A stretch of DNA of 57,281 bases, taken from positions 1-57,281 of the IMG/VR virus record IMGVR_UViG_3300012950_000004; one strand, written 5' to 3'. This document shows positions 1-57,281 of the stretch, piece by piece. Each line of letters opens with the position of its first letter. Positions within the stretch are counted from its first letter, which is position 1. Both the position numbers and the translations under genes were made by a program. Origin of the DNA: a virus. The notes under the pieces were generated by a model. That model saw only the letters and a program-made list of their open reading frames with translations, made no database searches and was not told the DNA's origin.

Positions 1-1047
1 ACGCTTACGCACGCTGCTGATGCCGGCACCACCTATGTATATGGCGCGCACATTAATGCACAAGGCGGAACAAACGGCGGCAGCCTCGTCCAAGCAGCAA
101 GGTTCGAAGCTGGAGGCGGCGACTTCAACTTCGGAATCCAGCTTGACGTTGAGGATGGTGGTGTTGATCTTAGAATTGAAAGCTCAGCCGATAGTGGCGA
201 TTATTTCCAGATTCAAACCACCACCCACGGTGCAACCACAATCACAACAGTTGATGATGACGCTGCTGCTGCTGATCTTACATTTAGTGTTGATGGAAAT
301 ATTATTTTAAGCCCAGTCGGAACGACCGCGGTTAACTCCGATCTGGGAATTGGCGGCGTACCAACACTCCCCTTAGATGTACAGAGCACTTCACCCGCCG
401 CAGGACGCCTGGCCAACACAGCGAATGATGCGTACGGTTCTCTGCTTAGACTTCAAAATACACGCGCAGACAGCAACGCCGGCGTAGCGGATGATTTTTG
501 CGGAGGGGTTGTTTTTACGGCACAAGACAGCACGGCTGCTGCTACTCAGTATGGAAAGATAACCACTAAAGTCGCTAGCCCTACTAACACAGCTGAAGCT
601 GGCTTCATGACTTTTGAGGTAACAACCGGCGGAACCACGGCTACGGAATATTTGAGGTTGGATGGGGGAACAACTTCTATCGAGGCTTCTGCCGATACAG
701 TGATCAAAGCAGATACATATTTATCTGGCGGCATGCGCATGAACTATGCAGTGAAAACGGCAAATCATACACTCACCTCTACGGATCGTGTTGTGGTCTT
801 TAACGCCGGCTCCGCTGCCACAGCATCGCTCCCCGCCTTAACAGACGCGATTAATGGCGTTGTATATACCATAAAAACTATTGGCGCCGGCGCGATCCAT
901 ATTACGGGAGCCGCAGCATCAGAGAATTTTCTGGATGGTCAACAGTCCCTTACTCTCGCACAGGGAGACGCCGCAACGGTACTCGGACATATGAATGTTT
1001 CAGGTTACGAGTGGGCTGTAATCAATTTTTATAACATGACTCCGTAA
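1..1047 (+). CDS. Tail fibre-like structural protein, C-terminal part
   Basis: The reading frame is open from base 1 to the TAA at 1045-1047, so the start lies upstream and only the last 348 residues are seen. They are rich in Gly, Ala, Thr and Asp, with short beta-type segments (DFNFGIQLDVEDGG, then DSGDYFQIQTTTHGATT) typical of repetitive phage fibre or appendage shafts. The last 100 residues form a separate domain starting near AVKTANHTLTSTD that resembles the protein encoded at 4309-4797. There are no Cys-rich or enzymatic motifs. The position just before the scaffold and capsid genes fits a virion protein. The exact appendage is unknown. Confidence 0.6.
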   Translation, partial: TLTHAADAGTTYVYGAHINAQGGTNGGSLVQAARFEAGGGDFNFGIQLDVEDGGVDLRIESSADSGDYFQIQTTTHGATTITTVDDDAAAADLTFSVDGNIILSPVGTTAVNSDLGIGGVPTLPLDVQSTSPAAGRLANTANDAYGSLLRLQNTRADSNAGVADDFCGGVVFTAQDSTAAATQYGKITTKVASPTNTAEAGFMTFEVTTGGTTATEYLRLDGGTTSIEASADTVIKADTYLSGGMRMNYAVKTANHTLTSTDRVVVFNAGSAATASLPALTDAINGVVYTIKTIGAGAIHITGAAASENFLDGQQSLTLAQGDAATVLGHMNVSGYEWAVINFYNMTP

Positions 1048-1084
1048 ACATTAGGATTATAAATGGATTTTGCGCCAAAATAAT

Positions 1085-1092
1085 ACTACTTA
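1085..1092 (+). promoter_or_regulatory. Putative late promoter element
   Basis: ACTACTTA, preceded by AAAATAAT, lies 33 bases before the ATG of the scaffold gene in a gap between genes. It is the most divergent of ten ACTA(T/A/C)TTA copies placed before virion and other late-type genes. Confidence 0.4.
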
Positions 1093-1125
1093 TTTTTGAA
1101 CTATTGCCAAATTAGGAGTCAATTT

Positions 1126-2343
1126 ATGTCAAACCTTCTTAACGAAGCTATTGTCGATGCGAAGGCATTGCGAGAAGCTGCATTAAAAAATGCAGAAACT
1201 GTTGTTATTGAAAAATATTCAGAGGAAGTAAAAACCACTCTGGAAAAGCTTCTTGAACAAGAAGATATGGGCGCTGCAATGCCCGATCTGGGAGCAGACC
1301 TCGGCGGTGGTGCCGATATGGGAGCCCCAATGCCGGATCTGGGAGCGGATCCTCTTACCGAACCCGGCGCAGAAGACGCCGGCGAGCCCCTTGATGACGG
1401 AGATAATATCCCATTAGCTGCTACCAACGATTTAGGAGATATGGAAGGGAAGAACCTTAAAGGATTCCCCGCAGACGGAGAGGACGTCGAGATCTCGATT
1501 GATTTGGGCGCCCTGCAAGAAGCTGTGCGTCAAATGTCCGAGGAAGAAGAAGTGGAAATCAACGAAGAAGAGTTGGCCAACATCCTGGGGCAAAGCATCG
1601 ACGAAGAGAAGATCGAAGAAGACGAAGCGTGGGAAGATGAGACAGCAGGCGACGGCGACCCCGCCGGCGGAGTTGCGGCACAAACGACAGCCGCAGCCGA
1701 CGCCATGGCCGACACAGATGATGGCGGATTGGCTATTGGCGAAAAGCGCCCAGAAAACGAAGGCATCGATGTCTCCAAGGCTGACCAATTGGTAGACGCC
1801 ATTATGGAACGTCTTACCGTCGATATGGGCGCCGATTTAAGTGGTTGGGCTGGTCGCTCATCCGAAGATATTAAGTATGCATTGTCGAAGGCGCTAGCGC
1901 ACCGACGCAGCACCGACGTGCAAGACGAATTAGAGATTATGAAGAAGGCTCAAGAAGAGTTAGTTTTCGAAAATAAACAACTCAAAGAGCAAACTTCACA
2001 ATATAAGCAAGCATTTCAAGAGCTTAAGGAGAATTTACAAGATGTAAACCTTTCTAACGCTCGCTTGCTTTATACGAACCGGGTTTTACGGAATACCTCC
2101 TTCAATGAGCGGCAAAAACAAAAGATTGCCGAAGCTATTTCCAGTGCCGGTTCTGTAACAGAGGCGAGAACTATCTATGATACACTTCAAAGCACAGTGG
2201 AGGCTAAGCCTAAGCGTAGCCCCAAATCACTAAGCGAAGCAATCACCAATCGTTCTTCTGTTATTCGGGCTTCCCGCGTAAGCGAGACGTCCTCAACCGA
2301 TCCGTGGACGGATCGGATGAAAAAACTAGCTGGAATAAAATAA
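1126..2343 (+). CDS. 22: Prohead core scaffold protein, T4 gp22-like
   Basis: A 405-residue, very acidic, mostly helical protein directly upstream of the major capsid gene, the place held by gp22 in T4. I chose the ATG at 1126 because AGGAG lies 8 bases before it; an in-frame upstream start at 1096 has no such site. The N-terminus (MSNLLNEAIVDAKALREAAL) and the KYSEEVKTTLEKLLEQE helix resemble scaffold proteins of marine T4-like phages as I remember them. Residues 45-75 hold an imperfect repeat of MGAxMPDLGAD. Residues 265-330 look like coiled coil. The protein would fill the prohead interior and be degraded during maturation. No protease catalytic motif is visible. Confidence 0.7.
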   Translation: MSNLLNEAIVDAKALREAALKNAETVVIEKYSEEVKTTLEKLLEQEDMGAAMPDLGADLGGGADMGAPMPDLGADPLTEPGAEDAGEPLDDGDNIPLAATNDLGDMEGKNLKGFPADGEDVEISIDLGALQEAVRQMSEEEEVEINEEELANILGQSIDEEKIEEDEAWEDETAGDGDPAGGVAAQTTAAADAMADTDDGGLAIGEKRPENEGIDVSKADQLVDAIMERLTVDMGADLSGWAGRSSEDIKYALSKALAHRRSTDVQDELEIMKKAQEELVFENKQLKEQTSQYKQAFQELKENLQDVNLSNARLLYTNRVLRNTSFNERQKQKIAEAISSAGSVTEARTIYDTLQSTVEAKPKRSPKSLSEAITNRSSVIRASRVSETSSTDPWTDRMKKLAGIK

Positions 2344-2357
2344 TAATCATAAAATAT

Positions 2358-2368
2358 AAGGAGGTGAT
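2358..2368 (+). promoter_or_regulatory. Perfect extended Shine-Dalgarno site of the capsid gene
   Basis: AAGGAGGTGAT matches the complement of the usual bacterial 16S rRNA 3' end over 11 bases and sits 5 bases before the capsid ATG. This is the strongest ribosome binding site I see in the window and fits the most abundant virion protein. Confidence 0.85.
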
Positions 2369-2373
2369 TTAAT

Positions 2374-4137
2374 ATGTCTAGTATTATTGAACGGTTAACC
2401 GAAGGCGTGGTTAATCGTGACATGCGTGCAGAAAGTCATGCATTGTTAAACAAGTGGGAAAAGACGGGGCTCCTTGAGGGTCTTAGTGTCGATCACTCCC
2501 GCAACGCAATGGCTCGATTGCTTGAAAATCAAGCGAAAGAGCTTCTACGTGAAAACTCCACTATGGCTAGTGGTGATGTCGCCGGTTTCGCAGCCGTGGC
2601 GTTCCCCATTGTCCGTCGTGTTTTCGCTGGTCTAATCGCTAACGAACTTGTTAGTGTGCAGCCGATGAGTCTCCCAAGTGGACTCATCTTCTTCCTGGAC
2701 TTCACGTTCTCGGGTGATGCTGCTGGCGGTACCGCTGGTGGCACGGGACGTGGTCGACTCGGTAACGTCTACACCGGTTCCATTTATGGTGGCGCCGAGG
2801 TAGGTAGCCAGATCACTGGCGGTATCGATCTACTCAATGCTCGTAAGGCTGACCTTGGTGGTCCACGTACTGTGGGTGCTAAGGGTTATGCGTACGGTCA
2901 GGCAAGCGGATCGGGTGATGTGACCTGGACGAAAGTTGATGCTTTCAATCTTGATCAGGCAACTGAGGCTCAGAAGAAGAATTACCTTAGCTGGGATCCA
3001 GACATCATGTCTCTTTCAGGTTCTGGTACAGAGTATGCTATCGCAGTTGCGAAGACGGCTATTTCCAATATGGATCAGCTTGATACCAACAACCTCGCGA
3101 CAATTACTTGTTCCGTGGGCGATTTCACGGGTATTACGACCGCCGCCGCATCTTTGGTGCGTCGTTTGACGACTCGTGATAGTGACGGGAATGTTCAGAT
3201 CGTAATGATCGGTCTTAACACCGCCGGCGGTATCGCAACGGGCTCATTTGCCACGACTGCGGCCGACTCCCAATGGGTCCAGACTGATGACTTTACCTCG
3301 GGCGATGCTCTTGGTTCTATCGTTGGTACAACCACATGGGGCTTGGAAAACCAAACGGCTATCCCCGAGATCGATATCAAAGTCGATTCCGTGGCAGTCA
3401 CCGCGATGACCAAGAAGCTGAAGGCTAAGTGGACTCCGGAATTAGGACAAGACCTTAATGCCTACCACAACCTTGATGCTGAGGTCGAGCTTACGAGCAT
3501 TCTCTCCGAGCAAATTGCTCTTGAGATTGACCGTGAGATCATTGGTGACCTTGTCATTGGTGCCAAAGCCGCTACCTATTACTGGTCGCGTGCTCCGGGT
3601 CTCTTCGTGAACCGTGTAACTGGTGCTGAAATTGGTGCGTCCTCTGCGGCTCCCGACTTCACCGGTACGGTTAGCGAGTGGTATGAGACTCTTGCCGAGA
3701 CAATCAATGATGTCTCTGCGCAGATTCATCGTAAGACTCTGCGTGGTGGTGCTAACTTCGTGGTCTGTGGCCCCGAGGTTGCTAACATCCTTGAATTCAC
3801 CGCTGGGTTCCGCGCTTCCGTCACACATGATGACGAGAAGGGCTCCATTGGTGCCGTTAAGGTTGGCTCTCTCAGTAAGAAGTTCGACGTCATTGTTGAC
3901 CCGTACTTCCTGCGTAACGTGGTCCTCGTCGGGCGACGCGGCTCCTCTTTCCTTGAAAGCGGATATGTGTATGCACCGTACGTTCCACTGCAAACCACAC
4001 CTACGATCTTCGGACCGGAAGACTTCGTACCCCGCAAGGGAGTCATGACGCGTTATGCCAAGAAGATGGTGCGTCCTGATATGTACGGACTCGTTGTTGT
4101 CCGCGGACTCGATGGTGAAGCTGGAGCTACTTCCTAA
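2374..4137 (+). CDS. 23: Major capsid protein, T4 gp23-like
   Basis: 587 residues against 521 in T4 gp23. N-terminal ALLNKWEKTGLLEGL and ARLLENQAKELL match the gp23 start (LLNKWKPLLEG, KIFENQEKDF). The middle has KLKAKWTPELGQDLNAYHN followed by LTSILSEQIALEIDREI, a clear gp23 signature. The C-terminal third has VYAPYVPLQTTP and FVPRKGVMTRYAKKMVRPD. The extra length lies mostly in residues 90-330, which are Gly/Ser/Thr-rich and may hold an insertion domain. T4 gp23 is trimmed at its N-terminus by the prohead protease; I did not assign a cleavage site here. It is probably co-transcribed with the scaffold and is followed by a strong terminator. Confidence 0.93.
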   Translation: MSSIIERLTEGVVNRDMRAESHALLNKWEKTGLLEGLSVDHSRNAMARLLENQAKELLRENSTMASGDVAGFAAVAFPIVRRVFAGLIANELVSVQPMSLPSGLIFFLDFTFSGDAAGGTAGGTGRGRLGNVYTGSIYGGAEVGSQITGGIDLLNARKADLGGPRTVGAKGYAYGQASGSGDVTWTKVDAFNLDQATEAQKKNYLSWDPDIMSLSGSGTEYAIAVAKTAISNMDQLDTNNLATITCSVGDFTGITTAAASLVRRLTTRDSDGNVQIVMIGLNTAGGIATGSFATTAADSQWVQTDDFTSGDALGSIVGTTTWGLENQTAIPEIDIKVDSVAVTAMTKKLKAKWTPELGQDLNAYHNLDAEVELTSILSEQIALEIDREIIGDLVIGAKAATYYWSRAPGLFVNRVTGAEIGASSAAPDFTGTVSEWYETLAETINDVSAQIHRKTLRGGANFVVCGPEVANILEFTAGFRASVTHDDEKGSIGAVKVGSLSKKFDVIVDPYFLRNVVLVGRRGSSFLESGYVYAPYVPLQTTPTIFGPEDFVPRKGVMTRYAKKMVRPDMYGLVVVRGLDGEAGATS

Positions 4138-4193
4138 TATATAAGCATTTAGCATATATTAGCGCAAAAGCACGCCTAAACGTGACACAGAAA

Positions 4194-4227
4194 GCCCCCT
4201 CCCCGAAAAGGGAGGGGGTCTTCTTTA
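4194..4227 (+). terminator. Rho-independent terminator after the capsid gene
   Basis: CCCCCTCCC at 4195-4203 pairs perfectly with GGGAGGGGG at 4210-4218 across a 6-base loop, followed by TCTTCTTT. The 9-bp all-GC stem except one A-T pair is very stable. Confidence 0.85.
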
Positions 4228-4235
4228 TGGGTAAA

Positions 4236-4243
4236 ACTAATTA
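4236..4243 (+). promoter_or_regulatory. Putative late promoter element
   Basis: ACTAATTA, preceded by GGTAAA, lies between the capsid terminator and the next gene, 65 bases before its ATG. The placement after a terminator supports a new transcription start here. Confidence 0.45.
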
Positions 4244-4308
4244 AGAGAAAGGGTGGAGAGCCCTTTGTTAATTGACCTAATTAATATTCATATAAGGAGA
4301 AACATATT

Positions 4309-4797
4309 ATGGGAACAAAAAGAGTAGGTTGGGCTAGAATTAAGAGCCTGATTAACGAAAATCAAAATGCTTTAAAACATCGTCGTGCGACTTGTAAAAC
4401 CGCAATCACAGCAGATACCACTTTAGTGGCAGGAGATTACGGTTCGCTGATCTTATTAAATGGTACAGCGGCTTCGAACTTCGAACTCACGCTGCCGACA
4501 TCGCCGCCACTGGGGGCAGAATTTAAATTTACGCTTGTTGAAGCCAGCAACGCGGCTGCACAGATTTTGCTTGATAGTGGCGAAGACAACAAATTCGAAG
4601 GCTATGCAGTGATGTATAAGGCCGACCAGGAAGACGGAACCACAGCATTCCACAGTCATCGCAAGCTTGGCTGGGGCGATGCCGCTGCGAAAGGTGGATA
4701 CCTTCATGTTGTATGTATAGATGCGACAGCCGGCGCCGTTCGATGGGCGATTATTGACGCCAAGTCGAGTGTCGCTTGGATCAATGCACACGCCTAA
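4309..4797 (+). CDS. Virion protein, possible head decoration protein
   Basis: 162 residues, ATG at 4309 with AAGGAGA upstream. I do not recognise a named family. After a basic N-terminus (residues 1-27) it has one beta-rich domain: KTAITADTTLVAGDYGSLIL, ELTLPTSPPLGAEFKF, and a C-terminal AVRWAIIDA strand. This layout matches the last 100 residues of the fibre-like protein at 1-1047 (KTANHTLTSTDRVVVFNAG, then ASLPALTDAINGVVYTI). The gene has its own putative late promoter and is bounded by terminators on both sides, which suggests high and independent expression. A capsid surface or decoration role is inferred from position and fold type only. Confidence 0.55.
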   Translation: MGTKRVGWARIKSLINENQNALKHRRATCKTAITADTTLVAGDYGSLILLNGTAASNFELTLPTSPPLGAEFKFTLVEASNAAAQILLDSGEDNKFEGYAVMYKADQEDGTTAFHSHRKLGWGDAAAKGGYLHVVCIDATAGAVRWAIIDAKSSVAWINAHA

Positions 4798-4827
4798 ACC
4801 TTAAAATATATTTTTATATTTTTACCT

Positions 4828-4860
4828 GCCCCCCTTTCCTTTTTGGATTGGGGGGCTTTT
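4828..4860 (+). terminator. Rho-independent terminator
   Basis: GCCCCCC at 4828-4834 pairs with GGGGGGC at 4850-4856 over a 15-base loop and is followed by TTTTATT. It isolates the decoration-like gene from the next gene. Confidence 0.75.
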
Positions 4861-4930
4861 ATTGAAAACGCCGATCCTCCAAATTTTTTCCCCGGTAAAT
4901 TTTTGAGATTTTCGTTTTCGGGATTTTAAA

Positions 4931-4938
4931 ACTAATTA
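4931..4938 (+). promoter_or_regulatory. Putative late promoter element
   Basis: ACTAATTA, preceded by TTTTAAA, lies 19 bases before the ATG of the Lys-rich gene, directly after a terminator. The spacing leaves room only for a short leader with the Shine-Dalgarno site. Confidence 0.5.
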
Positions 4939-4957
4939 TTTGAAAGGAGAAACAACC

Positions 4958-5239
4958 ATGAATCCTCGTAGAAGAATGGAACTTAAAAAGAAGGCTCGCG
5001 CAGCCAATAAAAAGAAGGCAGTTACTGTCACCCCCGCCATTAGTGCCCCGGTAGTCCCGGAGGTCACTCTTGAAGAGGTGAAAGCTAAAGTCGTCGCTGA
5101 AGTCGCCGCTGAAGTCGTCGCCGAAGAAGAAACGGTGGCTGACACTATCCCCACGCCGACACTCAAGAAGATCGTCAAGAAGACTTCAACCATTAAGAAA
5201 AAGAGTACTCGAAAATCCACTACAACTAAGAAAAAATAA
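4958..5239 (+). CDS. Small Lys-rich three-part protein
   Basis: 93 residues. I take the ATG at 4958, which follows AAAGGAGA by 8 bases. The protein has a basic head (MNPRRRMELKKKARAANKKK), a middle of residues 25-62 rich in Val, Ala and Glu that could form a helix, and a basic tail of Lys, Thr and Ser from about residue 68. The shape recalls histone H1-type tails and other nucleic-acid-binding proteins, but I do not recognise the family. It sits between capsid and neck genes behind a putative late promoter, so it may be packaged with DNA. Function is unknown. Confidence 0.6.
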   Translation: MNPRRRMELKKKARAANKKKAVTVTPAISAPVVPEVTLEEVKAKVVAEVAAEVVAEEETVADTIPTPTLKKIVKKTSTIKKKSTRKSTTTKKK

Positions 5240-5298
5240 TGATTTTCTAAGTTAATTAGCACAAGCTTCTCCGTGACGTTGAGCTTTGTGTTTTTAAA

Positions 5299-5306
5299 AC
5301 TATTTA
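5299..5306 (+). promoter_or_regulatory. Putative late promoter element
   Basis: ACTATTTA, preceded by TTTTTAAA, lies 20 bases before the GTG start of the neck gene. It is one of five exact ACTATTTA copies placed in gaps between genes. Confidence 0.55.
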
Positions 5307-5326
5307 TGTAGTAGGAGGGTCCTTGT

Positions 5327-6598
5327 GTGCCAACAAATCTAAGTCCAAAATCACAAACCAGCACTGTAGTTTTAACTTCAACTGGGAGCGCCTCCAAGGT
5401 GGCCGCAGCGGTGCCATTTGGCGTATATACGGGATCTGTCGACTTTTTGACAGGCGCCGCGCTTCAAGTAGACTATGTTTATAAGAAGCTTGGAGGGGAT
5501 GTTGTTGATATTGAGATTACCCCTTCGAACGTATACGCTGCGTACGAAGAGGCGGTTTTAGAATATTCGTATATCGTCAATCTGCACCAAAGCAAGAATG
5601 TGTTATCCGATACGCTGGGAGCCACCACGGGCACCTTTAATTATAACGGCGAGTTAAATACGGGACCCACAGGCAGCAACTTACGCTTCGCACGTTCCCA
5701 ATTCACTTATGCTAAGAAAGTGGGCGACGGCTTATCAGCCATGGCCGGGTTTGGAGGCACGATATCTCAATATTCTGCGTCTTTTAAGACTGCGCAGAAT
5801 CAGCAAGACTACGATATCCAGAGTATCATCTCTAGTTCGTCGGCATCGGGAGTTGACTCGAATGGTAAGAGTGTTCCCTATTCTGGCAAGGTGAAAGATA
5901 ATCGGGTTTTCATAACAAAGGTCTTTTATAAGTCACCACGCGCTATGTGGCGTTTTTACGGCTATTATGGCGGAATTGGAGTGGTAGGCAACTATTCGAC
6001 ATACGGGCAGTTTGCGGATGATGCGACTTTTGAGATTGTGCCGACCTGGCAGAATAAAATGCAGGCTATTATGTATGAGGACTCCTTATTTACGCGAACT
6101 TCTCACTATTCCTATGAATTGATTGATGGAAAGCTGAGGCTTTTTCCTACTCCGTCGTATTGGGGGTTTGGGAACGGCGAGTTGATGTGGGTGAAGTTTT
6201 ACATCAAAACTGACGCGTGGGACGCCAATTCGGCGTATGATGACGGTACCACAGGCGTAAATAACATGAATACGTTGCCGTTTGACAATATTCCTTATCA
6301 AAACATTAATTCTATTGGAAAACAGTGGATTCGCAAATACGCTTTGGCGCTCTGTAAGGAGATGTTGGGGCAAGTGCGAGGGAAATTCCAAACAGTCCCG
6401 ATCCCGGGAGATAGTGTTACTCTTAATCACTCTGAATTGCTGAGTCAGGCGAAAGAAGAACAAACCGCCCTTAAAGATAAGCTTAGAGAGCTATTGAAAG
6501 AAATGGAGTATGGAGAATTGAGTAAACTCGATAGCGAGAAAGCTGAAGCCGCCGCCACTACGTTTAAAAACTCTCCTTTACCGATTTTTGTAGGATAA
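5327..6598 (+). CDS. 13: Neck protein, T4 gp13-like
   Basis: 423 residues against 309 in T4 gp13. The start is GTG, 6 bases after AGGAGGG; no better start exists. YVYKKLGGDVVDIEITPSN and VYAAYEEAVLEYS match the gp13 N-terminal block (RRLGAPIINVELTPDQIY). The C-terminal block WIRKYALALCKEMLGQVRGK plus LLSQAKEEQTALKDKLREL and the final PIFVG match the gp13 end (YATALAKELNGQI, PPFGILVG). gp13 forms the neck ring that connects the filled head with the tail. The extra length is in the central part. It is followed by gp14-like and gp15-like genes in T4 order. Confidence 0.85.
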   Translation: MPTNLSPKSQTSTVVLTSTGSASKVAAAVPFGVYTGSVDFLTGAALQVDYVYKKLGGDVVDIEITPSNVYAAYEEAVLEYSYIVNLHQSKNVLSDTLGATTGTFNYNGELNTGPTGSNLRFARSQFTYAKKVGDGLSAMAGFGGTISQYSASFKTAQNQQDYDIQSIISSSSASGVDSNGKSVPYSGKVKDNRVFITKVFYKSPRAMWRFYGYYGGIGVVGNYSTYGQFADDATFEIVPTWQNKMQAIMYEDSLFTRTSHYSYELIDGKLRLFPTPSYWGFGNGELMWVKFYIKTDAWDANSAYDDGTTGVNNMNTLPFDNIPYQNINSIGKQWIRKYALALCKEMLGQVRGKFQTVPIPGDSVTLNHSELLSQAKEEQTALKDKLRELLKEMEYGELSKLDSEKAEAAATTFKNSPLPIFVG

Positions 6599-6604
6599 TA
6601 GAAG

Positions 6605-7093
6605 ATGGCAGACGAATGGAGCAGACCCAAATCCCCACCGCCGCCCCTCTTCTTAGGCAAAAAAGAGCGCGATCTTGTAAAACAGGTTAATGACGAATTA
6701 ATTGAGAAAGTCGTTGGCCAGCAAATTTTATATTATCCTATTGATATGGAAAGAACCGATTTTCATGAATTATATGGTGAAGCCATCAATAAAACGTATT
6801 TGCCTCCCATTAGGGTGTATGCTTTGGTGGAGTTTACCGAGTTTTCTACCGAGTATATGGAAGGAGTGGGTCTCGATAAGGGATGGGAGATCAATGTCCA
6901 CTTTCACAAACGTCGATTAGAGGAAGATCAGGATATGTATGTTAGAGAAGGTGATTTTGTTCTATATGGAGATTATTACTATGAGATAGTTAAATTGAGC
7001 GAAGACACAAAGCTCTTCGGTCAAGTTGATTATGGTTTTGAGATTTCTGCACGCTGTAGACGAGCAAGAAAGGGACTATTCGATGCTACCTGA
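6605..7093 (+). CDS. 14: Neck/head-closure protein, T4 gp14-like
   Basis: 162 residues against 256 in T4 gp14. Similarity is limited but the order of elements fits: a YYPID segment near residue 40, a beta-strand block INVHFHKRRL, then REGDFVLYGDYYYEIVKL and LFGQVDYGFEISAR, which parallels the gp14 stretch KEGDLIYFPMDNSLFEI and FYQLGQN. The C-terminal part of T4 gp14 is missing. The position directly between gp13-like and gp15-like genes supports the call. Its last 11 bases overlap the next gene. Confidence 0.6.
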   Translation: MADEWSRPKSPPPPLFLGKKERDLVKQVNDELIEKVVGQQILYYPIDMERTDFHELYGEAINKTYLPPIRVYALVEFTEFSTEYMEGVGLDKGWEINVHFHKRRLEEDQDMYVREGDFVLYGDYYYEIVKLSEDTKLFGQVDYGFEISARCRRARKGLFDAT

Positions 7094-7958
7094 TAACTTT
7101 GATTTTGCCCAGCTACCGGCTGATTTTAAGAAAGGCACCCTTAAAGAATTGGGGATGCTTGCCTCTACGATGGAGACGATCGATATGGCGATCATGTCAT
7201 GGCTAAAAGAAGATCTCGATTTGGGCGCCACAACTCATGAGGGTTTCGATCAGGTGCCAATTTTGTGGCAAACTCCGGAGCGCGCCTTTCAGATTAAAAA
7301 CAAAAAATCATTACGCGACGCCGGCGGATCCCTAAAGCTACCTCTTATCAGTGTTGAGCGCACCGGAGTTACAAAAGATCCCGCACGTAAGGGAGGGTTT
7401 CAGGCTCAATTGTTCTCGACGCGTAAAGACGGGCGCACTGGGCGCCTTGTGATCGCCAAGAGAATCAAAGAAGACAAGACGAGAAATTTTGCTGTCGCAT
7501 CCGGAACGCGCACCAACAGCGGAGGTGTTCGTCAGAAGTTTTACCCACGCGTGAATTCTAAAGTTGTAATCCAAAGCTTGTCTATTCCAATTCCAGTATA
7601 CGTCAATGTGGAGTATAAGCTTCTTCTGAAGGCAGAATATCAACAACAGATGAATCAGCTTGTGGAGCCTTTCATATCGCGCCCCGGTCAACTAAACACC
7701 TTTGTCATGCGGCGGAATGGACACTTGTATGAGGCATTTATTGATCAAAGTTTTGCGCATACGAACAATGTAGCAAATATGAACGAAGATGCGCGCTTAT
7801 TCTCAACAGAGATTAATATTCGAGTATTGGGCTATCTTATCGGAGAGGGAGATAATGACGACCGCCCTCTAATTCGAATCGATGAAAACACAGTAGAGAT
7901 AACTTTTCCCCGGGAATCAGTACTACCTCCTGGCTACATTCCATTAGCGGACGATTAG
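7083..7958 (+). CDS. 15: Tail completion and sheath stabiliser, T4 gp15-like
   Basis: 291 residues against 272 in T4 gp15. I start at the ATG at 7083 (MLPDNFDFAQLP), which overlaps the previous stop and follows AAGAAAGGGA. The block IPVYVNVEYKLLLKAEYQQQ, then MNQLVEPFI and RLFSTEINIRVLGYLIG, matches the gp15 pattern of YELSIFTRYEDDMFQIVEQI followed by a WSLTFEVNGWMY strand. gp15 caps the tail end that joins the head. There is a basic region at residues 105-155. The gene closes the neck cluster and is followed by a putative late promoter. Confidence 0.72.
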   Translation: MLPDNFDFAQLPADFKKGTLKELGMLASTMETIDMAIMSWLKEDLDLGATTHEGFDQVPILWQTPERAFQIKNKKSLRDAGGSLKLPLISVERTGVTKDPARKGGFQAQLFSTRKDGRTGRLVIAKRIKEDKTRNFAVASGTRTNSGGVRQKFYPRVNSKVVIQSLSIPIPVYVNVEYKLLLKAEYQQQMNQLVEPFISRPGQLNTFVMRRNGHLYEAFIDQSFAHTNNVANMNEDARLFSTEINIRVLGYLIGEGDNDDRPLIRIDENTVEITFPRESVLPPGYIPLADD

Positions 7959-8014
7959 TTCCTGAAGTAAAATGGAATTTCTTGCTTCACTTCAAGACTT
8001 TTGATTATCAAAAT

Positions 8015-8022
8015 ACTATTTA
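8015..8022 (+). promoter_or_regulatory. Putative late promoter element
   Basis: ACTATTTA in the context TCAAAATACTATTTACAAAT, 62 bases before the sheath ATG. From memory the extended T4 late promoter reads TATAAATACTATT; 11 of those 13 positions match here. The same 17-base core (AATACTATTTACAAATG) recurs at 45966-45982. Confidence 0.65.
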
Positions 8023-8084
8023 CAAATGATTGACCACCAAGATCATCAATTCAAATCTTAATCAGCGAGGGAAGGAACCACAAG

Positions 8085-10991
8085 ATGTCAGTTAAGAATT
8101 TTAAGTTTGTATCTCCTGGAGTGTTTATTCACGAAATAGACAACTCTTTTATTCCTAAATCGGCACAAGAAATCGGGCCATGCATTCTCGGACGCGCACA
8201 ACGCGGCTTAGCCATGCAGCCAGTCACTGTCGAATCTTATTCGAAGTTTGTCGAAATGTTCGGCGACACCGTGCCGGGAATGGGGGGAGGATCGCCCACA
8301 GCAGGCGACGTTTATCGTTATGGAAACTATCAGTCTCCTATGTATGGTACATATGCAGCCAAAGCCTTTTTAAAGGCAAATGTTGCACCAGTTACCTATG
8401 TTCGGCTTTTGGGACAGCAAGCCTCGGACGCCACCACGGCTGGAGAAGCCGGTTGGAAGACGAGCACGCTGCTAACTGCTTCGGCAGGAGGCGGAGGTGC
8501 ATATGGCTTATGGCTCTTCAGTTCAGGAAGTAGTGCCACCACTATGACGGGTACTCTCGGCGCCATTATCTATGCTGACGCCACCACCTCGATTCCGATG
8601 CTTTCGGGTGCACTTTGGTGTCGTAATGATTCAAATGCATCTACCGCTTCAGTGGGCGCCGTTATTAATACGGACTCTAATGGGTTTTTCACGCTGCAAA
8701 TCGGGTCGACCGGAACGAAGGTTAAGTTCAACTTTGATGATACTGGTGAAAACTTTATTCGCAAAAAGCTGAACACCAACCCACAAATGATGGTGGGAGG
8801 TGATTTTTATGCTACCTCTTCCGAAGTCAATTACTGGCTGGGGGAGACATACGAGCAAGCAATTCGCGACGCGGGATTAAACTCTGGTGGCAGCATCTGC
8901 GGCATAATCGCAGGGATTGCCCTCAGTGGTTCCGCCATGGCACCCAGTTCTACACAAAACCCAGCCAATATGCTTGGCGCTTCGGCAGAAGCAGCAAGTG
9001 GTTGGTTTATCGGACAGGATCTGGGCCCTGCCGCATCTTATAACCCTGCGAAGATGCAAAAGCTTTTCCGCCTCAAAGGACGCGGACATGGAGAGTGGCT
9101 GCACAAGAACGTGAAGGTATCGATTGACAATATTCGCGCATCTAACAATAGCGTGACGGATTATGGTACTTTCTCAGTTATGCTTCGAAGTATCCACGAC
9201 ACCGACAACAACGTACAGGTTATCGAACGCTATGATAACTGTACCCTCGATCCCACTTCTCCGGACTTTGTTGCCCGTAGAATTGGAGATAAATATACTC
9301 AATGGGATACAACCAAAAGACTTCTGCGCGAGTATGGTGAATACCCGAATCAGTCTAAGTACGTCCATGTTCAAATGAATAGTGACGTTGAAGCGGGCGC
9401 AACTGACGCACTTCTGCTTCCGTTTGGATATCAAGGACCACCCAAGTATACCGATGTTGGTATGCGTGGTGACTCCATTGGATCTGCGTCGATGGCCGGT
9501 ATTGACGGACGTTATGTTATTATGAACTCCGTCTTCATTAACTACGCAAAGACCGGATCCGGAACGGGTACCCCATTTAACTGCTTTGTTACTGGCAATA
9601 GCCCCGCGGGCACAACGAGCTTAAACCTCTCACTTAAGTTCCCTCACGTACGACTGCGCAATTCAGCATCCGACGGCGGACTTACCGATCCCACCGATGC
9701 ATTCTTCGGCTATCAAACTACTCGCGAAAGCGGCAGTACAAAGCCCGATATGAGTGTGGGAGATTTCGGTCGAGCGCTTTATGGCGGTGTTGCTGGTTCT
9801 GACTTATCAGCAGGCAGTTATACGGGAATTTCCAACTTCTCATACATCTTCTCTATGGACGATATTGAGAAGTCGGGCTCCAGCTACTACTATTCGTCCG
9901 GATCTCGCGCCGGCGAACGTTCCGTGAGCAGCGCATCCTACAAGGACTTGCTTGATGCCAATTATAACGCCTTTACGGCGCCACTGTTTGGTGGTAGCGA
10001 TGGCTTCGATATCCTGAAGCCAGATCCGCTTTATAATACCGGTATGAGTGCTGCATCAACCGAGCGCAATAGCTCCATTTACTATACATGGCGCCGCGCA
10101 ATCGATACGGTAGCAGACCCAGAGTATATCGACATGAACGTTCTGGTATCCCCGGGACTTACCAACAACTCTCTGACGACTCATATGATTAACACATGTG
10201 CAGATCGCGCAGATTGCCTGGCAATGATCGATCTTCCGGATGTATATGTTCCCTCTCACGAGAAGTATTATGCCAACAAGAACGAACGCCTTGTTAAGAA
10301 TCCGCTCCAAGCAGCAACGGCCCTTAAAGATAGACGAATTGACTCCAGCTATGGGTGCACCTTCTATCCGTGGGTTCAGACCCGAGACGAAAACACTGGA
10401 ATTTTGGTGTGGATCCCGCCCTCTGTTGCAATGTTGGGTGTCATGGCCAGTTCGCAAGCTAAATCTCACGTGTGGTTTGCCCCCGCAGGCTTTAACCGCG
10501 GCGGTCTTACCGAAGGCGCGGCAGGTATTCCAGTCACAAGCGTTATTCGACGCCTGACCTCGAAGAACCGCGACACTCTCTACGACAACAGGATTAATCC
10601 AATTGCCTCATTCCCCTCAACTGGAATTGTAGTCTTTGGACAGAAGACACTTCAGCAACGTCAGTCAGCGCTTGATAGAATCAATGTGCGCCGGTTGGTT
10701 ATCTTCCTCAAGAAGCAGATTTCCATTCTTGCAGCCCAGATTCTCTTCGAGCAAAATGTCGAAGCTACTTGGACCAGATTTAAGTCCCTCATTGAGCCAT
10801 TCCTGGCCAATGTCAAGACTCAGTTTGGTATCACAGATTATCGCCTCATCCTTGATGAGTCGACTACCACCCCGGACCTCATTGATCAGAACATCTTGTA
10901 TGCGAAGATCATGGTCAAGCCAGCACGCGCTATCGAATTCATCGCAATTGACTTCGTTATCACAAATACTGGCGCTTCATTCGACGATTAA
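8085..10991 (+). CDS. 18: Contractile tail sheath protein, T4 gp18-like
   Basis: 968 residues against 659 in T4. The N-terminus (FVSPGVFIHEIDNSF, then GRAQRGLAMQPVTVESYSKF and MFGD) is the classic sheath start. The C-terminus has INPIASFPSTGIVVFGQKTL, INVRRLVIFLKKQIS, ILFEQN, a long helix and a final PARAIEFIAIDFVITN strand, all typical of the conserved contractile core. The extra 300 residues lie in the middle (about 120-700) and are Gly/Ser/Thr-rich, which suggests surface-exposed insertion domains. The sheath assembles around the tube and contracts during infection. Confidence 0.93.
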   Translation: MSVKNFKFVSPGVFIHEIDNSFIPKSAQEIGPCILGRAQRGLAMQPVTVESYSKFVEMFGDTVPGMGGGSPTAGDVYRYGNYQSPMYGTYAAKAFLKANVAPVTYVRLLGQQASDATTAGEAGWKTSTLLTASAGGGGAYGLWLFSSGSSATTMTGTLGAIIYADATTSIPMLSGALWCRNDSNASTASVGAVINTDSNGFFTLQIGSTGTKVKFNFDDTGENFIRKKLNTNPQMMVGGDFYATSSEVNYWLGETYEQAIRDAGLNSGGSICGIIAGIALSGSAMAPSSTQNPANMLGASAEAASGWFIGQDLGPAASYNPAKMQKLFRLKGRGHGEWLHKNVKVSIDNIRASNNSVTDYGTFSVMLRSIHDTDNNVQVIERYDNCTLDPTSPDFVARRIGDKYTQWDTTKRLLREYGEYPNQSKYVHVQMNSDVEAGATDALLLPFGYQGPPKYTDVGMRGDSIGSASMAGIDGRYVIMNSVFINYAKTGSGTGTPFNCFVTGNSPAGTTSLNLSLKFPHVRLRNSASDGGLTDPTDAFFGYQTTRESGSTKPDMSVGDFGRALYGGVAGSDLSAGSYTGISNFSYIFSMDDIEKSGSSYYYSSGSRAGERSVSSASYKDLLDANYNAFTAPLFGGSDGFDILKPDPLYNTGMSAASTERNSSIYYTWRRAIDTVADPEYIDMNVLVSPGLTNNSLTTHMINTCADRADCLAMIDLPDVYVPSHEKYYANKNERLVKNPLQAATALKDRRIDSSYGCTFYPWVQTRDENTGILVWIPPSVAMLGVMASSQAKSHVWFAPAGFNRGGLTEGAAGIPVTSVIRRLTSKNRDTLYDNRINPIASFPSTGIVVFGQKTLQQRQSALDRINVRRLVIFLKKQISILAAQILFEQNVEATWTRFKSLIEPFLANVKTQFGITDYRLILDESTTTPDLIDQNILYAKIMVKPARAIEFIAIDFVITNTGASFDD

Positions 10992-11010
10992 TACCAAATT
11001 AATTGGAGCT

Positions 11011-11018
11011 ACTAATTA
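11011..11018 (+). promoter_or_regulatory. Putative late promoter element
   Basis: ACTAATTA lies 21 bases before the tube-protein ATG and just upstream of its AAGGAGA site. A second start here would boost the abundant tube protein. Confidence 0.4.
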
Positions 11019-11039
11019 AGATTAAGGAGAAAATTAGAA

Positions 11040-11633
11040 ATGCCATTCTGGTCAACAAACTTCGGCGAGAGCACTGATCTCAAAGATCCCAAAAGAAATT
11101 TTAGGTTTACTGTAGAATTCACAGGAATTCAAGCAGCCCAAGGAGGTGCCACGCTTTGGTATGCAAAGAGTTGTGCAAAGCCTTCATTCACTATCAGCAC
11201 TGCTGAACACACTTATTTGAACCACAAGTTCTACTACCCCGGAGCGGTGACATGGAATTCTGTCAATGTTACGCTTGTTGACCCGGCTGATCCCGATGTT
11301 ACGGCAACCTTGTCAGATATCATCATTCAGTCAGGCTATTCTCCACCCACCGATGCAACCGCACAGAACATGAACAGCATGTCGAAAGCTAAGGCCGCAG
11401 GCGCCTTGGGGACGGTAGTTATTAAGCAGTTGGATTCCAACGGCAACGCTATCGAAACTTGGACACTTTGGAACGCCTTTATTAGCGAAATTAAGTACGG
11501 CGATAACTTGGAATACGGCAACGATGATTTGAGTACCCTTGATTGCACTCTTATGTACGATTGGGCTCGCGTTGAAACCAAGGTCGCGTCATCCGCGGTC
11601 GTTGGAGGCGGTAATTCCTTCTTTGATGTCTAA
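11040..11633 (+). CDS. 19: Tail tube protein, T4 gp19-like
   Basis: 197 residues against 163 in T4 gp19. The N-terminal NFRFTVEFTGIQ strand, KSCAKPSFTISTAEHTYLNH, FYYPGAVTWNSVNVTLVDPA and the later IKYGDNLEYGNDDLSTLDCT strand form the usual tube beta-sandwich pattern; the block around KPSF and FPG/YPGxxxW is common to phage tube and Hcp-type proteins. It directly follows the sheath gene, as in T4. AAGGAGA lies 10 bases before the ATG. Confidence 0.88.
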   Translation: MPFWSTNFGESTDLKDPKRNFRFTVEFTGIQAAQGGATLWYAKSCAKPSFTISTAEHTYLNHKFYYPGAVTWNSVNVTLVDPADPDVTATLSDIIIQSGYSPPTDATAQNMNSMSKAKAAGALGTVVIKQLDSNGNAIETWTLWNAFISEIKYGDNLEYGNDDLSTLDCTLMYDWARVETKVASSAVVGGGNSFFDV

Positions 11634-11653
11634 TAAAATGAGAGAGGTGCACA

Positions 11654-12520
11654 TTGTCACGAAATAGAGATCGTGTAGGCGCACAACAACCAGATACCAC
11701 ACCCCCTATGCCAACGGCAACTCAGACTACTGAGACTCCGGCGGCACCGGCATTCTCGTTCGTTGTTCCTACCGAATTCATCGAACTTCCGTCAGGCGGA
11801 AGATATTACCCAGAAGGTCACCCACTTTGTGGAGAATCTACTCTGGAAATCAAGCAGATGACTGCTAAAGAAGAGGATATTCTGACATCCAGAACTCTTC
11901 TTAAAAAGGGTGTAGCGTTAGATAGGGTAATTCAAAGCCTTATTGTAAATAAAGCGATCGATCCAGATTCTTTGCTGGTGGGGGATCGTAACGCCATTAT
12001 TGTATCTACCCGGGTGTCGGGCTATGGCAATATTTATACCACCAAGGTAACTTGTCCTAATTGTGTGGAGGCTCAGGATTATTCTTTTGATCTGAATGAA
12101 GCCGAAGTATATGAGGGTGAGGAATTCTTGGATTGGGATGTAACTCCCCATGGGAACGGCACGTTTGACACGGTTTTACCGCGAACAGGCGTTACTGTAA
12201 CTTTTCGGCTCCTGAATGGTCATGACGAAAAGAGGCTTGTCAAAGCTTCGGAAGCCGATCGCAAGCGCAAGGGTGGCGAGCACAACATTAGCCGCCAAAT
12301 TGTCAGTATGGTGACAGCAGTGAATGGGGATGATTCCTCGGAAGCGATCAATTATTTGGTAACCAACATTCCTTCGATTGATTCACGTCATCTAAGAAAC
12401 GCATATAAGGCGGTTTCGCCCAATATCGATCTTACTCAACACTTTGAATGTAGCGAATGCGACTATGAACAGCCCATGGAGGTCCCGCTAGCCGCGGAGT
12501 TTTTTTGGCCTGACCGATGA
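11654..12520 (+). CDS. Zinc-ribbon tail assembly chaperone / T4-type baseplate family protein
   Basis: 288 residues from a TTG start with GAGAGAGG upstream. After a Pro/Thr-rich leader the core has LPSGGRYYPEGHPL, LEIKQMTAKEEDILTSR and a zinc-ribbon-like pair: CPNC (about residue 137) and CSEC (about residue 262). This agrees with my memory of the Pfam family named T4 bacteriophage base plate protein (gp26 type). The gene lies between tube and tape measure, the standard place of tail assembly chaperones, so the practical role may be chaperoning the tape measure. Near the stop a run of seven T (12500-12506) precedes a second open frame; see 12525-12779. Confidence 0.6.
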   Translation: MSRNRDRVGAQQPDTTPPMPTATQTTETPAAPAFSFVVPTEFIELPSGGRYYPEGHPLCGESTLEIKQMTAKEEDILTSRTLLKKGVALDRVIQSLIVNKAIDPDSLLVGDRNAIIVSTRVSGYGNIYTTKVTCPNCVEAQDYSFDLNEAEVYEGEEFLDWDVTPHGNGTFDTVLPRTGVTVTFRLLNGHDEKRLVKASEADRKRKGGEHNISRQIVSMVTAVNGDDSSEAINYLVTNIPSIDSRHLRNAYKAVSPNIDLTQHFECSECDYEQPMEVPLAAEFFWPDR

Positions 12521-12524
12521 GTAC

Positions 12525-12779
12525 ATGGAGAGCGTTTATGAAGGTTTTTTCTTTCTTAAATACTCCGGAGGGTGGTCATTCACCGAAGCGTATAACCTAC
12601 CTTTAGGGCTACGCAATTGGTTTGTGCAACGCCTACTCAAACAGCTTACTGATGAAAAAGAGGCGATTGAAAAAGCCTCCAAAGGGCACGGATCGGCGTC
12701 TAACACACAGACCCTAAGCTCTCAGAATCAACCCAACATGCCGCAAGATATGAAGAACTGGATAGGTGGACCCGAGTAG
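12525..12779 (+). CDS. Tail assembly chaperone, second frame (possible frameshift product)
   Basis: 84 residues from the ATG at 12525, or the distal part of a fusion made by frameshifting from the previous gene. I see no good ribosome binding site before this ATG. The frame is open back to 12492 and, read from the T run, continues as GLTDEYMESVYEGFFFLKYS, so coding similarity appears to begin before the ATG. The protein has an aromatic helical part (WSFTEAYNLPLGLRNWFVQR), a charged helix and a Gln/Asn/Ser-rich tail. Its position between tube and tape measure is where GT-type chaperone extensions occur. The stop codon lies inside a terminator hairpin. Confidence 0.6.
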   Translation: MESVYEGFFFLKYSGGWSFTEAYNLPLGLRNWFVQRLLKQLTDEKEAIEKASKGHGSASNTQTLSSQNQPNMPQDMKNWIGGPE

Positions 12780-12792
12780 GTCCGCCTTTTTT
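12765..12792 (+). terminator. Rho-independent terminator before the tape measure gene
   Basis: GGTGGACC at 12765-12772 pairs with GGTCCGCC at 12779-12786 (one G-T pair) over a 6-base loop, followed by six T. The stop codon of the chaperone extension lies in the loop and right arm. Confidence 0.8.
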
Positions 12793-12800
12793 GTGAGATA

Positions 12801-12808
12801 ACTAATTA
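12801..12808 (+). promoter_or_regulatory. Putative late promoter element
   Basis: ACTAATTA, 17 bases before the tape-measure ATG and directly after a terminator, the same arrangement as at 4236 and 4931. Confidence 0.5.
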
Positions 12809-12825
12809 TTAGATGAGGGCTTTTT

Positions 12826-15792
12826 ATGGCTGACGATATCCAAAAAGATATAAAAGCTTTAGTAAATGCGGTTACTGAGCAGAATAAGCTTGTAAGCAAG
12901 ATGATCGGGGCGGCAGGTCCCGGCGACGCTAAAGCTGGCCTGAAGCCGGCTCAGGAACGTCTAAAGGTTAAAAAACAAGAAACGGAGCAATTAGAAAAAC
13001 AGCTGGAAATACTTGAAAAACAGAAGCATAGCACCATGGCTATAGTAGAGAAAGAGGAAATTAAATTAGAGTTGGCAGAGCGCGCCCTCGCAAAGAAGAA
13101 AGAAGAGTTAACCGCTCATGCACAGTCCGTCAAGAGGCAAGAAGAGGCTTTAGAGCAGCGCCGGGCAGCTGCCGATGCGAGCCAAGAAGAAATAGACAAT
13201 ATCGATGAACAGCTTGATCTTTTAGCTGAAAAGAGCGAAGAAATCGACAAACAAATTATTGCCACCCAGGAGCAAATTGCCCAAAACAAGCAACTGCAGA
13301 AAGAAGCAGATGAGTTGATCAAGCGCTTAGAACAGGGCACCGCTCTCGCTCAAAAATTGGGCGAAGCCTTCCGTCTCCCGAATCAGCGAGTTTCTGGGCT
13401 TGTCGATAAGACGATTAAGCTGGGGTCGCAACTTAAGCAGGCTTTTGCAGATGGAAGCATGTCCGCTAGCCATTTTGCTGAAATGGCCGGCGCAAGCATT
13501 ATGAAGGTCATGGTGGATAATGTAGCCAATCTCGTATTGGCGCTCTACGATGCTGAAAACGCATTTCGGCAAGCTACTGGCGCTAGTGCTGCTTTTGCAC
13601 GCGAAATGACCAACGTATATGATGAAACGCGCACCGTCGGAGCTACCATCGAGCAGGCATCCGCCGCTTATCAAGCATTACATGGGACTGCCACGGACTT
13701 CACTTTAATGACAGGGAGGCAGCGCGAAGAGTTGGGCAAAACAGGTGCCATGCTGCAGCAGTACGGTATTGATGCCGGCACATTTGCCGAAGGAGTGCAA
13801 GTATCGACTAAGCTACTCGGACTGAGCGCCACCGAAGCTGGGTCCGCGGCCCGAGAGTTTAACGCACTTGCGCAAGATATTGGAGTGCCACCACAACAAC
13901 TTTCGCAATCATATGCACAAGCCGGCGGCACGTTAGCTAAGTTTGGAAAAGATGGAGTTAAGGCATTCAAAGATCTTTCGATGATATCCAAGCTTACCGG
14001 CATGGATATGAACAAAATCCTTAATATTGTGGAAAAATTTGATACCTTTGAAGGCGCCGCCGACCAGGCAGGAAAACTTAACGCTGCTTTGGGTGGAAAC
14101 TTTGTGAATGCCATGGATCTGATGATGGAGACTGACCCAGTCGCACGCTTTGAGCAAATTCGAGGTGCGATTAGTCAAGCTGGGCTTACATTTGATGATA
14201 TGTCGTATTACCAGAAAAACTTCTATAAAGATGCGCTAGGATTATCTGATGTTGGCGAATTAGCGCTGATGCTCAGCGGAGACATGAGCACTCTTGAAAA
14301 TCAGGTAGGAAAAACTAGTGCAGAATATGAAAAGCAAGCCGCCGAAGCTAAAAACCTCGCTAGCCTACAAAGGCAGTGGAACATGCTTGTGCAAGAATTA
14401 GTACCCGTGCTTACGCCAGCCATTGATTTATTACGGGATCTCGTCAAAATTCTACACAAGAATGCCACCTTAGTAAAGGTGTTAGTCGGGCTGTTTGTGG
14501 CATATAAATCGGTTATAATGGCGATGAATCTTGGCTATGCTGTTCAAAACGGATGGCAAAAGCTAAGTGTGCTTTGGACAAATCGAGAAGCCATCGCAAC
14601 TGGAAAGCTCTCAAAGGCGAAGAAGCTTTTGAACCTTATGACGTCGAAGACGAGTCTCAAAATCATGGGTCTCACCGCTGCTATATTTGCATTGGGATAT
14701 GTTCTTTATACGAAGCCGTGGGCGTCTAACTTCATACAAGGTATAGTAAAATTTGGAATCGCCTTCGAAGCCTTGGGAGACGCTTTGGATAATCTACTAC
14801 AACCCCTAACGAAGAATTGGAAAGGGTTATTGGCGCTTGGTGGCGCTATGTTGATGGTAGGGACAGGTATTGGAATTGCCGCAGCCGGCGTTGCAGAGTT
14901 AGCCCGCGCATTCGGTGATGCCGGCGAAAATGCATGGGCAGCGGTTGCGGGAATTGCGATCTTGGGTGCCACCTTGGTCGGCTTAGGCTATCTAATTACC
15001 GCTTTCGCTGCGTCTACGGGCGGAGTGGGCATTCTGGCTGTCTTGGCATTCGGCGCCGCCTTCCTGATGCTGGGCGCCGGCATTGCCTTAGCTGCATTAG
15101 GATTTAAGACATTTGTAAGCGTAGCTAAAGAGCTTACTTTGGATACCATTATGAATTTGTCATTAGGTATTGCCGCACTAGGAGCGTCGTTGCATGTTTT
15201 CGCATCTCCGGCATTGTCCCTCGCGGCCGCGCAAATGTTAAGTCTCTCATTGGGACTAGCAGCACTCACCGCGGCTATGGCGCTATTTGGAAAATCTGAA
15301 ATGGGAATGGAGATGATGATGACCGCCCTCAAAGCCATGCAGATGATAGTAGAGGCTGTTACTGCACCTTTAAGAATTTTAGAGAGCGTCTTTGCCACCT
15401 TGGCCGATCCAGCTAAACTAGTAGCAATTGGAGAAGCGATTGGGATGATTGCGGAAGAAGTCGGCAACATACCTGCCACAAAAACTATTCAAATGACAGC
15501 GCTTCTCGGCGCCGCAACGACTGCAGCGAACACGGTTGCAACAGTCGGGGGCGCACAAGTGATGGCACAAGGAGTCGTAGAGGGTATTACTGGCGCTGGA
15601 GGCATCGGTGGCGCCGGCGGAGCCGGCGGCGTTGGGGGTGCTGGTGGTGCTGGCGGAGCAGGCGCTGCAACTCCTCCCGTGGCGTTGGAGGTGCAATTGA
15701 ATTTGGATGGCAAGAAACTTGATAAAAAAGTTATCACTATTATAAATGACAAGGTAGTTAAACCTGGGTGGTCAGGAGGCATTGGCGGATAA
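12826..15792 (+). CDS. Tail tape measure protein
   Basis: 988 residues, ATG after GAGGG. Residues 40-190 form a long charged coiled coil with heptad-like Glu, Lys and Gln. Residues 230-500 are helical and resemble tape measure central regions (ATGASAAFAREMTNVYDETRT). From about 555 to 860 there are several hydrophobic segments, for example VGLFVAYKSVIMAMNLGYAV and LGGAMLMVGTGIGIAAAG, as expected for a protein that is ejected and may cross the inner membrane. Residues 920-950 are a Gly/Ala-rich linker before a small C-terminal domain. Length in such proteins tracks tail length. It follows the chaperone pair, as usual. Confidence 0.85.
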   Translation: MADDIQKDIKALVNAVTEQNKLVSKMIGAAGPGDAKAGLKPAQERLKVKKQETEQLEKQLEILEKQKHSTMAIVEKEEIKLELAERALAKKKEELTAHAQSVKRQEEALEQRRAAADASQEEIDNIDEQLDLLAEKSEEIDKQIIATQEQIAQNKQLQKEADELIKRLEQGTALAQKLGEAFRLPNQRVSGLVDKTIKLGSQLKQAFADGSMSASHFAEMAGASIMKVMVDNVANLVLALYDAENAFRQATGASAAFAREMTNVYDETRTVGATIEQASAAYQALHGTATDFTLMTGRQREELGKTGAMLQQYGIDAGTFAEGVQVSTKLLGLSATEAGSAAREFNALAQDIGVPPQQLSQSYAQAGGTLAKFGKDGVKAFKDLSMISKLTGMDMNKILNIVEKFDTFEGAADQAGKLNAALGGNFVNAMDLMMETDPVARFEQIRGAISQAGLTFDDMSYYQKNFYKDALGLSDVGELALMLSGDMSTLENQVGKTSAEYEKQAAEAKNLASLQRQWNMLVQELVPVLTPAIDLLRDLVKILHKNATLVKVLVGLFVAYKSVIMAMNLGYAVQNGWQKLSVLWTNREAIATGKLSKAKKLLNLMTSKTSLKIMGLTAAIFALGYVLYTKPWASNFIQGIVKFGIAFEALGDALDNLLQPLTKNWKGLLALGGAMLMVGTGIGIAAAGVAELARAFGDAGENAWAAVAGIAILGATLVGLGYLITAFAASTGGVGILAVLAFGAAFLMLGAGIALAALGFKTFVSVAKELTLDTIMNLSLGIAALGASLHVFASPALSLAAAQMLSLSLGLAALTAAMALFGKSEMGMEMMMTALKAMQMIVEAVTAPLRILESVFATLADPAKLVAIGEAIGMIAEEVGNIPATKTIQMTALLGAATTAANTVATVGGAQVMAQGVVEGITGAGGIGGAGGAGGVGGAGGAGGAGAATPPVALEVQLNLDGKKLDKKVITIINDKVVKPGWSGGIGG

Positions 15793-16889
15793 TGGCAGGT
15801 GATTGGGACGATATCTTCGCGTTTGATCAAATACGATATCAAAATAATATCAGCGAAGGAAAAAATGGAGCTAAAAAGTTAGATTTACAAGGGTTTGACG
15901 GCGCGGACGCTTATGCCAATCAAGCCGGTATGACGATTGGCTTCTATCATGTCCCTAGTTGTAAAACGGTATTATTTAAGGCATTTATTACGGCTTTTAA
16001 CGAATCGTATAGTTGTGATTGGTCGTCGGAAGCAGTATTCGGGCGCACTGACCCGATTCACATGTTTAAACAAAACACGCGCCAAATTGCGCTGAATTTT
16101 AAAGTACCCGCCTTTTCTGAAAGTGAGGCTTTCGAGAATTTGGGACGCGTCCAGCAGTTGACCCAGTTTCTGTACCCAGCTTATCGGAGTGTGGGTGCTC
16201 ATGCTCATGCCCAAACTATCGCTCAATCTCCCCTTATTAGACTTAAGGTGCTTAACTTGTTGGCTCGGTCAGACGCAGATTCTGCAGCCACCCCCGCCGC
16301 CGATGCGGCGGGCATTAACTTCTTCGAAAAATATAGAACATATGGAGGCGCCGCTGATGGAGTTCTGGGCGTTATTCAGTCGTTGCAAGTTAACCACAAT
16401 TTGGAAGACATGGAAGCCGGCTCAATCGAGATGGGATTCCAGACAGTGTTACCCAAGTTGTTGGATATCACCGTCACCTTTACGGTTATTCACGAAAAGA
16501 CATTGGGGTGGGATCAGAACAAGAACCAACTCGATCCCATGTTTCCTTACGGTGTTGAATTAAAAAATCAAGGACTCAATCGGGAAGAAGCGGTCAGCTT
16601 CAACGAACATCTTGAAGCCATTCAAAAACAGCAGCAAGATCGAGCACTCACAGAGCAAGCAATAGCAAACGCACAGGCGCGCTATGCCGGCTTGTTTGGA
16701 GCCGCTAGGCTGGCAGGTGACCAGCGCCGCTTGGCATCGGGGAACGCGACAGAAGCCGAACAAGCCTATTTGACCAGTGCTGTGGCAGGACAACTGATGA
16801 TCGAGGCAGGCTTCATGGAAGACAACGCCATCGACGACACAGAAGCCATGGCCGGCGCCGCCACCATAGAAGGCTTAACAGGAGGATAA
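15792..16889 (+). CDS. Baseplate tube-cap/initiator-type protein (gp48/gp54-like)
   Basis: 365 residues; the ATG at 15792 overlaps the previous stop as TAATG, so it is translationally coupled to the tape measure gene. The middle has MFKQNTRQIALNFKVPAFSE, LGRVQQLTQFLYPAY, SPLIRLKVLNLLARSD, GVIQSLQVNHNLEDMEAGSI and VTFTVIHEKTLGWD. This pattern of membrane-free beta strands around a SPLIRLKV block is common to tube initiator or tube-cap proteins of myoviruses. The C-terminus is helical and rich in Ala, Gln and Glu. The gp48/gp54 comparison is inferred from position after the tape measure and general layout, not from a confident alignment. Confidence 0.5.
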   Translation: MAGDWDDIFAFDQIRYQNNISEGKNGAKKLDLQGFDGADAYANQAGMTIGFYHVPSCKTVLFKAFITAFNESYSCDWSSEAVFGRTDPIHMFKQNTRQIALNFKVPAFSESEAFENLGRVQQLTQFLYPAYRSVGAHAHAQTIAQSPLIRLKVLNLLARSDADSAATPAADAAGINFFEKYRTYGGAADGVLGVIQSLQVNHNLEDMEAGSIEMGFQTVLPKLLDITVTFTVIHEKTLGWDQNKNQLDPMFPYGVELKNQGLNREEAVSFNEHLEAIQKQQQDRALTEQAIANAQARYAGLFGAARLAGDQRRLASGNATEAEQAYLTSAVAGQLMIEAGFMEDNAIDDTEAMAGAATIEGLTGG

Positions 16890-16893
16890 CAAA

Positions 16894-17229
16894 ATGGCAC
16901 GATATAGCAGAACACGTAAAATTATTAATTCTAGCGATTATTATGAGCCCCTGCGCAAACGTCATAATTTAAAAAAAGTTACTCAATATTCTACTCCTAT
17001 TTTAAAGAATCCAACTTTGGTGGATCGCATTCGTGTCATAACCAATCAGCACATTTGGAAATATGGAGATCGATTTTATAAACTAGCCGATGAATATTAC
17101 GGAGATGTGCGATTTTGGTGGGTAATTGCGTGGTATAATGGATACCCGACCGAAGCTCATGTGGAACCTGGAGATGTATTGGAGATTCCGGTTAATATTG
17201 AGAAAGCGCTTGATGCCCTAGGAGTATAA
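16894..17229 (+). CDS. LysM-type baseplate protein (gp53 / tail protein X-like)
   Basis: 111 residues with AGGAGG upstream. A basic N-terminal half is followed by a LysM-like block: QHIWKYGDRFYKLADEYYGD, VRFWWVIAWYNGYP, then VEPGDVLEIP. The order of strand, helix, W-W pair and PGD-L-IP is that of LysM domains in tail protein X and in T4 gp53, which helps build the baseplate wedge or hub. The protein is shorter than gp53 (196 residues). It is tightly packed between two other putative baseplate genes. Confidence 0.65.
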   Translation: MARYSRTRKIINSSDYYEPLRKRHNLKKVTQYSTPILKNPTLVDRIRVITNQHIWKYGDRFYKLADEYYGDVRFWWVIAWYNGYPTEAHVEPGDVLEIPVNIEKALDALGV

Positions 17230-17230
17230 A

Positions 17231-20200
17231 ATGCCATCTTCAGATTATTGTATCCCTGTCGATCAGACATCCGCCGAAACTGACATGGCAGCGCTGCGCA
17301 CAGAACTATGGGAGTCTTTTAAGTTAGCTTTTCAGGCTCAGATGGCTAACGGAACCCAAGACGAATGGGAACTGTGGGAGAACGCTGAGGGCTGGTTTGA
17401 TGACTGGAGTAAGCCTGATACTTGGTTTGGTTCGCCATATGACAGTAAAGGTGAAAGTGTACACCCGACCCATTACCAAAAAGAAGGCTCTGTTAAGCTT
17501 TACACTTGGAAAAAAACCGCCATCACTAATGCGAGTTTTGCCAACTTAAAATCCACATTCGGTTGTAATGTCAACCCCAATGGAATGATGGCAGTCGCTA
17601 GCGAGCGATTACGGCAGTGGCTTGTAGATCAGACCAATGCTTTTGCTCGCGCTAGCGCCGGCACCGAAGGAGGCGCCGCCCTAGGGGGCGATGAAATCGA
17701 AGCCGCGGCAATGGCCACGGCAGACATGATTAACCCCCTCAACAGCGCCGAAGAGCAAGCGGCGGGTGCGGCTGGCACCATAGCCAATATAGACGCCGCC
17801 CACCAAGCCGCTGAAGAAGTAGCCGACATAATGTTGGGCGAATACTCAGATATCGAGTTCAAAGAGCAGTGCTTTTTGCTGGCGAAAATTTTTGATTTGT
17901 GGGAACATAAAGTAGCATCGGAAACGCGTGAAGTTAAAAAGCTTCCCTATGTGGACGGCGCCCCAAATTCGTCACTCATGATCGATGGCAATCCTTATGC
18001 ATTCATGAACAAGTTGACTCAATATCCTACGCAACAGGCGTTGATGAATATGACCAACGCAGACATTTCAAACTTACAGCCGCGTATTCGTCTTTTTAAG
18101 GTACACACCGACTCCAAAGGGGTCGAATCATCCCAGGAGATTAATTTTGCCGGCTCTGCTACCGATCAAGATCTGGAATTAATGTTGGCGAAAACGGGAA
18201 AACGTGGGTTTGGATGCGGAATCAAAGACTTTACGTTTGCCTATGAAGCCAATAACCCATTTGGACTAAAAAAGAGCATTACGGCGCGCCTAACTCTCTT
18301 TGCTAATACCTTTGATGAGTTATTGCGAGAGCGTGACGGTTCTTATCGCTATGTAGATTTGGCTCTCAAGACAGGCGGTGGGAGTGGTGATAATAGCGCT
18401 GTTTTCCGCTCAGCCGGCTTAAGCGCCCAAGACGCCGAGATTGCGGCCGGCAATTTATCAAAATTGGACTTTCGCCTGAAGGCAGTCGTGGGGTTGGAAA
18501 CTCCTCTCACCGATGGAGGAATTAGTAATTCCACAGTCCTCACCGCGGTGCAAAATTCTTTTGTAACGCTAAATTTAACTCCCACTACGCATGAGTTTGA
18601 GTTTGACGAAATGGGAAGAGTCAATTTTAGTATAAATTACTTAGCGTATGTTGACGATTTCTTTGATCAGCAGGAGTATAGTATTTTTGGCTCTACGATC
18701 GTGGCGAAAGAGCTATATTATAGACGCCTACAGATGCAAGCGGCAAACGCTTCTTGCTCTAGTGAGCAAGTGAAGCAATTTAAGCAACAGCAGGCAGCTG
18801 CCCTTCAAAGTACTAAAAATATGGCATATACATACTTGTTTAAGCAACTAACCATTAAAAATAAATTGCGTTACGTGACAATTCCTCATGGCGATTTACA
18901 AAAATTTAATTCACAAGGACCCTTTTATGAGTTGATGGAGGGCGCCATGACCAATTTGGATGTGGGTGATCTGTCCAATAGCCAAAAGCTTACGTTCTCC
19001 AAAGAGGTCCAAGAAGAACTCAAAGAAAAGAATGAAGCACCGGCGGAGGGTGGTGACAAGCCGATAGATCCCGAAGAAGAAAAGCAACGGACAGTCAGTC
19101 GAATTGCGTCGGGTACCGATACCGAACAAGTCATCTTTTTCTACATAAGTGATTTAATCGATGTAATTCTAGAAGGGATCGAAGAAAAGCTAAACCCCAG
19201 CAAAGATGGCGCCGCCTCCGGAATGCACGCAATTATTGATGGGCTAGCCGACTCTACCAGCGCTGCCGCGGCTCAGAATGGCGGATTGGGCAAGCAAATT
19301 GAAGAATTGCACGAGAGAGCAATGGCAGCGTGGGAAGCCGGCGACGATGCAACAGCGATGCAGCTAGAGGAAGACATAATCGCCCTGGAGGCAGAATTAA
19401 GCGCCAAAGCGCTTGAGACCGGATCCGCCGAAGAACAGGCAGCGGCACTCCTATCAGTTGGCGATCTGGCCGCTAAAGAGAAAGAGAGGTTTTCACGCTT
19501 GTATGATAATTTTAAGAAATTCCGCGTTCTTTTGGGTCCTGTCGAAATTACAAATCCCAAAGATCCTGCCAATAGCGCCTTTATAAATTTTGGGGATATA
19601 CCCATTTCCGCTAAATATTTTATGGATTGGCTGTTAGATCAAACAGTAAAAAAAGAGGAGTTTTATTACCCTATCCCTAGATTTATGAATGATTTTTTCA
19701 ATCGATTTGTAAGCGATTTCTTAAACAACGATACGTGTTTTGGATATTCGGTTAAACAAAAAACCCGCGTTCAACAAGCGGCAGTTACAGCCTATCGTAT
19801 AACGTCCGAGAATAACAATATTGACACTATTGCAAGTAAAATTGTACAACAGAGGCAAGAAAATGGCAGCAACATGATTTCGCGTTTAATGTTGTGGAAC
19901 GAAGTCCCTCCGTTGCTTAATGTTTCTGGCGGGATTGAAGATCCACGCGGCTATGCCCGGCACCTTGGAAATGAGTATAATTATTTAGTATACTTTGCAG
20001 GGCGCACACAGCCCCTGGAGAAGATGAACGGCGATGCTGCCGAAGATGCTGACCAAGGAATTATGCACTACATCTTGGGTCGACCTGATGGCATTATTAA
20101 GAACATCAACCTCAAGCGCACGGAGGCGCCCGGCTTAAAGGAAGTGCGATTTGAACAAGAAGGGTTCGATGGACTAAATCAATTGCGCGAAGTGTACGAT

Positions 20201-20632
20201 GTGGAAATTGAAACTTATGCCAATGTTAGTGCGTTCCCTGGAGTCTACCTGTTCGTGGATCCGCGAGGATTCGTTCCCAACATGGATTATAGCCTATATG
20301 CCGCCGGTTTTAATATTAATGATTTGAGCGATTATGGACTCGGGGGCTATTATATGATAATTCGCAGTGAACACTCTTTTGGACCCGGCAAAGCCGACAC
20401 GGTCCTCACCGCCAAGTGGGTATCCGAAATTCATAAAAATGTGGATGCCGCCGAAGGAGAAGCGTCTAGTGAAGGAAGCGCTCCTCCTGCTTCGAAACCC
20501 ACCAAGTGTTATCTTAAGGAAAACCGCCGCAAAGAAGAGAACGGGTACTTTTCTATCCTGGCAATGCTGCCGGGATTTGATGGATTTGATGATGTAGATA
20601 CGGGCGAGTTGCCAACAGAAGGGGGAGACTAA
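17231..20632 (+). CDS. Very large baseplate-type structural protein
   Basis: 1133 residues. I do not recognise a named family over the whole length. Residues 130-210 are Ala/Glu-rich and helical. Residues 290-500 have beta-type blocks (GIKDFTFAYEANNPFGLKKS, TARLTLFANTFDELL, HEFEFDEMGRVNFSINYLAY). Residues 590-770 are again charged and helical. The last 250 residues have VSAFPGVYLFVDPRGFVPN and DYGLGGYYMIIRSEHSFGPG followed by a TVLTAKWV strand, a block I associate with hub or wedge proteins. The stretch between LysM-type gene and the next structural gene supports a baseplate role. Which T4 protein it replaces is unclear. Confidence 0.55.
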   Translation: MPSSDYCIPVDQTSAETDMAALRTELWESFKLAFQAQMANGTQDEWELWENAEGWFDDWSKPDTWFGSPYDSKGESVHPTHYQKEGSVKLYTWKKTAITNASFANLKSTFGCNVNPNGMMAVASERLRQWLVDQTNAFARASAGTEGGAALGGDEIEAAAMATADMINPLNSAEEQAAGAAGTIANIDAAHQAAEEVADIMLGEYSDIEFKEQCFLLAKIFDLWEHKVASETREVKKLPYVDGAPNSSLMIDGNPYAFMNKLTQYPTQQALMNMTNADISNLQPRIRLFKVHTDSKGVESSQEINFAGSATDQDLELMLAKTGKRGFGCGIKDFTFAYEANNPFGLKKSITARLTLFANTFDELLRERDGSYRYVDLALKTGGGSGDNSAVFRSAGLSAQDAEIAAGNLSKLDFRLKAVVGLETPLTDGGISNSTVLTAVQNSFVTLNLTPTTHEFEFDEMGRVNFSINYLAYVDDFFDQQEYSIFGSTIVAKELYYRRLQMQAANASCSSEQVKQFKQQQAAALQSTKNMAYTYLFKQLTIKNKLRYVTIPHGDLQKFNSQGPFYELMEGAMTNLDVGDLSNSQKLTFSKEVQEELKEKNEAPAEGGDKPIDPEEEKQRTVSRIASGTDTEQVIFFYISDLIDVILEGIEEKLNPSKDGAASGMHAIIDGLADSTSAAAAQNGGLGKQIEELHERAMAAWEAGDDATAMQLEEDIIALEAELSAKALETGSAEEQAAALLSVGDLAAKEKERFSRLYDNFKKFRVLLGPVEITNPKDPANSAFINFGDIPISAKYFMDWLLDQTVKKEEFYYPIPRFMNDFFNRFVSDFLNNDTCFGYSVKQKTRVQQAAVTAYRITSENNNIDTIASKIVQQRQENGSNMISRLMLWNEVPPLLNVSGGIEDPRGYARHLGNEYNYLVYFAGRTQPLEKMNGDAAEDADQGIMHYILGRPDGIIKNINLKRTEAPGLKEVRFEQEGFDGLNQLREVYDVEIETYANVSAFPGVYLFVDPRGFVPNMDYSLYAAGFNINDLSDYGLGGYYMIIRSEHSFGPGKADTVLTAKWVSEIHKNVDAAEGEASSEGSAPPASKPTKCYLKENRRKEENGYFSILAMLPGFDGFDDVDTGELPTEGGD

Positions 20633-20639
20633 ACAAGAG

Positions 20640-21860
20640 ATGTCCACTTATTATATAAAAAGTTATAAAGAAAATAGCTCCAAACTTCTTTATAGTAAAA
20701 GGCTGCTTTATAAGGTTAAGATTAAGGAGCCTGAGTATGAAAACTTGTTTGATTTTACTTTCGCCGAAAAACAATTGTATGGGAGAGTAACACGCGTCTT
20801 TGAGCCCATGACTGTTGCTTCACGCCAAACCTTCAAGGGGATTGCTTCCGAAAGTGAAATAGCCTCTCCCCAAAGGGTGCTCCCATTCGTGGCAGATGCG
20901 TTTAACAAACTTAATCAGCAGTTTGCGAAAAAAGCCATGAAAAATGAAATTGATGTAAGTGATAAATACTTATCGACATTAACCGTTTATAAATCTTATG
21001 AAAGCCCTCAAAAGCTTTATAACGCCCACTTGCGCACGTACAAGGAGACGCTAGCAGATTCCTTTCGATCCCAAGGCGATCCCATTTCCAATTTTGATGA
21101 ATTTATAAGTCGCCTAATGCCGTCACTACGAAGAACAGCGTACAAGAATCCTTTTACAATGACCGCCTACGTGAAGAGTACCTTTTGTCCTATTAGTGTT
21201 TCTGGGTTGGCCATTGAGATTGCCAATCTCTCCTACATCAATGATGAGGAAAAAATTGCCCTCTTTAAGCGAAGCCCCAACTGGGAATTTTATTTAAATG
21301 CTTGCAGAACGTATGGGTTTATGGTAGACTCTAATGTGCCTTGGAGATTAATTGCCGATATTGGGAGTGCACAAATGGTAGAGTTTGCTAAAAAATACGA
21401 ACTATACAGCACAGATGAAATTCTTAACGGAGTATACAATAAGGTCGCCCCACGTTATTTTAAGCAAATGCAGATAGGATTATACGAGTTGTACAACATG
21501 TCTAAAAAAATGACCTATACTCAGAGCATCTGCGCCGATGGAACATTGCGAATTACCCAGACGGATCCGGTTGAGTATTCCCTCTCTTCCTTTAAGGAAG
21601 CCTATGGCGAACAATACTTTTTAAAGCTGTATTTTCAAATTCGCTTTCTGGAGGAAGAATCACCATTCACCCCCCAGGAACAATTGGCACTAATTGACGA
21701 TTGTTTGGAGCTTGGGTCCTTCAGCGCCGGCCACGCAATTAATATTTTTGAAAGAATTCTCAACAAAACGTTTGACTATAACGGTAGTTTAGATTATATT
21801 GTAAAGAAGCGTAAAGAACTGGAGTCGAATGACAGCGAAATACTTCCAAGCTCTGGATGA
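20640..21860 (+). CDS. Putative virion structural protein
   Basis: 406 residues, ATG at 20640 after AAGAGA. I recall similar proteins annotated as virion structural proteins in marine myoviruses but know no function. It is rich in Tyr, Phe and Lys, has no Cys cluster or nucleotide-binding motif, and seems mostly helical (for example SNFDEFISRLMPSLRRTAYK and NWEFYLNACRTYGFMVDSN). It is the last gene of the structural block and its final 32 bases overlap the DNA polymerase gene, so the two are co-transcribed and possibly coupled. Confidence 0.5.
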   Translation: MSTYYIKSYKENSSKLLYSKRLLYKVKIKEPEYENLFDFTFAEKQLYGRVTRVFEPMTVASRQTFKGIASESEIASPQRVLPFVADAFNKLNQQFAKKAMKNEIDVSDKYLSTLTVYKSYESPQKLYNAHLRTYKETLADSFRSQGDPISNFDEFISRLMPSLRRTAYKNPFTMTAYVKSTFCPISVSGLAIEIANLSYINDEEKIALFKRSPNWEFYLNACRTYGFMVDSNVPWRLIADIGSAQMVEFAKKYELYSTDEILNGVYNKVAPRYFKQMQIGLYELYNMSKKMTYTQSICADGTLRITQTDPVEYSLSSFKEAYGEQYFLKLYFQIRFLEEESPFTPQEQLALIDDCLELGSFSAGHAINIFERILNKTFDYNGSLDYIVKKRKELESNDSEILPSSG

Positions 21861-23028
21861 CAAAGAGCAGTGCGTAGGGATCTATAAAGACGGTACCCTC
21901 CACTTTGATAATTTTCCTGAAAATTGCCTAAGAACATGGCGATACTCCGGATCTTTAAAAGACGAAAACATTGAGTATGGGTGGCTATATGCCGCCGGCG
22001 ACTCTTTAGAAGAAGTATGCCCTTCCCACCTTAAAGAACAGCATGAGCGCCTTTCGCGCAAAATGAATGCGTTTCGCAAATCGTTTGATATTGCTAAGAT
22101 TAATTTTCGCGATCATTGTTTCTATGATTTGGTTCCCCATGACTTTCTTATAGAATTTTTAGAATTGAAAAATCAGATTACTGAGCACGTATTTGAAAGT
22201 TATGAAAAGCCAGCTAATTATGAATTTCTAGTCGGAGCGTCTAAGCTGCTGCATAAGATTCGATACCAAGAGTTGAATGTCAACAATGAAGGATGTAAGA
22301 GTCTGTTCTTGCAGCATCACAATCGCTCCCAGGCGCGCCAAATTCTTGAAGGGTCTCACTATATTGATTACAAGTTGTTTGGAACCGTAACGGGGCGCCT
22401 TGCGACTCACGGCGGATCCTTTCCCATATTAACTTTGAAAAAGGAATTTAGAAACTTGATAAAGCCCAAGAATGATTGGTTTTTATCTTTTGATTATAAC
22501 GGAGCAGAGGCGCGCACCGTGATAGCCTTATTAGACCATGAGCAGCCCGAAGGTGACATTCACGAATGGAACATGGAGAATGTTCTAAATGCCACGGGAA
22601 ACATAACCCGCGAAGAGGCGAAGACCCTCTTCTTTAGTTGGTTGTACAATCATGTTTCCAGCGCATTTGAATCTGAGGTTTATGATCGCGAAGCTTTGGT
22701 GGAACAATTTTATATCGATGGATACGTTCACACCCCACTCGGACGCAAGATTAAAATTGATGAACGTCGCGCCTTCAACTATCTCATTCAAAGTACCACG
22801 GCGGACTTGGTTTTAGAGCGCTCCATGGCGATAGATCGGTATTTGAGCGATAAAAAATCATACATCTCTCACCTTATCCACGACGAGGTAGTAATCGATC
22901 TTTGTGATGACGAAAGAGAAATCGTCCCTGAACTGAAAAAGATTTTCGCCCAAAATAGCCTCGATACGTACGAAGTTAATGTACAGGCCGGCGAAACGTG
23001 TTATGAGTTAGGAGTATTGCGCTTATGA
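21829..23028 (+). CDS. Short family A DNA polymerase (Pol I-like)
   Basis: 399 residues; ATG at 21829 with GGAG upstream, inside the end of the previous gene. It holds a polymerase core only. Upstream of motif A, FGTVTGRLA and FPILTLKKEFRNLIKP match the T-x-TGRL and R-F blocks of family A. Motif A is FDYNGAEARTVIALL with Asp at residue 222. Motif B is degenerate: TREEAKTLFFSWLYN, with Arg, Lys, Phe and Tyr kept. Motif C is LIHDEVVID with His-Asp-Glu at 351-353. There is no 3'-5' exonuclease domain, and the whole protein is about half the size of T7 polymerase. The window also encodes DnaE, so this enzyme may do lagging-strand repair or gap filling. Confidence 0.85.
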   Translation: MTAKYFQALDDKEQCVGIYKDGTLHFDNFPENCLRTWRYSGSLKDENIEYGWLYAAGDSLEEVCPSHLKEQHERLSRKMNAFRKSFDIAKINFRDHCFYDLVPHDFLIEFLELKNQITEHVFESYEKPANYEFLVGASKLLHKIRYQELNVNNEGCKSLFLQHHNRSQARQILEGSHYIDYKLFGTVTGRLATHGGSFPILTLKKEFRNLIKPKNDWFLSFDYNGAEARTVIALLDHEQPEGDIHEWNMENVLNATGNITREEAKTLFFSWLYNHVSSAFESEVYDREALVEQFYIDGYVHTPLGRKIKIDERRAFNYLIQSTTADLVLERSMAIDRYLSDKKSYISHLIHDEVVIDLCDDEREIVPELKKIFAQNSLDTYEVNVQAGETCYELGVLRL

Positions 23029-23882
23029 TCTCTCTGATCGGCATCGGCAATGGCGCTTCTGCCATCGTCAAAAAATTTGATGGGATTTCTCAATATCAGC
23101 TGCATATGCTTGGCAGCAATATAGAGAAAACAACCATGACAGAATACAAGCTTCGTCGCTTTGAGAATCCTGAAGAGTATGAGGAGAACGTTCCCAATCT
23201 CAAGAAATTTTTTAAAAAGACCGCCGATCGGGTGCAGGTATTTGTGCTTGGCTCATCCCTAAGTTCAAATTATTCTCTGGGAATCTTGGAGCAGTTGAAA
23301 GACAAGAAGGTAGATCTATTCTACATTAAGCCCGATATCGAGTTATTGACCGGGATCCCCAAATTGGTGGAAAATGTAGTGTTTGGCGTCTTGCAACAAT
23401 ACGCCCGATCGGGACTTCTAAACTCGTTTACTATTTTTTCTAACCATAATATTGAAAAAGCACTTGACACGCTGCCAATTAAAAGTTATTATGATGTTAT
23501 CAATGATACGATATTTTCTACAGTGCATTACTTAAACTATTTTGAATTCACGGAGCCCGAGATTGGTGTCCTTGCGCGCCCAACCGAAATCAATCGCATC
23601 CGCACCGTCGGGATGCTGAATATGAGAAATCTTCATGAAAAATGGCTTTTTGACCTTGACATGGAGCGCGATCTGTGTTATTGTTTATGTATAAACGAAA
23701 AGAGATTAGAGACAGAAGGTGGTTTGCATCGTAAGATAGTCGATATGCTAAAGAAGAAACCTAGCAATGCGTTTCGCAAGCTTTCGTATGCAATTTACGA
23801 GACACACCTACCAGACTTTGGGTTCTGCGTTGCCCACACTAACGCAATTCAACAACAAAAAACCCTTGACAAGATCGTTTAA
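23025..23882 (+). CDS. Divergent FtsZ/tubulin-like protein (candidate)
   Basis: 285 residues; its ATG overlaps the polymerase stop by 4 bases. No named family is certain. The order of elements fits FtsZ/TubZ: N-terminal strand and glycine loop ISLIGIGNGASAIVKKF; strand VQVFVLGSSLSSNYSLG where FtsZ has its GGGTGTG loop; strand VDLFYIKP; LNSFTIFSN where FtsZ has VIPND; a helix; RIRTVGML where FtsZ has the DVRTVM region; and a C-terminal domain LCYCLCINE, helix, FGFCVAHTN like the FtsZ activation domain. The glycine-rich signature loop is degenerate, so GTP binding is doubtful. The fold call is my inference. Confidence 0.5.
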   Translation: MISLIGIGNGASAIVKKFDGISQYQLHMLGSNIEKTTMTEYKLRRFENPEEYEENVPNLKKFFKKTADRVQVFVLGSSLSSNYSLGILEQLKDKKVDLFYIKPDIELLTGIPKLVENVVFGVLQQYARSGLLNSFTIFSNHNIEKALDTLPIKSYYDVINDTIFSTVHYLNYFEFTEPEIGVLARPTEINRIRTVGMLNMRNLHEKWLFDLDMERDLCYCLCINEKRLETEGGLHRKIVDMLKKKPSNAFRKLSYAIYETHLPDFGFCVAHTNAIQQQKTLDKIV

Positions 23883-23894
23883 GGGTATTATATT
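23866..23894 (+). promoter_or_regulatory. Sigma70-like promoter for the SSB gene
   Basis: TTGACA at 23866-23871, 17-base spacer, TATATT at 23889-23894. It overlaps the stop codon of the previous gene and lies 54 bases before the SSB ATG. Confidence 0.8.
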
Positions 23895-23947
23895 AGATAT
23901 CAAGGAACGCTTGATATACTTTACTAAACAAAAAAGGAGAAATAGTA

Positions 23948-24712
23948 ATGTCAATTAATATGGAACTAATGAGAAAGAAGCTTTCCCAACTACGGGGAGA
24001 GTATGATAAGGAGCAATCTGCTTGGTTTAAGCCCGACGAGGGCGATCAAGATATTCGGATTGTCCCATCAACAGATGGGGACCCACTAAAGGAGATGTAT
24101 TTCCACTATAATGTCGGAGATCATCGAGGTGGAATTGTCTGCCCCAAGCGCAATTTTGGCGAGAGTTGTCCGATTTGTGAGTTTGCCTCATCCTTGTGGA
24201 AGGAAGGTACGAGCAACAACGATGAAGAGAGCAAGAAGCTTGCAAAGTCTCTTTTCGTTCGGGCGCGCTATTTCTCGCCCGTAGTAGTACGCGGACGAGA
24301 AGCCGAAGGAGTCAAGATCTACGGCTACGGCAAGCGCGCCTATGAAAATCTTTTGGGTTACATTCTGGACCCCGACTATGGAGATATCACAGATGCACTA
24401 GAGGGTACTGATATCGCCCTAACCTATACAAAGCCCACCACCCCGGGGGCTTACCCGCAGACGAGTCTAAAGATGCGCCGCAATACGTCACCGCTTCTTG
24501 AGGACAAGGAAGCCATCCCAGCCCTCCTTGATGGTATTCCTGATTTTGATTCTCTTTTTGAGCGTCATACTCCGCAGCAAATTGATGCCATCTTGGATGA
24601 GCAACTTGCTGGAAATGGAAGCGCTGAATCACGCTCGAAGGAAACCGCTAAATACGGCAGCAGCAAAACTGATGTGGACCGAGCGTTTGACGAATTGTTG
24701 GCCAATAAATAG
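23948..24712 (+). CDS. 32: Single-stranded DNA-binding protein, T4 gp32-like
   Basis: 254 residues with AAAGGAG before the ATG. The N-terminal helix (MELMRKKLSQLRGEYDKEQS), WFKPDEGDQDIRIVPS and the zinc-type cluster with His near residue 52 and Cys in CPKRNFGESCPIC match gp32, where His64, Cys77, Cys87 and Cys90 bind zinc. The core has FVRARYFSPVVV and LDPDYGDITD, a gp32 hallmark. The C-terminal 40 residues carry a Ser-rich linker and an acidic end (VDRAFDELLANK) used in gp32 to contact other replication proteins. It has its own promoter and terminator, as expected for a protein needed in large amounts. Confidence 0.9.
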   Translation: MSINMELMRKKLSQLRGEYDKEQSAWFKPDEGDQDIRIVPSTDGDPLKEMYFHYNVGDHRGGIVCPKRNFGESCPICEFASSLWKEGTSNNDEESKKLAKSLFVRARYFSPVVVRGREAEGVKIYGYGKRAYENLLGYILDPDYGDITDALEGTDIALTYTKPTTPGAYPQTSLKMRRNTSPLLEDKEAIPALLDGIPDFDSLFERHTPQQIDAILDEQLAGNGSAESRSKETAKYGSSKTDVDRAFDELLANK

Positions 24713-24730
24713 GACTCGCGTGAGACCGCT

Positions 24731-24764
24731 GGCACCCCGGTCGGGAAAATAGGGTGCCGCATTT

Positions 24765-24765
<1 letters not shown>
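24731..24765 (+). terminator. Rho-independent terminator after the SSB gene
   Basis: GGCACCC at 24731-24737 pairs with GGGTGCC at 24752-24758, followed by GCATTTT. The T stretch runs straight into the tRNA, so readthrough or separate processing must supply the tRNA. Confidence 0.65.
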
Positions 24766-24839
<74 letters not shown>

Positions 24840-24860
24840 TTTTCATAAGGAAGGTTCAGA

Positions 24861-25046
24861 ATGAAAGAAGAAGTAAACATGCTTGAGGATCTAATCGCCC
24901 AGCTTATCGCTGCCCGTTCAGATTATAACAAGTTCTACAATGATGGCAACAATGCCGCTGGTACTCGCGTGCGCAAGGTCATGCAGGAAGTTAAGAATGT
25001 GGCCCAAGAACTCCGCATTGATATTCAAAATACTAAGAACTCTTAG
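24861..25046 (+). CDS. Small Hc1/histone H1-like protein
   Basis: 61 residues, ATG with AAGGAAGG upstream. The pattern LIAQLIAARSDYNKFYNDGN, then NAAGTRVRKVMQEVKNVAQE and LRIDIQ, resembles the N-terminal helical hairpin of chlamydial Hc1 and phage proteins of that type (KGNKAAAQRVR in Hc1). The basic Lys/Ala tail of full Hc1 is absent. The role could be DNA or protein binding in replication. It sits between the tRNA and the D12 methyltransferase with only 3 bases to the latter. Confidence 0.6.
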   Translation: MKEEVNMLEDLIAQLIAARSDYNKFYNDGNNAAGTRVRKVMQEVKNVAQELRIDIQNTKNS

Positions 25047-25049
25047 CGT

Positions 25050-25847
25050 ATGAAGACTCCCCTCCGCTATCCCGGCGGCAAGTCCCGAGCAGTTAAGCAT
25101 ATCTTGCCGTATATTCCCGAGGACGTTCCGCGTCTTTGTTCGCCATTCTTTGGCGGCGGGTCTGTGGAACTGGCGATAGCCCAGCGAGGCAGTGAGGTGT
25201 TCGGGTATGATAAGATGAAGCAGCTAGTCTGGTTTTGGCAAGCACTCTGCGCCGACAACAACCGTCTCGCAGACGAGGTAGAGAAACTGCAGGAGCAATA
25301 TCAAATCAGATCGGGGGAGATGGTAACAGGATGCGTGAAAGAGTCATTTCATCAATATCGAGACGATCTCAAAACCGATTCATTCATGTTTTCTTACGAA
25401 CGCGCTGCCAAATATTATGTAATTAATCGGGCTTCCTTCTCTGGCGCTACATTTAGCGGCGGCTGGTCTGAGCGAGCATCATACGCAAGATTCACAGAGT
25501 CTTCTGTGCAGAGATTGCGAGACTTCAAAGCTAAAAACTTTAGAGTTGATTACGCCGACTTCGAACATGCTATTTGGGCTCATCCGCAAGCTTTTTTATA
25601 TCTTGATCCTCCATACATGCTGGAAGGATCTCAAAATTCTCTTTATGGCGTGGATGGAAACCTACACGATTCGTTCGAACACGAAAGACTTCACCGCTTG
25701 TTGAAAAGAAGGACCGACTGGGTGATGTCGTACAACGACTGCAGCCAGATTAGAGATATGTATTGTGATAATAAAATCATTGAGGCTGAATGGTCCTACG
25801 GAATGAACAAAAGTAAAAAGTCTTCAGAAGTGATTATTCTGGGTTGA
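25050..25847 (+). CDS. D12-class adenine-N6 DNA methyltransferase (Dam type)
   Basis: 265 residues. Residues 5-13 LRYPGGKSR and 33-40 FFGGGSVE are the N-terminal and SAM-binding motifs of the D12 class. FGYDKMKQLVWFWQ is motif II-like. NRASFSGATFSGG is the conserved N-R-x-x-F-S/N-G block. DPPY at 186-189 is catalytic motif IV. The closest well-known members are Dam (GATC) and T4 Dam, but specificity cannot be read from the sequence. The gene precedes a helicase and nuclease pair; its stop lies in that pair's promoter. A degenerate paralogue lies at 52102-52875. Confidence 0.92.
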   Translation: MKTPLRYPGGKSRAVKHILPYIPEDVPRLCSPFFGGGSVELAIAQRGSEVFGYDKMKQLVWFWQALCADNNRLADEVEKLQEQYQIRSGEMVTGCVKESFHQYRDDLKTDSFMFSYERAAKYYVINRASFSGATFSGGWSERASYARFTESSVQRLRDFKAKNFRVDYADFEHAIWAHPQAFLYLDPPYMLEGSQNSLYGVDGNLHDSFEHERLHRLLKRRTDWVMSYNDCSQIRDMYCDNKIIEAEWSYGMNKSKKSSEVIILG

Positions 25848-25872
25848 CAAACACTATCAAGTTCGCTATATT
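25844..25872 (+). promoter_or_regulatory. Sigma70-like promoter of the helicase-nuclease pair
   Basis: TTGACA at 25844-25849, 17-base spacer, TATATT at 25867-25872. The -35 box contains the stop codon of the methyltransferase gene. An AAAGGAGGGG site and the helicase ATG follow within 20 bases. Confidence 0.8.
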
Positions 25873-25890
25873 AAAAAGAAAGGAGGGGAG

Positions 25891-27459
25891 ATGCCCACAA
25901 AAATTTATGATAACCAAAAAGTCGCAGCTAACGAGATATACGAACGCTTGACGGTCCACCAGGATCCTTGTGTTTTGCTAACAGCGCAGCCACAAGTTGG
26001 CAAAACCGGCGCCGTCATAGAGTTGTGCAACCTGCTGTATGACGGTGAGGAAAAATACGCAGTATTATATTTTAGTCCGTCCGATAAGCAGCTATATTTT
26101 CAAAGCAAGGAGAGATTTTTAGAATATCCTAAAGCTTATGATTTGTTGCTCGGCTCCAATATTTACCATGACGGACAAATTTATCCCGGAGAGAGAGGAA
26201 AACAATTCCAAGAATTAGTACAGTTTATTAGAATGATTTTTGTATTAGGGAAAAAGCTTCTGGTCATCCGCGACGAAGCTCATATCGGAATTGGTGGAAA
26301 TAAAAGAAAGGAATCGCTTCAAAAGATTCCTCAATTCCTAGAAGATATTTGCGAGAGTTTGCCCGGCACCCCCAATGTGCACGATCGGGTACAATATTTG
26401 CTGGTAACAGCAACTCCATTTACATATGATTTTCAAATCAATGGGGAAAAGGCTAAAATTACAGAAATTTATCTTCCCCATGGGCAACGTTATGCAGGCG
26501 CCCAACATCTATTAGATTCCGGACGCATCTTGCCTCACATTAGTCGCACCAAGCCTCCCAATGGGCTTACCTTGGTAGAAAAAAAGGAATATATTAAAAA
26601 CGATAACGATCAGTTTGTCGCACGACTATGGGCGCTAATCAAAGAGCAGTTCACTCCTGACCGTACGGGCTACTTTGTGGTTCGGTGCACAAATCGCAAG
26701 GACTTAAGACTTTTCGAGCGAGCATTCCTAAAAAGTAATATTGACTATGAGGTTTATGAGTCGGCTACGAGCAGTATTCCCGATTTTGAACGACAGCTGA
26801 ACGAAAAGCCGACCGGTCCAAAAATTCTCCTTATTAAACATTCCTACAAACAAGGTAAGACCTTGTGCCTTGATCATGTGGTGGGGTGGTATGAAAATGA
26901 TACCACCAATGGCCGCCATGACGCGGATATTGCTCAATCTGTAGGAAGATCGTTCGGATATGATAAAAAGGATTATGACTTTCCCATCTATTGTGATGTG
27001 CAATCGATAGTTAAGCTTATTGACTATTATGATTTATGCAAGATGAAAGATTTTGCTTCAAAGCGCGAATTGCCCATGTCATCCACACACACAACGTGGA
27101 AAGCTAAAATGGTTAAAGATAGGGATTATCAGGTATGTGTAAACAAAGAACAAGCAGAGCAGGTTTATAGAAATTGGCACCCCGAGTATCAAGGATCTTT
27201 CAACACCACGAAGGTGTCGACTAACAACGCCTATGATGTTATCGAAGCTGTAAAAAATAAAGCCACGCGCCAAAAGACGTCCAACCGAGTAAATCTCATA
27301 TATATCGACAAGCCTAACAAAGCTTACGTAGACTCGTTCATGGGCGTCCCACACTGGCATGGAAGGTGGATTGTCCTATATGAGACCGGCAACAGCACCC
27401 CACAGTACGAGGCTAAAGACAAGTCATATTTCTCTGCTCGCGGAACGGCAGCTAAATGA
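25891..27459 (+). CDS. SF2 DEAH-box helicase/translocase, restriction-type
   Basis: 522 residues. Gln9 may form a Q-motif. Walker A is AQPQVGKTG with Lys38 and Thr39. DEAH is at 128-131, motif III LVTATPF at 171-177, a second RecA-like domain follows, and motif VI is QSVGRSFGYD with Gln349 and Arg353. The GRSFGY ending of motif VI recalls Z1-domain ATPases found in restriction-type gene clusters, but this is a comparison from memory. The gene has its own promoter and overlaps the following nuclease gene by 4 bases, so the two products are likely made together and act together. It differs from T4 UvsW and Dda in layout. Confidence 0.82.
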   Translation: MPTKIYDNQKVAANEIYERLTVHQDPCVLLTAQPQVGKTGAVIELCNLLYDGEEKYAVLYFSPSDKQLYFQSKERFLEYPKAYDLLLGSNIYHDGQIYPGERGKQFQELVQFIRMIFVLGKKLLVIRDEAHIGIGGNKRKESLQKIPQFLEDICESLPGTPNVHDRVQYLLVTATPFTYDFQINGEKAKITEIYLPHGQRYAGAQHLLDSGRILPHISRTKPPNGLTLVEKKEYIKNDNDQFVARLWALIKEQFTPDRTGYFVVRCTNRKDLRLFERAFLKSNIDYEVYESATSSIPDFERQLNEKPTGPKILLIKHSYKQGKTLCLDHVVGWYENDTTNGRHDADIAQSVGRSFGYDKKDYDFPIYCDVQSIVKLIDYYDLCKMKDFASKRELPMSSTHTTWKAKMVKDRDYQVCVNKEQAEQVYRNWHPEYQGSFNTTKVSTNNAYDVIEAVKNKATRQKTSNRVNLIYIDKPNKAYVDSFMGVPHWHGRWIVLYETGNSTPQYEAKDKSYFSARGTAAK

Positions 27460-28181
27460 AAACACCCGCAGCATTCGGCAAACAAAGCGAGGAGTGTACA
27501 ACTCTGCGCCTCAATGAATACTTTGCGCGCCAAAATCTTCCATGGACAGCCACAACGAAAGGAGGATCTTCTCACGTTAGCGATATCCGAGTAGAAGACA
27601 GAGATACAGGCGAAAAGCTCTATTCCATGGAAGATAAGAACAGCTTCGGTACCAGAACTGATTACGGACAATTTAGAATTTCTTATGATCCGGAGAAAGG
27701 TTGGCAGCAAGCAACTGGTCGCGACAAATTAGAATTAGTAACGGTTTTTGCTTTTTTGAAGCCACGCCTCGATAAGCAATTGCGGGGGAATTTCCCACAC
27801 GGACCTCGCATCAGCGCCTTAGAAGCACAAGAGTTTTGGGACGTATACGAACCCGGAAGAACTCGTAGCATCTCAGGAGACGTGCTGAAAATCCCCATTG
27901 CTCCCGAGGTTATAGCCTCTTATTATGCGAATAAGGGCGACAAATACATTAAGATAGGGGAACACGTATACGGTCTCGAAGAAGGAGAGCTGTTGCCATC
28001 TCTTGCGGGATTGATAAAGGAGGCTTATGCTCTTTTTAGAATCAAGTATCACAACAAGCGCACCCACAATAGCCACTCGTATACAGTCGCACTGCGCCTT
28101 AAATGTGATAGCACCGATGAGACAGCCTTCAACGAGGCTATTAAAAAAATCCACCCATCACGGTTGACGTCGCTTTCATGA
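27456..28181 (+). CDS. PD-(D/E)XK-type nuclease, partner of the DEAH helicase
   Basis: 241 residues, coupled by an ATGA overlap to the helicase gene. I do not recognise a named family. The first 65 residues show the nuclease pattern: helix TLRLNEYFAR with Glu21, turn KGGSSHVSD with Asp43, strand, then SMEDKNS with Glu59 and Lys61, giving E-x(21)-D-x(15)-ExK. The C-terminal half is mixed alpha/beta without a known motif and may bind DNA or the helicase. Together with the upstream methyltransferase this makes a restriction-like set. The alternative is a DNA-processing nuclease in recombination, as UvsX follows. Confidence 0.65.
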   Translation: MKTPAAFGKQSEECTTLRLNEYFARQNLPWTATTKGGSSHVSDIRVEDRDTGEKLYSMEDKNSFGTRTDYGQFRISYDPEKGWQQATGRDKLELVTVFAFLKPRLDKQLRGNFPHGPRISALEAQEFWDVYEPGRTRSISGDVLKIPIAPEVIASYYANKGDKYIKIGEHVYGLEEGELLPSLAGLIKEAYALFRIKYHNKRTHNSHSYTVALRLKCDSTDETAFNEAIKKIHPSRLTSLS

Positions 28182-28192
28182 CGTGTTATAAT
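28164..28192 (+). promoter_or_regulatory. Sigma70-like promoter of uvsX, extended -10
   Basis: TTGACG at 28164-28169, 17-base spacer ending in TGT, perfect TATAAT at 28187-28192. The start codon of uvsX is 22 bases downstream. Confidence 0.85.
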
Positions 28193-28213
28193 AAGTTCAC
28201 TAAAGGAGACTAA

Positions 28214-29341
28214 ATGGCTAGAAAAGCTAAGCCCCCCAAAGCTGGTAGGGTTTCGATGCAAGACTTAATGACTCTTGTTAATAAAAAAGCTGGCAGAAAT
28301 GTAGCGCACAATCTCACAGGCGAGAACCCAACCGAAGTAAAGGAATGGATCTCAACGGGATCCCGATGGCTTGACTCCATCATCTGCAAGGGAAAGGTGG
28401 CCGGCATTCCAGTCGGCAAGGTCACAGAACTAGCAGGGCTGGAGAGCACTGGTAAATCCTACATGGCAGCACAAGTAGCCGCAAACGCCCAGAAAACGGG
28501 CAAGATGGTCGTCTACTTCGATTCCGAGTCTGCCATCGACCCCGGCTTCTTGGAGCGAGCAGGATGCGACCTAGAGCGCTTAATGTACGTTCAGGCGTCC
28601 TCCGTGGAGTTTGTGCTGGAAACAGTGGAAGAATTGCTCGGAGCAACCGATGAACAGTTATTGTTTATCTGGGACTCTCTGGCGCTTACTCCATCTGTGT
28701 CGGATGTAGAGGGAGACTTCAATCCCCAATCCTCAATGGCAGTGAAGGCTCGTATTCTCGCCAAGGGAATGTCAAAGCTGATCATTCCCATTGCGGACAA
28801 GCAGGCCACATTTCTGGTTCTCAACCAGCTTAAAACCAATATTCCCAGCGGACCTAACGCTCGAATCATCGCGATGACCACCCCATACATGACCCCGGGC
28901 GGCAAAGCAATGCACTATTCGTATTCTCTCCGCATCTGGCTAACAGGGCGTAAAGCCAAGTCAGCCTTCATTGAGGATGAAAAGGGATTTCGAATCGGAT
29001 CCGAAGTTAAAGTTAAGCTAGAGAAGTCTCGATTTGGAACTCAAGGCAGAAACTGTGCTTTCCGTATCCTCTGGGGTACCGAAGACATTGGTATCCGCGA
29101 TGAGGAAAGCTGGTTTGACGCAGTGAAGAGTTCAGAGTGCCTAACTTCTGCCGGCGCATGGTACACGCTTAAGATGCCCGATGGGTACGAGAAGAAGTTC
29201 CAACCCTCAAAGTGGACCGAGATCATTCAAAACGACGAAGAATTTAAGAATAACATCATTAAGCTAATGGATGAAGAGGTTGTTCAGAAGTTTGATCGAC
29301 GAGAAGGATCCGCCGACCAATTCTATTCAGATCCTGAATAA
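28214..29341 (+). CDS. uvsX: UvsX/RecA-like recombinase
   Basis: 375 residues, AAAGGAGA before the ATG. Walker A GLESTGKS is at 75-82 and Walker B-like QLLFIWDSLA follows near 147. Other RecA-type blocks are VVYFDSESAIDPGFLERAG, TFLVLNQLKTN (motif with the Gln switch) and TPGGKAMHYSYSLRI. The C-terminal part (SAGAWYTLKMPDGYEKKFQP) matches UvsX-type ends. It promotes strand exchange in recombination-dependent replication, loaded on ssDNA coated by the gp32-like protein. Confidence 0.93.
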   Translation: MARKAKPPKAGRVSMQDLMTLVNKKAGRNVAHNLTGENPTEVKEWISTGSRWLDSIICKGKVAGIPVGKVTELAGLESTGKSYMAAQVAANAQKTGKMVVYFDSESAIDPGFLERAGCDLERLMYVQASSVEFVLETVEELLGATDEQLLFIWDSLALTPSVSDVEGDFNPQSSMAVKARILAKGMSKLIIPIADKQATFLVLNQLKTNIPSGPNARIIAMTTPYMTPGGKAMHYSYSLRIWLTGRKAKSAFIEDEKGFRIGSEVKVKLEKSRFGTQGRNCAFRILWGTEDIGIRDEESWFDAVKSSECLTSAGAWYTLKMPDGYEKKFQPSKWTEIIQNDEEFKNNIIKLMDEEVVQKFDRREGSADQFYSDPE

Positions 29342-29347
29342 AAAAGA

Positions 29348-29376
29348 TTGACAGCCCTTCTGTAATGCGTTATACT
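29348..29376 (+). promoter_or_regulatory. Sigma70-like promoter of the 5' nuclease gene
   Basis: TTGACA at 29348-29353, 17-base spacer, TATACT at 29371-29376, directly after the uvsX stop. Confidence 0.8.
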
Positions 29377-29407
29377 TATGTATAAGCTTGTAGGAGGGCT
29401 TAGTATT

Positions 29408-30364
29408 ATGAAAAGAGTATTGATTATTGATGCCCTCAACATGTTTTTGAGAGCTTATATCGTGGATCCGAGTTTGTCGACCAACGGGGAGCCGATTGGC
29501 GGCTTCAAAGGATCTCTTAAGATTGTGCAAAAGCTGGCTAGGATGACAACGCCAGATGAGATAGTCATTGTCTGGGATGGTCCGAACGGATCTCAGAAAC
29601 GCCGCACAATGGATAAAAATTATAAAGAGGGCCGAAAACCGATCAGGCTGAATCGCAGCATCGAAGGAGTCAGCGAAGCGGATGAAATGCAGAATAGAAT
29701 CTGGCAGCAAACCCGAGCCATTGAGTATTTCAACGAGATGCCGATCATTCAAGTGATGCTCCCAGAGGTGGAAGCTGACGATGTGATTTCGTATCTAACG
29801 CGCATGCCGCACTATGATGGATGGCAAAAAGTTATCGTGTCAAATGACAAAGATTTCTATCAGCTGTGCGATGAAGAAACTGTGGTGTACCGCCCCACCA
29901 GTGATGTCGTTTATAACAAGAAGCGCATCGTTGAAGAGTTGGGAGTTCACCCCCGGAATATGGCACTTGCCCGAGCGCTCGTCGGAGATGCGTCAGACAA
30001 CCTCCCCGGTATTAAGTCGGTTGGGTTTAAAACCATTCAGCGCCGTTTAGGATTTTTAGCGTCAGAGAAGGATTACACCGCTGATGACATTGTGCAATAT
30101 TGCGAGAAAGTGGATAAAAAATTAAAATTCCACACAAATATTATTGAAGGTAGAGAAATTATTGGGCACAATTATAAAATGATGCAACTCTACTCGCCGC
30201 TACTTTCTCCTCAATCAAAAGACTTTGTTAGGAATGCGGTGGAGAACTTTGAGTGTAATTTCAATAAGATAGAAATTATGAAGAAAATGAGAGATGATGG
30301 TTTTGGGGAGCTTAATTGGAAAGACCTTGAACTGCGCCTTAATAAAATTAATTCTGAGTGCTAA
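29408..30364 (+). CDS. rnh: 5'-3' exonuclease / flap endonuclease (T4 RNase H-like)
   Basis: 318 residues; I use the ATG at 29408 with AGGAGG upstream rather than an in-frame start at 29378 that overlaps the promoter. The acidic motifs of the 5' nuclease family are in order: LIIDALNMFLRAY (Asp8), VIVWDGPNG, PEVEADDVISYL (Glu122, Asp124, Asp125), VSNDKDFYQLCD (Asp147, Asp149) and GDASDNLPGIKSVGFKT, a helix-hairpin-helix. It would remove RNA primers and flaps on the lagging strand. The short Pol I-like protein at 21829 lacks this domain, so the two may act together. Confidence 0.9.
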   Translation: MKRVLIIDALNMFLRAYIVDPSLSTNGEPIGGFKGSLKIVQKLARMTTPDEIVIVWDGPNGSQKRRTMDKNYKEGRKPIRLNRSIEGVSEADEMQNRIWQQTRAIEYFNEMPIIQVMLPEVEADDVISYLTRMPHYDGWQKVIVSNDKDFYQLCDEETVVYRPTSDVVYNKKRIVEELGVHPRNMALARALVGDASDNLPGIKSVGFKTIQRRLGFLASEKDYTADDIVQYCEKVDKKLKFHTNIIEGREIIGHNYKMMQLYSPLLSPQSKDFVRNAVENFECNFNKIEIMKKMRDDGFGELNWKDLELRLNKINSEC

Positions 30365-30369
30365 ATTGC

Positions 30370-30397
30370 TTGACTTTACGACAAATTCTGTTATATT
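30370..30397 (+). promoter_or_regulatory. Sigma70-like promoter of the DnaB-type helicase gene
   Basis: TTGACT at 30370-30375, 16-base spacer ending in TGT, TATATT at 30392-30397. Confidence 0.72.
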
Positions 30398-30422
30398 TAG
30401 TAATGCGCAGGCGGGGTGATTT

Positions 30423-31793
30423 TTGAACGAAAAAGCAACTTTTAGTCGCTATGGAAAAGCCTTTCAAGAAGGACTGGTTCAGATTATCTATGAGGACCGT
30501 CCTTTTGCCGATCAGATTACCGAAGTGCTTAATGTCAACTTCTTAGAGTTGGAATACTTACGTGTCTTTGTGAGTAGAATAATTGAGTATCGCGACAGAT
30601 ACACCACTCACCCTTCTCCCGAGGCAGTCATGACCATCATCCGAACTGATTTGGGTGATGAAGACGCGGTTATTCAGCAGCAAGTGCGAGAATACTTTGC
30701 TAAAATTACAGCACGCGAGTCCACAGACGTTGCTTTCATCAAAGAGCAGTCCTTAGATTTTTGCAGAAAGCAAAATCTCAAAGAGGCAATGTTGAAATCT
30801 GTTGGCCTTTTGCAAACATGCTCTTTTGATGAAATTTCAAAGACAATCAACGATTCCCTAAAGTTGGGTTCAGATAATAATTTTGGTTACGATTATCTCG
30901 CCGACTTTGAGGCGCGTTTTGTCCCCAAGCATCGGCTCCCCGTCACCACCGGGTGGCAGGAGATCGATAAAATTTGCGGTGGAGGCTTAGGCAAGAGCGA
31001 ATTAGGCGTTGTTATTGCCCCCACCGGAGCAGGCAAATCTTTTTGTCTGGTGCACTTAGGAACTCAAGGAATTAAAGAAGGAAAGGTAGTAGTCCACTAT
31101 ACTCTAGAATTGCAAGACACAATTATTGCAAGTCGTTACGATAGTTGCTTAACAGGATACCCACTTTCTGATATTATTAACTTTAAGGATGAAGTATACG
31201 AAGAAATTAAAGACATCGAGGGAAAACTCATTGTCAAGGAATACCCTACCAAATCTGCAACAACCAACACCATCAAATCCCACCTTACGAAGTTGTTAAA
31301 GAGAGGCATCAAGCCAGGGATGATTATTGTCGATTACGCGGATCTCTTACGACCCGTAACGGTAAGAAAGGAAAAGAGAGCAGAATTGGAATCCATCTAC
31401 GAAGAATTAAGAGGAATATCGACAGAGTTTAAATGCCCTGTTTGGACAGCCTCGCAGACGAATCGCTCCGGCTTGAATGCGGAAGTGATTACCATGGAGC
31501 AAATTTCAGAAGCATTTAATAAGTGTTTCGTCGCCGATTTTATTTTTTCTGTGTCTCGTACAGTTGAAGACAAGCAGAACAATCAAGGAAAGATGTTCAT
31601 TGCTAAAAATAGGAATGGTCCGGACGGCATGATCTATGATATTTTCATGGATCCCGGCATTGCTAAGATACGCATTATGCCAAAACAAGCCGGTATCTCA
31701 ACCGTGTTGCCTGTAAATCCGGTAGCGCTCAGTGCCAGCATGCAGAAAGATCTTCTGCAAAATAAGTACGAAAAATTCAGAAAAAGGAAATAA
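30423..31793 (+). CDS. 41: DnaB-type replicative helicase, T4 gp41-like
   Basis: 456 residues from a TTG start; GGGGTGA lies 3-9 bases before it and no ATG is better placed. The N-terminal half is helical. The RecA-type core starts with PVTTGWQEIDKICGGGLGKSELG and has Walker A APTGAGKS at 199-206, Walker B MIIVDYADLL (Asp304), and WTASQTNRSG as motif 3. The end (KMFIAKNRNGPDG) is the DnaB motif 4 region. It unwinds the fork. The primase partner is not in this window. Confidence 0.9.
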   Translation: MNEKATFSRYGKAFQEGLVQIIYEDRPFADQITEVLNVNFLELEYLRVFVSRIIEYRDRYTTHPSPEAVMTIIRTDLGDEDAVIQQQVREYFAKITARESTDVAFIKEQSLDFCRKQNLKEAMLKSVGLLQTCSFDEISKTINDSLKLGSDNNFGYDYLADFEARFVPKHRLPVTTGWQEIDKICGGGLGKSELGVVIAPTGAGKSFCLVHLGTQGIKEGKVVVHYTLELQDTIIASRYDSCLTGYPLSDIINFKDEVYEEIKDIEGKLIVKEYPTKSATTNTIKSHLTKLLKRGIKPGMIIVDYADLLRPVTVRKEKRAELESIYEELRGISTEFKCPVWTASQTNRSGLNAEVITMEQISEAFNKCFVADFIFSVSRTVEDKQNNQGKMFIAKNRNGPDGMIYDIFMDPGIAKIRIMPKQAGISTVLPVNPVALSASMQKDLLQNKYEKFRKRK

Positions 31794-31798
31794 CATAA

Positions 31799-33766
31799 AT
31801 GAGAACAATTCAGAATATCCGCAGGTTTAGATTATCAGATACCTTCGTGGACCCATACAAAGATGCCGAGGTCCCCTGGGGACCTCTTGGATATGTGACG
31901 TTTAAGCGCACTTATTCACGCCGATTGAGCGAGTTCGATCCCGAAGCCACAGGCTCGGAAGAGTGGTGGCAAACGTGCCGTCGCGTGGTCGAAGGGATGT
32001 TTAACATGCAGAAACAACACGTCTTCCAGCTGGGTCTTGAGTGGAACGACAGCAAGGCGCAAAAGACAGCCAAAGAGGCTTATGATCGCCTTTTCAACCT
32101 TAAGTGGACGCCCCCCGGCAGAGGGCTATGGATGATGGGTACCAAATTTGTCGAAGAAAGAACTGCCGCCGGACTTTTTAATTGCGCTTTTCGTTCAACC
32201 AGAGACTTGTCAACCAAGGGCGGTTACCTCTTTGCATGGATGATGGACGCTCTAATGGTCGGTGTGGGCGTAGGCTTTGACACCGAAGGCGCCGGTACCG
32301 TCACCATTCAGGAGCCGGAGTATACGAACGATACATTGTTGATCGACGATTCTCGCGAGGGCTGGGTAAATTCAGTACATACAGTACTGGATGGATTCTT
32401 CTTTGGATCCAAGGTTCCTAAGTTTGATTATTCGGCCATCCGCGAGTTGGGCGCTGAGATTAAAGGATTTGGAGGAACCTCCAGCGGTCCTGCGCCTCTC
32501 ATCGAGTTGCACGAAAACTTAAAGGAACTGTTTTCATCCAAGATTGGAGAGTCTATCACATCGGTAGATATTGTGGATACAGAGAACCTTATTGGGAGAT
32601 GCGTGGTGTCTGGCAATGTACGCAGATCCGCAGCGCTAGCTATGGGTCGCCCACATGATATGCGGTATCTTGAAATGAAAAATGATCAGGAGAAGCTTTA
32701 TCATCACCGATGGGGATCTAATAACTCCTTCAATGCCGAAGTGGGAATGGATTATACATGGCACGCAGCACAGAGCCAAAAGAACGGCGAGCCCGGATAT
32801 ATTTGGTTGGACAATGCACGCACCCGCGGACGCTTTAAAGATGGACCCCGCTACGACGACATCAACGTGGCAGGCTTTAATCCCTGCGTGGAACAACAAC
32901 TTGAAGATGCTGAGCTGTGTTGTCTGGTCGAGACTTATCCGGCAAAACATGACGATCTAGAAGACTATCTTCGTACGCTTAAAATTGCTTACTTGTACGG
33001 CAAAACCATTACTCTTTCCAACACACACTGGCCAGAAACCAATGCTAAAATGCTTAAGAATCGTCGCATTGGGCTCTCTCAATCTGGAGTTGTACAAGCT
33101 TTTAATAAGTTTGGTCGCCGCGCAATGTATGACATGTGCGATAAGGCATATGCGCACGTTAAACAATTAGACGAAGAATATTCTAACTGGCTGTGTATTC
33201 CTAAGTCGATTCGAATGACTTCGATCAAGCCTTCTGGAACAGTCTCGCTGCTAAACGGCTCTACCCCGGGAATTCATTTTCCAGAGAACGAGTATTATAT
33301 TAGACGTATCAGGTTCTCCAATACTTCGAATTTAATTGACAAACTTAAAGAAGCAGGTTATACTGTAGAAAATGATGAATACTCTCCGAACACTTCTGTT
33401 GTCGAGTTTCCTGTACATGAGCCCTATTATTCCCAAGGGAAGAAGGATGTCTCTCTCTGGGAACAGCTTGAAATTGCAGCCCAGTATCAACATTATTGGG
33501 CCGATAACTCTGTGTCTATTACGGTCACGTTTAAGCCGGAAGAGGCTTCTCAAATCAAAGCTGCGCTTGAATTATATGAAACTCGGCTTAAAGCCGTCTC
33601 CTTTCTTAAGTACGAAGAGACAGGATATAAGCAGGCGCCCTACGAGCCTATAACCAAAAAGAAATACGAACAAATGAGTGTCAAAATTTCCCCTCTTACT
33701 CGCGCCAAGGATAGCGCCGGAGGCGAAGGCACTAAGTTCTGTACAAATGACACATGCACAATATAG
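31799..33766 (+). CDS. nrdJ: Adenosylcobalamin-dependent (class II) ribonucleotide reductase, monomeric type
   Basis: 655 residues, 5 bases after the helicase gene. It aligns with the Lactobacillus leichmannii enzyme (739 residues) at all catalytic residues. The redox pair is Cys129 and Cys374, the thiyl Cys is Cys363 in NPCVE with Asn361 and Glu365, and the C-terminal pair is Cys648 and Cys653 in FCTNDTC. Spacings 361/363/365, 363-374 and 648-653 equal those of the Lactobacillus enzyme. IKPSGTVSLLNGSTPGIHF is the conserved PSGT loop. It makes deoxynucleotides and needs B12 from the host. The thioredoxin at 43982 could reduce it. Confidence 0.93.
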   Translation: MRTIQNIRRFRLSDTFVDPYKDAEVPWGPLGYVTFKRTYSRRLSEFDPEATGSEEWWQTCRRVVEGMFNMQKQHVFQLGLEWNDSKAQKTAKEAYDRLFNLKWTPPGRGLWMMGTKFVEERTAAGLFNCAFRSTRDLSTKGGYLFAWMMDALMVGVGVGFDTEGAGTVTIQEPEYTNDTLLIDDSREGWVNSVHTVLDGFFFGSKVPKFDYSAIRELGAEIKGFGGTSSGPAPLIELHENLKELFSSKIGESITSVDIVDTENLIGRCVVSGNVRRSAALAMGRPHDMRYLEMKNDQEKLYHHRWGSNNSFNAEVGMDYTWHAAQSQKNGEPGYIWLDNARTRGRFKDGPRYDDINVAGFNPCVEQQLEDAELCCLVETYPAKHDDLEDYLRTLKIAYLYGKTITLSNTHWPETNAKMLKNRRIGLSQSGVVQAFNKFGRRAMYDMCDKAYAHVKQLDEEYSNWLCIPKSIRMTSIKPSGTVSLLNGSTPGIHFPENEYYIRRIRFSNTSNLIDKLKEAGYTVENDEYSPNTSVVEFPVHEPYYSQGKKDVSLWEQLEIAAQYQHYWADNSVSITVTFKPEEASQIKAALELYETRLKAVSFLKYEETGYKQAPYEPITKKKYEQMSVKISPLTRAKDSAGGEGTKFCTNDTCTI

Positions 33767-33774
33767 GAGGAAAT

Positions 33775-34002
33775 GTGAATTTTAACCACTTAATGGAAGC
33801 CAAGTTTATACAACGTCGCTGTTCAACTGGTCGTGGCGAATGTTATTGGATTCCCCAAGGAAACATTCGCTCTACTCACGGAAATAATATTCATATGACG
33901 ATGTATTGCAAACATTGCAACAGTCGCGAGGACATATTTCTCAGCAAACAGGATTATGAACTTCAAGAAAGGATGATCATGAGGGAGATAGGACATGCTT
34001 AA
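33775..34002 (+). CDS. Small zinc-ribbon-like protein
   Basis: 75 residues from a GTG start with AGGAGG 5 bases upstream. Four cysteines form a possible zinc site: CSTGRGEC in the N-terminal half and CKHC near residue 46. The rest is basic then acidic. I recall short phage proteins with this CSTGRGEC...CKxC layout but know no function. It overlaps the GroES-like gene by 8 bases. Confidence 0.65.
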   Translation: MNFNHLMEAKFIQRRCSTGRGECYWIPQGNIRSTHGNNIHMTMYCKHCNSREDIFLSKQDYELQERMIMREIGHA

Positions 34003-34267
34003 TCCCGTTAACCGCTATATTTGGATCGATATACCTCCCACAAACACGACCGGCCCGGAGTCGCTGGTGATGTTGCCGGATGACTATAAGGCGCCCGAAG
34101 AGCGATTTATTCGGGTCTCCGCAGTTAAAGCTGCAGCCGATGTACGCTTTGATGTGGAGAGCGATGATAAGATGGTAGTTGATCGCTCAATGATCGAAGA
34201 AATAACGATTGGAGCCACTATTTATAATGTTATTTTAGACAATTATGTTGTCGGAATAATTGAGTAA
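33995..34267 (+). CDS. GroES-like co-chaperonin (candidate)
   Basis: 90 residues, the usual size of GroES (about 97). The layout fits: LNPVNRYIWIDIP as first strand, a short mobile-loop-like part TNTTGPESLVMLPDD, then RFIRVSAVKAAADVRFDVES, a turn, EITIGATIYNVI and a last NYVVGIIE strand, compared with the GroES end. It is closer to GroES in size than T4 gp31 (111 residues). The GroEL-like gene lies far away at 49444. The mobile loop is weakly conserved, so the call is moderate. Confidence 0.55.
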   Translation: MLNPVNRYIWIDIPPTNTTGPESLVMLPDDYKAPEERFIRVSAVKAAADVRFDVESDDKMVVDRSMIEEITIGATIYNVILDNYVVGIIE

Positions 34268-34284
34268 ACAGGAGCATATCATGT

Positions 34285-35217
34285 ATGGACAAGCACTTTT
34301 ACAACGAGGCATCAGCCAAAAAGCTTGGCTGGGAACCTAGCTGGTTTGGTGAAAAGTACTTTGATGACAAACTGGTAAGAGCGATTAAAAAATGGCAGAG
34401 ATCACACCACATTCCCGCCGACGGCTTGTGCGGACCGACCACCTTCCGACGCTTATGGACCACTCGCCAAGCGGATATTGGCGATTATAAGCCCAAAGAT
34501 TGCCACTATTCCAATTATATCGTCTATAATGGAGAATTTCACCCTATCGAGTGGGATAAGTTTGTGCTGTGGTCTGAAAAGGGTGGAATGCATGCAAAGC
34601 CAGGACACTACTACGACTATTCGGGACGTCCCAAGCGCAAGCTGCGTTACTTTGTTAATCACTGGGATGTATGCCTATCTTCTGAGTCATGTCAAGGCGT
34701 TCTTGATAGGCGCGGAATCTCAGTTCACTTCTTAATTGACAATGATGGCACCATCTATCAAACACTCGACATACAACACGCAGCGTGGCATGCGGGTTCA
34801 TCCCGCACCAACCGACCGTCAGTGGGGGTAGAAATAACGAACGCCTATTATCCCAAGTATCAAGCATGGTATGTTAAGCATGGCTTTGGAGATCGCCCCG
34901 TCGTAGAAGATGCGTGGGTCCACGGCACCAAGCTAGACCCATTTTTAGGGTTTTATCCGAAACAGATAGAGGCTCTTAAGGCATTGTGGAAGGCTATTCA
35001 TGAAGCCACCGGAATTCCCTACGAAACACCCGTGAGCCAATTTGGCAAAACTTCTACTAAATATGTGCAAGATGTAGCCTATGGTAGCTTTTCGGGATTT
35101 GTTAGTCATTACCACGTGAGTAAGACAAAGATTGATTGTGCCGGTCTCGACATCAAGACTCTGCTTCAAGAAACCGAACATGACATTGATATCCTTGACC
35201 AGATAAAAAACGATTAA
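34285..35217 (+). CDS. Endolysin: peptidoglycan-binding domain plus amidase
   Basis: 310 residues; AGGAG lies 11 bases before the ATG at 34285, and an ATG 4 bases upstream is out of frame. Residues 1-60 are a PG-binding type 1 domain (FDDKLVRAIKKWQRSHHIPA, DGLCGPTTFRRLW). Residues 105-295 are an amidase 2 domain: YFVNHWDVC with the first zinc His, QHAAWHAG, and HVSKTKIDC, where the His to Cys distance of 8 equals that of His122 and Cys130 in T7 lysozyme. It cleaves the bond between N-acetylmuramic acid and L-alanine. No signal peptide is seen, so a holin is needed; none is certain here. Confidence 0.9.
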   Translation: MDKHFYNEASAKKLGWEPSWFGEKYFDDKLVRAIKKWQRSHHIPADGLCGPTTFRRLWTTRQADIGDYKPKDCHYSNYIVYNGEFHPIEWDKFVLWSEKGGMHAKPGHYYDYSGRPKRKLRYFVNHWDVCLSSESCQGVLDRRGISVHFLIDNDGTIYQTLDIQHAAWHAGSSRTNRPSVGVEITNAYYPKYQAWYVKHGFGDRPVVEDAWVHGTKLDPFLGFYPKQIEALKALWKAIHEATGIPYETPVSQFGKTSTKYVQDVAYGSFSGFVSHYHVSKTKIDCAGLDIKTLLQETEHDIDILDQIKND

Positions 35218-35241
35218 TTTTTTTCATCTCATACTTAAGGT

Positions 35242-35769
35242 ATGGGACTGTGGCTGCTGTTAATGGGTTTTTTCGTTCCCGAAAATCCTTCTTCTTTTCG
35301 TGTATCAATTGGCGAAGTGGTTGACACATTTGCACTCAAAGAGCCGATACAAAAGGGCGAATGGCAGACACCCCCAATAGTTAAAGTTTGCGCATCAACG
35401 ACGCTAACTTCGTTTCGAGTAGAGAAAGCACTTAAATATTGGGAAATGTTGGGTTATGATTTTGAAGGGATGTATATAGATTCGACCATAAGCTGTAGAG
35501 AACCTGCGCACGGGGAAATTGTGATCACATTACCCGAAGCAGACATGGAGAGCCACAGATTAGCGGCGACGCGCCTGTACACGGAAAAAGGAACCGGTTA
35601 CATCGTGAAAGCTAAAATTTTTGTTTATCCCCATTTTGGGCGCAAAGATCGGGTCTTAGAGCACGAGATAGGACATGCGCTGGGCTGGACCCATTACATG
35701 CAGAAGTCTCACATTATGCACCCCACATGGTCATTGGGCGGCTATGATTATCGGGGGCTAAGGAAATGA
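35242..35769 (+). CDS. Metzincin-type zinc metalloprotease
   Basis: 175 residues. HEIGHALGWTH at 141-151 is the HExxHxxGxxH zinc motif with His141, Glu142, His145 and His151, and Met159 in HIMHP is the Met turn. This places it with matrixin-like metzincins. The first 12 residues (MGLWLLLMGFFV) are hydrophobic but lack a basic start, so export is uncertain. It follows the endolysin gene by 24 bases and precedes two metabolic-type genes. A role in lysis, envelope passage or cleavage of host proteins is possible; none can be proved from sequence. Confidence 0.8.
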   Translation: MGLWLLLMGFFVPENPSSFRVSIGEVVDTFALKEPIQKGEWQTPPIVKVCASTTLTSFRVEKALKYWEMLGYDFEGMYIDSTISCREPAHGEIVITLPEADMESHRLAATRLYTEKGTGYIVKAKIFVYPHFGRKDRVLEHEIGHALGWTHYMQKSHIMHPTWSLGGYDYRGLRK

Positions 35770-35770
35770 T

Positions 35771-36652
35771 TTGCAAGAGTATGAAAATGTTGTAGTTGGA
35801 AGCTCATTAACCGCGGTTTTGTATGCGTTCGTGCATAATTATCCTATTTTTTTTGCTGAAGAATGTAGACCCTTTCGGTTTAAATATTTGGATCCAACTC
35901 TAAAATTGGAGGCCATCAAGATGGCCCGAACCAGGCCCGCAAAAAGTTTAACGACCTTTGAGGGAGAAAGAGAAGTAGGTGTGCCCGAAGAACTTTTATG
36001 GGAGAGGTTGCTTTTTTTGCTTTCGCTGAATGGCAAAGTACCGCTAGCTAATTTGTGCCATGGCATACGATATGATGGTGATCGCGTGGTGTGCTCCAAT
36101 GAATATTCTAAAATAATGGAATTCAAGTTTAAAGAGTGTGCTTATTTCGGAGATCGAAAGAGCGCCGGCTTTGTAACTCAAAAAGCACTTGACGAAGATA
36201 GTTATATATGTTATGATTATATTGCGTTCAATAAAGGCGGTAAGCACCAAATTGACTACATTAAAACTTCAGATGATTTTGTCAGCGAGATATGGTTTTA
36301 TAGTTCCGACCGTATTGATGGAAATACTCCTGTTAGAGATGCTTGTGCGGTATCAAGGCTAACAGCAGAGGAACTACTACATTTCGACTATTCTGAAACC
36401 ATGGCTAGATTCAAAGTGGTGCACGAAATGGAATCCAAAGGAATGAAAGGGACATTTGCCCATGGTTACACCACAGCCGGAAACCCCAAACACTACAATT
36501 TTAGAACAACTAGCATTTACCGCGAAACGCGTCAGTGCCGAAATGAAGAAAGACCCACAACCTCGAATGTTAAAATTCCGCAAGTTGGGGAAAAAGATCT
36601 GCTACAAGATTTATCATCAGCTTGCATGGCCTACCATCGATTTTTGAGGTAA
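35771..36652 (+). CDS. Protein with Rossmann-like N-terminus, function unknown
   Basis: 293 residues from a TTG right after the previous stop, with AAGGA upstream. The first 35 residues, QEYENVVVGSSLTAVLYAFV and then a strand ending FFAEE, follow the beta-alpha-beta plan of FAD/NAD-binding proteins with a relaxed glycine loop (VGSS in place of GxGxxG) and an acidic residue at the end of strand 2. The rest is not recognised. It ends 2 bases before the next gene. A flavin- or nucleotide-binding role is a weak inference. Confidence 0.5.
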   Translation: MQEYENVVVGSSLTAVLYAFVHNYPIFFAEECRPFRFKYLDPTLKLEAIKMARTRPAKSLTTFEGEREVGVPEELLWERLLFLLSLNGKVPLANLCHGIRYDGDRVVCSNEYSKIMEFKFKECAYFGDRKSAGFVTQKALDEDSYICYDYIAFNKGGKHQIDYIKTSDDFVSEIWFYSSDRIDGNTPVRDACAVSRLTAEELLHFDYSETMARFKVVHEMESKGMKGTFAHGYTTAGNPKHYNFRTTSIYRETRQCRNEERPTTSNVKIPQVGEKDLLQDLSSACMAYHRFLR

Positions 36653-36654
36653 AA

Positions 36655-37539
36655 GTGAGTACCAAGCTTCATCTAGCGGGTATCATTCCTGTTGCTAATT
36701 TACCATCTGATTTTGGAGGCATCACGCCTCCCACTTTAGCTCTCGTCGGGTCTAACTTTACTGCTATCCAGAAAGCGGTACACGAATGTGCCATGGCTGG
36801 CTGCAACACTATTTGGATTGTCGCAAACGATGATATGGCACCCCTTATTCGTAAAGTGGTGGGAGAGTGGGTATATGATCCGGTATATTATCGGCGACCC
36901 TCCAAGTTTAGTTCAGAACAAAGAAAAGAAATTCCAGTTTATTACGTACCCATCCACCCTAAAGATCGCGACCGTCGAGATTCCTACGGGTGGTCGGCTC
37001 TATACGGAGCCTATTCCGCATGGAAGGTGGCTTATAAAATATCAGAGTGGGTGTGTCCGGATAAATATTACATTTCATTCCCCATGGGGATATATAATGT
37101 AGGGTGCTTGCGCGAGCATAGACAGTTGATAAACCATCGCACTCAAAACTTTTTTTTAACCTTTGAGAGCAAGACAGTAAAAGACAACATTCCGCTTTCT
37201 TTTACGATGTTTGGAGAAGACTTTAAGGCATGCCGGCGCGCCGTCAACAAAAAGACGACCCGAGCCTACTTACCGCCGGCGAAAGGTGAGCAATATCCCT
37301 CTCAAAAGTTACCACTTGAAGAGCGATGGTCAGCGCGCCATTTTACATTGGAAGAGGTTTTCAGAGAAGTAAATGAAGAACAAAGTAATAACGTGGAGCT
37401 TGATTGGTTTAGCGACATTTCTACTTGGAGTGGATATCGCCATTTTCTGGGCTCAAATAATACAGTAGAAATCCCCGAAGAGGGCTTGACACGAGCGAGA
37501 ATACATGTTAAATTACCTTATGTAGAGGGCGAAAAATGA
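36655..37539 (+). CDS. Nucleotidyltransferase-fold-like protein
   Basis: 294 residues; I choose the GTG at 36655, 2 bases after the previous stop with GAGGT upstream, because an in-frame TTG further upstream would overlap that gene. The N-terminus LHLAGIIPVANLPSDFGG, then PTLALVGSNFTAIQKAVHEC, AGCNTIWIVAND and PLIRKVVGEW, follow the order of sugar-nucleotidyltransferase-type GT-A folds (start strand, helix, I-x-I-V strand). The basic signature GxGxR is absent. IPVYYVPIHPKDRDRRDSYG is a distinctive conserved-looking block I recall from other marine phages. Substrate unknown. Confidence 0.55.
   Translation: MSTKLHLAGIIPVANLPSDFGGITPPTLALVGSNFTAIQKAVHECAMAGCNTIWIVANDDMAPLIRKVVGEWVYDPVYYRRPSKFSSEQRKEIPVYYVPIHPKDRDRRDSYGWSALYGAYSAWKVAYKISEWVCPDKYYISFPMGIYNVGCLREHRQLINHRTQNFFLTFESKTVKDNIPLSFTMFGEDFKACRRAVNKKTTRAYLPPAKGEQYPSQKLPLEERWSARHFTLEEVFREVNEEQSNNVELDWFSDISTWSGYRHFLGSNNTVEIPEEGLTRARIHVKLPYVEGEK
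37486..37514 (+). promoter_or_regulatory. Possible sigma70-like promoter before the membrane protein and dnaE
   Basis: TTGACA at 37486-37491, 17-base spacer ending in TGT, TAAATT at 37509-37514. It lies inside the end of the preceding gene, 22 bases before the next ATG. The -10 box is weaker than in the other copies. Confidence 0.5.
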
Positions 37540-37841
37540 GAAAAGCATTTGGATGGATTGTGCATCGCGTGAAGCACAAACTTGCACACTTCCACCCTGC
37601 TCGGCTACTTGATACCCTTAAAGAACATGGCATGGCGCTAGTGATTATCATTGTAGGGTGGGAAATCATCGAAGACATTTTGTTTCCACTGCTGTTTATT
37701 TGGCTCGGTCACAACGTCAATCCATGGTTTATAACAGGCGCACCGGTAAGTTGGTTATTGTGTGCTCACCCTGTTGCTGTTCCCGTTCTGTGGGGACTTT
37801 GGATTAAAATTTCTGGGAGAGAAAATGAGAAAAGAATCTGA
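37536..37841 (+). CDS. Small membrane protein
   Basis: 101 residues. A basic amphipathic start (residues 1-30, with several Lys, Arg and His) is followed by two hydrophobic segments, about 33-57 (ALVIIIVGWEIIEDILFPLL) and 66-92 (ITGAPVSWLLCAHPVAVPVL), and a basic tail. It overlaps the previous gene by 4 bases and dnaE by 17. Size and topology would allow a holin, and the endolysin is 2.3 kb upstream, but there is no family evidence for that. Confidence 0.6.
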   Translation: MRKAFGWIVHRVKHKLAHFHPARLLDTLKEHGMALVIIIVGWEIIEDILFPLLFIWLGHNVNPWFITGAPVSWLLCAHPVAVPVLWGLWIKISGRENEKRI

Positions 37842-40800
37842 AATTAAGTTTGTTGGACTCCACGCGCATAATGTGGCTGGATCTATTTTTGACGCCCTTG
37901 GGTACCCACAAGCGCATATGGATTTTGCATATGAGAATGGGTGTGATGCTCTAGCACTAACAGACCACGGAAACATGAATGGGTTAGCCTATCAAGTCCT
38001 GCATGCAAAGAAGATGCAAGAAGCAGGAAAGGAGTTCAAGCCTATCTTTGGCTGCGAGGCTTACTTCACGCCCTCCATTGCCGAGTGGCACGAAGCCTAC
38101 AACAAAGCAATGGAAGACAAGAAGAAGGCACGCTCCATCAAGAAAGATGAACAATCTGGCGCCACCGTAGAAGATGAAGGAGATAGTAAAAAGACTCAGG
38201 GAATCTTAAAGCGCCGGCGCCATTTGGTTTTGTTGGCCCAAAATCAGAAGGGTCTTAACAACCTGTTCAAGTTGGTATCCGAATCCTACAAAGCAGAGAA
38301 TTTTTATCGCTATCCTCGCATTGATTACGCACTCCTAAAGAAGTACAACGAGGGCATTATAGCCTCGTCAGCATGCCTAGGAGGCGTTTATGCCGGGAAC
38401 TACTGGGAGAACCGGGACGACGGCGCCGAAGCCGTCCTAGAGGCAATGAGGGAGTCTACACGCCAAATGGTTAATATCTTTGGAGATCGCTGGTACGCCG
38501 AGATCCAATGGAACAATATCAAAGAACAACATGAATTAAACCAGTACGTGATTAAGATTGCTAAAGAGTTTGGTGTTGGGATTGTAACAACAGCCGATAG
38601 CCACTATCCCAATCCCGACGCTTGGAAGGATAGAGAGCTTTACAAGCGCCTTGGGTGGCTTGGCAAGGGGCGCCCCTCATGGGCAGAAGAAGAATCACAA
38701 CTCCCTGACGGCGTTGAGGAAATCGGCTACGAATTGTATCCCAAAAATGGGGATCAGATGTGGGAGAGTTATAAACAATACTCCGAGGAACAAGGCTTTG
38801 AATACGACGATGAAGTGGTTCTCCGGAGCATCGAAGAAACACACCGGATTGCATTCGATCGAATTGAATCGTTTTTGCCCGATAACACTGTGCGGTTGCC
38901 GGAATTCGTTGTACCGGCAGGATTCACGGCAACTCAAGCGCTTGTTAATTTTGCTTTAGAAGGGCTGAAAGAGCGCGGCTTTCACACGAACAAGGAATAC
39001 ACGGATCGTCTACGTCGAGAGTTGGGCGTGATTGATGAGCGAGGATTCTCAAAATACTTCCTAACTATGAAGTCGATTGTTGATGTGGCCACAGATATGA
39101 TGCTGGCTGGACCAGGCAGAGGATCCGCCGCCGGCTCTCTTGTGGCATATGCGCTGGGGATTACACAAGTGGATCCAATCAAGCATGGGCTTCTGTTCTC
39201 GCGCTTCCTGCGCTCAGACGCGACAGACTATCCAGATATCGATTATGATGTATCGGACAGCATGGCACTCAAGGAGAAGCTTGTTGATATGTGGGGCGCC
39301 GACTGCGTTGCCCCCATTTCCAACTGGAACACTCTGCAGCTCAAAAGTTTAATCAAGGATATCTCCAAGCTTTACAATATCCCATTCACGGAGGTCAACA
39401 CAGTAACCTCTATCATGATGAGGGAAGCACTACCAGAAGCCAAAAAGAAGCATGGCATTAAGTCGGGCATCTATGCCCCCACGTGGGAAGAGGTCATGGA
39501 GTTCTCGCCATCACTTCGCAAGTATTTGGCGATGCATCCGGCAGTCAAGACCCACGTTGAGGGCTTAGTCGGACAGGTGCGGTCTTGCTCTCGTCATGCC
39601 GGTGGGGTCGTTATCGCAGAGGATCTTGATAAGAATATGCCTCTAATCAACTCCGGAGGGGTGCGGCAGGCGCCATGGGCAGAGGGGCAGAACGTTCGAC
39701 ATCTTGAGCCGATGGGGTTCATTAAGTTCGATTTGCTAGGCTTGTCTACACTTAAAATGATGGAAGGTTGCATTGAGCATATCTTGCAGCGTCATCATGA
39801 CGTCGAGGCGCCTACGTTTACAGATGTATTAAACTACTACAATGAGCATTTGCATCCAGATGTAATTGATATGGACAATCAAGAAGTGTATGAAAACATA
39901 TTCCACGCAGGCAAGTGGGCTGGAGTCTTTCAATTCACAGAGTCGGGCGCCCAGAAGTTTTGTGTCCGCGCAAAACCCAGAAACATTATTGATGTGTCGG
40001 CTATCACATCCATCTATCGCCCGGGCCCATTGGCTGCTAATGTACACGATGAATATGTGGAAGCGAAGGAGAGCCCCCACTACATCAAGTATTTGAATGA
40101 AGACGCACACGATATCACACAAGAGACGTTTGGCTTTCTGATCTTTCAGGAGCAGATTGCGCTGCTGGCACACAAACTTGGAGGTCTGACATTGGACGAG
40201 GGCAACATGCTCCGCAAGGTGTTGACCAAGAAAGGTACCGGCAAGGGATCCGTCAAGGGCAAGCTGCACGATAAATTTATCTCTGGCTGCGCAGCAAACA
40301 AGATCGCAAGAGACGAAGCCCAAGCACTCTGGGATAAGTTCGAGTTTTTCTCGGGGTATGGCTTTAATAAGTCGCACGCCGTATCTTACAGCATCATTTC
40401 TTTCCAGTGCGCGTGGCTCTGGAATTACTATCCCGCAGAGTGGATGGCCGCTTTCTTGGACAAGGAGCCTGAGAGTCGCAAAGAAAAGGCGATTAATATT
40501 GCCAAGAAGTTTGGCTTCAAGATCGCGCCCTTGGACGTCAATAAGTCAGGCACAGTATGGGAGATTAGCGCCGACGGAAAGACCCTCATTCAGCCCCTCA
40601 CTTCAATTAAGGGATTGGGGATGGCTGCAATCGAGCAAGTGCTGGAAAATAGACCTTTCTTAAACGCCGAAGACCTATTGTTTCGCGAAGGAGTATCTTA
40701 TAGCAAGTTAAACAAAAAGGCACTTGACGCACTGTGTCGTGGAGGCGCCCTAGATCATATCGTCGACGATCGCTTTACAGGTCGAAAGCATTTTTGGTCT

Positions 40801-41253
40801 ACGTGCGTTGTGGAAAGACCTAAGAACCTTAAAAGGTTTAATGAAAACCTGGAGCTATATCGACCGGAAGGAGATTTTACGGAAGAAGAAATTATTCAGT
40901 TTAAGACAGACTTGACGGGCGTATTTCCTCTTAATCTCGTAGTGGACGCAGCGATGCTGCAAAGGCTTCACGAAAGGTACATACCCCCCATTTCAGAGTT
41001 TGATCAGGCGTTACAAATTTGCTGGTTTATTCCCCGCAAGATTGTGCCCAAGCAAACGAAGAATGGGAAACTTTATTGGATTGTAGAGGTTATTGATTCG
41101 AACAACGAACTAACTAGAATTAGATGCTGGGGTGTAAAACCCGAGAAGGATCGTATCCATCTCAACCGACCGTACATGGCATCCTTGAAATATGATCCGA
41201 ACTGGGGATTCAGTACGTATGCCATTGGAAAGACATTTAAACAACTAGGATAA
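37825..41253 (+). CDS. dnaE: DNA polymerase III alpha subunit (DnaE, family C)
   Basis: 1142 residues; I start at the ATG at 37825 (MRKESEIKFVG) after GGGAGAG, not at an in-frame upstream start inside the previous gene. The PHP domain has LHAHN (His13, His15), LTDHGNM (His48), GCEAY (Glu78), RRHLVLLAQN and TADSHYPN, so most metal ligands are kept. The palm has AGPGRGSAAGSL, YPDIDYDVSD with two catalytic Asp, and KFDLLGLSTL with the third. Fingers and later blocks (YRPGPL, FSGYGFNKSHAVSYSI) are typical. The C-terminus includes an OB-type strand region (LYWIVEVIDSNNE). It is a full bacterial-type replicase. Confidence 0.95.
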   Translation: MRKESEIKFVGLHAHNVAGSIFDALGYPQAHMDFAYENGCDALALTDHGNMNGLAYQVLHAKKMQEAGKEFKPIFGCEAYFTPSIAEWHEAYNKAMEDKKKARSIKKDEQSGATVEDEGDSKKTQGILKRRRHLVLLAQNQKGLNNLFKLVSESYKAENFYRYPRIDYALLKKYNEGIIASSACLGGVYAGNYWENRDDGAEAVLEAMRESTRQMVNIFGDRWYAEIQWNNIKEQHELNQYVIKIAKEFGVGIVTTADSHYPNPDAWKDRELYKRLGWLGKGRPSWAEEESQLPDGVEEIGYELYPKNGDQMWESYKQYSEEQGFEYDDEVVLRSIEETHRIAFDRIESFLPDNTVRLPEFVVPAGFTATQALVNFALEGLKERGFHTNKEYTDRLRRELGVIDERGFSKYFLTMKSIVDVATDMMLAGPGRGSAAGSLVAYALGITQVDPIKHGLLFSRFLRSDATDYPDIDYDVSDSMALKEKLVDMWGADCVAPISNWNTLQLKSLIKDISKLYNIPFTEVNTVTSIMMREALPEAKKKHGIKSGIYAPTWEEVMEFSPSLRKYLAMHPAVKTHVEGLVGQVRSCSRHAGGVVIAEDLDKNMPLINSGGVRQAPWAEGQNVRHLEPMGFIKFDLLGLSTLKMMEGCIEHILQRHHDVEAPTFTDVLNYYNEHLHPDVIDMDNQEVYENIFHAGKWAGVFQFTESGAQKFCVRAKPRNIIDVSAITSIYRPGPLAANVHDEYVEAKESPHYIKYLNEDAHDITQETFGFLIFQEQIALLAHKLGGLTLDEGNMLRKVLTKKGTGKGSVKGKLHDKFISGCAANKIARDEAQALWDKFEFFSGYGFNKSHAVSYSIISFQCAWLWNYYPAEWMAAFLDKEPESRKEKAINIAKKFGFKIAPLDVNKSGTVWEISADGKTLIQPLTSIKGLGMAAIEQVLENRPFLNAEDLLFREGVSYSKLNKKALDALCRGGALDHIVDDRFTGRKHFWSTCVVERPKNLKRFNENLELYRPEGDFTEEEIIQFKTDLTGVFPLNLVVDAAMLQRLHERYIPPISEFDQALQICWFIPRKIVPKQTKNGKLYWIVEVIDSNNELTRIRCWGVKPEKDRIHLNRPYMASLKYDPNWGFSTYAIGKTFKQLG

Positions 41254-41256
41254 ACT

Positions 41257-41862
41257 ATGAACGTTATTAGATATTTTAGCCCGCTTTTGAAAGAGCCCAA
41301 GTTGATAGACGATCTTCCGGTGATTATTCGTGTGCGCAAGTTTGATGAGCCATCAGCCAAAGAATTTTCAACGTTGATGATGAAGGCGCAGAACACTGGA
41401 CAACCCATAGTGCCAGTCATTATTGACAGCTATGGAGGACAAGTGTATAGCTTGATGTCCATGATATCAGACATCAAGCATTCTAAAATTAAGGTCGCTA
41501 CGATCGTCCAAGGCAAAGCCATGTCATGTGGTGCGATCTTGTTTAGTTTTGGATCGGAGGGCTATCGTTTTATGGATCCAGATGCCACTGTGATGATTCA
41601 CGACGTAAGTTCGATGGAGTGGGGTAAAATTGAAGAAATCAAAGCATCCGCCGGCGAAGCAGATCGGCTTAATCAGAAAATATATCATATGATGGCTCAA
41701 AATTGTGGCCATCATGTGGAGTATTTTTTGGATATCGTGCACGAAAAAGGTCATGCTGATTGGTTTTTGGATGCCAATGAGGCACTTAAACACAATCTTG
41801 CAAATCACCAACGAGTACCCGAGTTAAAAATTAAGGCAGACGTCAACTTTAACTTCGAATAG
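41257..41862 (+). CDS. ClpP-like serine protease 1 (Ser-His-Asp)
   Basis: 201 residues, 3 bases after dnaE. The ClpP fold markers are VIIDSYGGQVYSLMSMISDI, GKAMSCGAILFSFGSEGYRF with Ser90, VMIHDVSS with His115, and HADWFLDANEALKHNLAN with Asp168 at the place of the catalytic Asp. The N-terminal half is unlike host ClpP. It may act with host Clp ATPases or with the second copy at 47087, in head maturation or in reshaping host proteostasis. A prohead protease role is possible but T4 gp21 is unrelated in sequence. Confidence 0.8.
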   Translation: MNVIRYFSPLLKEPKLIDDLPVIIRVRKFDEPSAKEFSTLMMKAQNTGQPIVPVIIDSYGGQVYSLMSMISDIKHSKIKVATIVQGKAMSCGAILFSFGSEGYRFMDPDATVMIHDVSSMEWGKIEEIKASAGEADRLNQKIYHMMAQNCGHHVEYFLDIVHEKGHADWFLDANEALKHNLANHQRVPELKIKADVNFNFE

Positions 41863-41865
41863 AGC

Positions 41866-41873
41866 ACTATTTA
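41866..41873 (+). promoter_or_regulatory. Putative late promoter element
   Basis: ACTATTTA lies in the 28-base gap before the J-domain gene, 17 bases from its GTG start, followed by a GGAGGGT site. Confidence 0.5.
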
Positions 41874-41890
41874 GGCTGGAGGGTTGACCT

Positions 41891-42586
41891 GTGGCTGCTA
41901 GTAATAGGTTGCGCTGGAAGCGCTTGCTTAATGAATTAAAATTTCTCCATGAAGAAAAGGAATTAATCGAATCTATCTCCGCGGAATCTGGCAGAGAATT
42001 TCAAATACATTATGAAGAGTTTTGTGCTCGCCAAGAGATAGATCGGGGCGCGCTTAACCAGAAGCATAGTCAAAAAATTCAGGATATCTACAACACCCAA
42101 ACCGCCGAACAGGGCGAGCCTCCACTTTTGGCGGGCTTGCCGGCTCTTTACGAACCTCCCCCCTCCGAAGAGGAAGAGAGTTCTTATAAAATGACAAAGG
42201 ACGAAATAGAGATATATGAATCCTTTAAAAAAGTTTTCCGCAAATTGGCGCTCATCCTTCATCCCGATAAATTAAATCCCATGCTGCCTCCCCACGAACG
42301 TACCGAGAAACTTAAAATGTTTAAAGATGCAAAAGAGTCCTTAGAAGAACATCGATACTTTAAACTATTAGAACTAGCCGATCTTTTTAAGATCAACTTC
42401 CCTCGCAACTACAAGCAACACAGCCGCTGGATGAAGCGAGAAATTAATCGCCTTGAAGAAGAGATTAATGTCGAAAAGAAGACTTATAATTATCAATTTG
42501 CTGAATGCGAAACGGACGCACAAAAAGACAGATTAATTGCATCGTTCATTTATCAGCTATTTGGTTTACAACTTTCTTCCAAATAG
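41891..42586 (+). CDS. J-domain (DnaJ-like) co-chaperone
   Basis: 231 residues from a GTG start with GGAGGG upstream. Residues 108-165 form a J-domain: FKKVFRKLALILHPDKLNP, with the HPD triad at 124-126, then a long loop, helix III KLKMFKDAKESLEEHRYF and LLELADLF. The N-terminal 100 residues and the last 60 are charged helices. There is no G/F or zinc region, so it is a type III J-protein that would direct host DnaK to particular targets. A putative late promoter precedes it. Confidence 0.82.
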   Translation: MAASNRLRWKRLLNELKFLHEEKELIESISAESGREFQIHYEEFCARQEIDRGALNQKHSQKIQDIYNTQTAEQGEPPLLAGLPALYEPPPSEEEESSYKMTKDEIEIYESFKKVFRKLALILHPDKLNPMLPPHERTEKLKMFKDAKESLEEHRYFKLLELADLFKINFPRNYKQHSRWMKREINRLEEEINVEKKTYNYQFAECETDAQKDRLIASFIYQLFGLQLSSK

Positions 42587-42589
42587 TTC

Positions 42590-42618
42590 TTGACTTTTAA
42601 GATGAGGGATGTTATATT
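42590..42618 (+). promoter_or_regulatory. Sigma70-like promoter, extended -10
   Basis: TTGACT at 42590-42595, 17-base spacer ending in TGT, TATATT at 42613-42618, 24 bases before the next start codon. Confidence 0.78.
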
Positions 42619-42642
42619 TTGATAGTAACAAAGGAGGGCTTA

Positions 42643-42894
42643 ATGGCCACAACAAACAACGAGAAGAAGCAATACGTTAAGGAGTATATTCGCTCCTTGA
42701 AAACAATCGAAGACTGTATCGAGCCCTATCAGGAGCAAAAGCGCGAACTGCGCTCAGAGTTCCGAGAGAACGGCTGGCTCAACACGGACGAGATCCGAGC
42801 AGCCGTAAAGGCATATCGTCTTTATAAGCACAAGTATGACATGGAAGAGATAGTGGAGAACTTTGAAGCGATTAGTGGAGGGAATAGTGAATAA
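42643..42894 (+). CDS. Small GapR/DUF2312-like protein (candidate)
   Basis: 83 residues; the ATG at 42643 follows AAAGGAGGG by 6 bases. The helical pattern YIRSLKTIEDCIEPYQEQKR, ELRSEFRENGWLNTDEIRAA and VKAYRLYKHKYDMEEI resembles GapR (IERLEEEK, IKDVYAEAKGNGFD, LRKVIRLRK), a DNA-binding protein that senses overtwisted DNA in Alphaproteobacteria. Length also fits. The similarity is from memory and modest. It has its own strong promoter and overlaps the following methyltransferase start by 8 bases. Confidence 0.5.
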   Translation: MATTNNEKKQYVKEYIRSLKTIEDCIEPYQEQKRELRSEFRENGWLNTDEIRAAVKAYRLYKHKYDMEEIVENFEAISGGNSE

Positions 42895-43360
42895 AAATAC
42901 ACAAGTTGTCATGTTTTCTTCCAAGACCGGAGAGTGGGGTACCCCCCAAGAATTTTTTGATAAACTTAATTGGAGATTTGGACCTTTCGACCTTGATCCA
43001 TGCGCGGACGCGAATAATACAAAGTGTTCTCGCTTTTTTACTGAGAACGAGAATGGGTTGAGCCAGAACTGGGAGGGGTCTAAAGCCTTCGTTAATCCTC
43101 CCTACGGCCGCGGAATCGACAAGTGGATTCAAAAAAGTTATAATGAAGCGAAGAAATCCAACACAAAAGTGGTGATGCTTATCCCAGCACGCACAGATAC
43201 TCGATACTGGCACGACTACGTTATGAAGGCGGATGAAGTATACTTTGTAAAAGGAAGGCTGAAGTTTGGAGACAGCGAAAACAGCGCCCCCTTCCCGTCT
43301 GCAGTGGTTGTATTCGATGGGGGAAACATGTCTCAAGTTTTTGGAGCTATGAATAGATAA
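42887..43360 (+). CDS. Phage-type adenine-N6 DNA methyltransferase (Dam family)
   Basis: 157 residues. I start at the GTG at 42887, 4 bases after GGAGGG. FSSKTGEWGTPQEFFDKLN, then FGPFDLDPCADANNTKC, and FVNPPYGRGIDKW with the catalytic NPPY at 70-73 are the hallmarks of the short phage Dam family. KVVMLIPARTDTRYWHDYVM and the final FPSAVVVFDG strand complete it. This is a second adenine methyltransferase, unrelated in family to the D12 enzyme at 25050. Confidence 0.9.
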   Translation: MNKNTQVVMFSSKTGEWGTPQEFFDKLNWRFGPFDLDPCADANNTKCSRFFTENENGLSQNWEGSKAFVNPPYGRGIDKWIQKSYNEAKKSNTKVVMLIPARTDTRYWHDYVMKADEVYFVKGRLKFGDSENSAPFPSAVVVFDGGNMSQVFGAMNR

Positions 43361-43370
43361 GGAAAATACT

Positions 43371-43745
43371 ATGGCAAAACAAGAAATGTTAACGGCAGCG
43401 ATTAATCAGCTGCGCGCAAAGGCGCTCGAAGCGTATGCGATAATTAAAGATACTCTCCACACCCCAATGGTAGAAGGAGATTTAAACACAATAGCATCCC
43501 AGGCGCTTAAGCTGGCTCAGTATGAAGGAGCGATGGTCACGCTGGAACAATACAGCCAATCGCTGTTGGCTGTGCTCCCCCGGGAAGAAGAGCCTACAAC
43601 CGTAGAAGCAGAAGAGGAAGAGCCGGCCCCCGACGCTACTCAGATGAGTGAAGAAGAGTTGCTTAGTAAATCGCCCACTTATAAGAAATCCGTAGAGGAT
43701 GCTAAACTTAAAGGGTTGAACAAAAAGAAGAGCGAAGAAGAGTGA
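43371..43745 (+). CDS. Small acidic protein of unknown function
   Basis: 124 residues with AAGGAA upstream. Residues 1-65 are helical (MLTAAINQLRAKALEAYAII and AQYEGAMVTLEQYSQSLLAV), followed by a Glu/Pro-rich linker and a Lys/Glu-rich tail. I do not recognise it. It lies 4 bases before the next gene in a run of small genes. Confidence 0.65.
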   Translation: MAKQEMLTAAINQLRAKALEAYAIIKDTLHTPMVEGDLNTIASQALKLAQYEGAMVTLEQYSQSLLAVLPREEEPTTVEAEEEEPAPDATQMSEEELLSKSPTYKKSVEDAKLKGLNKKKSEEE

Positions 43746-43749
43746 CCCC

Positions 43750-43995
43750 ATGAATCGTCAGCAACGCCGCGCCGCTCAAAAAGCCATGGGCAAGAAGGGT
43801 ATTGAAGAGGTATCGCGACAGATCGCGCAGTTTGGAAACATCCCCACTCAATGTTCTACGTGCCACAAGGGATTTGACAAAAAAGACAAATCCATGGCAC
43901 TATCGTGGCGAGTAACCGTTCGCCAAGAACAGGTACGCTTATTTTGTCCGGACTGCATAGAAAAAACTCAGGAGATTATAAATGAGCGTGACTAG
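43750..43995 (+). CDS. Small zinc-ribbon protein
   Basis: 81 residues. A basic start MNRQQRRAAQKAMGKKG is followed by CSTC near residue 35 and CPDC near residue 67, a two-knuckle zinc ribbon. It overlaps the thioredoxin gene by 14 bases. Similar MNRxQRRA proteins occur in other marine phages as I recall, without known function. Confidence 0.65.
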   Translation: MNRQQRRAAQKAMGKKGIEEVSRQIAQFGNIPTQCSTCHKGFDKKDKSMALSWRVTVRQEQVRLFCPDCIEKTQEIINERD

Positions 43996-44353
43996 AATCT
44001 CTCCAGGCGCCCTTAAAAAGATATTGTCTGGACAAGTAAAAGAGGATGCTACATGCGTGGTTAAATTTTATTCTAATGAATGCCACATGTGCAAAACTCT
44101 GGGACCATATTTTGAAGAACTTGCCCGCAGAGAAGAATACGAAGGATTACATTTTTTTGCTTTTAATGTTCTCGACTATCCCAAAATTGAAAAAATGCTA
44201 GGATTTCATGGGGTGCCCACTATTTCACTCCTACGCACCAACCCCGGGCAGGTCAAGCCACGCATTCGTATCATGGAAGAACCGCTTAACCCGCATAAAA
44301 AGACATGGTATCGAGTAAGCGAAATAGCTGATTTCATCAATCGAGAGAAATAA
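43982..44353 (+). CDS. Thioredoxin-like protein
   Basis: 123 residues. The first strand CVVKFYSNECHMCKTL holds the active-site CHMC at 34-37, followed by YFEELARREEY, LHFFAFNVLD and the cis-Pro loop GVPTISLL. It has the thioredoxin fold with a small extension at the C-terminus. It could supply electrons to the class II ribonucleotide reductase at 31799, whose C-terminal Cys pair needs a thioredoxin. Confidence 0.85.
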   Translation: MSVTRISPGALKKILSGQVKEDATCVVKFYSNECHMCKTLGPYFEELARREEYEGLHFFAFNVLDYPKIEKMLGFHGVPTISLLRTNPGQVKPRIRIMEEPLNPHKKTWYRVSEIADFINREK

Positions 44354-44354
44354 A

Positions 44355-45389
44355 ATGACCCACCCCACTTTGTCTTATGATGATGTGCTCCTTGTCCCTC
44401 AATATTCTGATATTAAAAGCCGCACTGAAATCGATATTGCGACCGATCTAGGAAAAAATTTAAAGCTCTCTGTTCCCGTCATTGCCTCTCCGATGGACAC
44501 CATTTCGGAAACAGCCATGGGTGTTGCGATGAGCCAGTATGGGGGAGTGGCGGTTATTCATCGTTATAATACTATCGCACATCAAGCGCGCCATGTCTCG
44601 ATGACTAAGGATTTTCAAGATGTGCCACAGCTTCAAGTGGGAGCAGCGATTGGTATTTCGGGAGATTATCAAGAGCGCGCCCAAGTTTTATTGTCGGTGG
44701 GTGTGGATTTCTTGTGTTTGGATGTAGCCCACGGACACCACATTATGATGAAGGAAGCGTTAGAACATTTACGCTCGGAATATGGCGCCGATCTTCACCT
44801 AATGGCCGGCAATGTCGCCACGCTGGAAGGCATTAACGACCTATCAGATTGGGGGGCGGATTCGGTGCGCTGCAATATTGGTGGCGGATCTATTTGTTCA
44901 ACCCGAATTCAAACAGGACACGGAGTGCCGGGCTTACAAACAATTATGGAGTGCGCCAAGACCGATCGTAATGTAAAAATCATCGCAGATGGAGGTATTC
45001 GTAACTCCGGCGACATAGTAAAGGCGCTAGCCGCAGGCGCAGACGCAGTCATGTGCGGCTCTCTTTTAGCCGGCACCAAAGAATCCCCGGGCAAGATTAT
45101 TCAAGATAAAGACGGACACCGGTGGAAACTCTATCGCGGAATGGCCAGCAAAGAAGCTCAAATTGAATGGCGCGGTAAATATTCTTCCTTTGAGGGGGTA
45201 TCCAGCACTGTACCCTATCGTGGTCCTATTAACAGTGTACTTGAAGATCTGGAGAAGGGAATCCGTTCTGGGTTCTCTTACTCTGGAGCCCGCAGCTTAC
45301 GAGAGTTGCATGCAAAAGCCCACTTTTTGATGCAAACCAACGCTGGTTTTTCTGAGAGTCGCACTCATATTTTAAATCGAGAGTGGTAA
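44355..45389 (+). CDS. IMP dehydrogenase / GMP reductase family enzyme without CBS domains
   Basis: 344 residues, one base after the thioredoxin stop. A TIM barrel with [47 protein letters not shown], the catalytic loop [17 protein letters not shown] with Cys181, [20 protein letters not shown] and the end [30 protein letters not shown]. The late blocks favour IMPDH over GMP reductase, but the flap lacks a clear Arg-Tyr pair and is short. No regulatory CBS domains are present between strands 2 and 3. It acts on guanine nucleotide supply. Confidence 0.82.
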
Positions 45390-45390
45390 G

Positions 45391-45708
45391 ATGAGCGATT
45401 ATGGCGTTAACTCAAAAAAGATCGTCTTCTCCGATACCGATCATCGACATGCCCAACTAGTCGTGCGCCTAAGACATGATGGGCTCACGCAGGCTCATTT
45501 TTTTCGTAGCCTAATTAGCGGATACATAGAAGGGGACGAGAGAATTCAAAGTTATATTACAGAAGTCAGTTCCCAGTCTATTTTAAAAAAACGCAGATCT
45601 CAGCGCCTCCGAATCGAAGGCAAGCAGAAAGTAGAAGAAATGGGCTTGTCCGATAAACAAGTGGAAAATATTTTTGATTTGATCGCCGAGGAGCACCCTG
45701 ATTTATGA
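45391..45708 (+). CDS. Small ribbon-helix-helix-like protein
   Basis: 105 residues, ATG one base after the previous stop. The stretch HAQLVVRLRHDGLTQAHFFR, then SLISGYIEGDERIQSYI, has the order strand, helix, helix of RHH DNA-binding proteins and of a family I remember from marine myoviruses. The C-terminal half is basic and then a helix (LSDKQVENIFDLIAEEHPD). It overlaps the sigma-like gene by 4 bases, so both are made together; a regulatory role is inferred. Confidence 0.55.
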   Translation: MSDYGVNSKKIVFSDTDHRHAQLVVRLRHDGLTQAHFFRSLISGYIEGDERIQSYITEVSSQSILKKRRSQRLRIEGKQKVEEMGLSDKQVENIFDLIAEEHPDL

Positions 45709-45950
45709 AACATGGTTTACGTGCTTGTTCGATGGAGTGTATGAAAAAGAAGCTCCCCTGTACTCAGGCTGAGTGTAGGTTGTTTATTGAATTTGAAGAA
45801 GATTATAATTGCACCTTAGTAGCAATTTGGGAAAACGGACCCATGACATTGCGCCAAATTGGAGAGCGCATCGGCGTTTCTTTTGCGCGGATTAAACAAA
45901 TAGAGACCAAAGCTTTGAAAAAAATGAGAAAAAACCGCCTCCTCTTGTAG
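45705..45950 (+). CDS. Stand-alone sigma region 4-type DNA-binding protein
   Basis: 81 residues. Residues 46-78, MTLRQIGERIGVSFARIKQI and ETKALKKMRKN, match sigma70 region 4.2 (TLEEIGEKLGVSRERVRQIE followed by KALKKLR) at nearly every helix-turn-helix position. The N-terminal 36 residues have five Cys (8, 12, 19, 24, 36), a possible metal site, in place of the other sigma domains. It may bind -35 DNA or the RNA polymerase flap as a transcription regulator. The next gene is preceded by one of the best copies of the putative late promoter. Confidence 0.75.
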   Translation: MKHGLRACSMECMKKKLPCTQAECRLFIEFEEDYNCTLVAIWENGPMTLRQIGERIGVSFARIKQIETKALKKMRKNRLLL

Positions 45951-45968
45951 AGTTTTGTAAAAAATAAT

Positions 45969-45976
45969 ACTATTTA
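45969..45976 (+). promoter_or_regulatory. Putative late promoter element
   Basis: ACTATTTA within AATACTATTTACAAATG (45966-45982), identical over 17 bases to the copy before the sheath gene at 8012-8028. The next ATG is 31 bases downstream with AAAGGAG between. Confidence 0.65.
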
Positions 45977-46007
45977 CAAATGAAAATCCATTTAAAGGAG
46001 TATTTTA

Positions 46008-46616
46008 ATGGCCCGTAAAACTTTATTAACTGAATCGGAGATTCGCCAATTTATGAAATTAGCGAATTTAACCCCGGTAGGAACTTCTCGTATAAACGAG
46101 TTGAGTGAGACCGACGACAAGGACGATCCCCCCGCGAATCGCCAAGTATACCAAGAACGATCGGAAGATCACGAACTGGAAGATGAACTTGGCGCCACGG
46201 AAGATGAACTTGGCGCCGAAGATGAATTCGCAGATGAAGAGGGCGATGAGCTGGACGACTTAGAAGGGCTCGACGATCTCGAAGGCGACGAACTTGCCGC
46301 CGATGATGCCGGTGCCGGAATGGTGTCGGTAGATGATTTCATGAGTGCTCTTGAAGACGCTCTGGAAAACGTGCTGGGAGAACCAGTAACCGTTGATGAC
46401 GAAGCAGAAGATGAAGATGAAGTTGAGGACGTTGAGGATCTCTCTATGGATGTTGAACTAGGTCCCGAAGGCGGAGAAGAAATCGCAGTGAGTGATGAAG
46501 AAGAGTTGGTTGCAGAAGTGGCGCGCCGGGTCGCACAGCGCCTCACGAAGCAGGACCGCTCAGAAGCGATGGCAGATCAACTTGCAGAACGAATTCTCCA
46601 ACGACTTACAAAATAA
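46008..46616 (+). CDS. Very acidic virion- or prohead-type protein
   Basis: 202 residues. The N-terminus MARKTLLTESEIRQFMKLAN is basic and helical, and I recall similar starts in marine phage proteins. Residues 45-155 are almost entirely Asp, Glu, Gly, Ala and Leu with short repeats (ELGATEDELGAED, DLEGLDDLEGDEL). The end is an amphipathic helix with Arg (LVAEVARRVAQRLTKQDRSE). The strong late-type promoter motif and acidic composition resemble core or internal head proteins of T4-like phages. The specific function is unknown. Confidence 0.6.
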   Translation: MARKTLLTESEIRQFMKLANLTPVGTSRINELSETDDKDDPPANRQVYQERSEDHELEDELGATEDELGAEDEFADEEGDELDDLEGLDDLEGDELAADDAGAGMVSVDDFMSALEDALENVLGEPVTVDDEAEDEDEVEDVEDLSMDVELGPEGGEEIAVSDEEELVAEVARRVAQRLTKQDRSEAMADQLAERILQRLTK

Positions 46617-46617
46617 T

Positions 46618-46646
46618 TTGACAAGTGTTTTACGGCATGTTATAAT
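46618..46646 (+). promoter_or_regulatory. Sigma70-like promoter, extended -10
   Basis: TTGACA at 46618-46623, 17-base spacer ending in TGT, TATAAT at 46641-46646. Both boxes are perfect. It follows the stop codon of the acidic protein gene directly. Confidence 0.88.
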
Positions 46647-46672
46647 AACCACTGAGATGCGTCTCAGTGGTT
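46647..46672 (+). promoter_or_regulatory. Perfect palindrome over a transcription start (operator or leader hairpin)
   Basis: AACCACTGAGA (46647-46657) and TCTCAGTGGTT (46662-46672) form a perfect 11-bp inverted repeat with loop TGCG. It begins right after the -10 box at 46641-46646, so the expected start of transcription lies inside the left arm. As DNA it could be an operator; as RNA the hairpin would be cut at its 5' side. The following TTATTTATT is a poor terminator tail. Confidence 0.55.
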
Positions 46673-46689
46673 ATTTATTATGAGGGAAT

Positions 46690-47094
46690 ATGGATTGGCT
46701 TCTATATGTTTTGACGTTTGTTTTTGGTTATATAACCTGTAAGACGTTTTATTTTTTGCGCGCCACGCGATTAAGCATGATGGTGGTAAAGGGCGCCCAC
46801 GTAGTTTACCTATCTGCCATGATTAAAGCTTTAGAAAATTTGGCTCATTCTCGCGAAATTATGCTAGAGCACATGCTTAAAGGCAATCAAGATGCCACTC
46901 AAATTAGTTCGTTTGAATTGAAGTTTGAGGAGGACGTGAAGTTTTTTAAGGAAAGATCTGTGCATTTGTTGGCGGCGCTGCACCCCAAGTTCTTTGCTCA
47001 AATGATGGAGTTTGAAGATTGGAGCAGTGCATCAACTTTTTTAATAGAACATAAAGAAGTCGCCTTTAAATTTTGGGAGCGCGAAAATGATTGA
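46690..47094 (+). CDS. Small membrane-anchored protein
   Basis: 134 residues, ATG after GAGGG. Residues 3-25 (LLYVLTFVFGYITCKTFYFL) form one transmembrane segment; the rest is helical and probably cytoplasmic, with KALENLAHSREIMLEHML and FFKERSVHLLAALHPKFFAQ. I do not recognise the family. It overlaps the second ClpP gene by 8 bases, so it may anchor or accompany that protease. Confidence 0.6.
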   Translation: MDWLLYVLTFVFGYITCKTFYFLRATRLSMMVVKGAHVVYLSAMIKALENLAHSREIMLEHMLKGNQDATQISSFELKFEEDVKFFKERSVHLLAALHPKFFAQMMEFEDWSSASTFLIEHKEVAFKFWEREND

Positions 47095-47725
47095 TAAAAT
47101 TAGAGAAAAAGTAAATACTTTTATTACCAACTTAGAAGAAGAAGCACAAGAAGAGCCAAAAATTGTCTTAATCGATCCGGCTCAAGGAGGAAGAGAGCCC
47201 GATCTGCGCACAGTAGGGCTGTTTAGCGATGTTGCGGAAGACAAGGTGGCCGAACTCGTTCAAGGGCTGCTGTACTTAGATGCCATGAACCAATTAGAGG
47301 AAGATCCAGAGGAGTGTAAGCCCATTGAATTCTATCTTTCAACATATGGCGGCAGTGCGGACGATATGTTTGCGCTTTATGACATCATGCGACAAGTGCA
47401 AAGTGAAATACACACCATCGGCGTCGGCAAAGTTATGTCAGCCGGTGTCCTTTTACTGGCATCTGGAGCGAAGGGCAAACGAAAGATAGGAAAATATTGT
47501 CGTGTCATGATTCACTCGGCGATTGCTGGAAGCCATGGCTCTCTTCCTAATCTGGTAAATGAACTAGAAGCCCTCAAAAAAACCCAAGACGATTATATCG
47601 AGGCACTGGCGACAGAAACAAATATGTCAAAAGAAGACATTAAAAACATGCTTGAACGCAAAGTTAATGTCTATTTATCTGCAGAAGAAGCTGTAGAATT
47701 AGGTATAGCTGACATAATTATTTGA
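47087..47725 (+). CDS. clpP: ClpP-like protease 2 with Asn in the triad (Ser-His-Asn)
   Basis: 212 residues, closer to bacterial ClpP than the copy at 41257. FYLSTYGGSADDMFALYDIM, GVGKVMSAGVLLLASGAKGK with Ser118, VMIHSAIAGSHGS with His143 and the end YLSAEEAVELGIADIII are standard ClpP blocks. At the place of the catalytic Asp (D in RDRFLSA) stands Asn194 in KVNVYLSA. Listeria ClpP1 also has Asn there and needs ClpP2 for activity, as I recall. A helical N-terminal extension of about 40 residues is acidic. Confidence 0.88.
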   Translation: MIDKIREKVNTFITNLEEEAQEEPKIVLIDPAQGGREPDLRTVGLFSDVAEDKVAELVQGLLYLDAMNQLEEDPEECKPIEFYLSTYGGSADDMFALYDIMRQVQSEIHTIGVGKVMSAGVLLLASGAKGKRKIGKYCRVMIHSAIAGSHGSLPNLVNELEALKKTQDDYIEALATETNMSKEDIKNMLERKVNVYLSAEEAVELGIADIII

Positions 47726-47735
47726 GGTTTTTTGT

Positions 47736-49385
47736 ATGTCTGAATTGAAAAATATCCTAGAAGAAGAATATACCAAGAAGGAGAGGACAGTCACTCCGGC
47801 AACTCTGATGGAGATGGTTGAAGAGGTGATAACGCTATCAAGCGGCATGATTATCGAACATGAAGAGCCTTCGGCACGACTTACTGAGGCCGAACGATTT
47901 AGCATGTCTATCCCCATTCCGAAACTTAACATTAACGAAGCATGGGGCGACCCTGAGAGCCAATCAAGAAAAGACGTCGACAGAATCTTTGCGTCTATCA
48001 CTAGACAAGGCGACATCAAACAAAGAATTCAGCATGTTAACAGTTTCGTTGACCCGAAGACGGCTCAGAGGAAAGGCAAAGGCAAAAGATTTAACGCTAT
48101 CCTTAATATGATGATGATCATTGAAGCGCTTCAAGCATGCTTAAATGACTATAGCGAGTCTTCCGCTGGGTTCGTATTCGAAGGATTTATGGCGGCACTC
48201 ACCGGAGGTGCGCAACAGGCGGATCGTGTCGGAGGCACCCTGCCTATCGAAGACTTTGTCACCGGTGACGGCGACAATGTGAGTCTCAAACTCTTGAGCC
48301 CAAACACAGGCATTCACGGAAGCTTTACTAACCTTGTTGATTATTTGTTTTTACGAGGTGGCGCCGGCGAACCAAGCATCAAGTATTTGATCGGACGCAA
48401 AAATTCAGAAGATGGCGATGATGTTTCGCAATTAAGTATCTCTGACTTTGTGATTAGTCGCGACAACTTCATGGCTATCATGGAGTCGACCAAAAAGAAC
48501 AGAGCATTGTTGGGCGATGAAGAAACTAAAACTCACTTAGCACAACAGATTCAAGGGTTCGATGATTCCCCCGAGTGGAGAGTCGGAATGCAGAAAATCT
48601 TAGAAAAGGTTCCCGGCTATACCGGCGGTATGTTTAGTAAGAGTGTCGATGCAGCTGGACAATTTGAACCAGAAGAGGAAAGTGATCTTGTTTTCAAGAA
48701 GCAAAAGCAATATCATGCAGGGAAATTAAAGGATTATAACACAGACGCCCAAAACTCAGCAGAAGAGCTTGCCGCTGCAGGCGCAGAACCAAATTTTGAG
48801 AAATGGGCAAGGACCCAGTCGGACAATTTAAGACACCTTATGCCCCCCATCAGAGATTCAGAAGATCAGGATGAAGTCGCGAAGGCACAAAAGAAGCAGC
48901 AAAGTAACTTAGTCAAGCTACAAAAAATCTACAATGCGGCTTATACTGCCGCAGCAGAGGAAGTTCAACAGGTAGCAGAATCACACTTTGGCGCTTTCCA
49001 TGTAAGAGAAAAGCGTATGATGAAAGAAGAAAGAGCCTTGATGGAGGGTGGTGGTAGAGATGGCGGTAGCCAGTGGGAGATTACCGTGGCTGGAATGAGT
49101 AAACTCAGAAAAGTAGCCAGTGTGCGATACTATGGTGAGCTAAACCTGTCCGATGAAAATATCAAAGCATGCGCCGCCATCTATATTGAGAAGTTGAAAG
49201 ACGATATGATGACACTCTTAGAGACAACAAAAAGCTTCACAGAAAATGTTGGAATGTATTTTAGCGCAGATCGTCGCTCAACTGCTATGAACGCGAACCA
49301 AAGAGCGCAAGACGAAGGTAAAGCTATCGTTAAAACATTAGCAGCAGCAAAGACCTCCGCCGAGAAAGACCCCGATATTGAATAA
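47736..49385 (+). CDS. Large protein of unknown function
   Basis: 549 residues, GAGG upstream of the ATG. I do not recognise a characterised family. Residues 118-215 contain a striking block: SSAGFVFEGFMAALTGGAQQ, then IEDFVTGDGDNVSLKLLSPN and GIHGSFTNLVDYLF. The D-x-x-S-L-K element is distantly like nuclease or structural proteins that I have seen in marine phages, but this is not enough for a call. Residues 300-430 are charged and helical; the C-terminal part has DRRSTAMNANQRAQDEGKAI. It lies between ClpP and GroEL genes. Confidence 0.65.
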   Translation: MSELKNILEEEYTKKERTVTPATLMEMVEEVITLSSGMIIEHEEPSARLTEAERFSMSIPIPKLNINEAWGDPESQSRKDVDRIFASITRQGDIKQRIQHVNSFVDPKTAQRKGKGKRFNAILNMMMIIEALQACLNDYSESSAGFVFEGFMAALTGGAQQADRVGGTLPIEDFVTGDGDNVSLKLLSPNTGIHGSFTNLVDYLFLRGGAGEPSIKYLIGRKNSEDGDDVSQLSISDFVISRDNFMAIMESTKKNRALLGDEETKTHLAQQIQGFDDSPEWRVGMQKILEKVPGYTGGMFSKSVDAAGQFEPEEESDLVFKKQKQYHAGKLKDYNTDAQNSAEELAAAGAEPNFEKWARTQSDNLRHLMPPIRDSEDQDEVAKAQKKQQSNLVKLQKIYNAAYTAAAEEVQQVAESHFGAFHVREKRMMKEERALMEGGGRDGGSQWEITVAGMSKLRKVASVRYYGELNLSDENIKACAAIYIEKLKDDMMTLLETTKSFTENVGMYFSADRRSTAMNANQRAQDEGKAIVKTLAAAKTSAEKDPDIE

Positions 49386-49391
49386 AAACAT

Positions 49392-49420
49392 TTGACATTT
49401 AGCCAACAAGCGATTATAAT
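49392..49420 (+). promoter_or_regulatory. Sigma70-like promoter of the GroEL gene
   Basis: TTGACA at 49392-49397, 17-base spacer, TATAAT at 49415-49420, 23 bases before the GroEL ATG. Both boxes are perfect. Confidence 0.88.
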
Positions 49421-49443
49421 ATATACATAACTGTGAGGTATTA

Positions 49444-51024
49444 ATGAGCCGAGAATATTCGGATAGCAGTGCACTGCAACAAAAGATAATGAAAGGCGCC
49501 AACATTTTAGCGGACAATGTGGCATCAACCCTAGGTCCACGCGGTCGCAATGTTTTATTGCACGAAAAGCATCGCACCCCTTTTATCACCAAAGATGGAG
49601 TAACGGTGGCGGCATTTGTCAGCTTATCAGACCCCTTCGAAAATGCTGCAGCCCAGATTATCAAACAGGCGGCAGTGGAGACTAACAATGAAGCTGGAGA
49701 TGGGACAACCACGGCGACGGTTTTAGCGCGTGCCATCTTGGAAGAATCTCAAAAGTTTTTGGCATCCGGGGCTTCCCCCGTCGAACTTCAACGTGGCATT
49801 CATTTGGCGACAAAGGAAGTGTTAAACGCCCTGAGCGCTATGGCAACCCCCGTAGCGAGCCTGGACGATATTCGACATATTGCTACTATTTCGGCCAATA
49901 ATGATAAAGTGATTGGGAATCTCATAGCGACCGCCATTGATCGCATTGGACAAGATGGAAGCATCACTATCGAGGAATCTCGATCGCTAGATACTTCAAT
50001 TGATTTAGCCGAAGGCTTTAAACTTCCTGCCGGCTTTTGCGCTGGAGCATTTATCACCGATGACCGACGCGCCATTATGCACCATGAAGATCCGCTCTTT
50101 CTTGTGACCGATGCAAAGATTTCCACCGTTGAAGAAATTTTACCACTCTTGGAGACGATTGCTCGCGAGAATCGCCCTCTTGTGGTTGTTGCCGAAGAAG
50201 TCGAAGGTCAAGCGTTGGCAGCTTTAATTATGAACGCCACACGTGGCTCGCTTAAGGTGGCAGCTATAAATGCCCCTGCGTACGGAGAAGAGCGACGATC
50301 GATCCTAGAAGATTTGGCAATCTCGGTTGGCGCAACCTTTGTTTCTCGCGAAAAAGGCGTAGCACTCAGAGAGGTGCAGATGAAGGATCTAGGGACCGCT
50401 AAATTTATTGACAGCACCAAACATCAGAGCACCATTGTAGGCGGATTGTGCGATCCGGCGCAAGTTGAACAGAGAATCGCCCAACTTAAATCTCTCATCG
50501 AAACCACCGAAAATCTTGCCGAATGTGAACTATATCAAAATCGCATTACGCGCTTGGCATCAGGGGTTGCGGTGATTCGTGTGGGTGGCGCCACGGAAGT
50601 AGAGATGACCGAGAAGAAACATCGCATCGAAGATGCTTTGGAAGCTGTGCGCTCCGCACAAGAAGAAGGCATCATACCGGGAGGAGGCGTGGCACTTCTA
50701 AGAGCATCACGCAGCATGTGTGTTATAACTCACGGAGACGCCGATCAGGGTCTAGGGGCAGCGGTCGTGCAAGCTGCATGCCAAGCGCCATTGCGCCAGA
50801 TGGCCTACAATGCCGGGCTTTCGTCTGATATCGTTGTGCAGAAAGTTTCGGAAGCCCCCGAGCATTGTGGGTGGGACTTTAGATCTGACAGCTTAGTAAA
50901 CTTAATGGAAGAGGGAATCATCGATCCAGTAAAGGTAACTAAAACTGCCCTCATTAACGCGGCAAGCTGCGCAGGGACGCTTATCACCACTAATTATGGC
51001 ATTATTCAAACGGAGGTAGACTAA
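49444..51024 (+). CDS. groL: GroEL-like chaperonin
   Basis: 526 residues against 548 in E. coli. Nucleotide-binding blocks are all present: VASTLGPRGRNVLL, ITKDGVTVA with Asp51, GDGTTTATVLARAI with Asp86 and Thr88-90, IEDALEAVR with the catalytic Asp equal to Asp398, and IIPGGGVALLRA. The apical domain is similar in size to the host type (FCAGAFITDDRRAIMHHEDP). The Gly-Gly-Met tail of bacterial GroEL is missing; the protein ends in IIQTEVD. Its own strong promoter suggests expression apart from the late genes. A GroES-like gene lies at 33995. Confidence 0.95.
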   Translation: MSREYSDSSALQQKIMKGANILADNVASTLGPRGRNVLLHEKHRTPFITKDGVTVAAFVSLSDPFENAAAQIIKQAAVETNNEAGDGTTTATVLARAILEESQKFLASGASPVELQRGIHLATKEVLNALSAMATPVASLDDIRHIATISANNDKVIGNLIATAIDRIGQDGSITIEESRSLDTSIDLAEGFKLPAGFCAGAFITDDRRAIMHHEDPLFLVTDAKISTVEEILPLLETIARENRPLVVVAEEVEGQALAALIMNATRGSLKVAAINAPAYGEERRSILEDLAISVGATFVSREKGVALREVQMKDLGTAKFIDSTKHQSTIVGGLCDPAQVEQRIAQLKSLIETTENLAECELYQNRITRLASGVAVIRVGGATEVEMTEKKHRIEDALEAVRSAQEEGIIPGGGVALLRASRSMCVITHGDADQGLGAAVVQAACQAPLRQMAYNAGLSSDIVVQKVSEAPEHCGWDFRSDSLVNLMEEGIIDPVKVTKTALINAASCAGTLITTNYGIIQTEVD

Positions 51025-51254
51025 TGGAGCATGGAGATTTGGTATACATACCACAAGATGTTACGCTGTTTGACAGCGGAAATATCCACATTGACAAAAC
51101 CCAGAAACCAATAATCGGAGTCTTCCTGAGAGAGACTCCAGTTGGGCCCCCCCTATATAAAGCGGGAACTTACACGATATACGCCCGCGGTAGAGAAAAC
51201 GTTGTCGAACGTCGACACGTATACCCCATGGAGGAATACGATGGCGCTCGTTAG
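51024..51254 (+). CDS. Small beta-rich protein of unknown function
   Basis: 76 residues; the ATG shares one base with the GroEL stop (TAATG), so it is coupled to it. The sequence MEHGDLVYIPQDVTLFDSG, then KPIIGVFLRETPVGPPLYKA and TYTIYARGRE, suggests a small SH3-like barrel. It is not GroES-like. I know similar small phage genes but no function. Confidence 0.6.
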   Translation: MEHGDLVYIPQDVTLFDSGNIHIDKTQKPIIGVFLRETPVGPPLYKAGTYTIYARGRENVVERRHVYPMEEYDGAR

Positions 51255-51534
51255 ACTAACAGAGGTGTGTTCAAATGGAACATACACAAATAATCAACAA
51301 TATTCATTGCGAGAAGTTTTTGTAAACCCAGAACATGTCGTGATGATTCGAGAAGAACGTAGAATGAGACAGCTAAACGAACAAGGACAGCTACCTCAAG
51401 AGCTATCCACCGATCACCAATTTACTAAGCTGACAATAAACCGAGGGCACACGGGGACTGAAATCGTGGTCGTGGGCTCTCCTGATATCGTCGAAACCAC
51501 ACTTAATCATAAAAAGGATTTACTAAGAGGATAA
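51241..51534 (+). CDS. Small FlbD-like protein of unknown function
   Basis: 97 residues; the ATG at 51241 follows GGAGGA by 5 bases and overlaps the previous stop. LVRLTEVCSNGTYTNN, then LREVFVNPEHVVMIREER and a later FTKLTINRGHTGTEIVVVGS, followed by a terminal helix, gives the order seen in FlbD-type and related small beta proteins (V-x-L-T-x...VNPxxI...T-x-I-x-x-x-x-G). No function can be assigned. Confidence 0.55.
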   Translation: MALVRLTEVCSNGTYTNNQQYSLREVFVNPEHVVMIREERRMRQLNEQGQLPQELSTDHQFTKLTINRGHTGTEIVVVGSPDIVETTLNHKKDLLRG

Positions 51535-51535
51535 T

Positions 51536-52105
51536 ATGAGTGAAAATCAACGAGTGAGTATCCAATACTCTATTGGCATCGAAGAGTTGCCACAAGAAGT
51601 TGCGAGACTTCTCCATAAAACACAAACCCAACTGAAAGAGATAGTAGAGAAGGACTTAACAGCGCTGATGGACTCTCCGCGTGAAAGCGTCCTCTCTTTA
51701 AATACCCTCACGGATGTGGCAGTGGCGCGCAAGAAAGTTGCCCTAATTGATCACATTTTAAATGATGTTGAAAACATCATTAATGGATTTGTGTCCTATC
51801 GCGTACAAGAAACGTTACCCGAAGATACTGACGTTGAGCAGCGGGCGCCTACCCCGGCAGACACAATTGCTGATCAGCCACCTTTTGATCCGGCATCTCA
51901 AATGAGTGCCCCAGCACACCATCCTGGCATGCCCACCGCCATCCCAACGGGCACACCGGGGATGCCCGATAGCGTTCAGATGACTCAAGCCTTGAACAAT
52001 CTAAGCAATATGGACATGGATGATTTCCGCCAAAAGATCCAACTAATGAAAGAAGCGCGAGATGCGCGCTCTAGTGAATTACCAGACGCCCCTGTTGAAA
52101 AATGA
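51536..52105 (+). CDS. Helical protein with Pro-rich tail, unknown function
   Basis: 189 residues, one base after the previous stop, with AGAGGA upstream. Residues 15-100 form charged helices (EVARLLHKTQTQLKEIVEKD, VALIDHILNDVENIINGFVS). Residues 105-150 are rich in Pro, Ala and Met (HPGMPTAIPTGTPGMPDSV) and disordered. A short final helix follows. It overlaps the degenerate methyltransferase gene by 4 bases. Not recognised. Confidence 0.6.
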   Translation: MSENQRVSIQYSIGIEELPQEVARLLHKTQTQLKEIVEKDLTALMDSPRESVLSLNTLTDVAVARKKVALIDHILNDVENIINGFVSYRVQETLPEDTDVEQRAPTPADTIADQPPFDPASQMSAPAHHPGMPTAIPTGTPGMPDSVQMTQALNNLSNMDMDDFRQKIQLMKEARDARSSELPDAPVEK

Positions 52106-52875
52106 AAACCCCCATCCGCGACCCCTTCAAGAGCACGGCTTCGTCCACCCTGCAGGAGATAATTCCGCCAGCATCAAAAATTAATTTTTTTAATTTATAT
52201 GGAGGATTTCTGGAATCGAATCTCGGAGCCAGTGATCGCGTGGTGGTGGCAAATACCAACCGGTATGTTATATATGAATTTTGGAAATGTGCATTAGAAA
52301 ATCCTAACCAAATTGCCGATGTGGTAAAATTTATGCGCGAGAGGGATCTGCTCAATAGCTACACCTTGGAGATTCTTCAGGACCAGTGGGCATTTTACAA
52401 GAACCCCTATCTTCGCGCTGCTTTGTTCTTTTTACTTAATAACTGTTCTACCACCGGTCAAGTCTCAACAGGTACCGCCGACGAGCAGGCTTTTTCTCCT
52501 TTCGCACTCACCGCCCTGCGCAGCTTCACCCCTGGGCTTTTTTATTTAAATTTTTATGATAAACTGGAAGTACTAGATTTTGATTTTGAAGATCTTAGGA
52601 CCGATTTTGTGGTATTTTCGTTAGGCAAGTTTAGCTATAATTTGTTTGAGCACGGCACATATACCGGATTGGAAGAGGTGCGCATTAATCATCGACAAAT
52701 GCGGACTTTTTTGAACCACACTTCACATAAAACACTTTTTTTATATGAGATGCACCCGCATCTACCTGAATTTTATAAAGACCACAAAGTTATTTATTTG
52801 GACGTCTATGGGCGCCCAACGACGGATGCTGCGAAAGCGCGGGAGGTGATAGTTGCCAATTTCGGAATTAGTTAA
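52102..52875 (+). CDS. Degenerate D12 methyltransferase paralogue (probably inactive)
   Basis: 257 residues. It lines up with the active D12 enzyme at 25050 along its length. MKTPIRDPFKS matches MKTPLRYPGGKS, NLYGGFLES matches FFGGGSVE, NTNRYVIYEFWKCAL matches YDKMKQLVWFWQAL, and YLRAALFFLLNNCSTTGQVS matches RAAKYYVINRASFSGATFS. The catalytic DPPY is replaced by a SLGKFSYN stretch (173-180), and the SAM loop has lost glycines. No frameshift or stop interrupts it, so it is a maintained gene rather than a pseudogene. It may bind DNA or a partner without methylating. Confidence 0.6.
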   Translation: MKTPIRDPFKSTASSTLQEIIPPASKINFFNLYGGFLESNLGASDRVVVANTNRYVIYEFWKCALENPNQIADVVKFMRERDLLNSYTLEILQDQWAFYKNPYLRAALFFLLNNCSTTGQVSTGTADEQAFSPFALTALRSFTPGLFYLNFYDKLEVLDFDFEDLRTDFVVFSLGKFSYNLFEHGTYTGLEEVRINHRQMRTFLNHTSHKTLFLYEMHPHLPEFYKDHKVIYLDVYGRPTTDAAKAREVIVANFGIS

Positions 52876-53203
52876 ATCGTGCCTGATTATGGGAGTGGGA
52901 CAAACCCTTATTTGGTTTCAGTTATATTCTCATTATATTTGGAAGTGGTGGGAACATAAGCCAGTTCACGCAGCTTTGATCTATGGAATCCCCGCCAGCA
53001 TTTGTTTTTGGTATGGAACCAAGATGGCAGTTGACGCCACCAGCGAAGCATGGACTGCGCGCCTTTTGGGTTTTGGAATGTCATATATGACATTTCCGTT
53101 GTTGACATGGTGGCTATTAAATGAAACTATGTTTACGACAAAGACTATGTTGTGTGTGTTCCTCTCAGTTTTAATCGTGATGATACAGCTATGTTGGAGA
53201 TAG
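52853..53203 (+). CDS. Small four-helix membrane protein
   Basis: 116 residues from a TTG with an excellent GGGAGGTGA site 4 bases upstream. Hydrophobic segments lie at about 8-28 (SCLIMGVGQTLIWFQLYSHY), 40-57, 70-88 and 94-114 (TMLCVFLSVLIVMIQLCWR), with a Trp- and Lys-containing loop WKWWEHKP. It resembles small DMT-type membrane proteins found in marine phages and bacteria, as I recall. Transport function is unproven. Confidence 0.65.
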   Translation: MPISELVKSCLIMGVGQTLIWFQLYSHYIWKWWEHKPVHAALIYGIPASICFWYGTKMAVDATSEAWTARLLGFGMSYMTFPLLTWWLLNETMFTTKTMLCVFLSVLIVMIQLCWR

Positions 53204-53204
53204 A

Positions 53205-53537
53205 GTGAAATTAGTAGAAAAGCCGTGGGGATTCGAACTCATTTGGGCAGAGACAGAAAATTATGTTGGAAAATTATTGCATATTAATCCAAAACAACGA
53301 TTATCGTTGCAATATCATGAAATCAAAGAAGAAACCATCTATGTATTAGAGGGGACATTGTTAAATTACACGGATGAATCCACTCCCCCCCAGCATATTC
53401 CAGAAGGACAATCTTTTCATGTACTCCCTCACCAAGTCCATCGTTTTGGCGCAGGTAAAGAGGTGGTGCGCTTAATGGAAGTATCCACGCCACACCTAGA
53501 TGATGTGGTGAGGCTATCTGATGATTATGAACGATAG
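53205..53537 (+). CDS. Cupin, mannose-6-phosphate isomerase type II-like
   Basis: 110 residues from a GTG start with GGAGA upstream. EKPWGFELIWAETENYVGKL, then LHINPKQRLSLQYHEIKEET, IYVLEGTLLNY and FHVLPHQVHRFGA form a single cupin domain with metal ligands in LQYHEIKEE and HQVHR. The KPWG start and RLSLQYH are typical of the C-terminal isomerase domain of mannose-1-phosphate guanylyltransferase/mannose-6-phosphate isomerase. The phosphomannomutase gene 0.3 kb downstream supports mannose sugar metabolism. Confidence 0.72.
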   Translation: MKLVEKPWGFELIWAETENYVGKLLHINPKQRLSLQYHEIKEETIYVLEGTLLNYTDESTPPQHIPEGQSFHVLPHQVHRFGAGKEVVRLMEVSTPHLDDVVRLSDDYER

Positions 53538-53546
53538 GAGAAAAAA

Positions 53547-53846
53547 ATGCCTGAAAATGAGTTGAAAGAGGTGCCCGCAAATGTTACCCCCATCTTGCCT
53601 GAAGGAAAGAATTTTAAAGGCCAATATTTAATAATTGAACCTAATACCATTGTCGAGCGAGAATACTCCACGCTCCCTCACCATTCTCGCATCTTTGTTG
53701 AGCGCGGGATTTTGTTCATATATGAAGATCAAGTAGTGGTTAGAAAGGTAATTGCCGGACGCTATTTTGATGTGAAGGCGGATTATTTATATACTTTCGG
53801 CGCTGGCGATGATGGCGCTAGCGTAACAGAAACGTATCGGAAGTAA
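53547..53846 (+). CDS. Second cupin-like protein
   Basis: 99 residues, AGGAG before the ATG. FKGQYLIIEPNTIVEREYST, then PHHSRIFVERGILFIYEDQV and KVIAGRYFDVKADYLYTFGA, follow a cupin plan with HHS and E as possible ligands. It is more diverged than the neighbour at 53205 and may have arisen by duplication. Substrate unknown. Confidence 0.5.
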   Translation: MPENELKEVPANVTPILPEGKNFKGQYLIIEPNTIVEREYSTLPHHSRIFVERGILFIYEDQVVVRKVIAGRYFDVKADYLYTFGAGDDGASVTETYRK

Positions 53847-53850
53847 GACA

Positions 53851-54609
53851 ATGGCTACCATATATCTTTTTGATGTAGACGGTACGCTGACGCCACCTAA
53901 GACCACGATACACCCTCAGTTTGGGTCCGACTTTGCAGCTTGGATGGAACACAAAGAGGTTTATATTGTTTCCGGGGGCTCCTTCGTGCGTATCCTCAAT
54001 CAACTAGGAAGCAAGATTGTGAATCGAAGCGCCGGAGTATTTGCTTGTATGGGTAATATTTTTTATGAGCAGATCGATCAGGTCAATAGCAGCGGTTACG
54101 AAGAGTGGAGAATAGTATATGAAAACGACTTTAAGGCACCCCGAGATTTATATAGTCATTTAGATGCCACCGTTAACGCCTCAGCATATCCGATCAAGAC
54201 AGGCAAGCATTACGAAATACGCACAGGTATGGTAAACTTTTCGATCGTAGGACGTAACGCGACAATGGAACAGCGAAAAGCCTACGCCAAATTCGACGAA
54301 GAGTTTAGTGAGAGGGCTCAGATCGTAGAGAAGCTGAAAAGGGAATATGATAAATTAGATTTTGTTATTGGAGGCGCCGTTAGTATTGATATTTTTAATG
54401 TGGGCAATGATAAATCTCAAATTATTGAGCGCCATTTTGAGGAAGCACTTAAACATAATTCTATTATTTTTGTAGGTGATCGGATTCCATTTCCCGGCAA
54501 TGATCACTCCTTGGCAACGGCCCTCCGACAGAGCCCCAACGGTATTGCTTATGAAGTGGAAACATGGGAAGATACCGTCGAACTATTAAAGACGCCTCCT
54601 TTTGCGTAG
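53851..54609 (+). CDS. Phosphomannomutase, eukaryote-type HAD fold
   Basis: 252 residues, the size of human PMM2 (246). HAD motif I is YLFDVDGTLTPP with Asp8 and Asp10, the substrate block is GMVNFSIVGRNATMEQRKAY, then FVIGGAVSIDIFNVGNDKSQ and the HAD end FVGDRIPFPGNDHSLA. In PMM enzymes the equivalents are MLNVSPIGR, GGQISFDVFPxGWDK and FFGDKTxxGGNDxE. It would interconvert mannose 6- and 1-phosphate, pairing with the isomerase-like cupin upstream. Most bacteria use an unrelated phosphohexomutase, so the family is notable in a phage. Confidence 0.82.
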   Translation: MATIYLFDVDGTLTPPKTTIHPQFGSDFAAWMEHKEVYIVSGGSFVRILNQLGSKIVNRSAGVFACMGNIFYEQIDQVNSSGYEEWRIVYENDFKAPRDLYSHLDATVNASAYPIKTGKHYEIRTGMVNFSIVGRNATMEQRKAYAKFDEEFSERAQIVEKLKREYDKLDFVIGGAVSIDIFNVGNDKSQIIERHFEEALKHNSIIFVGDRIPFPGNDHSLATALRQSPNGIAYEVETWEDTVELLKTPPFA

Positions 54610-54624
54610 ATACTGATAAAAACA

Positions 54625-54632
54625 ACTATTTA
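54625..54632 (+). promoter_or_regulatory. Putative late promoter element
   Basis: ACTATTTA preceded by TAAAAACA, 18 bases before the ATG of the large final gene, with GAGG between. Confidence 0.55.
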
Positions 54633-54650
54633 TAGTGACGAGGTAAATTA

Positions 54651-57281
54651 ATGGATATTGCGACAGGGAATTGGTTTGAGTATCTTCGAGAAGAAGTTTT
54701 AATAGAGGGGCTGAGAGACATAGGGCTCCCCGAGAGAATCGTCGACTTTATCGAGAACGCGATGCCGAATGCACCCGAGAAGTCAAAGACATATGCAGGC
54801 AACCAGTGGAAGGAGAACAAGCTAAACCCCGGCTTTGTCTCGCGCCCACAAGGGTTCTGGGTCGACTGGATGAGGGAGAACTTCGAGGATCAGATACAGG
54901 TAAACACCATCCCAGACGGCGGCATTGTCGCACGCACAGTCACCCCCTATCGCGTCAACCGCGACGTGGGACCGCAAGCGCGCATGGCATACGATGAAGA
55001 AACCATCGAGCAAAACAAGAAGATCGCTTTCGTTGTTCAGAATGTAAAGGCTGCTATCGGCAAGCCCTGCGGTACATGGCGCAAGTCATTCATGAAGGCA
55101 ACCAAGTCACTAAGTAAAGCCGGCGTTCCTTCTGAAAAGGTCGAGAAAGTAAAAGAGTATCTTCGAGCATTTATGATGGACGAGTTCCGTCGCTGGTGGA
55201 ATCGGTATGATCTGTTGTTTTCTTGGCTAAATAGCGAGCCCACCAACTACGAAATGATCAAGGGTTTAGAACATATTAGTGACGCCCACGACATAGCCGA
55301 AGAGGATCTGAAATCTCGGGAAGATCCTGAGAATGTCATTCACACTTTCGAAGACGGCTCATACTGGTACAACCTCGATACATCTAACTGCTCCGTGGAA
55401 GGCGAGCGCATGGGACATTGTGGTGGTGACACCCGCGGCGTTCTAGTCTCGCTCCGCAAGCGATATCCGGGTCGCAAAGCATCCTCGTCTTATGTCACAA
55501 TGACATGGGAAGATGAAGGCTACGGCGGCAACTACCTCTACCAAATTAAGGGGCGCTCCAACGACGCGCCACCCCACGACACATGGGATCACATCGATTG
55601 GTTCATTAAGAACTTGGGTATCACCGCAGTCCAAGAGAGCGGAGAGCACTCAAACGATCTGGAAGGTTTTGTAGAAATGAACAATTACCTCGCGGGACAA
55701 AACCCCAGCGTCAGCTTTGAAGGTCAGGTCGACCAAGATGCCATTCAAGAGGCGATAGACGAGGTGGTAAACGCTTATGAGGGCGAGAACTCGTCCATTA
55801 GCGGAGAAGTGATGGGCCCCGATGAACACGGCGGCGATGCTGGTGTATATGTATATATGAGTGGCTACGCCAACCTACAGATCGATCTGGGCTGGAAAGG
55901 GTTTAGATATGGAGATAACGAATACAAAGCCACCCTTGGTCCCGACGATGGCACCCCAGACGAGCGGTTCGAGACCATCCCCGGCAACACTTGGGGAACC
56001 CCCGCACGAGATTTTCAAAGCGAGACAGAAATAGAGAATGTCGAGTGGGATCTACCGGGCGAAGATGGCGAGATTGACTGGGACGTTAAAATGCTGACTG
56101 GCGCACACCCCGACTGGGAACTTGGCGATCCAGATCCGCCCGCGACCGCACATCTTGAGATCACTTTTAGCACAGCCGATCAGGAAAGTGTAGAGGACGA
56201 AGATGACGCAACACGCAATGCTCAATACTTTGCGGATGCCATGACGGAGAACTTCGAAGATAAACACGAAGAGATCCACGAACACATACGCTCCAAACTA
56301 GCAGAAGAAGGCTACGCCGCCAAGACTGCCTTTGATCGCGAGCAGCAAGGCATGAGCGAAATGGGGCTTGACCATTGGAAGGTCTATAAAGACGGACCAA
56401 AGCTGGAGTTCTGGTTCAGGCGCACCCGGCGCCACGACAGTGCGTTGTTAAACTCTGGCGGAGAAGTCGGCTCTGTCCCACAACTAGTCAAGATGTGGGG
56501 ATTTGATGAGACGCGAGACGGACACATCGATGGAATATACAGTAGAATGTTTGGTTCGCGCCCTGCCCCTGGCCGGCCAGTCCGTATAGAGAACGACGAT
56601 CTTAGCCGCAACATGGCGAGAAACTTAGAGAAACTTTATAGAGCAAAAGAACAGCCCGCAGCAGGACAGCAGCAGCTAGCCCTTGGCGATGAATATAAAG
56701 CACCCCCACCATCTCTGGTGTTGGCGAAGGACTCGCGCTTTATCATCATGCCCGAGACTACTCACCAAGCCGAACGATACCCCACTATGTTGCTCAACTG
56801 GAAGTATGAGATTGCGGTGAGCAGCAAGTCATCGCCCGAAGAAGTTGAAGTTGTCAAAGACATTGTGAAATACTTTAACGAACACCCTGATATGGTGGAA
56901 GAAGCAGCAGCAGAAACAATCCGTGTCCCGCTGGAGTCAATAAAAGCACTCGCAGACGCCACCAAAGCCGATGTCACGTCAGGCAAGTGGGCACAGCACG
57001 CTATCCAAACTATCGACAGCCAGTACGGAGGCAGGGCTATGTCTGGCTCCGACGAGTGGGCAGAACGCATAATAATGATTGCCAAATGGATCAAGGAAAA
57101 CTTTGATCAGATGGATGAAGTTGAGAAATGGGTTGCGTGGTACAAATACTTGTCGCCGTTGAAAGAGGGGCGCTTTAATATGGCGCGTGAGGGAGGTGTC
57201 GAGTTGGACGACGATGCCAATCTTGGTCGACCAGAGAATTGGAAGAAGCATGTCCAAGATCAGATGAGGAGGCTAGGCAGC
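54651..57281 (+). CDS. Large PcfJ-like protein, runs off the window
   Basis: The frame is open from the ATG at 54651 (after GAGG) to the last base: 877 codons with no stop, so the C-terminus is missing. Residues 225-320 resemble the PcfJ domain: VIHTFEDGSYWYNLDTSNCS, GERMGHCGG with Met254, His256 and Cys257, VLVSLRKRYPG, then YLYQIKGRSNDAPP (Gln298) and a helix. The rest is acidic and Gly/Asp-rich with charged helices, for example EEIHEHIRSKLAEEGYAAKT. A putative late promoter lies directly upstream, so it may be a virion or ejected protein. The biochemical role of PcfJ domains is not known to me. Confidence 0.7.
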   Translation, partial: MDIATGNWFEYLREEVLIEGLRDIGLPERIVDFIENAMPNAPEKSKTYAGNQWKENKLNPGFVSRPQGFWVDWMRENFEDQIQVNTIPDGGIVARTVTPYRVNRDVGPQARMAYDEETIEQNKKIAFVVQNVKAAIGKPCGTWRKSFMKATKSLSKAGVPSEKVEKVKEYLRAFMMDEFRRWWNRYDLLFSWLNSEPTNYEMIKGLEHISDAHDIAEEDLKSREDPENVIHTFEDGSYWYNLDTSNCSVEGERMGHCGGDTRGVLVSLRKRYPGRKASSSYVTMTWEDEGYGGNYLYQIKGRSNDAPPHDTWDHIDWFIKNLGITAVQESGEHSNDLEGFVEMNNYLAGQNPSVSFEGQVDQDAIQEAIDEVVNAYEGENSSISGEVMGPDEHGGDAGVYVYMSGYANLQIDLGWKGFRYGDNEYKATLGPDDGTPDERFETIPGNTWGTPARDFQSETEIENVEWDLPGEDGEIDWDVKMLTGAHPDWELGDPDPPATAHLEITFSTADQESVEDEDDATRNAQYFADAMTENFEDKHEEIHEHIRSKLAEEGYAAKTAFDREQQGMSEMGLDHWKVYKDGPKLEFWFRRTRRHDSALLNSGGEVGSVPQLVKMWGFDETRDGHIDGIYSRMFGSRPAPGRPVRIENDDLSRNMARNLEKLYRAKEQPAAGQQQLALGDEYKAPPPSLVLAKDSRFIIMPETTHQAERYPTMLLNWKYEIAVSSKSSPEEVEVVKDIVKYFNEHPDMVEEAAAETIRVPLESIKALADATKADVTSGKWAQHAIQTIDSQYGGRAMSGSDEWAERIIMIAKWIKENFDQMDEVEKWVAWYKYLSPLKEGRFNMAREGGVELDDDANLGRPENWKKHVQDQMRRLGS

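Follow-up and report, generated by a model that had tools for sequence, protein, structure and literature searches.

The window examined in the present study is the IMG/VR virus record IMGVR_UViG_3300012950_000004 at its full length of 57,281 nt. Its plus strand carries an open reading frame of 285 codons with an ATG start (23025-23882), present in one copy in the record, whose 285-aa product has a predicted tubulin/FtsZ fold without the GGGTG[ST]G loop. We refer to this protein as TubL, a name coined for the present analysis. Immediately upstream lies a gene for a compact, 399-aa family-A DNA polymerase (21829-23028; PF00476 E 6.9e-13, phrog_17 E 1.2e-20), in which no exonuclease domain was matched and whose motifs A (D222), B (R261/K265/Y273) and C (H351-D352-E353), assigned by eye, are near-invariant in 77 unique sequences. 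The polymerase gene (polA) is preceded, with a 32-nt overlap, by p406, encoding a conserved unknown protein (20640-21860). Next after tubL comes a gp32-like single-strand DNA-binding protein (SSB; 23948-24712; PF08804 E 3.6e-15), and further downstream are a UvsX/RecA-like recombinase (28214-29341), a 5'-3' exonuclease (29378-30364) and a DnaB-like replicative helicase (30423-31793), all on the plus strand. The tubL start codon overlaps the polymerase stop codon as ATGA (23025-23028, plus strand), a translational-coupling overlap that a first-pass annotation of this DNA had already pointed out and that recurs as an identical 4-nt overlap in 111 of the 112 relatives whose upstream sequence extends to 600 bp or more, the exception being L072. 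All motifs quoted in that annotation are present in the protein: GIGNGAS (residues 6-12), LGSSLSSNYSLG (75-86), IFSN (137-140), RIRTVGML (191-198) and FGFCVAHTN (265-273).

Profile searching, proposed as a check in the first-pass annotation, recovered 97 relatives with the single sequence, 544 with alignment A1 and at least 568 in IMG/VR with alignment A6. Near relatives share 60-80 percent identity, and distant ones, at 25-35 percent, were reached via polA and SSB scans. The gene is under purifying selection, with a median dN/dS of ~0.07 across 47 non-independent pairs. It is confirmed that tubL is a real gene belonging to a family beyond chance.

The gene order p406-polA-tubL-ssb is rigid among 119 loci, polA adjoining tubL in all 105 that have at least 1200 bp upstream and the SSB gene following tubL in all 94 that have at least 1200 bp downstream; some relatives have one or more genes between polA and tubL (10 of 67 loci). 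Distance-matrix partial correlations with TubL were 0.59 for SSB, 0.43 for uvsX and 0.38 for polA; these mirror-tree values do not single out the polymerase and are not counted here as partner evidence. A polA scan yielded 79 loci with a polA match, 26 with TubL and 53 without, and the TubL-family profile gave no match of note in loci lacking it. In the 22 TubL-less polA loci from L326 on, other genes follow polA in 19 and none in three; the first of these ORFs is 146-151 aa long in three loci and 554-748 aa in 16. A hidden tubulin between polA and ssb was also considered and rejected for two phages, the gene at this position in Mel-JY01 encoding a product of 428 aa that matches S-AdoMet lyase and the interval comprising two short ORFs (151 and 171 aa) in immuto.

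TubL is a core part of the replication operon in a T4-like phage lineage that is widespread and uncultured. A tblastn search of the window protein against 50,697 phage records found no relative at E <= 1, and the same search with L402, a member of a divergent branch, returned at E <= 10 nothing but one Microviridae match (E 5). GTDB genome contigs contained no TubL relative detectable with A1 or with alignment A7, and A1 drew no match from RM378, immuto or Mel-JY01, nor from two uncultured phages whose capsid genes are related, a comparison run without a positive control. Neither the TubL family nor a cytoskeletal fold joined to a replication operon was found reported in open-licence PubMed Central texts.

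Pfam and PHROGs gave nothing useful for the window TubL (top matches Lipoprotein_7 at 0.19 and a family at 0.14, respectively), and PF00091 was not detected in the window record at E <= 10, in a search whose positive control detected 13 of 14. Sequence searches of the PDB with A1 and A7 returned chance matches only, and the fold assignment rests therefore on models and profile comparison. The AF2 model of the window TubL has a pLDDT of 84.8 and a pTM of 0.85, one of five models being poor (63.2). Foldseek listed 50 PDB matches for it, each one FtsZ or TubZ, with a best E of 5.3e-11. Its VIA Z scores are 20.9 for CetZ (rmsd 3.8, 263 aligned), 20.4 for TubZ, 19.5 for FtsZ and ~19.3 for tubulin. 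The model of L402 (alignment A7; pLDDT 93.6, pTM 0.91) has a best structural match of E 6.1e-12 and a Z of 24.7 to CetZ (rmsd 3.0, 259 aligned). Both predicted models display the Rossmann-like GTPase domain, core helix H7 and C-terminal domain of the tubulin/FtsZ superfamily; tubulin-family chains were matched over residues 1-285 (window) and 1-279 (L402), including H7 and the C-terminal domain, with Z of 19-25. Helices H8 and H9 of FtsZ were not seen in the TubL models on a reading of the DSSP string. By hhalign, A7 aligned with nine FtsZ sequences at E 2.7e-4; the alignment runs collinearly over 253 columns and keeps T1, T4, T6 and H7 in register. None of 100 FtsZ alignments shuffled in blocks scored as well, the best giving 1.2e-3 and the longest spanning 93 columns. 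Sequence homology to FtsZ by profile is thus weak, rising above the null with the deep alignment, and the window clade alone (A1 versus FtsZ) stays at noise level (prob 1.6). Modelling hence supports a tubulin/FtsZ fold across the whole chain, in two branches and by the kind of structure comparison that the first-pass annotation had recommended, and its fold call holds. Its placing of RIRTVGML in the FtsZ element order was mistaken, since this stretch forms a beta strand in the model and does not correspond to the FtsZ 'DVRTVM' helix H8, which is absent there.

An NAD(P)-binding enzyme of the Rossmann type, only superficially like tubulin, is an extremely improbable reading of TubL. More members match TrkA_N (16 of 47, best 6e-5) than PF00091 (six of 47, best E 0.019, short of the Pfam cut-off), but the weak TrkA_N match spans residues 3-31, a generic GxGxxG start, in the one member shown, and the end-to-end agreement of both models with tubulin-family chains speaks against such an enzyme.

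Residue conservation at the nucleotide site was scored in 171 unique relatives (121 window-type and 50 divergent); what T1-T4, T6 and the T7 aspartates do in FtsZ follows PMC8936486. The T1 loop (residues 6-12, GIGNGAS; 23040-23060) keeps GxG, with G6 in 170 and G8 in 171 of 171. At the T4 position, GSSLSSNYSLG (residues 76-86; 23250-23282) stands where FtsZ has GMGGGTGTGAA. According to PMC2875224, GGGTG(S/T)G is the signature GTP-binding loop of the tubulin/FtsZ superfamily; none of the 171 relatives contains it, and TubL therefore has the tubulin fold and is not a signature-bearing GTPase. The first-pass statements that the glycine-rich loop is replaced and that the family is a new branch are both borne out by this count. 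Divergent members retain an FtsZ-like T1 and half of the loop (G-x-G-x-x-S-G), and the window clade reads G-S-S-x-S-S-N-Y at T4. Judged on these sequences, the GTP loop was lost stepwise within the family, graded from a more FtsZ-like state. The T6 asparagine N140 (23442-23444), guanine-side by alignment to FtsZ, persists in 167 of 171, and N160, in core helix H7 as delimited by DSSP (residues 155-175; 23487-23549), in 168 of 171. Because these base-side asparagines persist, the site is better described as remodelled than as simply eroded, the latter being the first-pass wording. In the L346/L348 branch both asparagines are replaced (by E and A) with the gene and its place retained. No T3 GxGAGxxP counterpart was seen in TubL alignments, and there is no motif corresponding to the FtsZ T7 catalytic aspartates (NxDxxD). 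An acid at position 177 occurs in 120 of 121 window-type members and in only 25 of 50 divergent ones, so a T7 catalytic acid is not family-wide. Nucleotide use by TubL is nevertheless possible on this evidence, since the window clade keeps the T7 acid together with the T6 and H7 asparagines.

An ordinary GTP-driven cytomotive filament of the PhuZ/TubZ kind, one that would position phage DNA and differ simply in an unusual phosphate loop, would be consistent with the full-length tubulin fold and with the retained T1, T6 and H7 positions. The first-pass annotation had stated that known phage tubulins keep the loop, which is correct in part only, as phiKZ PhuZ reads SMGGASGSTIG there (placement by eye). 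The GTPase site of PhuZ is competent and includes a T7 aspartate (PMC3678025), so that a non-consensus T4 can work and the altered loop of TubL is no proof of GTPase loss. The missing T3 counterpart, the lack of a family-wide T7 acid and the retention of gene and place in the L346/L348 branch all count against such a filament, which we consider quite unlikely.

The best-conserved stretch of TubL lies outside the nucleotide loops, in helix H5 (residues 119-132, VFGVLQQYARSGLL; 23379-23420), with the consensus GVLQ[EQ]YARSG and Q124, Y126 and R128 in 171 of 171. Its mean JS conservation is 0.72, compared with 0.52 overall, 0.55 for T4 and 0.41 for T7, and we propose it as a putative partner-docking surface. 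An inhibitor of host FtsZ, suggested in the first-pass annotation and conceivable as a decoy or cap, is very unlikely: only the common fold argues for it, and against it are the location of tubL in the replication core, its overlap with polA and strong purifying selection, as well as the departure of TubL from FtsZ being greatest at T3, T4 and T7, which face the neighbouring subunit in FtsZ.

Five window-clade contigs carry, on the same strand as tubL, a gene for a canonical FtsZ-type GTPase, starting 38.7-44.6 kb upstream of tubL by their coordinates. All three window-type contigs reaching 44 kb upstream and searched with PF00091 have it; the silence of PF00091 in the window is no sign that a second tubulin is absent, as only 23 kb lie upstream of tubL there. 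The site of the FtsZ-type protein is apparently intact, because GGGTGS and T7 FDxxDL are each found in 21 of 21 unique sequences. The presence of an intact FtsZ-type gene along with tubL in one phage points to two tubulins with separate roles, one active and one silent. By analogy with alpha-/beta-tubulin, the two proteins could form a pair in which TubL is the hydrolysis-dead member, co-assembling with the phage FtsZ-type GTPase and linking replicating phage DNA to its filaments. The divergent branch, in which more of the loop is left, would fit such a pairing, having no FtsZ-type gene in four of four contigs that extend beyond 44 kb upstream. The co-occurrence count is, however, partly biased because two of the five contigs came from searching with the FtsZ gene, the two genes are not neighbours, L036 has no FtsZ-type match in its 40.8 kb upstream, and the FtsZ-type family occurs without TubL in 20 of 24 contigs searched, many of them short and one of 235,681 bp. 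We regard this pairing as unlikely. A fuller scheme, which we likewise hold to be unlikely, would have the FtsZ-type protein forming dynamic filaments while a non-hydrolysing TubL, co-translated with the polymerase, tethers the replisome to them through polymerase or SSB, so that the phage would build as well as place a replication site of its own, the loop having decayed in the partner-bearing clade.

From the computed fold, the absence of the signature loop, the polA overlap and the fixed position between polA and ssb we infer a job, to which we give about an even chance: a polymerase-coupled protein of the replication operon acting as a non-hydrolysing scaffold or adaptor. TubL would be produced in step with the polymerase and work where phage DNA is replicated, as structural scaffold or as adaptor, its H5 surface docking a replication partner, for which polymerase and SSB are candidates. 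It may retain the ability to bind a nucleotide through the base, FtsZ-type GTP hydrolysis presumably having been given up, and where the phage has a canonical FtsZ-type GTPase, TubL might be the non-hydrolysing partner and the FtsZ-type protein the motor. The replication-scaffold idea of the first-pass annotation fits the synteny with polA and ssb to this extent. In this common T4-like lineage of uncultured phages, a cytoskeletal fold belongs to the replication core and its gene overlaps that of the DNA polymerase; the graded loss of the GTP loop provides a natural series in which to study how a tubulin fold functions without GTP.

Among known systems, bacterial FtsZ matches the two TubL models with Z of 19.5 and 22.0 and aligns by profile when the deep alignment is used, yet TubL lacks its T3 and T4 signatures, T7 NxDxxD and C-terminal tail. 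The FtsZ-type phage protein L451 is linked to the TubL profile at prob 62 and E 7.5e-5 (30 and 5.5e-4 in the reverse direction) and, unlike TubL, matches PF00091 (E 1e-7) and has intact GGGTGS and T7 FDxxDL. Archaeal FtsZ paralogues that are short of motifs, and also FtsZl1 and FtsZl2, are, like TubL, divergent branches of the superfamily. As described in PMC2875224, some paralogues are without functional motifs, and FtsZl1/2 are cellular and have the GTP loop; the word 'phage' has no occurrences in the text of that source. Archaeal CetZ (3zid, 4b45) is the top whole-chain match of both models, within 1 Z unit of TubZ for the window model. Its structures hold GTPgS or GDP (titles of 4b45 and 4b46), whereas TubL is without GGGTG[ST]G, is shorter, is phage-borne and lies in a replication operon. 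PhuZ, or phage TubZ, of phiKZ-like phages is likewise a phage-encoded tubulin fold, with a loop that is also non-consensus in phiKZ, and PhuZ of Noxifer is among the matches listed for the TubL model in a viral library (E 5.1e-6). The profile comparison of TubL with phiKZ PhuZ (prob 0.8) is a weak test, since bacterial FtsZ itself reaches only 5.8 against PhuZ; the phiKZ gene, unlike tubL, is not adjacent to a polymerase gene. TubZ of Bacillus plasmids (2xka, 4ei7; Z 20.4 and 23.5) resembles TubL in being a tubulin-fold protein serving a mobile replicon; its structures hold GDP or GTPgS according to their titles, and we know of no polymerase coupling for it. To our knowledge, PhuZ and TubZ, the tubulins so far described from phages and plasmids, form filaments driven by GTP.

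The gene studied here, tubL, is an open reading frame on the plus strand (23025..23882) that occurs once in the window, an IMG/VR virus record of 57,281 bases, starts with ATG and encodes a 285-residue protein (TubL) with no meaningful match in Pfam or PHROG. Its ATG overlaps the stop codon of the directly preceding gene (polA; 21829..23028, +), a 399-residue family-A DNA polymerase recognised by Pfam and PHROG matches, in the form ATGA. This 4-nt overlap was exact in 111 of 112 related loci with at least 600 bp upstream, none being found in locus L072. The median dN/dS of tubL was 0.07 (range 0.02-0.13) across 47 close and non-independent pairs.

An IMG/VR scan with TubL alone returned 97 relatives, and a scan with an alignment of the window clade returned 544. 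A total of 119 loci (84 unique proteins) extracted among the matches listed were compared for gene order: where a locus extends for at least 1200 bp on the side in question, polA lies directly upstream of tubL (105 of 105 loci) and a gp32-like ssDNA-binding gene (ssb) lies within 1.5 kb downstream (94 of 94). The wider order, p1133-p406-polA-tubL-ssb-...-uvsX-exo-dnaB, is also that of the window. Upstream of polA, p406 (20640-21860; no Pfam or PHROG match) is present across the family wherever the contig reaches. Gene content between ssb and uvsX differs among relatives, so that a D12 adenine methyltransferase gene (25050-25847) and the adjoining SF2-helicase-like gene (25891-27459; cpSF2-GREB1 and ResIII matches) look like exchangeable cargo.

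Distant members were reached through scans with SSB and polA alignments followed by hmmsearch, and include L346-L349 and L360 (24-35 percent identity) and L356 (46-51 percent); an alignment led by such members (A6) has at least 568 relatives in IMG/VR. The wider synteny set comprised 83 genes from the A6 scan and six earlier loci, with window-type and divergent members mixed. Upstream sequence of 1300 bp or more was available for 67 of these: polA immediately precedes tubL in 54, and in ten it stands farther off, separated from tubL by at least one other gene; the apparent lack of an adjacent polA in L346 and L347 is due to the chosen start, and no polA was found upstream of tubL in L416. SSB is encoded within 2.5 kb downstream in 68 of the 73 loci with enough sequence. 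In related phages without TubL other genes occupy the polA-ssb slot, so the gene seems specific to its lineage and the replication module around it conserved. Within the polA-ssb region, Microcystis phage Mel-JY01 has, immediately ahead of ssb, a gene (L130:8406-9692) whose 428-residue product matches S-AdoMet lyase (E 4.4e-10).

By its capsid, sheath and replication genes the phage lies on the T4-like fringe, its capsid protein being closest to those of an uncultured 484-kb phage, Mel-JY01, Rhodothermus phage RM378 and Flavobacterium phage immuto. RM378 is an isolate discussed alongside the 'Far-T4' group in the available text of PMC4360716, in which neither FtsZ nor tubulin occurs. The window carries two unrelated DNA polymerases, a DnaE-like bacterial-type enzyme (37762-41253; phrog_405, E 1e-231) and the compact family-A enzyme (21829-23028), in which no exonuclease domain was matched. 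It also encodes GroEL (49444-51024; phrog_5725, E 3.1e-136), a dehydrogenase-type protein (44355-45389; phrog_9582, E 1.5e-96) that we read as resembling IMP dehydrogenase/GMP reductase, and a 252-residue protein (53851-54609) common to cyanophages S-SSM7 and P-TIM68 and Acinetobacter phages.

The first-pass annotation had assigned TubL to the tubulin/FtsZ fold, and AlphaFold2, Foldseek and VIA-align bore this out, the confident model showing no other fold. The window model (40 sequences) has a mean pLDDT of 84.8 and a pTM of 0.85; four of five models fall at 82.7-84.8 and one at 63.2, and confidence drops below 50 only at residues 110-112 and in the tail. Foldseek against the PDB gave a best E of 5.3e-11, and all 50 matches listed were FtsZ or TubZ. 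VIA-align over 738 chains, with rows within 1 Z unit counted as ties, returned CetZ 3zid (Z 20.9, rmsd 3.8, 263 aligned), TubZ 2xka (Z 20.4, rmsd 3.5, 277 aligned), FtsZ 2r6r (Z 19.5, rmsd 4.0, 272 aligned) and tubulins (about 19.3). In a viral structure library seven matches reached E <= 0.001, the named ones being FtsZ/cell-division, PhuZ or tubulin-like proteins. L402, from the divergent branch, gave a better model (47-row alignment A7; pLDDT 93.6, pTM 0.91) than the window protein, with a best Foldseek match to FtsZ (E 6.1e-12) and VIA-align scores over 719 chains of 24.7 for CetZ (rmsd 3.0, 259 aligned), 23.5 for TubZ, 22.0 for FtsZ and 21.8 for tubulin.

Profile comparison by hhalign of the window clade alone with nine FtsZ sequences gave a probability of 1.6 (E 0.031) over 34 columns, yet in the T6-H7 register. 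With A7 the probability rose to 41.7 (E 2.7e-4) over 253 collinear columns, in which T1, T4, T6 and H7 line up with the matching FtsZ elements. None of 100 block-shuffled FtsZ alignments reached this E (best 1.2e-3; longest 93 columns), and the SSB, polA and reversed FtsZ controls gave 0.47, 0.13 and 0.34. Scans with single members touched PF00091 in 6 of 47 cases (best 0.019) and TrkA_N in 16 (best 6e-5). A comparable profile test starting from FtsZ barely detects PhuZ, an accepted superfamily member (probability 5.8).

According to the available text of PMC8936486, loops T1-T4 of FtsZ touch the phosphates, T5 touches the ribose and T6 helps to bind guanine, and the pair of catalytic aspartates in T7 works on the next subunit. 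We aligned 171 unique family proteins including that of the window, 121 with the window loop type and 50 divergent. T1 retains G6 (170/171) and G8 (171/171), and in divergent members reads GLGxAGC (A10 and G11 each in 46/50). The T4 signature (GG[GA][TS]G) occurs in 0 of 171; window-type members have G-[SAT]-[SAT]-x-S-S-N-Y (S80 121/121, S81 119/121) and divergent members tend to G-[SA]-G-x-[IV]-S-G (G78 37/50, S81 33/50, G82 37/50). No counterpart of FtsZ T3 GxGAGxxP was found in the TubL alignments and no NxDxxD in T7 of the 171 proteins, where position 177 is E or D in 120/121 window-type versus 25/50 divergent members. N140 of T6 (167/171) and N160 of H7 (168/171) are nearly constant, both being lost in the L346/L348 branch and L432. 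On this residue pattern, the phosphate side of the site has been remodelled and its base side largely retained. Judged by likeness to FtsZ rather than by a rooted tree, the divergent state is probably the older one.

Weighted Jensen-Shannon conservation peaks in helix H5 (residues 119-132; mean 0.72 versus 0.52 for the family), with means of 0.64 in T1, 0.55 in T4 and 0.41 in T7; Q124, Y126 and R128 are present in 171/171 proteins, as is Q276 near the C-terminus. Since H5 lies outside the nucleotide loops and is better conserved than they are, the pattern suggests a fixed partner. Partial correlations of distance matrices with TubL over 78 loci, exploratory only, were 0.59 for SSB, 0.43 for uvsX and 0.38 for polA.

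Some relatives carry a second gene, for a canonical FtsZ/tubulin-type GTPase. PF00091 scored over the cut-off on one of seven larger TubL-family contigs, the 87.7-kb contig of L067 (L451:1318-2445, 375 residues), and gave two clear matches, L185 and L371, on 34 more; weak matches on L375 and L389 coincide, by our reading of the coordinates, with TubL itself. The L451 gene has 33 relatives in IMG/VR (L458-L490), and the fragment preceding it reads, to us, like a gp46-type ATPase. All 21 unique phage FtsZ-type proteins longer than 300 residues have GGGTGS and T7 FDxxDL, and the family matches bacterial FtsZ in hhalign (probability 98.3, E 1.3e-14). Five contigs, L067, L185, L371, L461 (203 kb) and L473 (136 kb), hold tubL and this gene on the same strand, the latter starting, by coordinates, 38.7-44.6 kb upstream of tubL. 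It is present in 3/3 window-type contigs that reach 44 kb upstream and were searched with PF00091, and absent from 4/4 divergent contigs of 163-204 kb; window-type L036 has no PF00091 match within its 40.8 kb upstream, and the window extends only 23 kb upstream. TubL is missing from 20 of 24 contigs with the FtsZ-type gene, many of them short and one of 235.7 kb, and a tblastn search of named phage records at E <= 0.01 did not detect it. TubL matched the phage FtsZ-type profile with a probability of 62 (E 7.5e-5, 160 columns) and in the reverse direction with 30 (5.5e-4, 30 columns); 0 of 100 shuffles were as good as 7.5e-5 (best 0.003).

Beyond the fold, loop loss, gene overlap, genomic place and selection, which are established by computation, TubL would be made in step with the compact polymerase and may serve as a scaffold or adaptor at the phage replication site, probably without GTP hydrolysis; in phages with an FtsZ-type gene that protein may be the motor and TubL its silent partner. 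We found no report of the family in the open-licence PubMed Central texts searched; TubL puts a known fold into a new family and a new setting. TubL has probably given up the use of GTP, but its changed loop is no proof of this, because PhuZ of phiKZ also has a non-consensus T4 loop and, according to the available text of PMC3678025, a competent GTPase site. The divergent T1 loop resembles the GVGGAGGN and GVGGGGCN of the FtsZ alignment.

Follow-up and report, generated by a model that had tools for sequence, protein, structure and literature searches.

Why should a tailed phage carry genes for a DNA methyltransferase (MTase), a helicase and a nuclease side by side, within its replication region? 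The locus lies in the window analysed here, a stretch of 57,281 bases from an IMG/VR virus record (IMGVR_UViG_3300012950_000004) that is possibly a fragment; all of its close relatives are metagenomic contigs, and matches to cyanophages lead us to suspect an ocean origin. An earlier note, made from the letters of the DNA, had read the three genes as a restriction-modification system. The three adjacent open reading frames are confirmed at the positions given in Table 1, as is the four-base overlap of the helicase and nuclease genes (ATGA, 27456-27459). To our knowledge, complete restriction systems have rarely been documented in apparently lytic phages. Here we report that the conservation of partner genes and the avoidance of GGCC support the restriction-modification reading, and propose that the locus is probably a complete GGCC-directed cassette of a T4-like tailed phage, held in a slot between ssb and uvsX.

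Table 1. Features of the ssb-uvsX slot and its flanks in the window
Feature	Position	Strand	Basis or remark
gp32-like single-strand DNA-binding protein (ssb)	23948..24712	+	PF08804 3.6e-15; left slot boundary
tRNA-Met(cat)	24765..24839	+	inside slot; ARAGORN
orf61, small 61-residue protein, function not assigned	24861..25046	+	often 5' of MTase
alpha-class amino-methyltransferase, predicted GGCC-specific	25050..25847	+	PF02086; 7M6B match; GGCC depletion
sigma-70-type promoter-like site TTGACA-17-TATATT	25844..25872	+	11/12 consensus matches; overlaps MTase stop
SF2 DEAH helicase/ATPase, putative accessory subunit	25891..27459	+	motif VI QSVGRSFGY
predicted PD-(D/E)XK-type nuclease NUC1, 241 residues	27456..28181	+	invariant residues; model; BFVD matches
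promoter-like site TTGACG-17-TATAAT	28164..28192	+	nuclease gene end; reads into uvsX
UvsX/RecA-like recombinase	28214..29341	+	phrog_97 1e-58; PF00154 9e-35; right slot boundary

The interval between ssb and uvsX is a hypervariable slot. In a sample of 80 IMG/VR loci with uvsX identities of 85-97%, chosen blind to the presence of MTase or nuclease, its length varied between 66 bases and nearly 4 kb and was below 200 bases in 33 of the 78 loci having both flanks. An empty slot measures about 70 bases in these IMG/VR relatives, and other relatives hold other cassettes. About 40% of close relatives have nothing in the slot, so its genes are dispensable. Nearly all relatives have ssb at the edge of the slot, and orf61 homologues occur within it in many, including some that have no MTase.

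Four nuclease families, NUC1 to NUC4, were defined after viewing the intervals and not by the presence of the MTase. Among the uvsX-selected loci, 11 of the 14 distinct cassettes with an MTase also had a nuclease of one of these families, versus none of the 20 other non-empty intervals (Fisher p=1.3e-6). A second scan, with the MTase as query, yielded 80 loci; nearly all MTase copies occupied the ssb-uvsX interval, and a candidate nuclease gene followed most of them immediately downstream. The MTase is followed by NUC1 in five loci (L003, L071, L087, L092, L127), by NUC2 in two (L006, L015), and elsewhere by the families X9, X16, X33 or X36, which have D...(S/E)xK-like patterns and are assigned as nucleases by motif only. 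Some relatives (L115, L155, L162) have the MTase and no recognised nuclease. A helicase gene separates MTase and nuclease in four distinct cassettes, with NUC1 in the window and with NUC2 in L020, L084 and L129/L130; the only other placement found is that of a lone distant homologue (L085, 28%), which has neither MTase nor nuclease.

The earlier note had regarded wide occurrence of the helicase-nuclease pair in genomes lacking a methyltransferase as telling against its reading. That check was carried out and did not overturn the reading: in every cassette found, the nuclease adjoins a DNA-modifying gene, either the MTase or, in L001, a Mom-family DNA-modifying protein, where NUC1 also has a GmrSD_N/DUF262 protein beside it. 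Because the pieces recur in the same order and the same slot in dozens of contigs, the gene set is not a chance arrangement, and because the nuclease is kept beside a modifying enzyme, often without the helicase, the helicase can be viewed as an optional part. Treating NUC1 and NUC2 as one family was rejected, the profile comparison being not significant (probability 1.7%).

Sequence motifs make it likely that NUC1 has a nuclease core. Glu12, Asp43, Glu59, Lys61 and Gln72 are invariant in an alignment of 12 NUC1 proteins, placing the presumed catalytic Glu, Asp, Glu-x-Lys and Gln in PD-(D/E)XK order. Among the residues picked out earlier from the window, Asp43 and Glu59-x-Lys61 have held, and Glu21, which is not conserved in the 12 proteins, gives way to Glu12 as the helix-1 glutamate. 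The AlphaFold model (pLDDT 80.9) starts with a long helix and continues with strands carrying Asp43-neighbouring and Glu59-x-Lys61 residues, an order of elements that fits PD-(D/E)XK enzymes. Structure prediction, proposed in the earlier note as a check, thus returned the expected layout and stopped short of independent fold support for the core, as a PDB search with the model gave only noise. The best BFVD matches are uncharacterised viral proteins, the top one from Prochlorococcus phage P-SSM2 (TM 0.62), and a viral protein annotated as PD-(D/E)XK matches weakly (prob 0.87, E 0.08). NUC1 matched no known restriction enzyme family or solved structure by fold or by sequence, a point against the restriction-modification reading; the Pfam profiles of HaeIII-/NgoPII-like GGCC enzymes matched neither NUC1 nor the other cassette nucleases. 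PLD profiles and annotated phage records gave no match to NUC1, and a bacterial genome scan yielded no relatives of the nuclease.

The methyltransferase offers a first indication of the target. Its membership of the D12 class, as previously proposed, is clear (PF02086, E=8e-31); it has a DPPY motif at residue 186, and PADLOC returned Type II MTase matches. The adenine specificity that had been attached to it is probably mistaken. Among solved structures it comes nearest to M.CbeI (7M6B), with full-length similarity spanning residues 2-259 at E=4.7e-41; DpnII is a far weaker match (2.4e-7), and against the Dam adenine MTase profile TIGR00571 (NCBIfam) the window MTase scores 76 bits, below the cut-off of 114.85. 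M.CbeI, which belongs to the GGCC-specific CbeI system, is an alpha-class N4-cytosine MTase with a DPPY motif (PMC8616854, PMC3425538); it, too, was originally annotated as an adenine enzyme (PMC3425538). The window MTase would thus probably form m4C at GGCC rather than m6A.

A second indication comes from the genome itself. With expected counts taken from a maximal-order Markov model, the window has 65 GGCC sites versus 199 expected (obs/exp 0.33), a loss of two thirds, and GGCC is the only strongly depleted one of the sixteen 4-base palindromes. Among all words of 4-6 bases it ranks first for depletion in each of the ten long contigs that carry the MTase, window included (observed/expected 16/372, 7/209 and 4/172, for example), and in none of nine long contigs lacking it, where ratios are 0.85-0.99; the nine include carriers of other MTases and a relative with 97% UvsX identity to the window. 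The surviving sites show a flank effect, AGGCCT being nearly absent and TGGCCA over-represented.

Across the relatives, the median GGCC ratio is 0.08 in 30 dereplicated loci with MTase and nuclease (pooled 152/758), as compared with 0.89 for an empty slot (22 loci) and 0.94 for other slot content (25 loci); six loci with the MTase and no recognised nuclease are about half depleted (78/135). The cassette classes differ at p=2.5e-13, a statistic in which kinship is ignored. Seven empty-slot relatives are mildly depleted (0.44-0.62), which counts against a restriction-modification reading. On the uvsX tree the GGCC trait changes at least eight times, and the eight tree-independent contrasts of the best tree all agree (two-sided sign test, p=0.008), only two of them resting on strongly supported branches; such contrasts remove shared ancestry between loci only in part. 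On this agreement, we reject shared ancestry alone as the source of the GGCC loss. That GGCC depletion tracks the MTase gene, together with the homology to M.CbeI, suggests GGCC as the site of the enzyme, and the convergence of homology and genome-wide depletion on the same four bases points to GGCC as a restriction-modification target. In an ocean methylome study, GGCC is among the methylated motifs confined to viral, not cellular, bins, and its authors lean towards the host as the source of most viral methylation (PMC9516812).

GGCC-cutting hosts could also drive such avoidance. The MTase would then be an anti-restriction shield, site loss and methylation would both be responses to one host enzyme, with the nuclease and helicase serving some other purpose. 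Lone MTases are frequent in phages, and the relatives with the MTase and no recognised nuclease, such as L115, are in keeping with this role. Avoidance driven by hosts is common in virulent phages, but a methylated phage has less need of it, and protected phages avoid less (PMC6286503); here, GGCC is depleted most strongly in loci having both MTase and nuclease and less in those with the MTase alone, which an active phage nuclease explains better than a host enzyme does. A shield would also leave unexplained why several nuclease families occur only beside MTases, and we consider this account unlikely.

The helicase carries GKT (residue 37), DEAH (128), TATP (173) and QSVGRSFGY (349), in agreement with its earlier description as an SF2 helicase with restriction-type motifs, and GKT, DEAH/DESH, TATP and QSxGRxxGY are kept in five relatives, so that the GRSFGY-type motif VI remarked upon in the window recurs among them as GRxxGY. 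Similarity to ResIII/DEAD profiles is weak and recurs, weakly, in the relatives, and the structure model (mean pLDDT 52) is too poor for a fold search. A Z1 helicase, suggested by GRSFGY, was rejected, there being no PF10593 match in the helicase or its relatives. Neither a bacterial genome scan nor a search of annotated phages found helicase relatives. The promoter described earlier as shared by helicase and nuclease does exist as a sequence, its -35 box containing the MTase stop codon TGA. It is absent from L020, L084 and L129, where the helicase starts within a few bases of the MTase stop; as it is missing from these other helicase cassettes, we view it as local to the window phage and have dropped it as a regulatory hallmark.

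Alternatively, helicase and nuclease might serve recombination or DNA-end processing as a pair alongside UvsX and Ssb, with the MTase beside them by chance. Their position between ssb and uvsX, the four-base gene overlap and the solo helicase homologue would all suit such a pair. We regard it as very unlikely, since about two fifths of close relatives do without any slot genes, the nuclease was found without the helicase and not without a modifying enzyme, the helicase joins two nuclease families that have no detectable similarity, and the depletion of GGCC would go unexplained. Scarcely any credence attaches to a Dam-like restriction-modification system marking adenine at GATC or another site, for which the D12 class, the DPPY motif and the PADLOC matches could be cited, because GATC stands at 279 sites versus 279 expected in the window and near expectation in most relatives (so that it is rejected as a target), GGCC has no adenine within it, and M.CbeI was itself first taken for an adenine enzyme (PMC3425538).

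The gene set, the slot, the exchange of parts and the loss of GGCC are read directly from the sequence, and for the GGCC restriction-modification cassette that we favour we infer from there the chemistry of methylation, the cleavage, its coupling to ATP and the DNA under attack. The MTase would mark GGCC on the phage DNA, probably as N4-methylcytosine, and the nuclease would cut DNA with unmarked GGCC, namely the host chromosome and/or rival phages; both host and rival-virus DNA have precedent as targets in large DNA viruses (PMC7253447). The helicase may be an ATP-driven partner of the nuclease, possibly acting as the N protein does in CglI, although most relatives have the nuclease without it, which counts against a clear helicase role. 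The nuclease would also endanger new, still unmethylated phage DNA, and the phage may have lost most of its GGCC sites in response.

More tentatively, and with considerable doubt, we suggest that in a whole group of uncultured T4-like phages the slot serves for swapping restriction weapons aimed at GGCC, in which the same GGCC MTase is combined with many nucleases and with optional partners (the helicase, ParB-like, DUF262 and GHKL ATPase proteins). In many relatives, though not in the window, the nuclease begins with a leader, MKPIMEGWRxYLxE, that resembles a capsid-targeting sequence, and it may there travel inside the virion and enter the cell with the methylated genome. As far as our analysis shows, the swap slot in T4-like phages, the nuclease families without known relatives, the added helicase and a target readable from the genome are new. 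A single slot allows phages with and without the system to be compared, and the genomes themselves show the target, so that phage use of restriction-modification against host or rival DNA becomes directly testable, with several nuclease families that probably share one 4-base target.

Known systems resemble the cassette in part. CbeI of Caldicellulosiruptor bescii (M.CbeI, R.CbeI) likewise has separate MTase and nuclease genes and the GGCC site predicted here; it is bacterial, has two genes and uses a HaeIII-like nuclease, whereas the window nuclease matches neither HaeIII nor any other known family in Pfam, and the window has a helicase besides. Orthodox Type II systems share the adjacent, separate MTase and nuclease genes, though in the window a helicase gene lies between them, and the avoidance of a short palindromic site (here GGCC) in the carrier genome; they cut their site only when it is unmethylated, and without ATP, and the helicase makes ATP-independence doubtful for the window. 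In Type III systems helicase and nuclease are joined in one Res protein that acts with a Mod MTase, whereas the window has separate genes and a D12 alpha-class MTase. EcoP1I of phage P1, a Type III enzyme, is a phage-carried restriction-modification system with helicase motifs; its phage is temperate, helicase and nuclease are fused in Res, and its site is AGACC. In the T4-like cyanophage S-P4, as in the window, a D12 MTase has a nuclease as its immediate neighbour, in this case a protein annotated as an endonuclease (gp011-gp012); the S-P4 MTase is only about 34% identical to that of the window, and the endonuclease is not NUC1. CglI and NgoAVII (M, R, N) consist, like the window, of three separate genes for MTase, nuclease and SF2 helicase/ATPase, and in CglI hydrolysis of ATP by the ATPase is needed for cleavage by the separate nuclease (PMC4267653); the PLD-family nuclease with B3 domain, C5-cytosine MTase, Z1-domain helicase and GCSGC site of CglI were not found in the window. 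The chlorovirus and marseillevirus systems (CviAI, mel_015/mel_016), which belong to eukaryotic viruses, are GATC adenine systems and have no helicase reported in the paper cited here, are like the window cassette complete and virus-borne, and their suggested roles are the degradation of host DNA or the exclusion of rivals (PMC7253447).

The variable slot between ssb and uvsX holds modification and nuclease genes in several combinations among related metagenomic loci. At one locus a GmrSD_N (DUF262) protein, a Mom-family DNA modifier and a nuclease of the window's own family, NUC1, stand together, possibly as a system using Mom modification in place of methylation. Two further methyltransferase and nuclease pairs occupy the same slot: the nuclease NUC3, which weakly resembles MunI at a score under the cut-off, is partnered by a second D12 methyltransferase, and NUC4 by another methyltransferase. 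No target site was found for either of these two pairs. The slot also carries tRNA genes, tRNA-Met in the window and tRNA-Glu in L102.

Features of the window and of related loci
Feature	Position or locus	Remark
tRNA-Met	24765-24839	within variable slot of window
Family A DNA polymerase and PolIII-alpha (DnaE-like) polymerase	21829-23028 and 37762-41253	both phage-encoded
Class II ribonucleotide reductase	31799-33766	phage-encoded
GmrSD_N (DUF262) protein, Mom-family modifier, NUC1 nuclease	L001:1884-4930	between ssb and uvsX
Two further methyltransferase and nuclease pairs	L014, L019, L009, L054, L069	same slot
GHKL-type ATPase and ParB-like proteins	L072:6375-7985; L006, L014, L073, L018	additional slot partners
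Leader-bearing cassette nucleases	L003:1262, L127:4083, L108:6852, L128:1640, L097:5241, L134:6846, L136:3240, L133	
Relatives with other strong k-mer avoidances	L194-L202 (G010, G012), L173-L184 (G004-G006), L206-L207, L226-L227, L185-L189	

Elsewhere in the window, ORFs 49444-51024 and 44355-45389 look GroEL chaperonin-like and IMP dehydrogenase-like, respectively, as judged by eye from the first residues only.

Mild GGCC depletion (observed/expected 0.44-0.62) was seen in seven empty-slot relatives (L066, L074, L076, L077, L080, L081, L083), and may mean either that these phages lost the cassette not long ago or that rivals or hosts able to cut GGCC select against the site. Other long contigs strongly avoid GTNNAC/GTTAAC (G010, G012), CCAGG (G004-G006), GGNNCC (G015), AGCT (G018) or CAANNNTTG (G007), which suggests additional restriction specificities in these relatives.

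Cassette nucleases from several unrelated families share a common N-terminal leader, MxMKPIMEGWRxYLxE, found in only 5 of the 888 long ORFs in the rest of the same contigs and not present on the window nuclease. By sequence, this leader appears similar to the capsid-targeting sequences of T4, with a putative L/I-x-E cleavage site. The GHKL ATPase found in the slot of relatives brings to mind MORC-type restriction systems.
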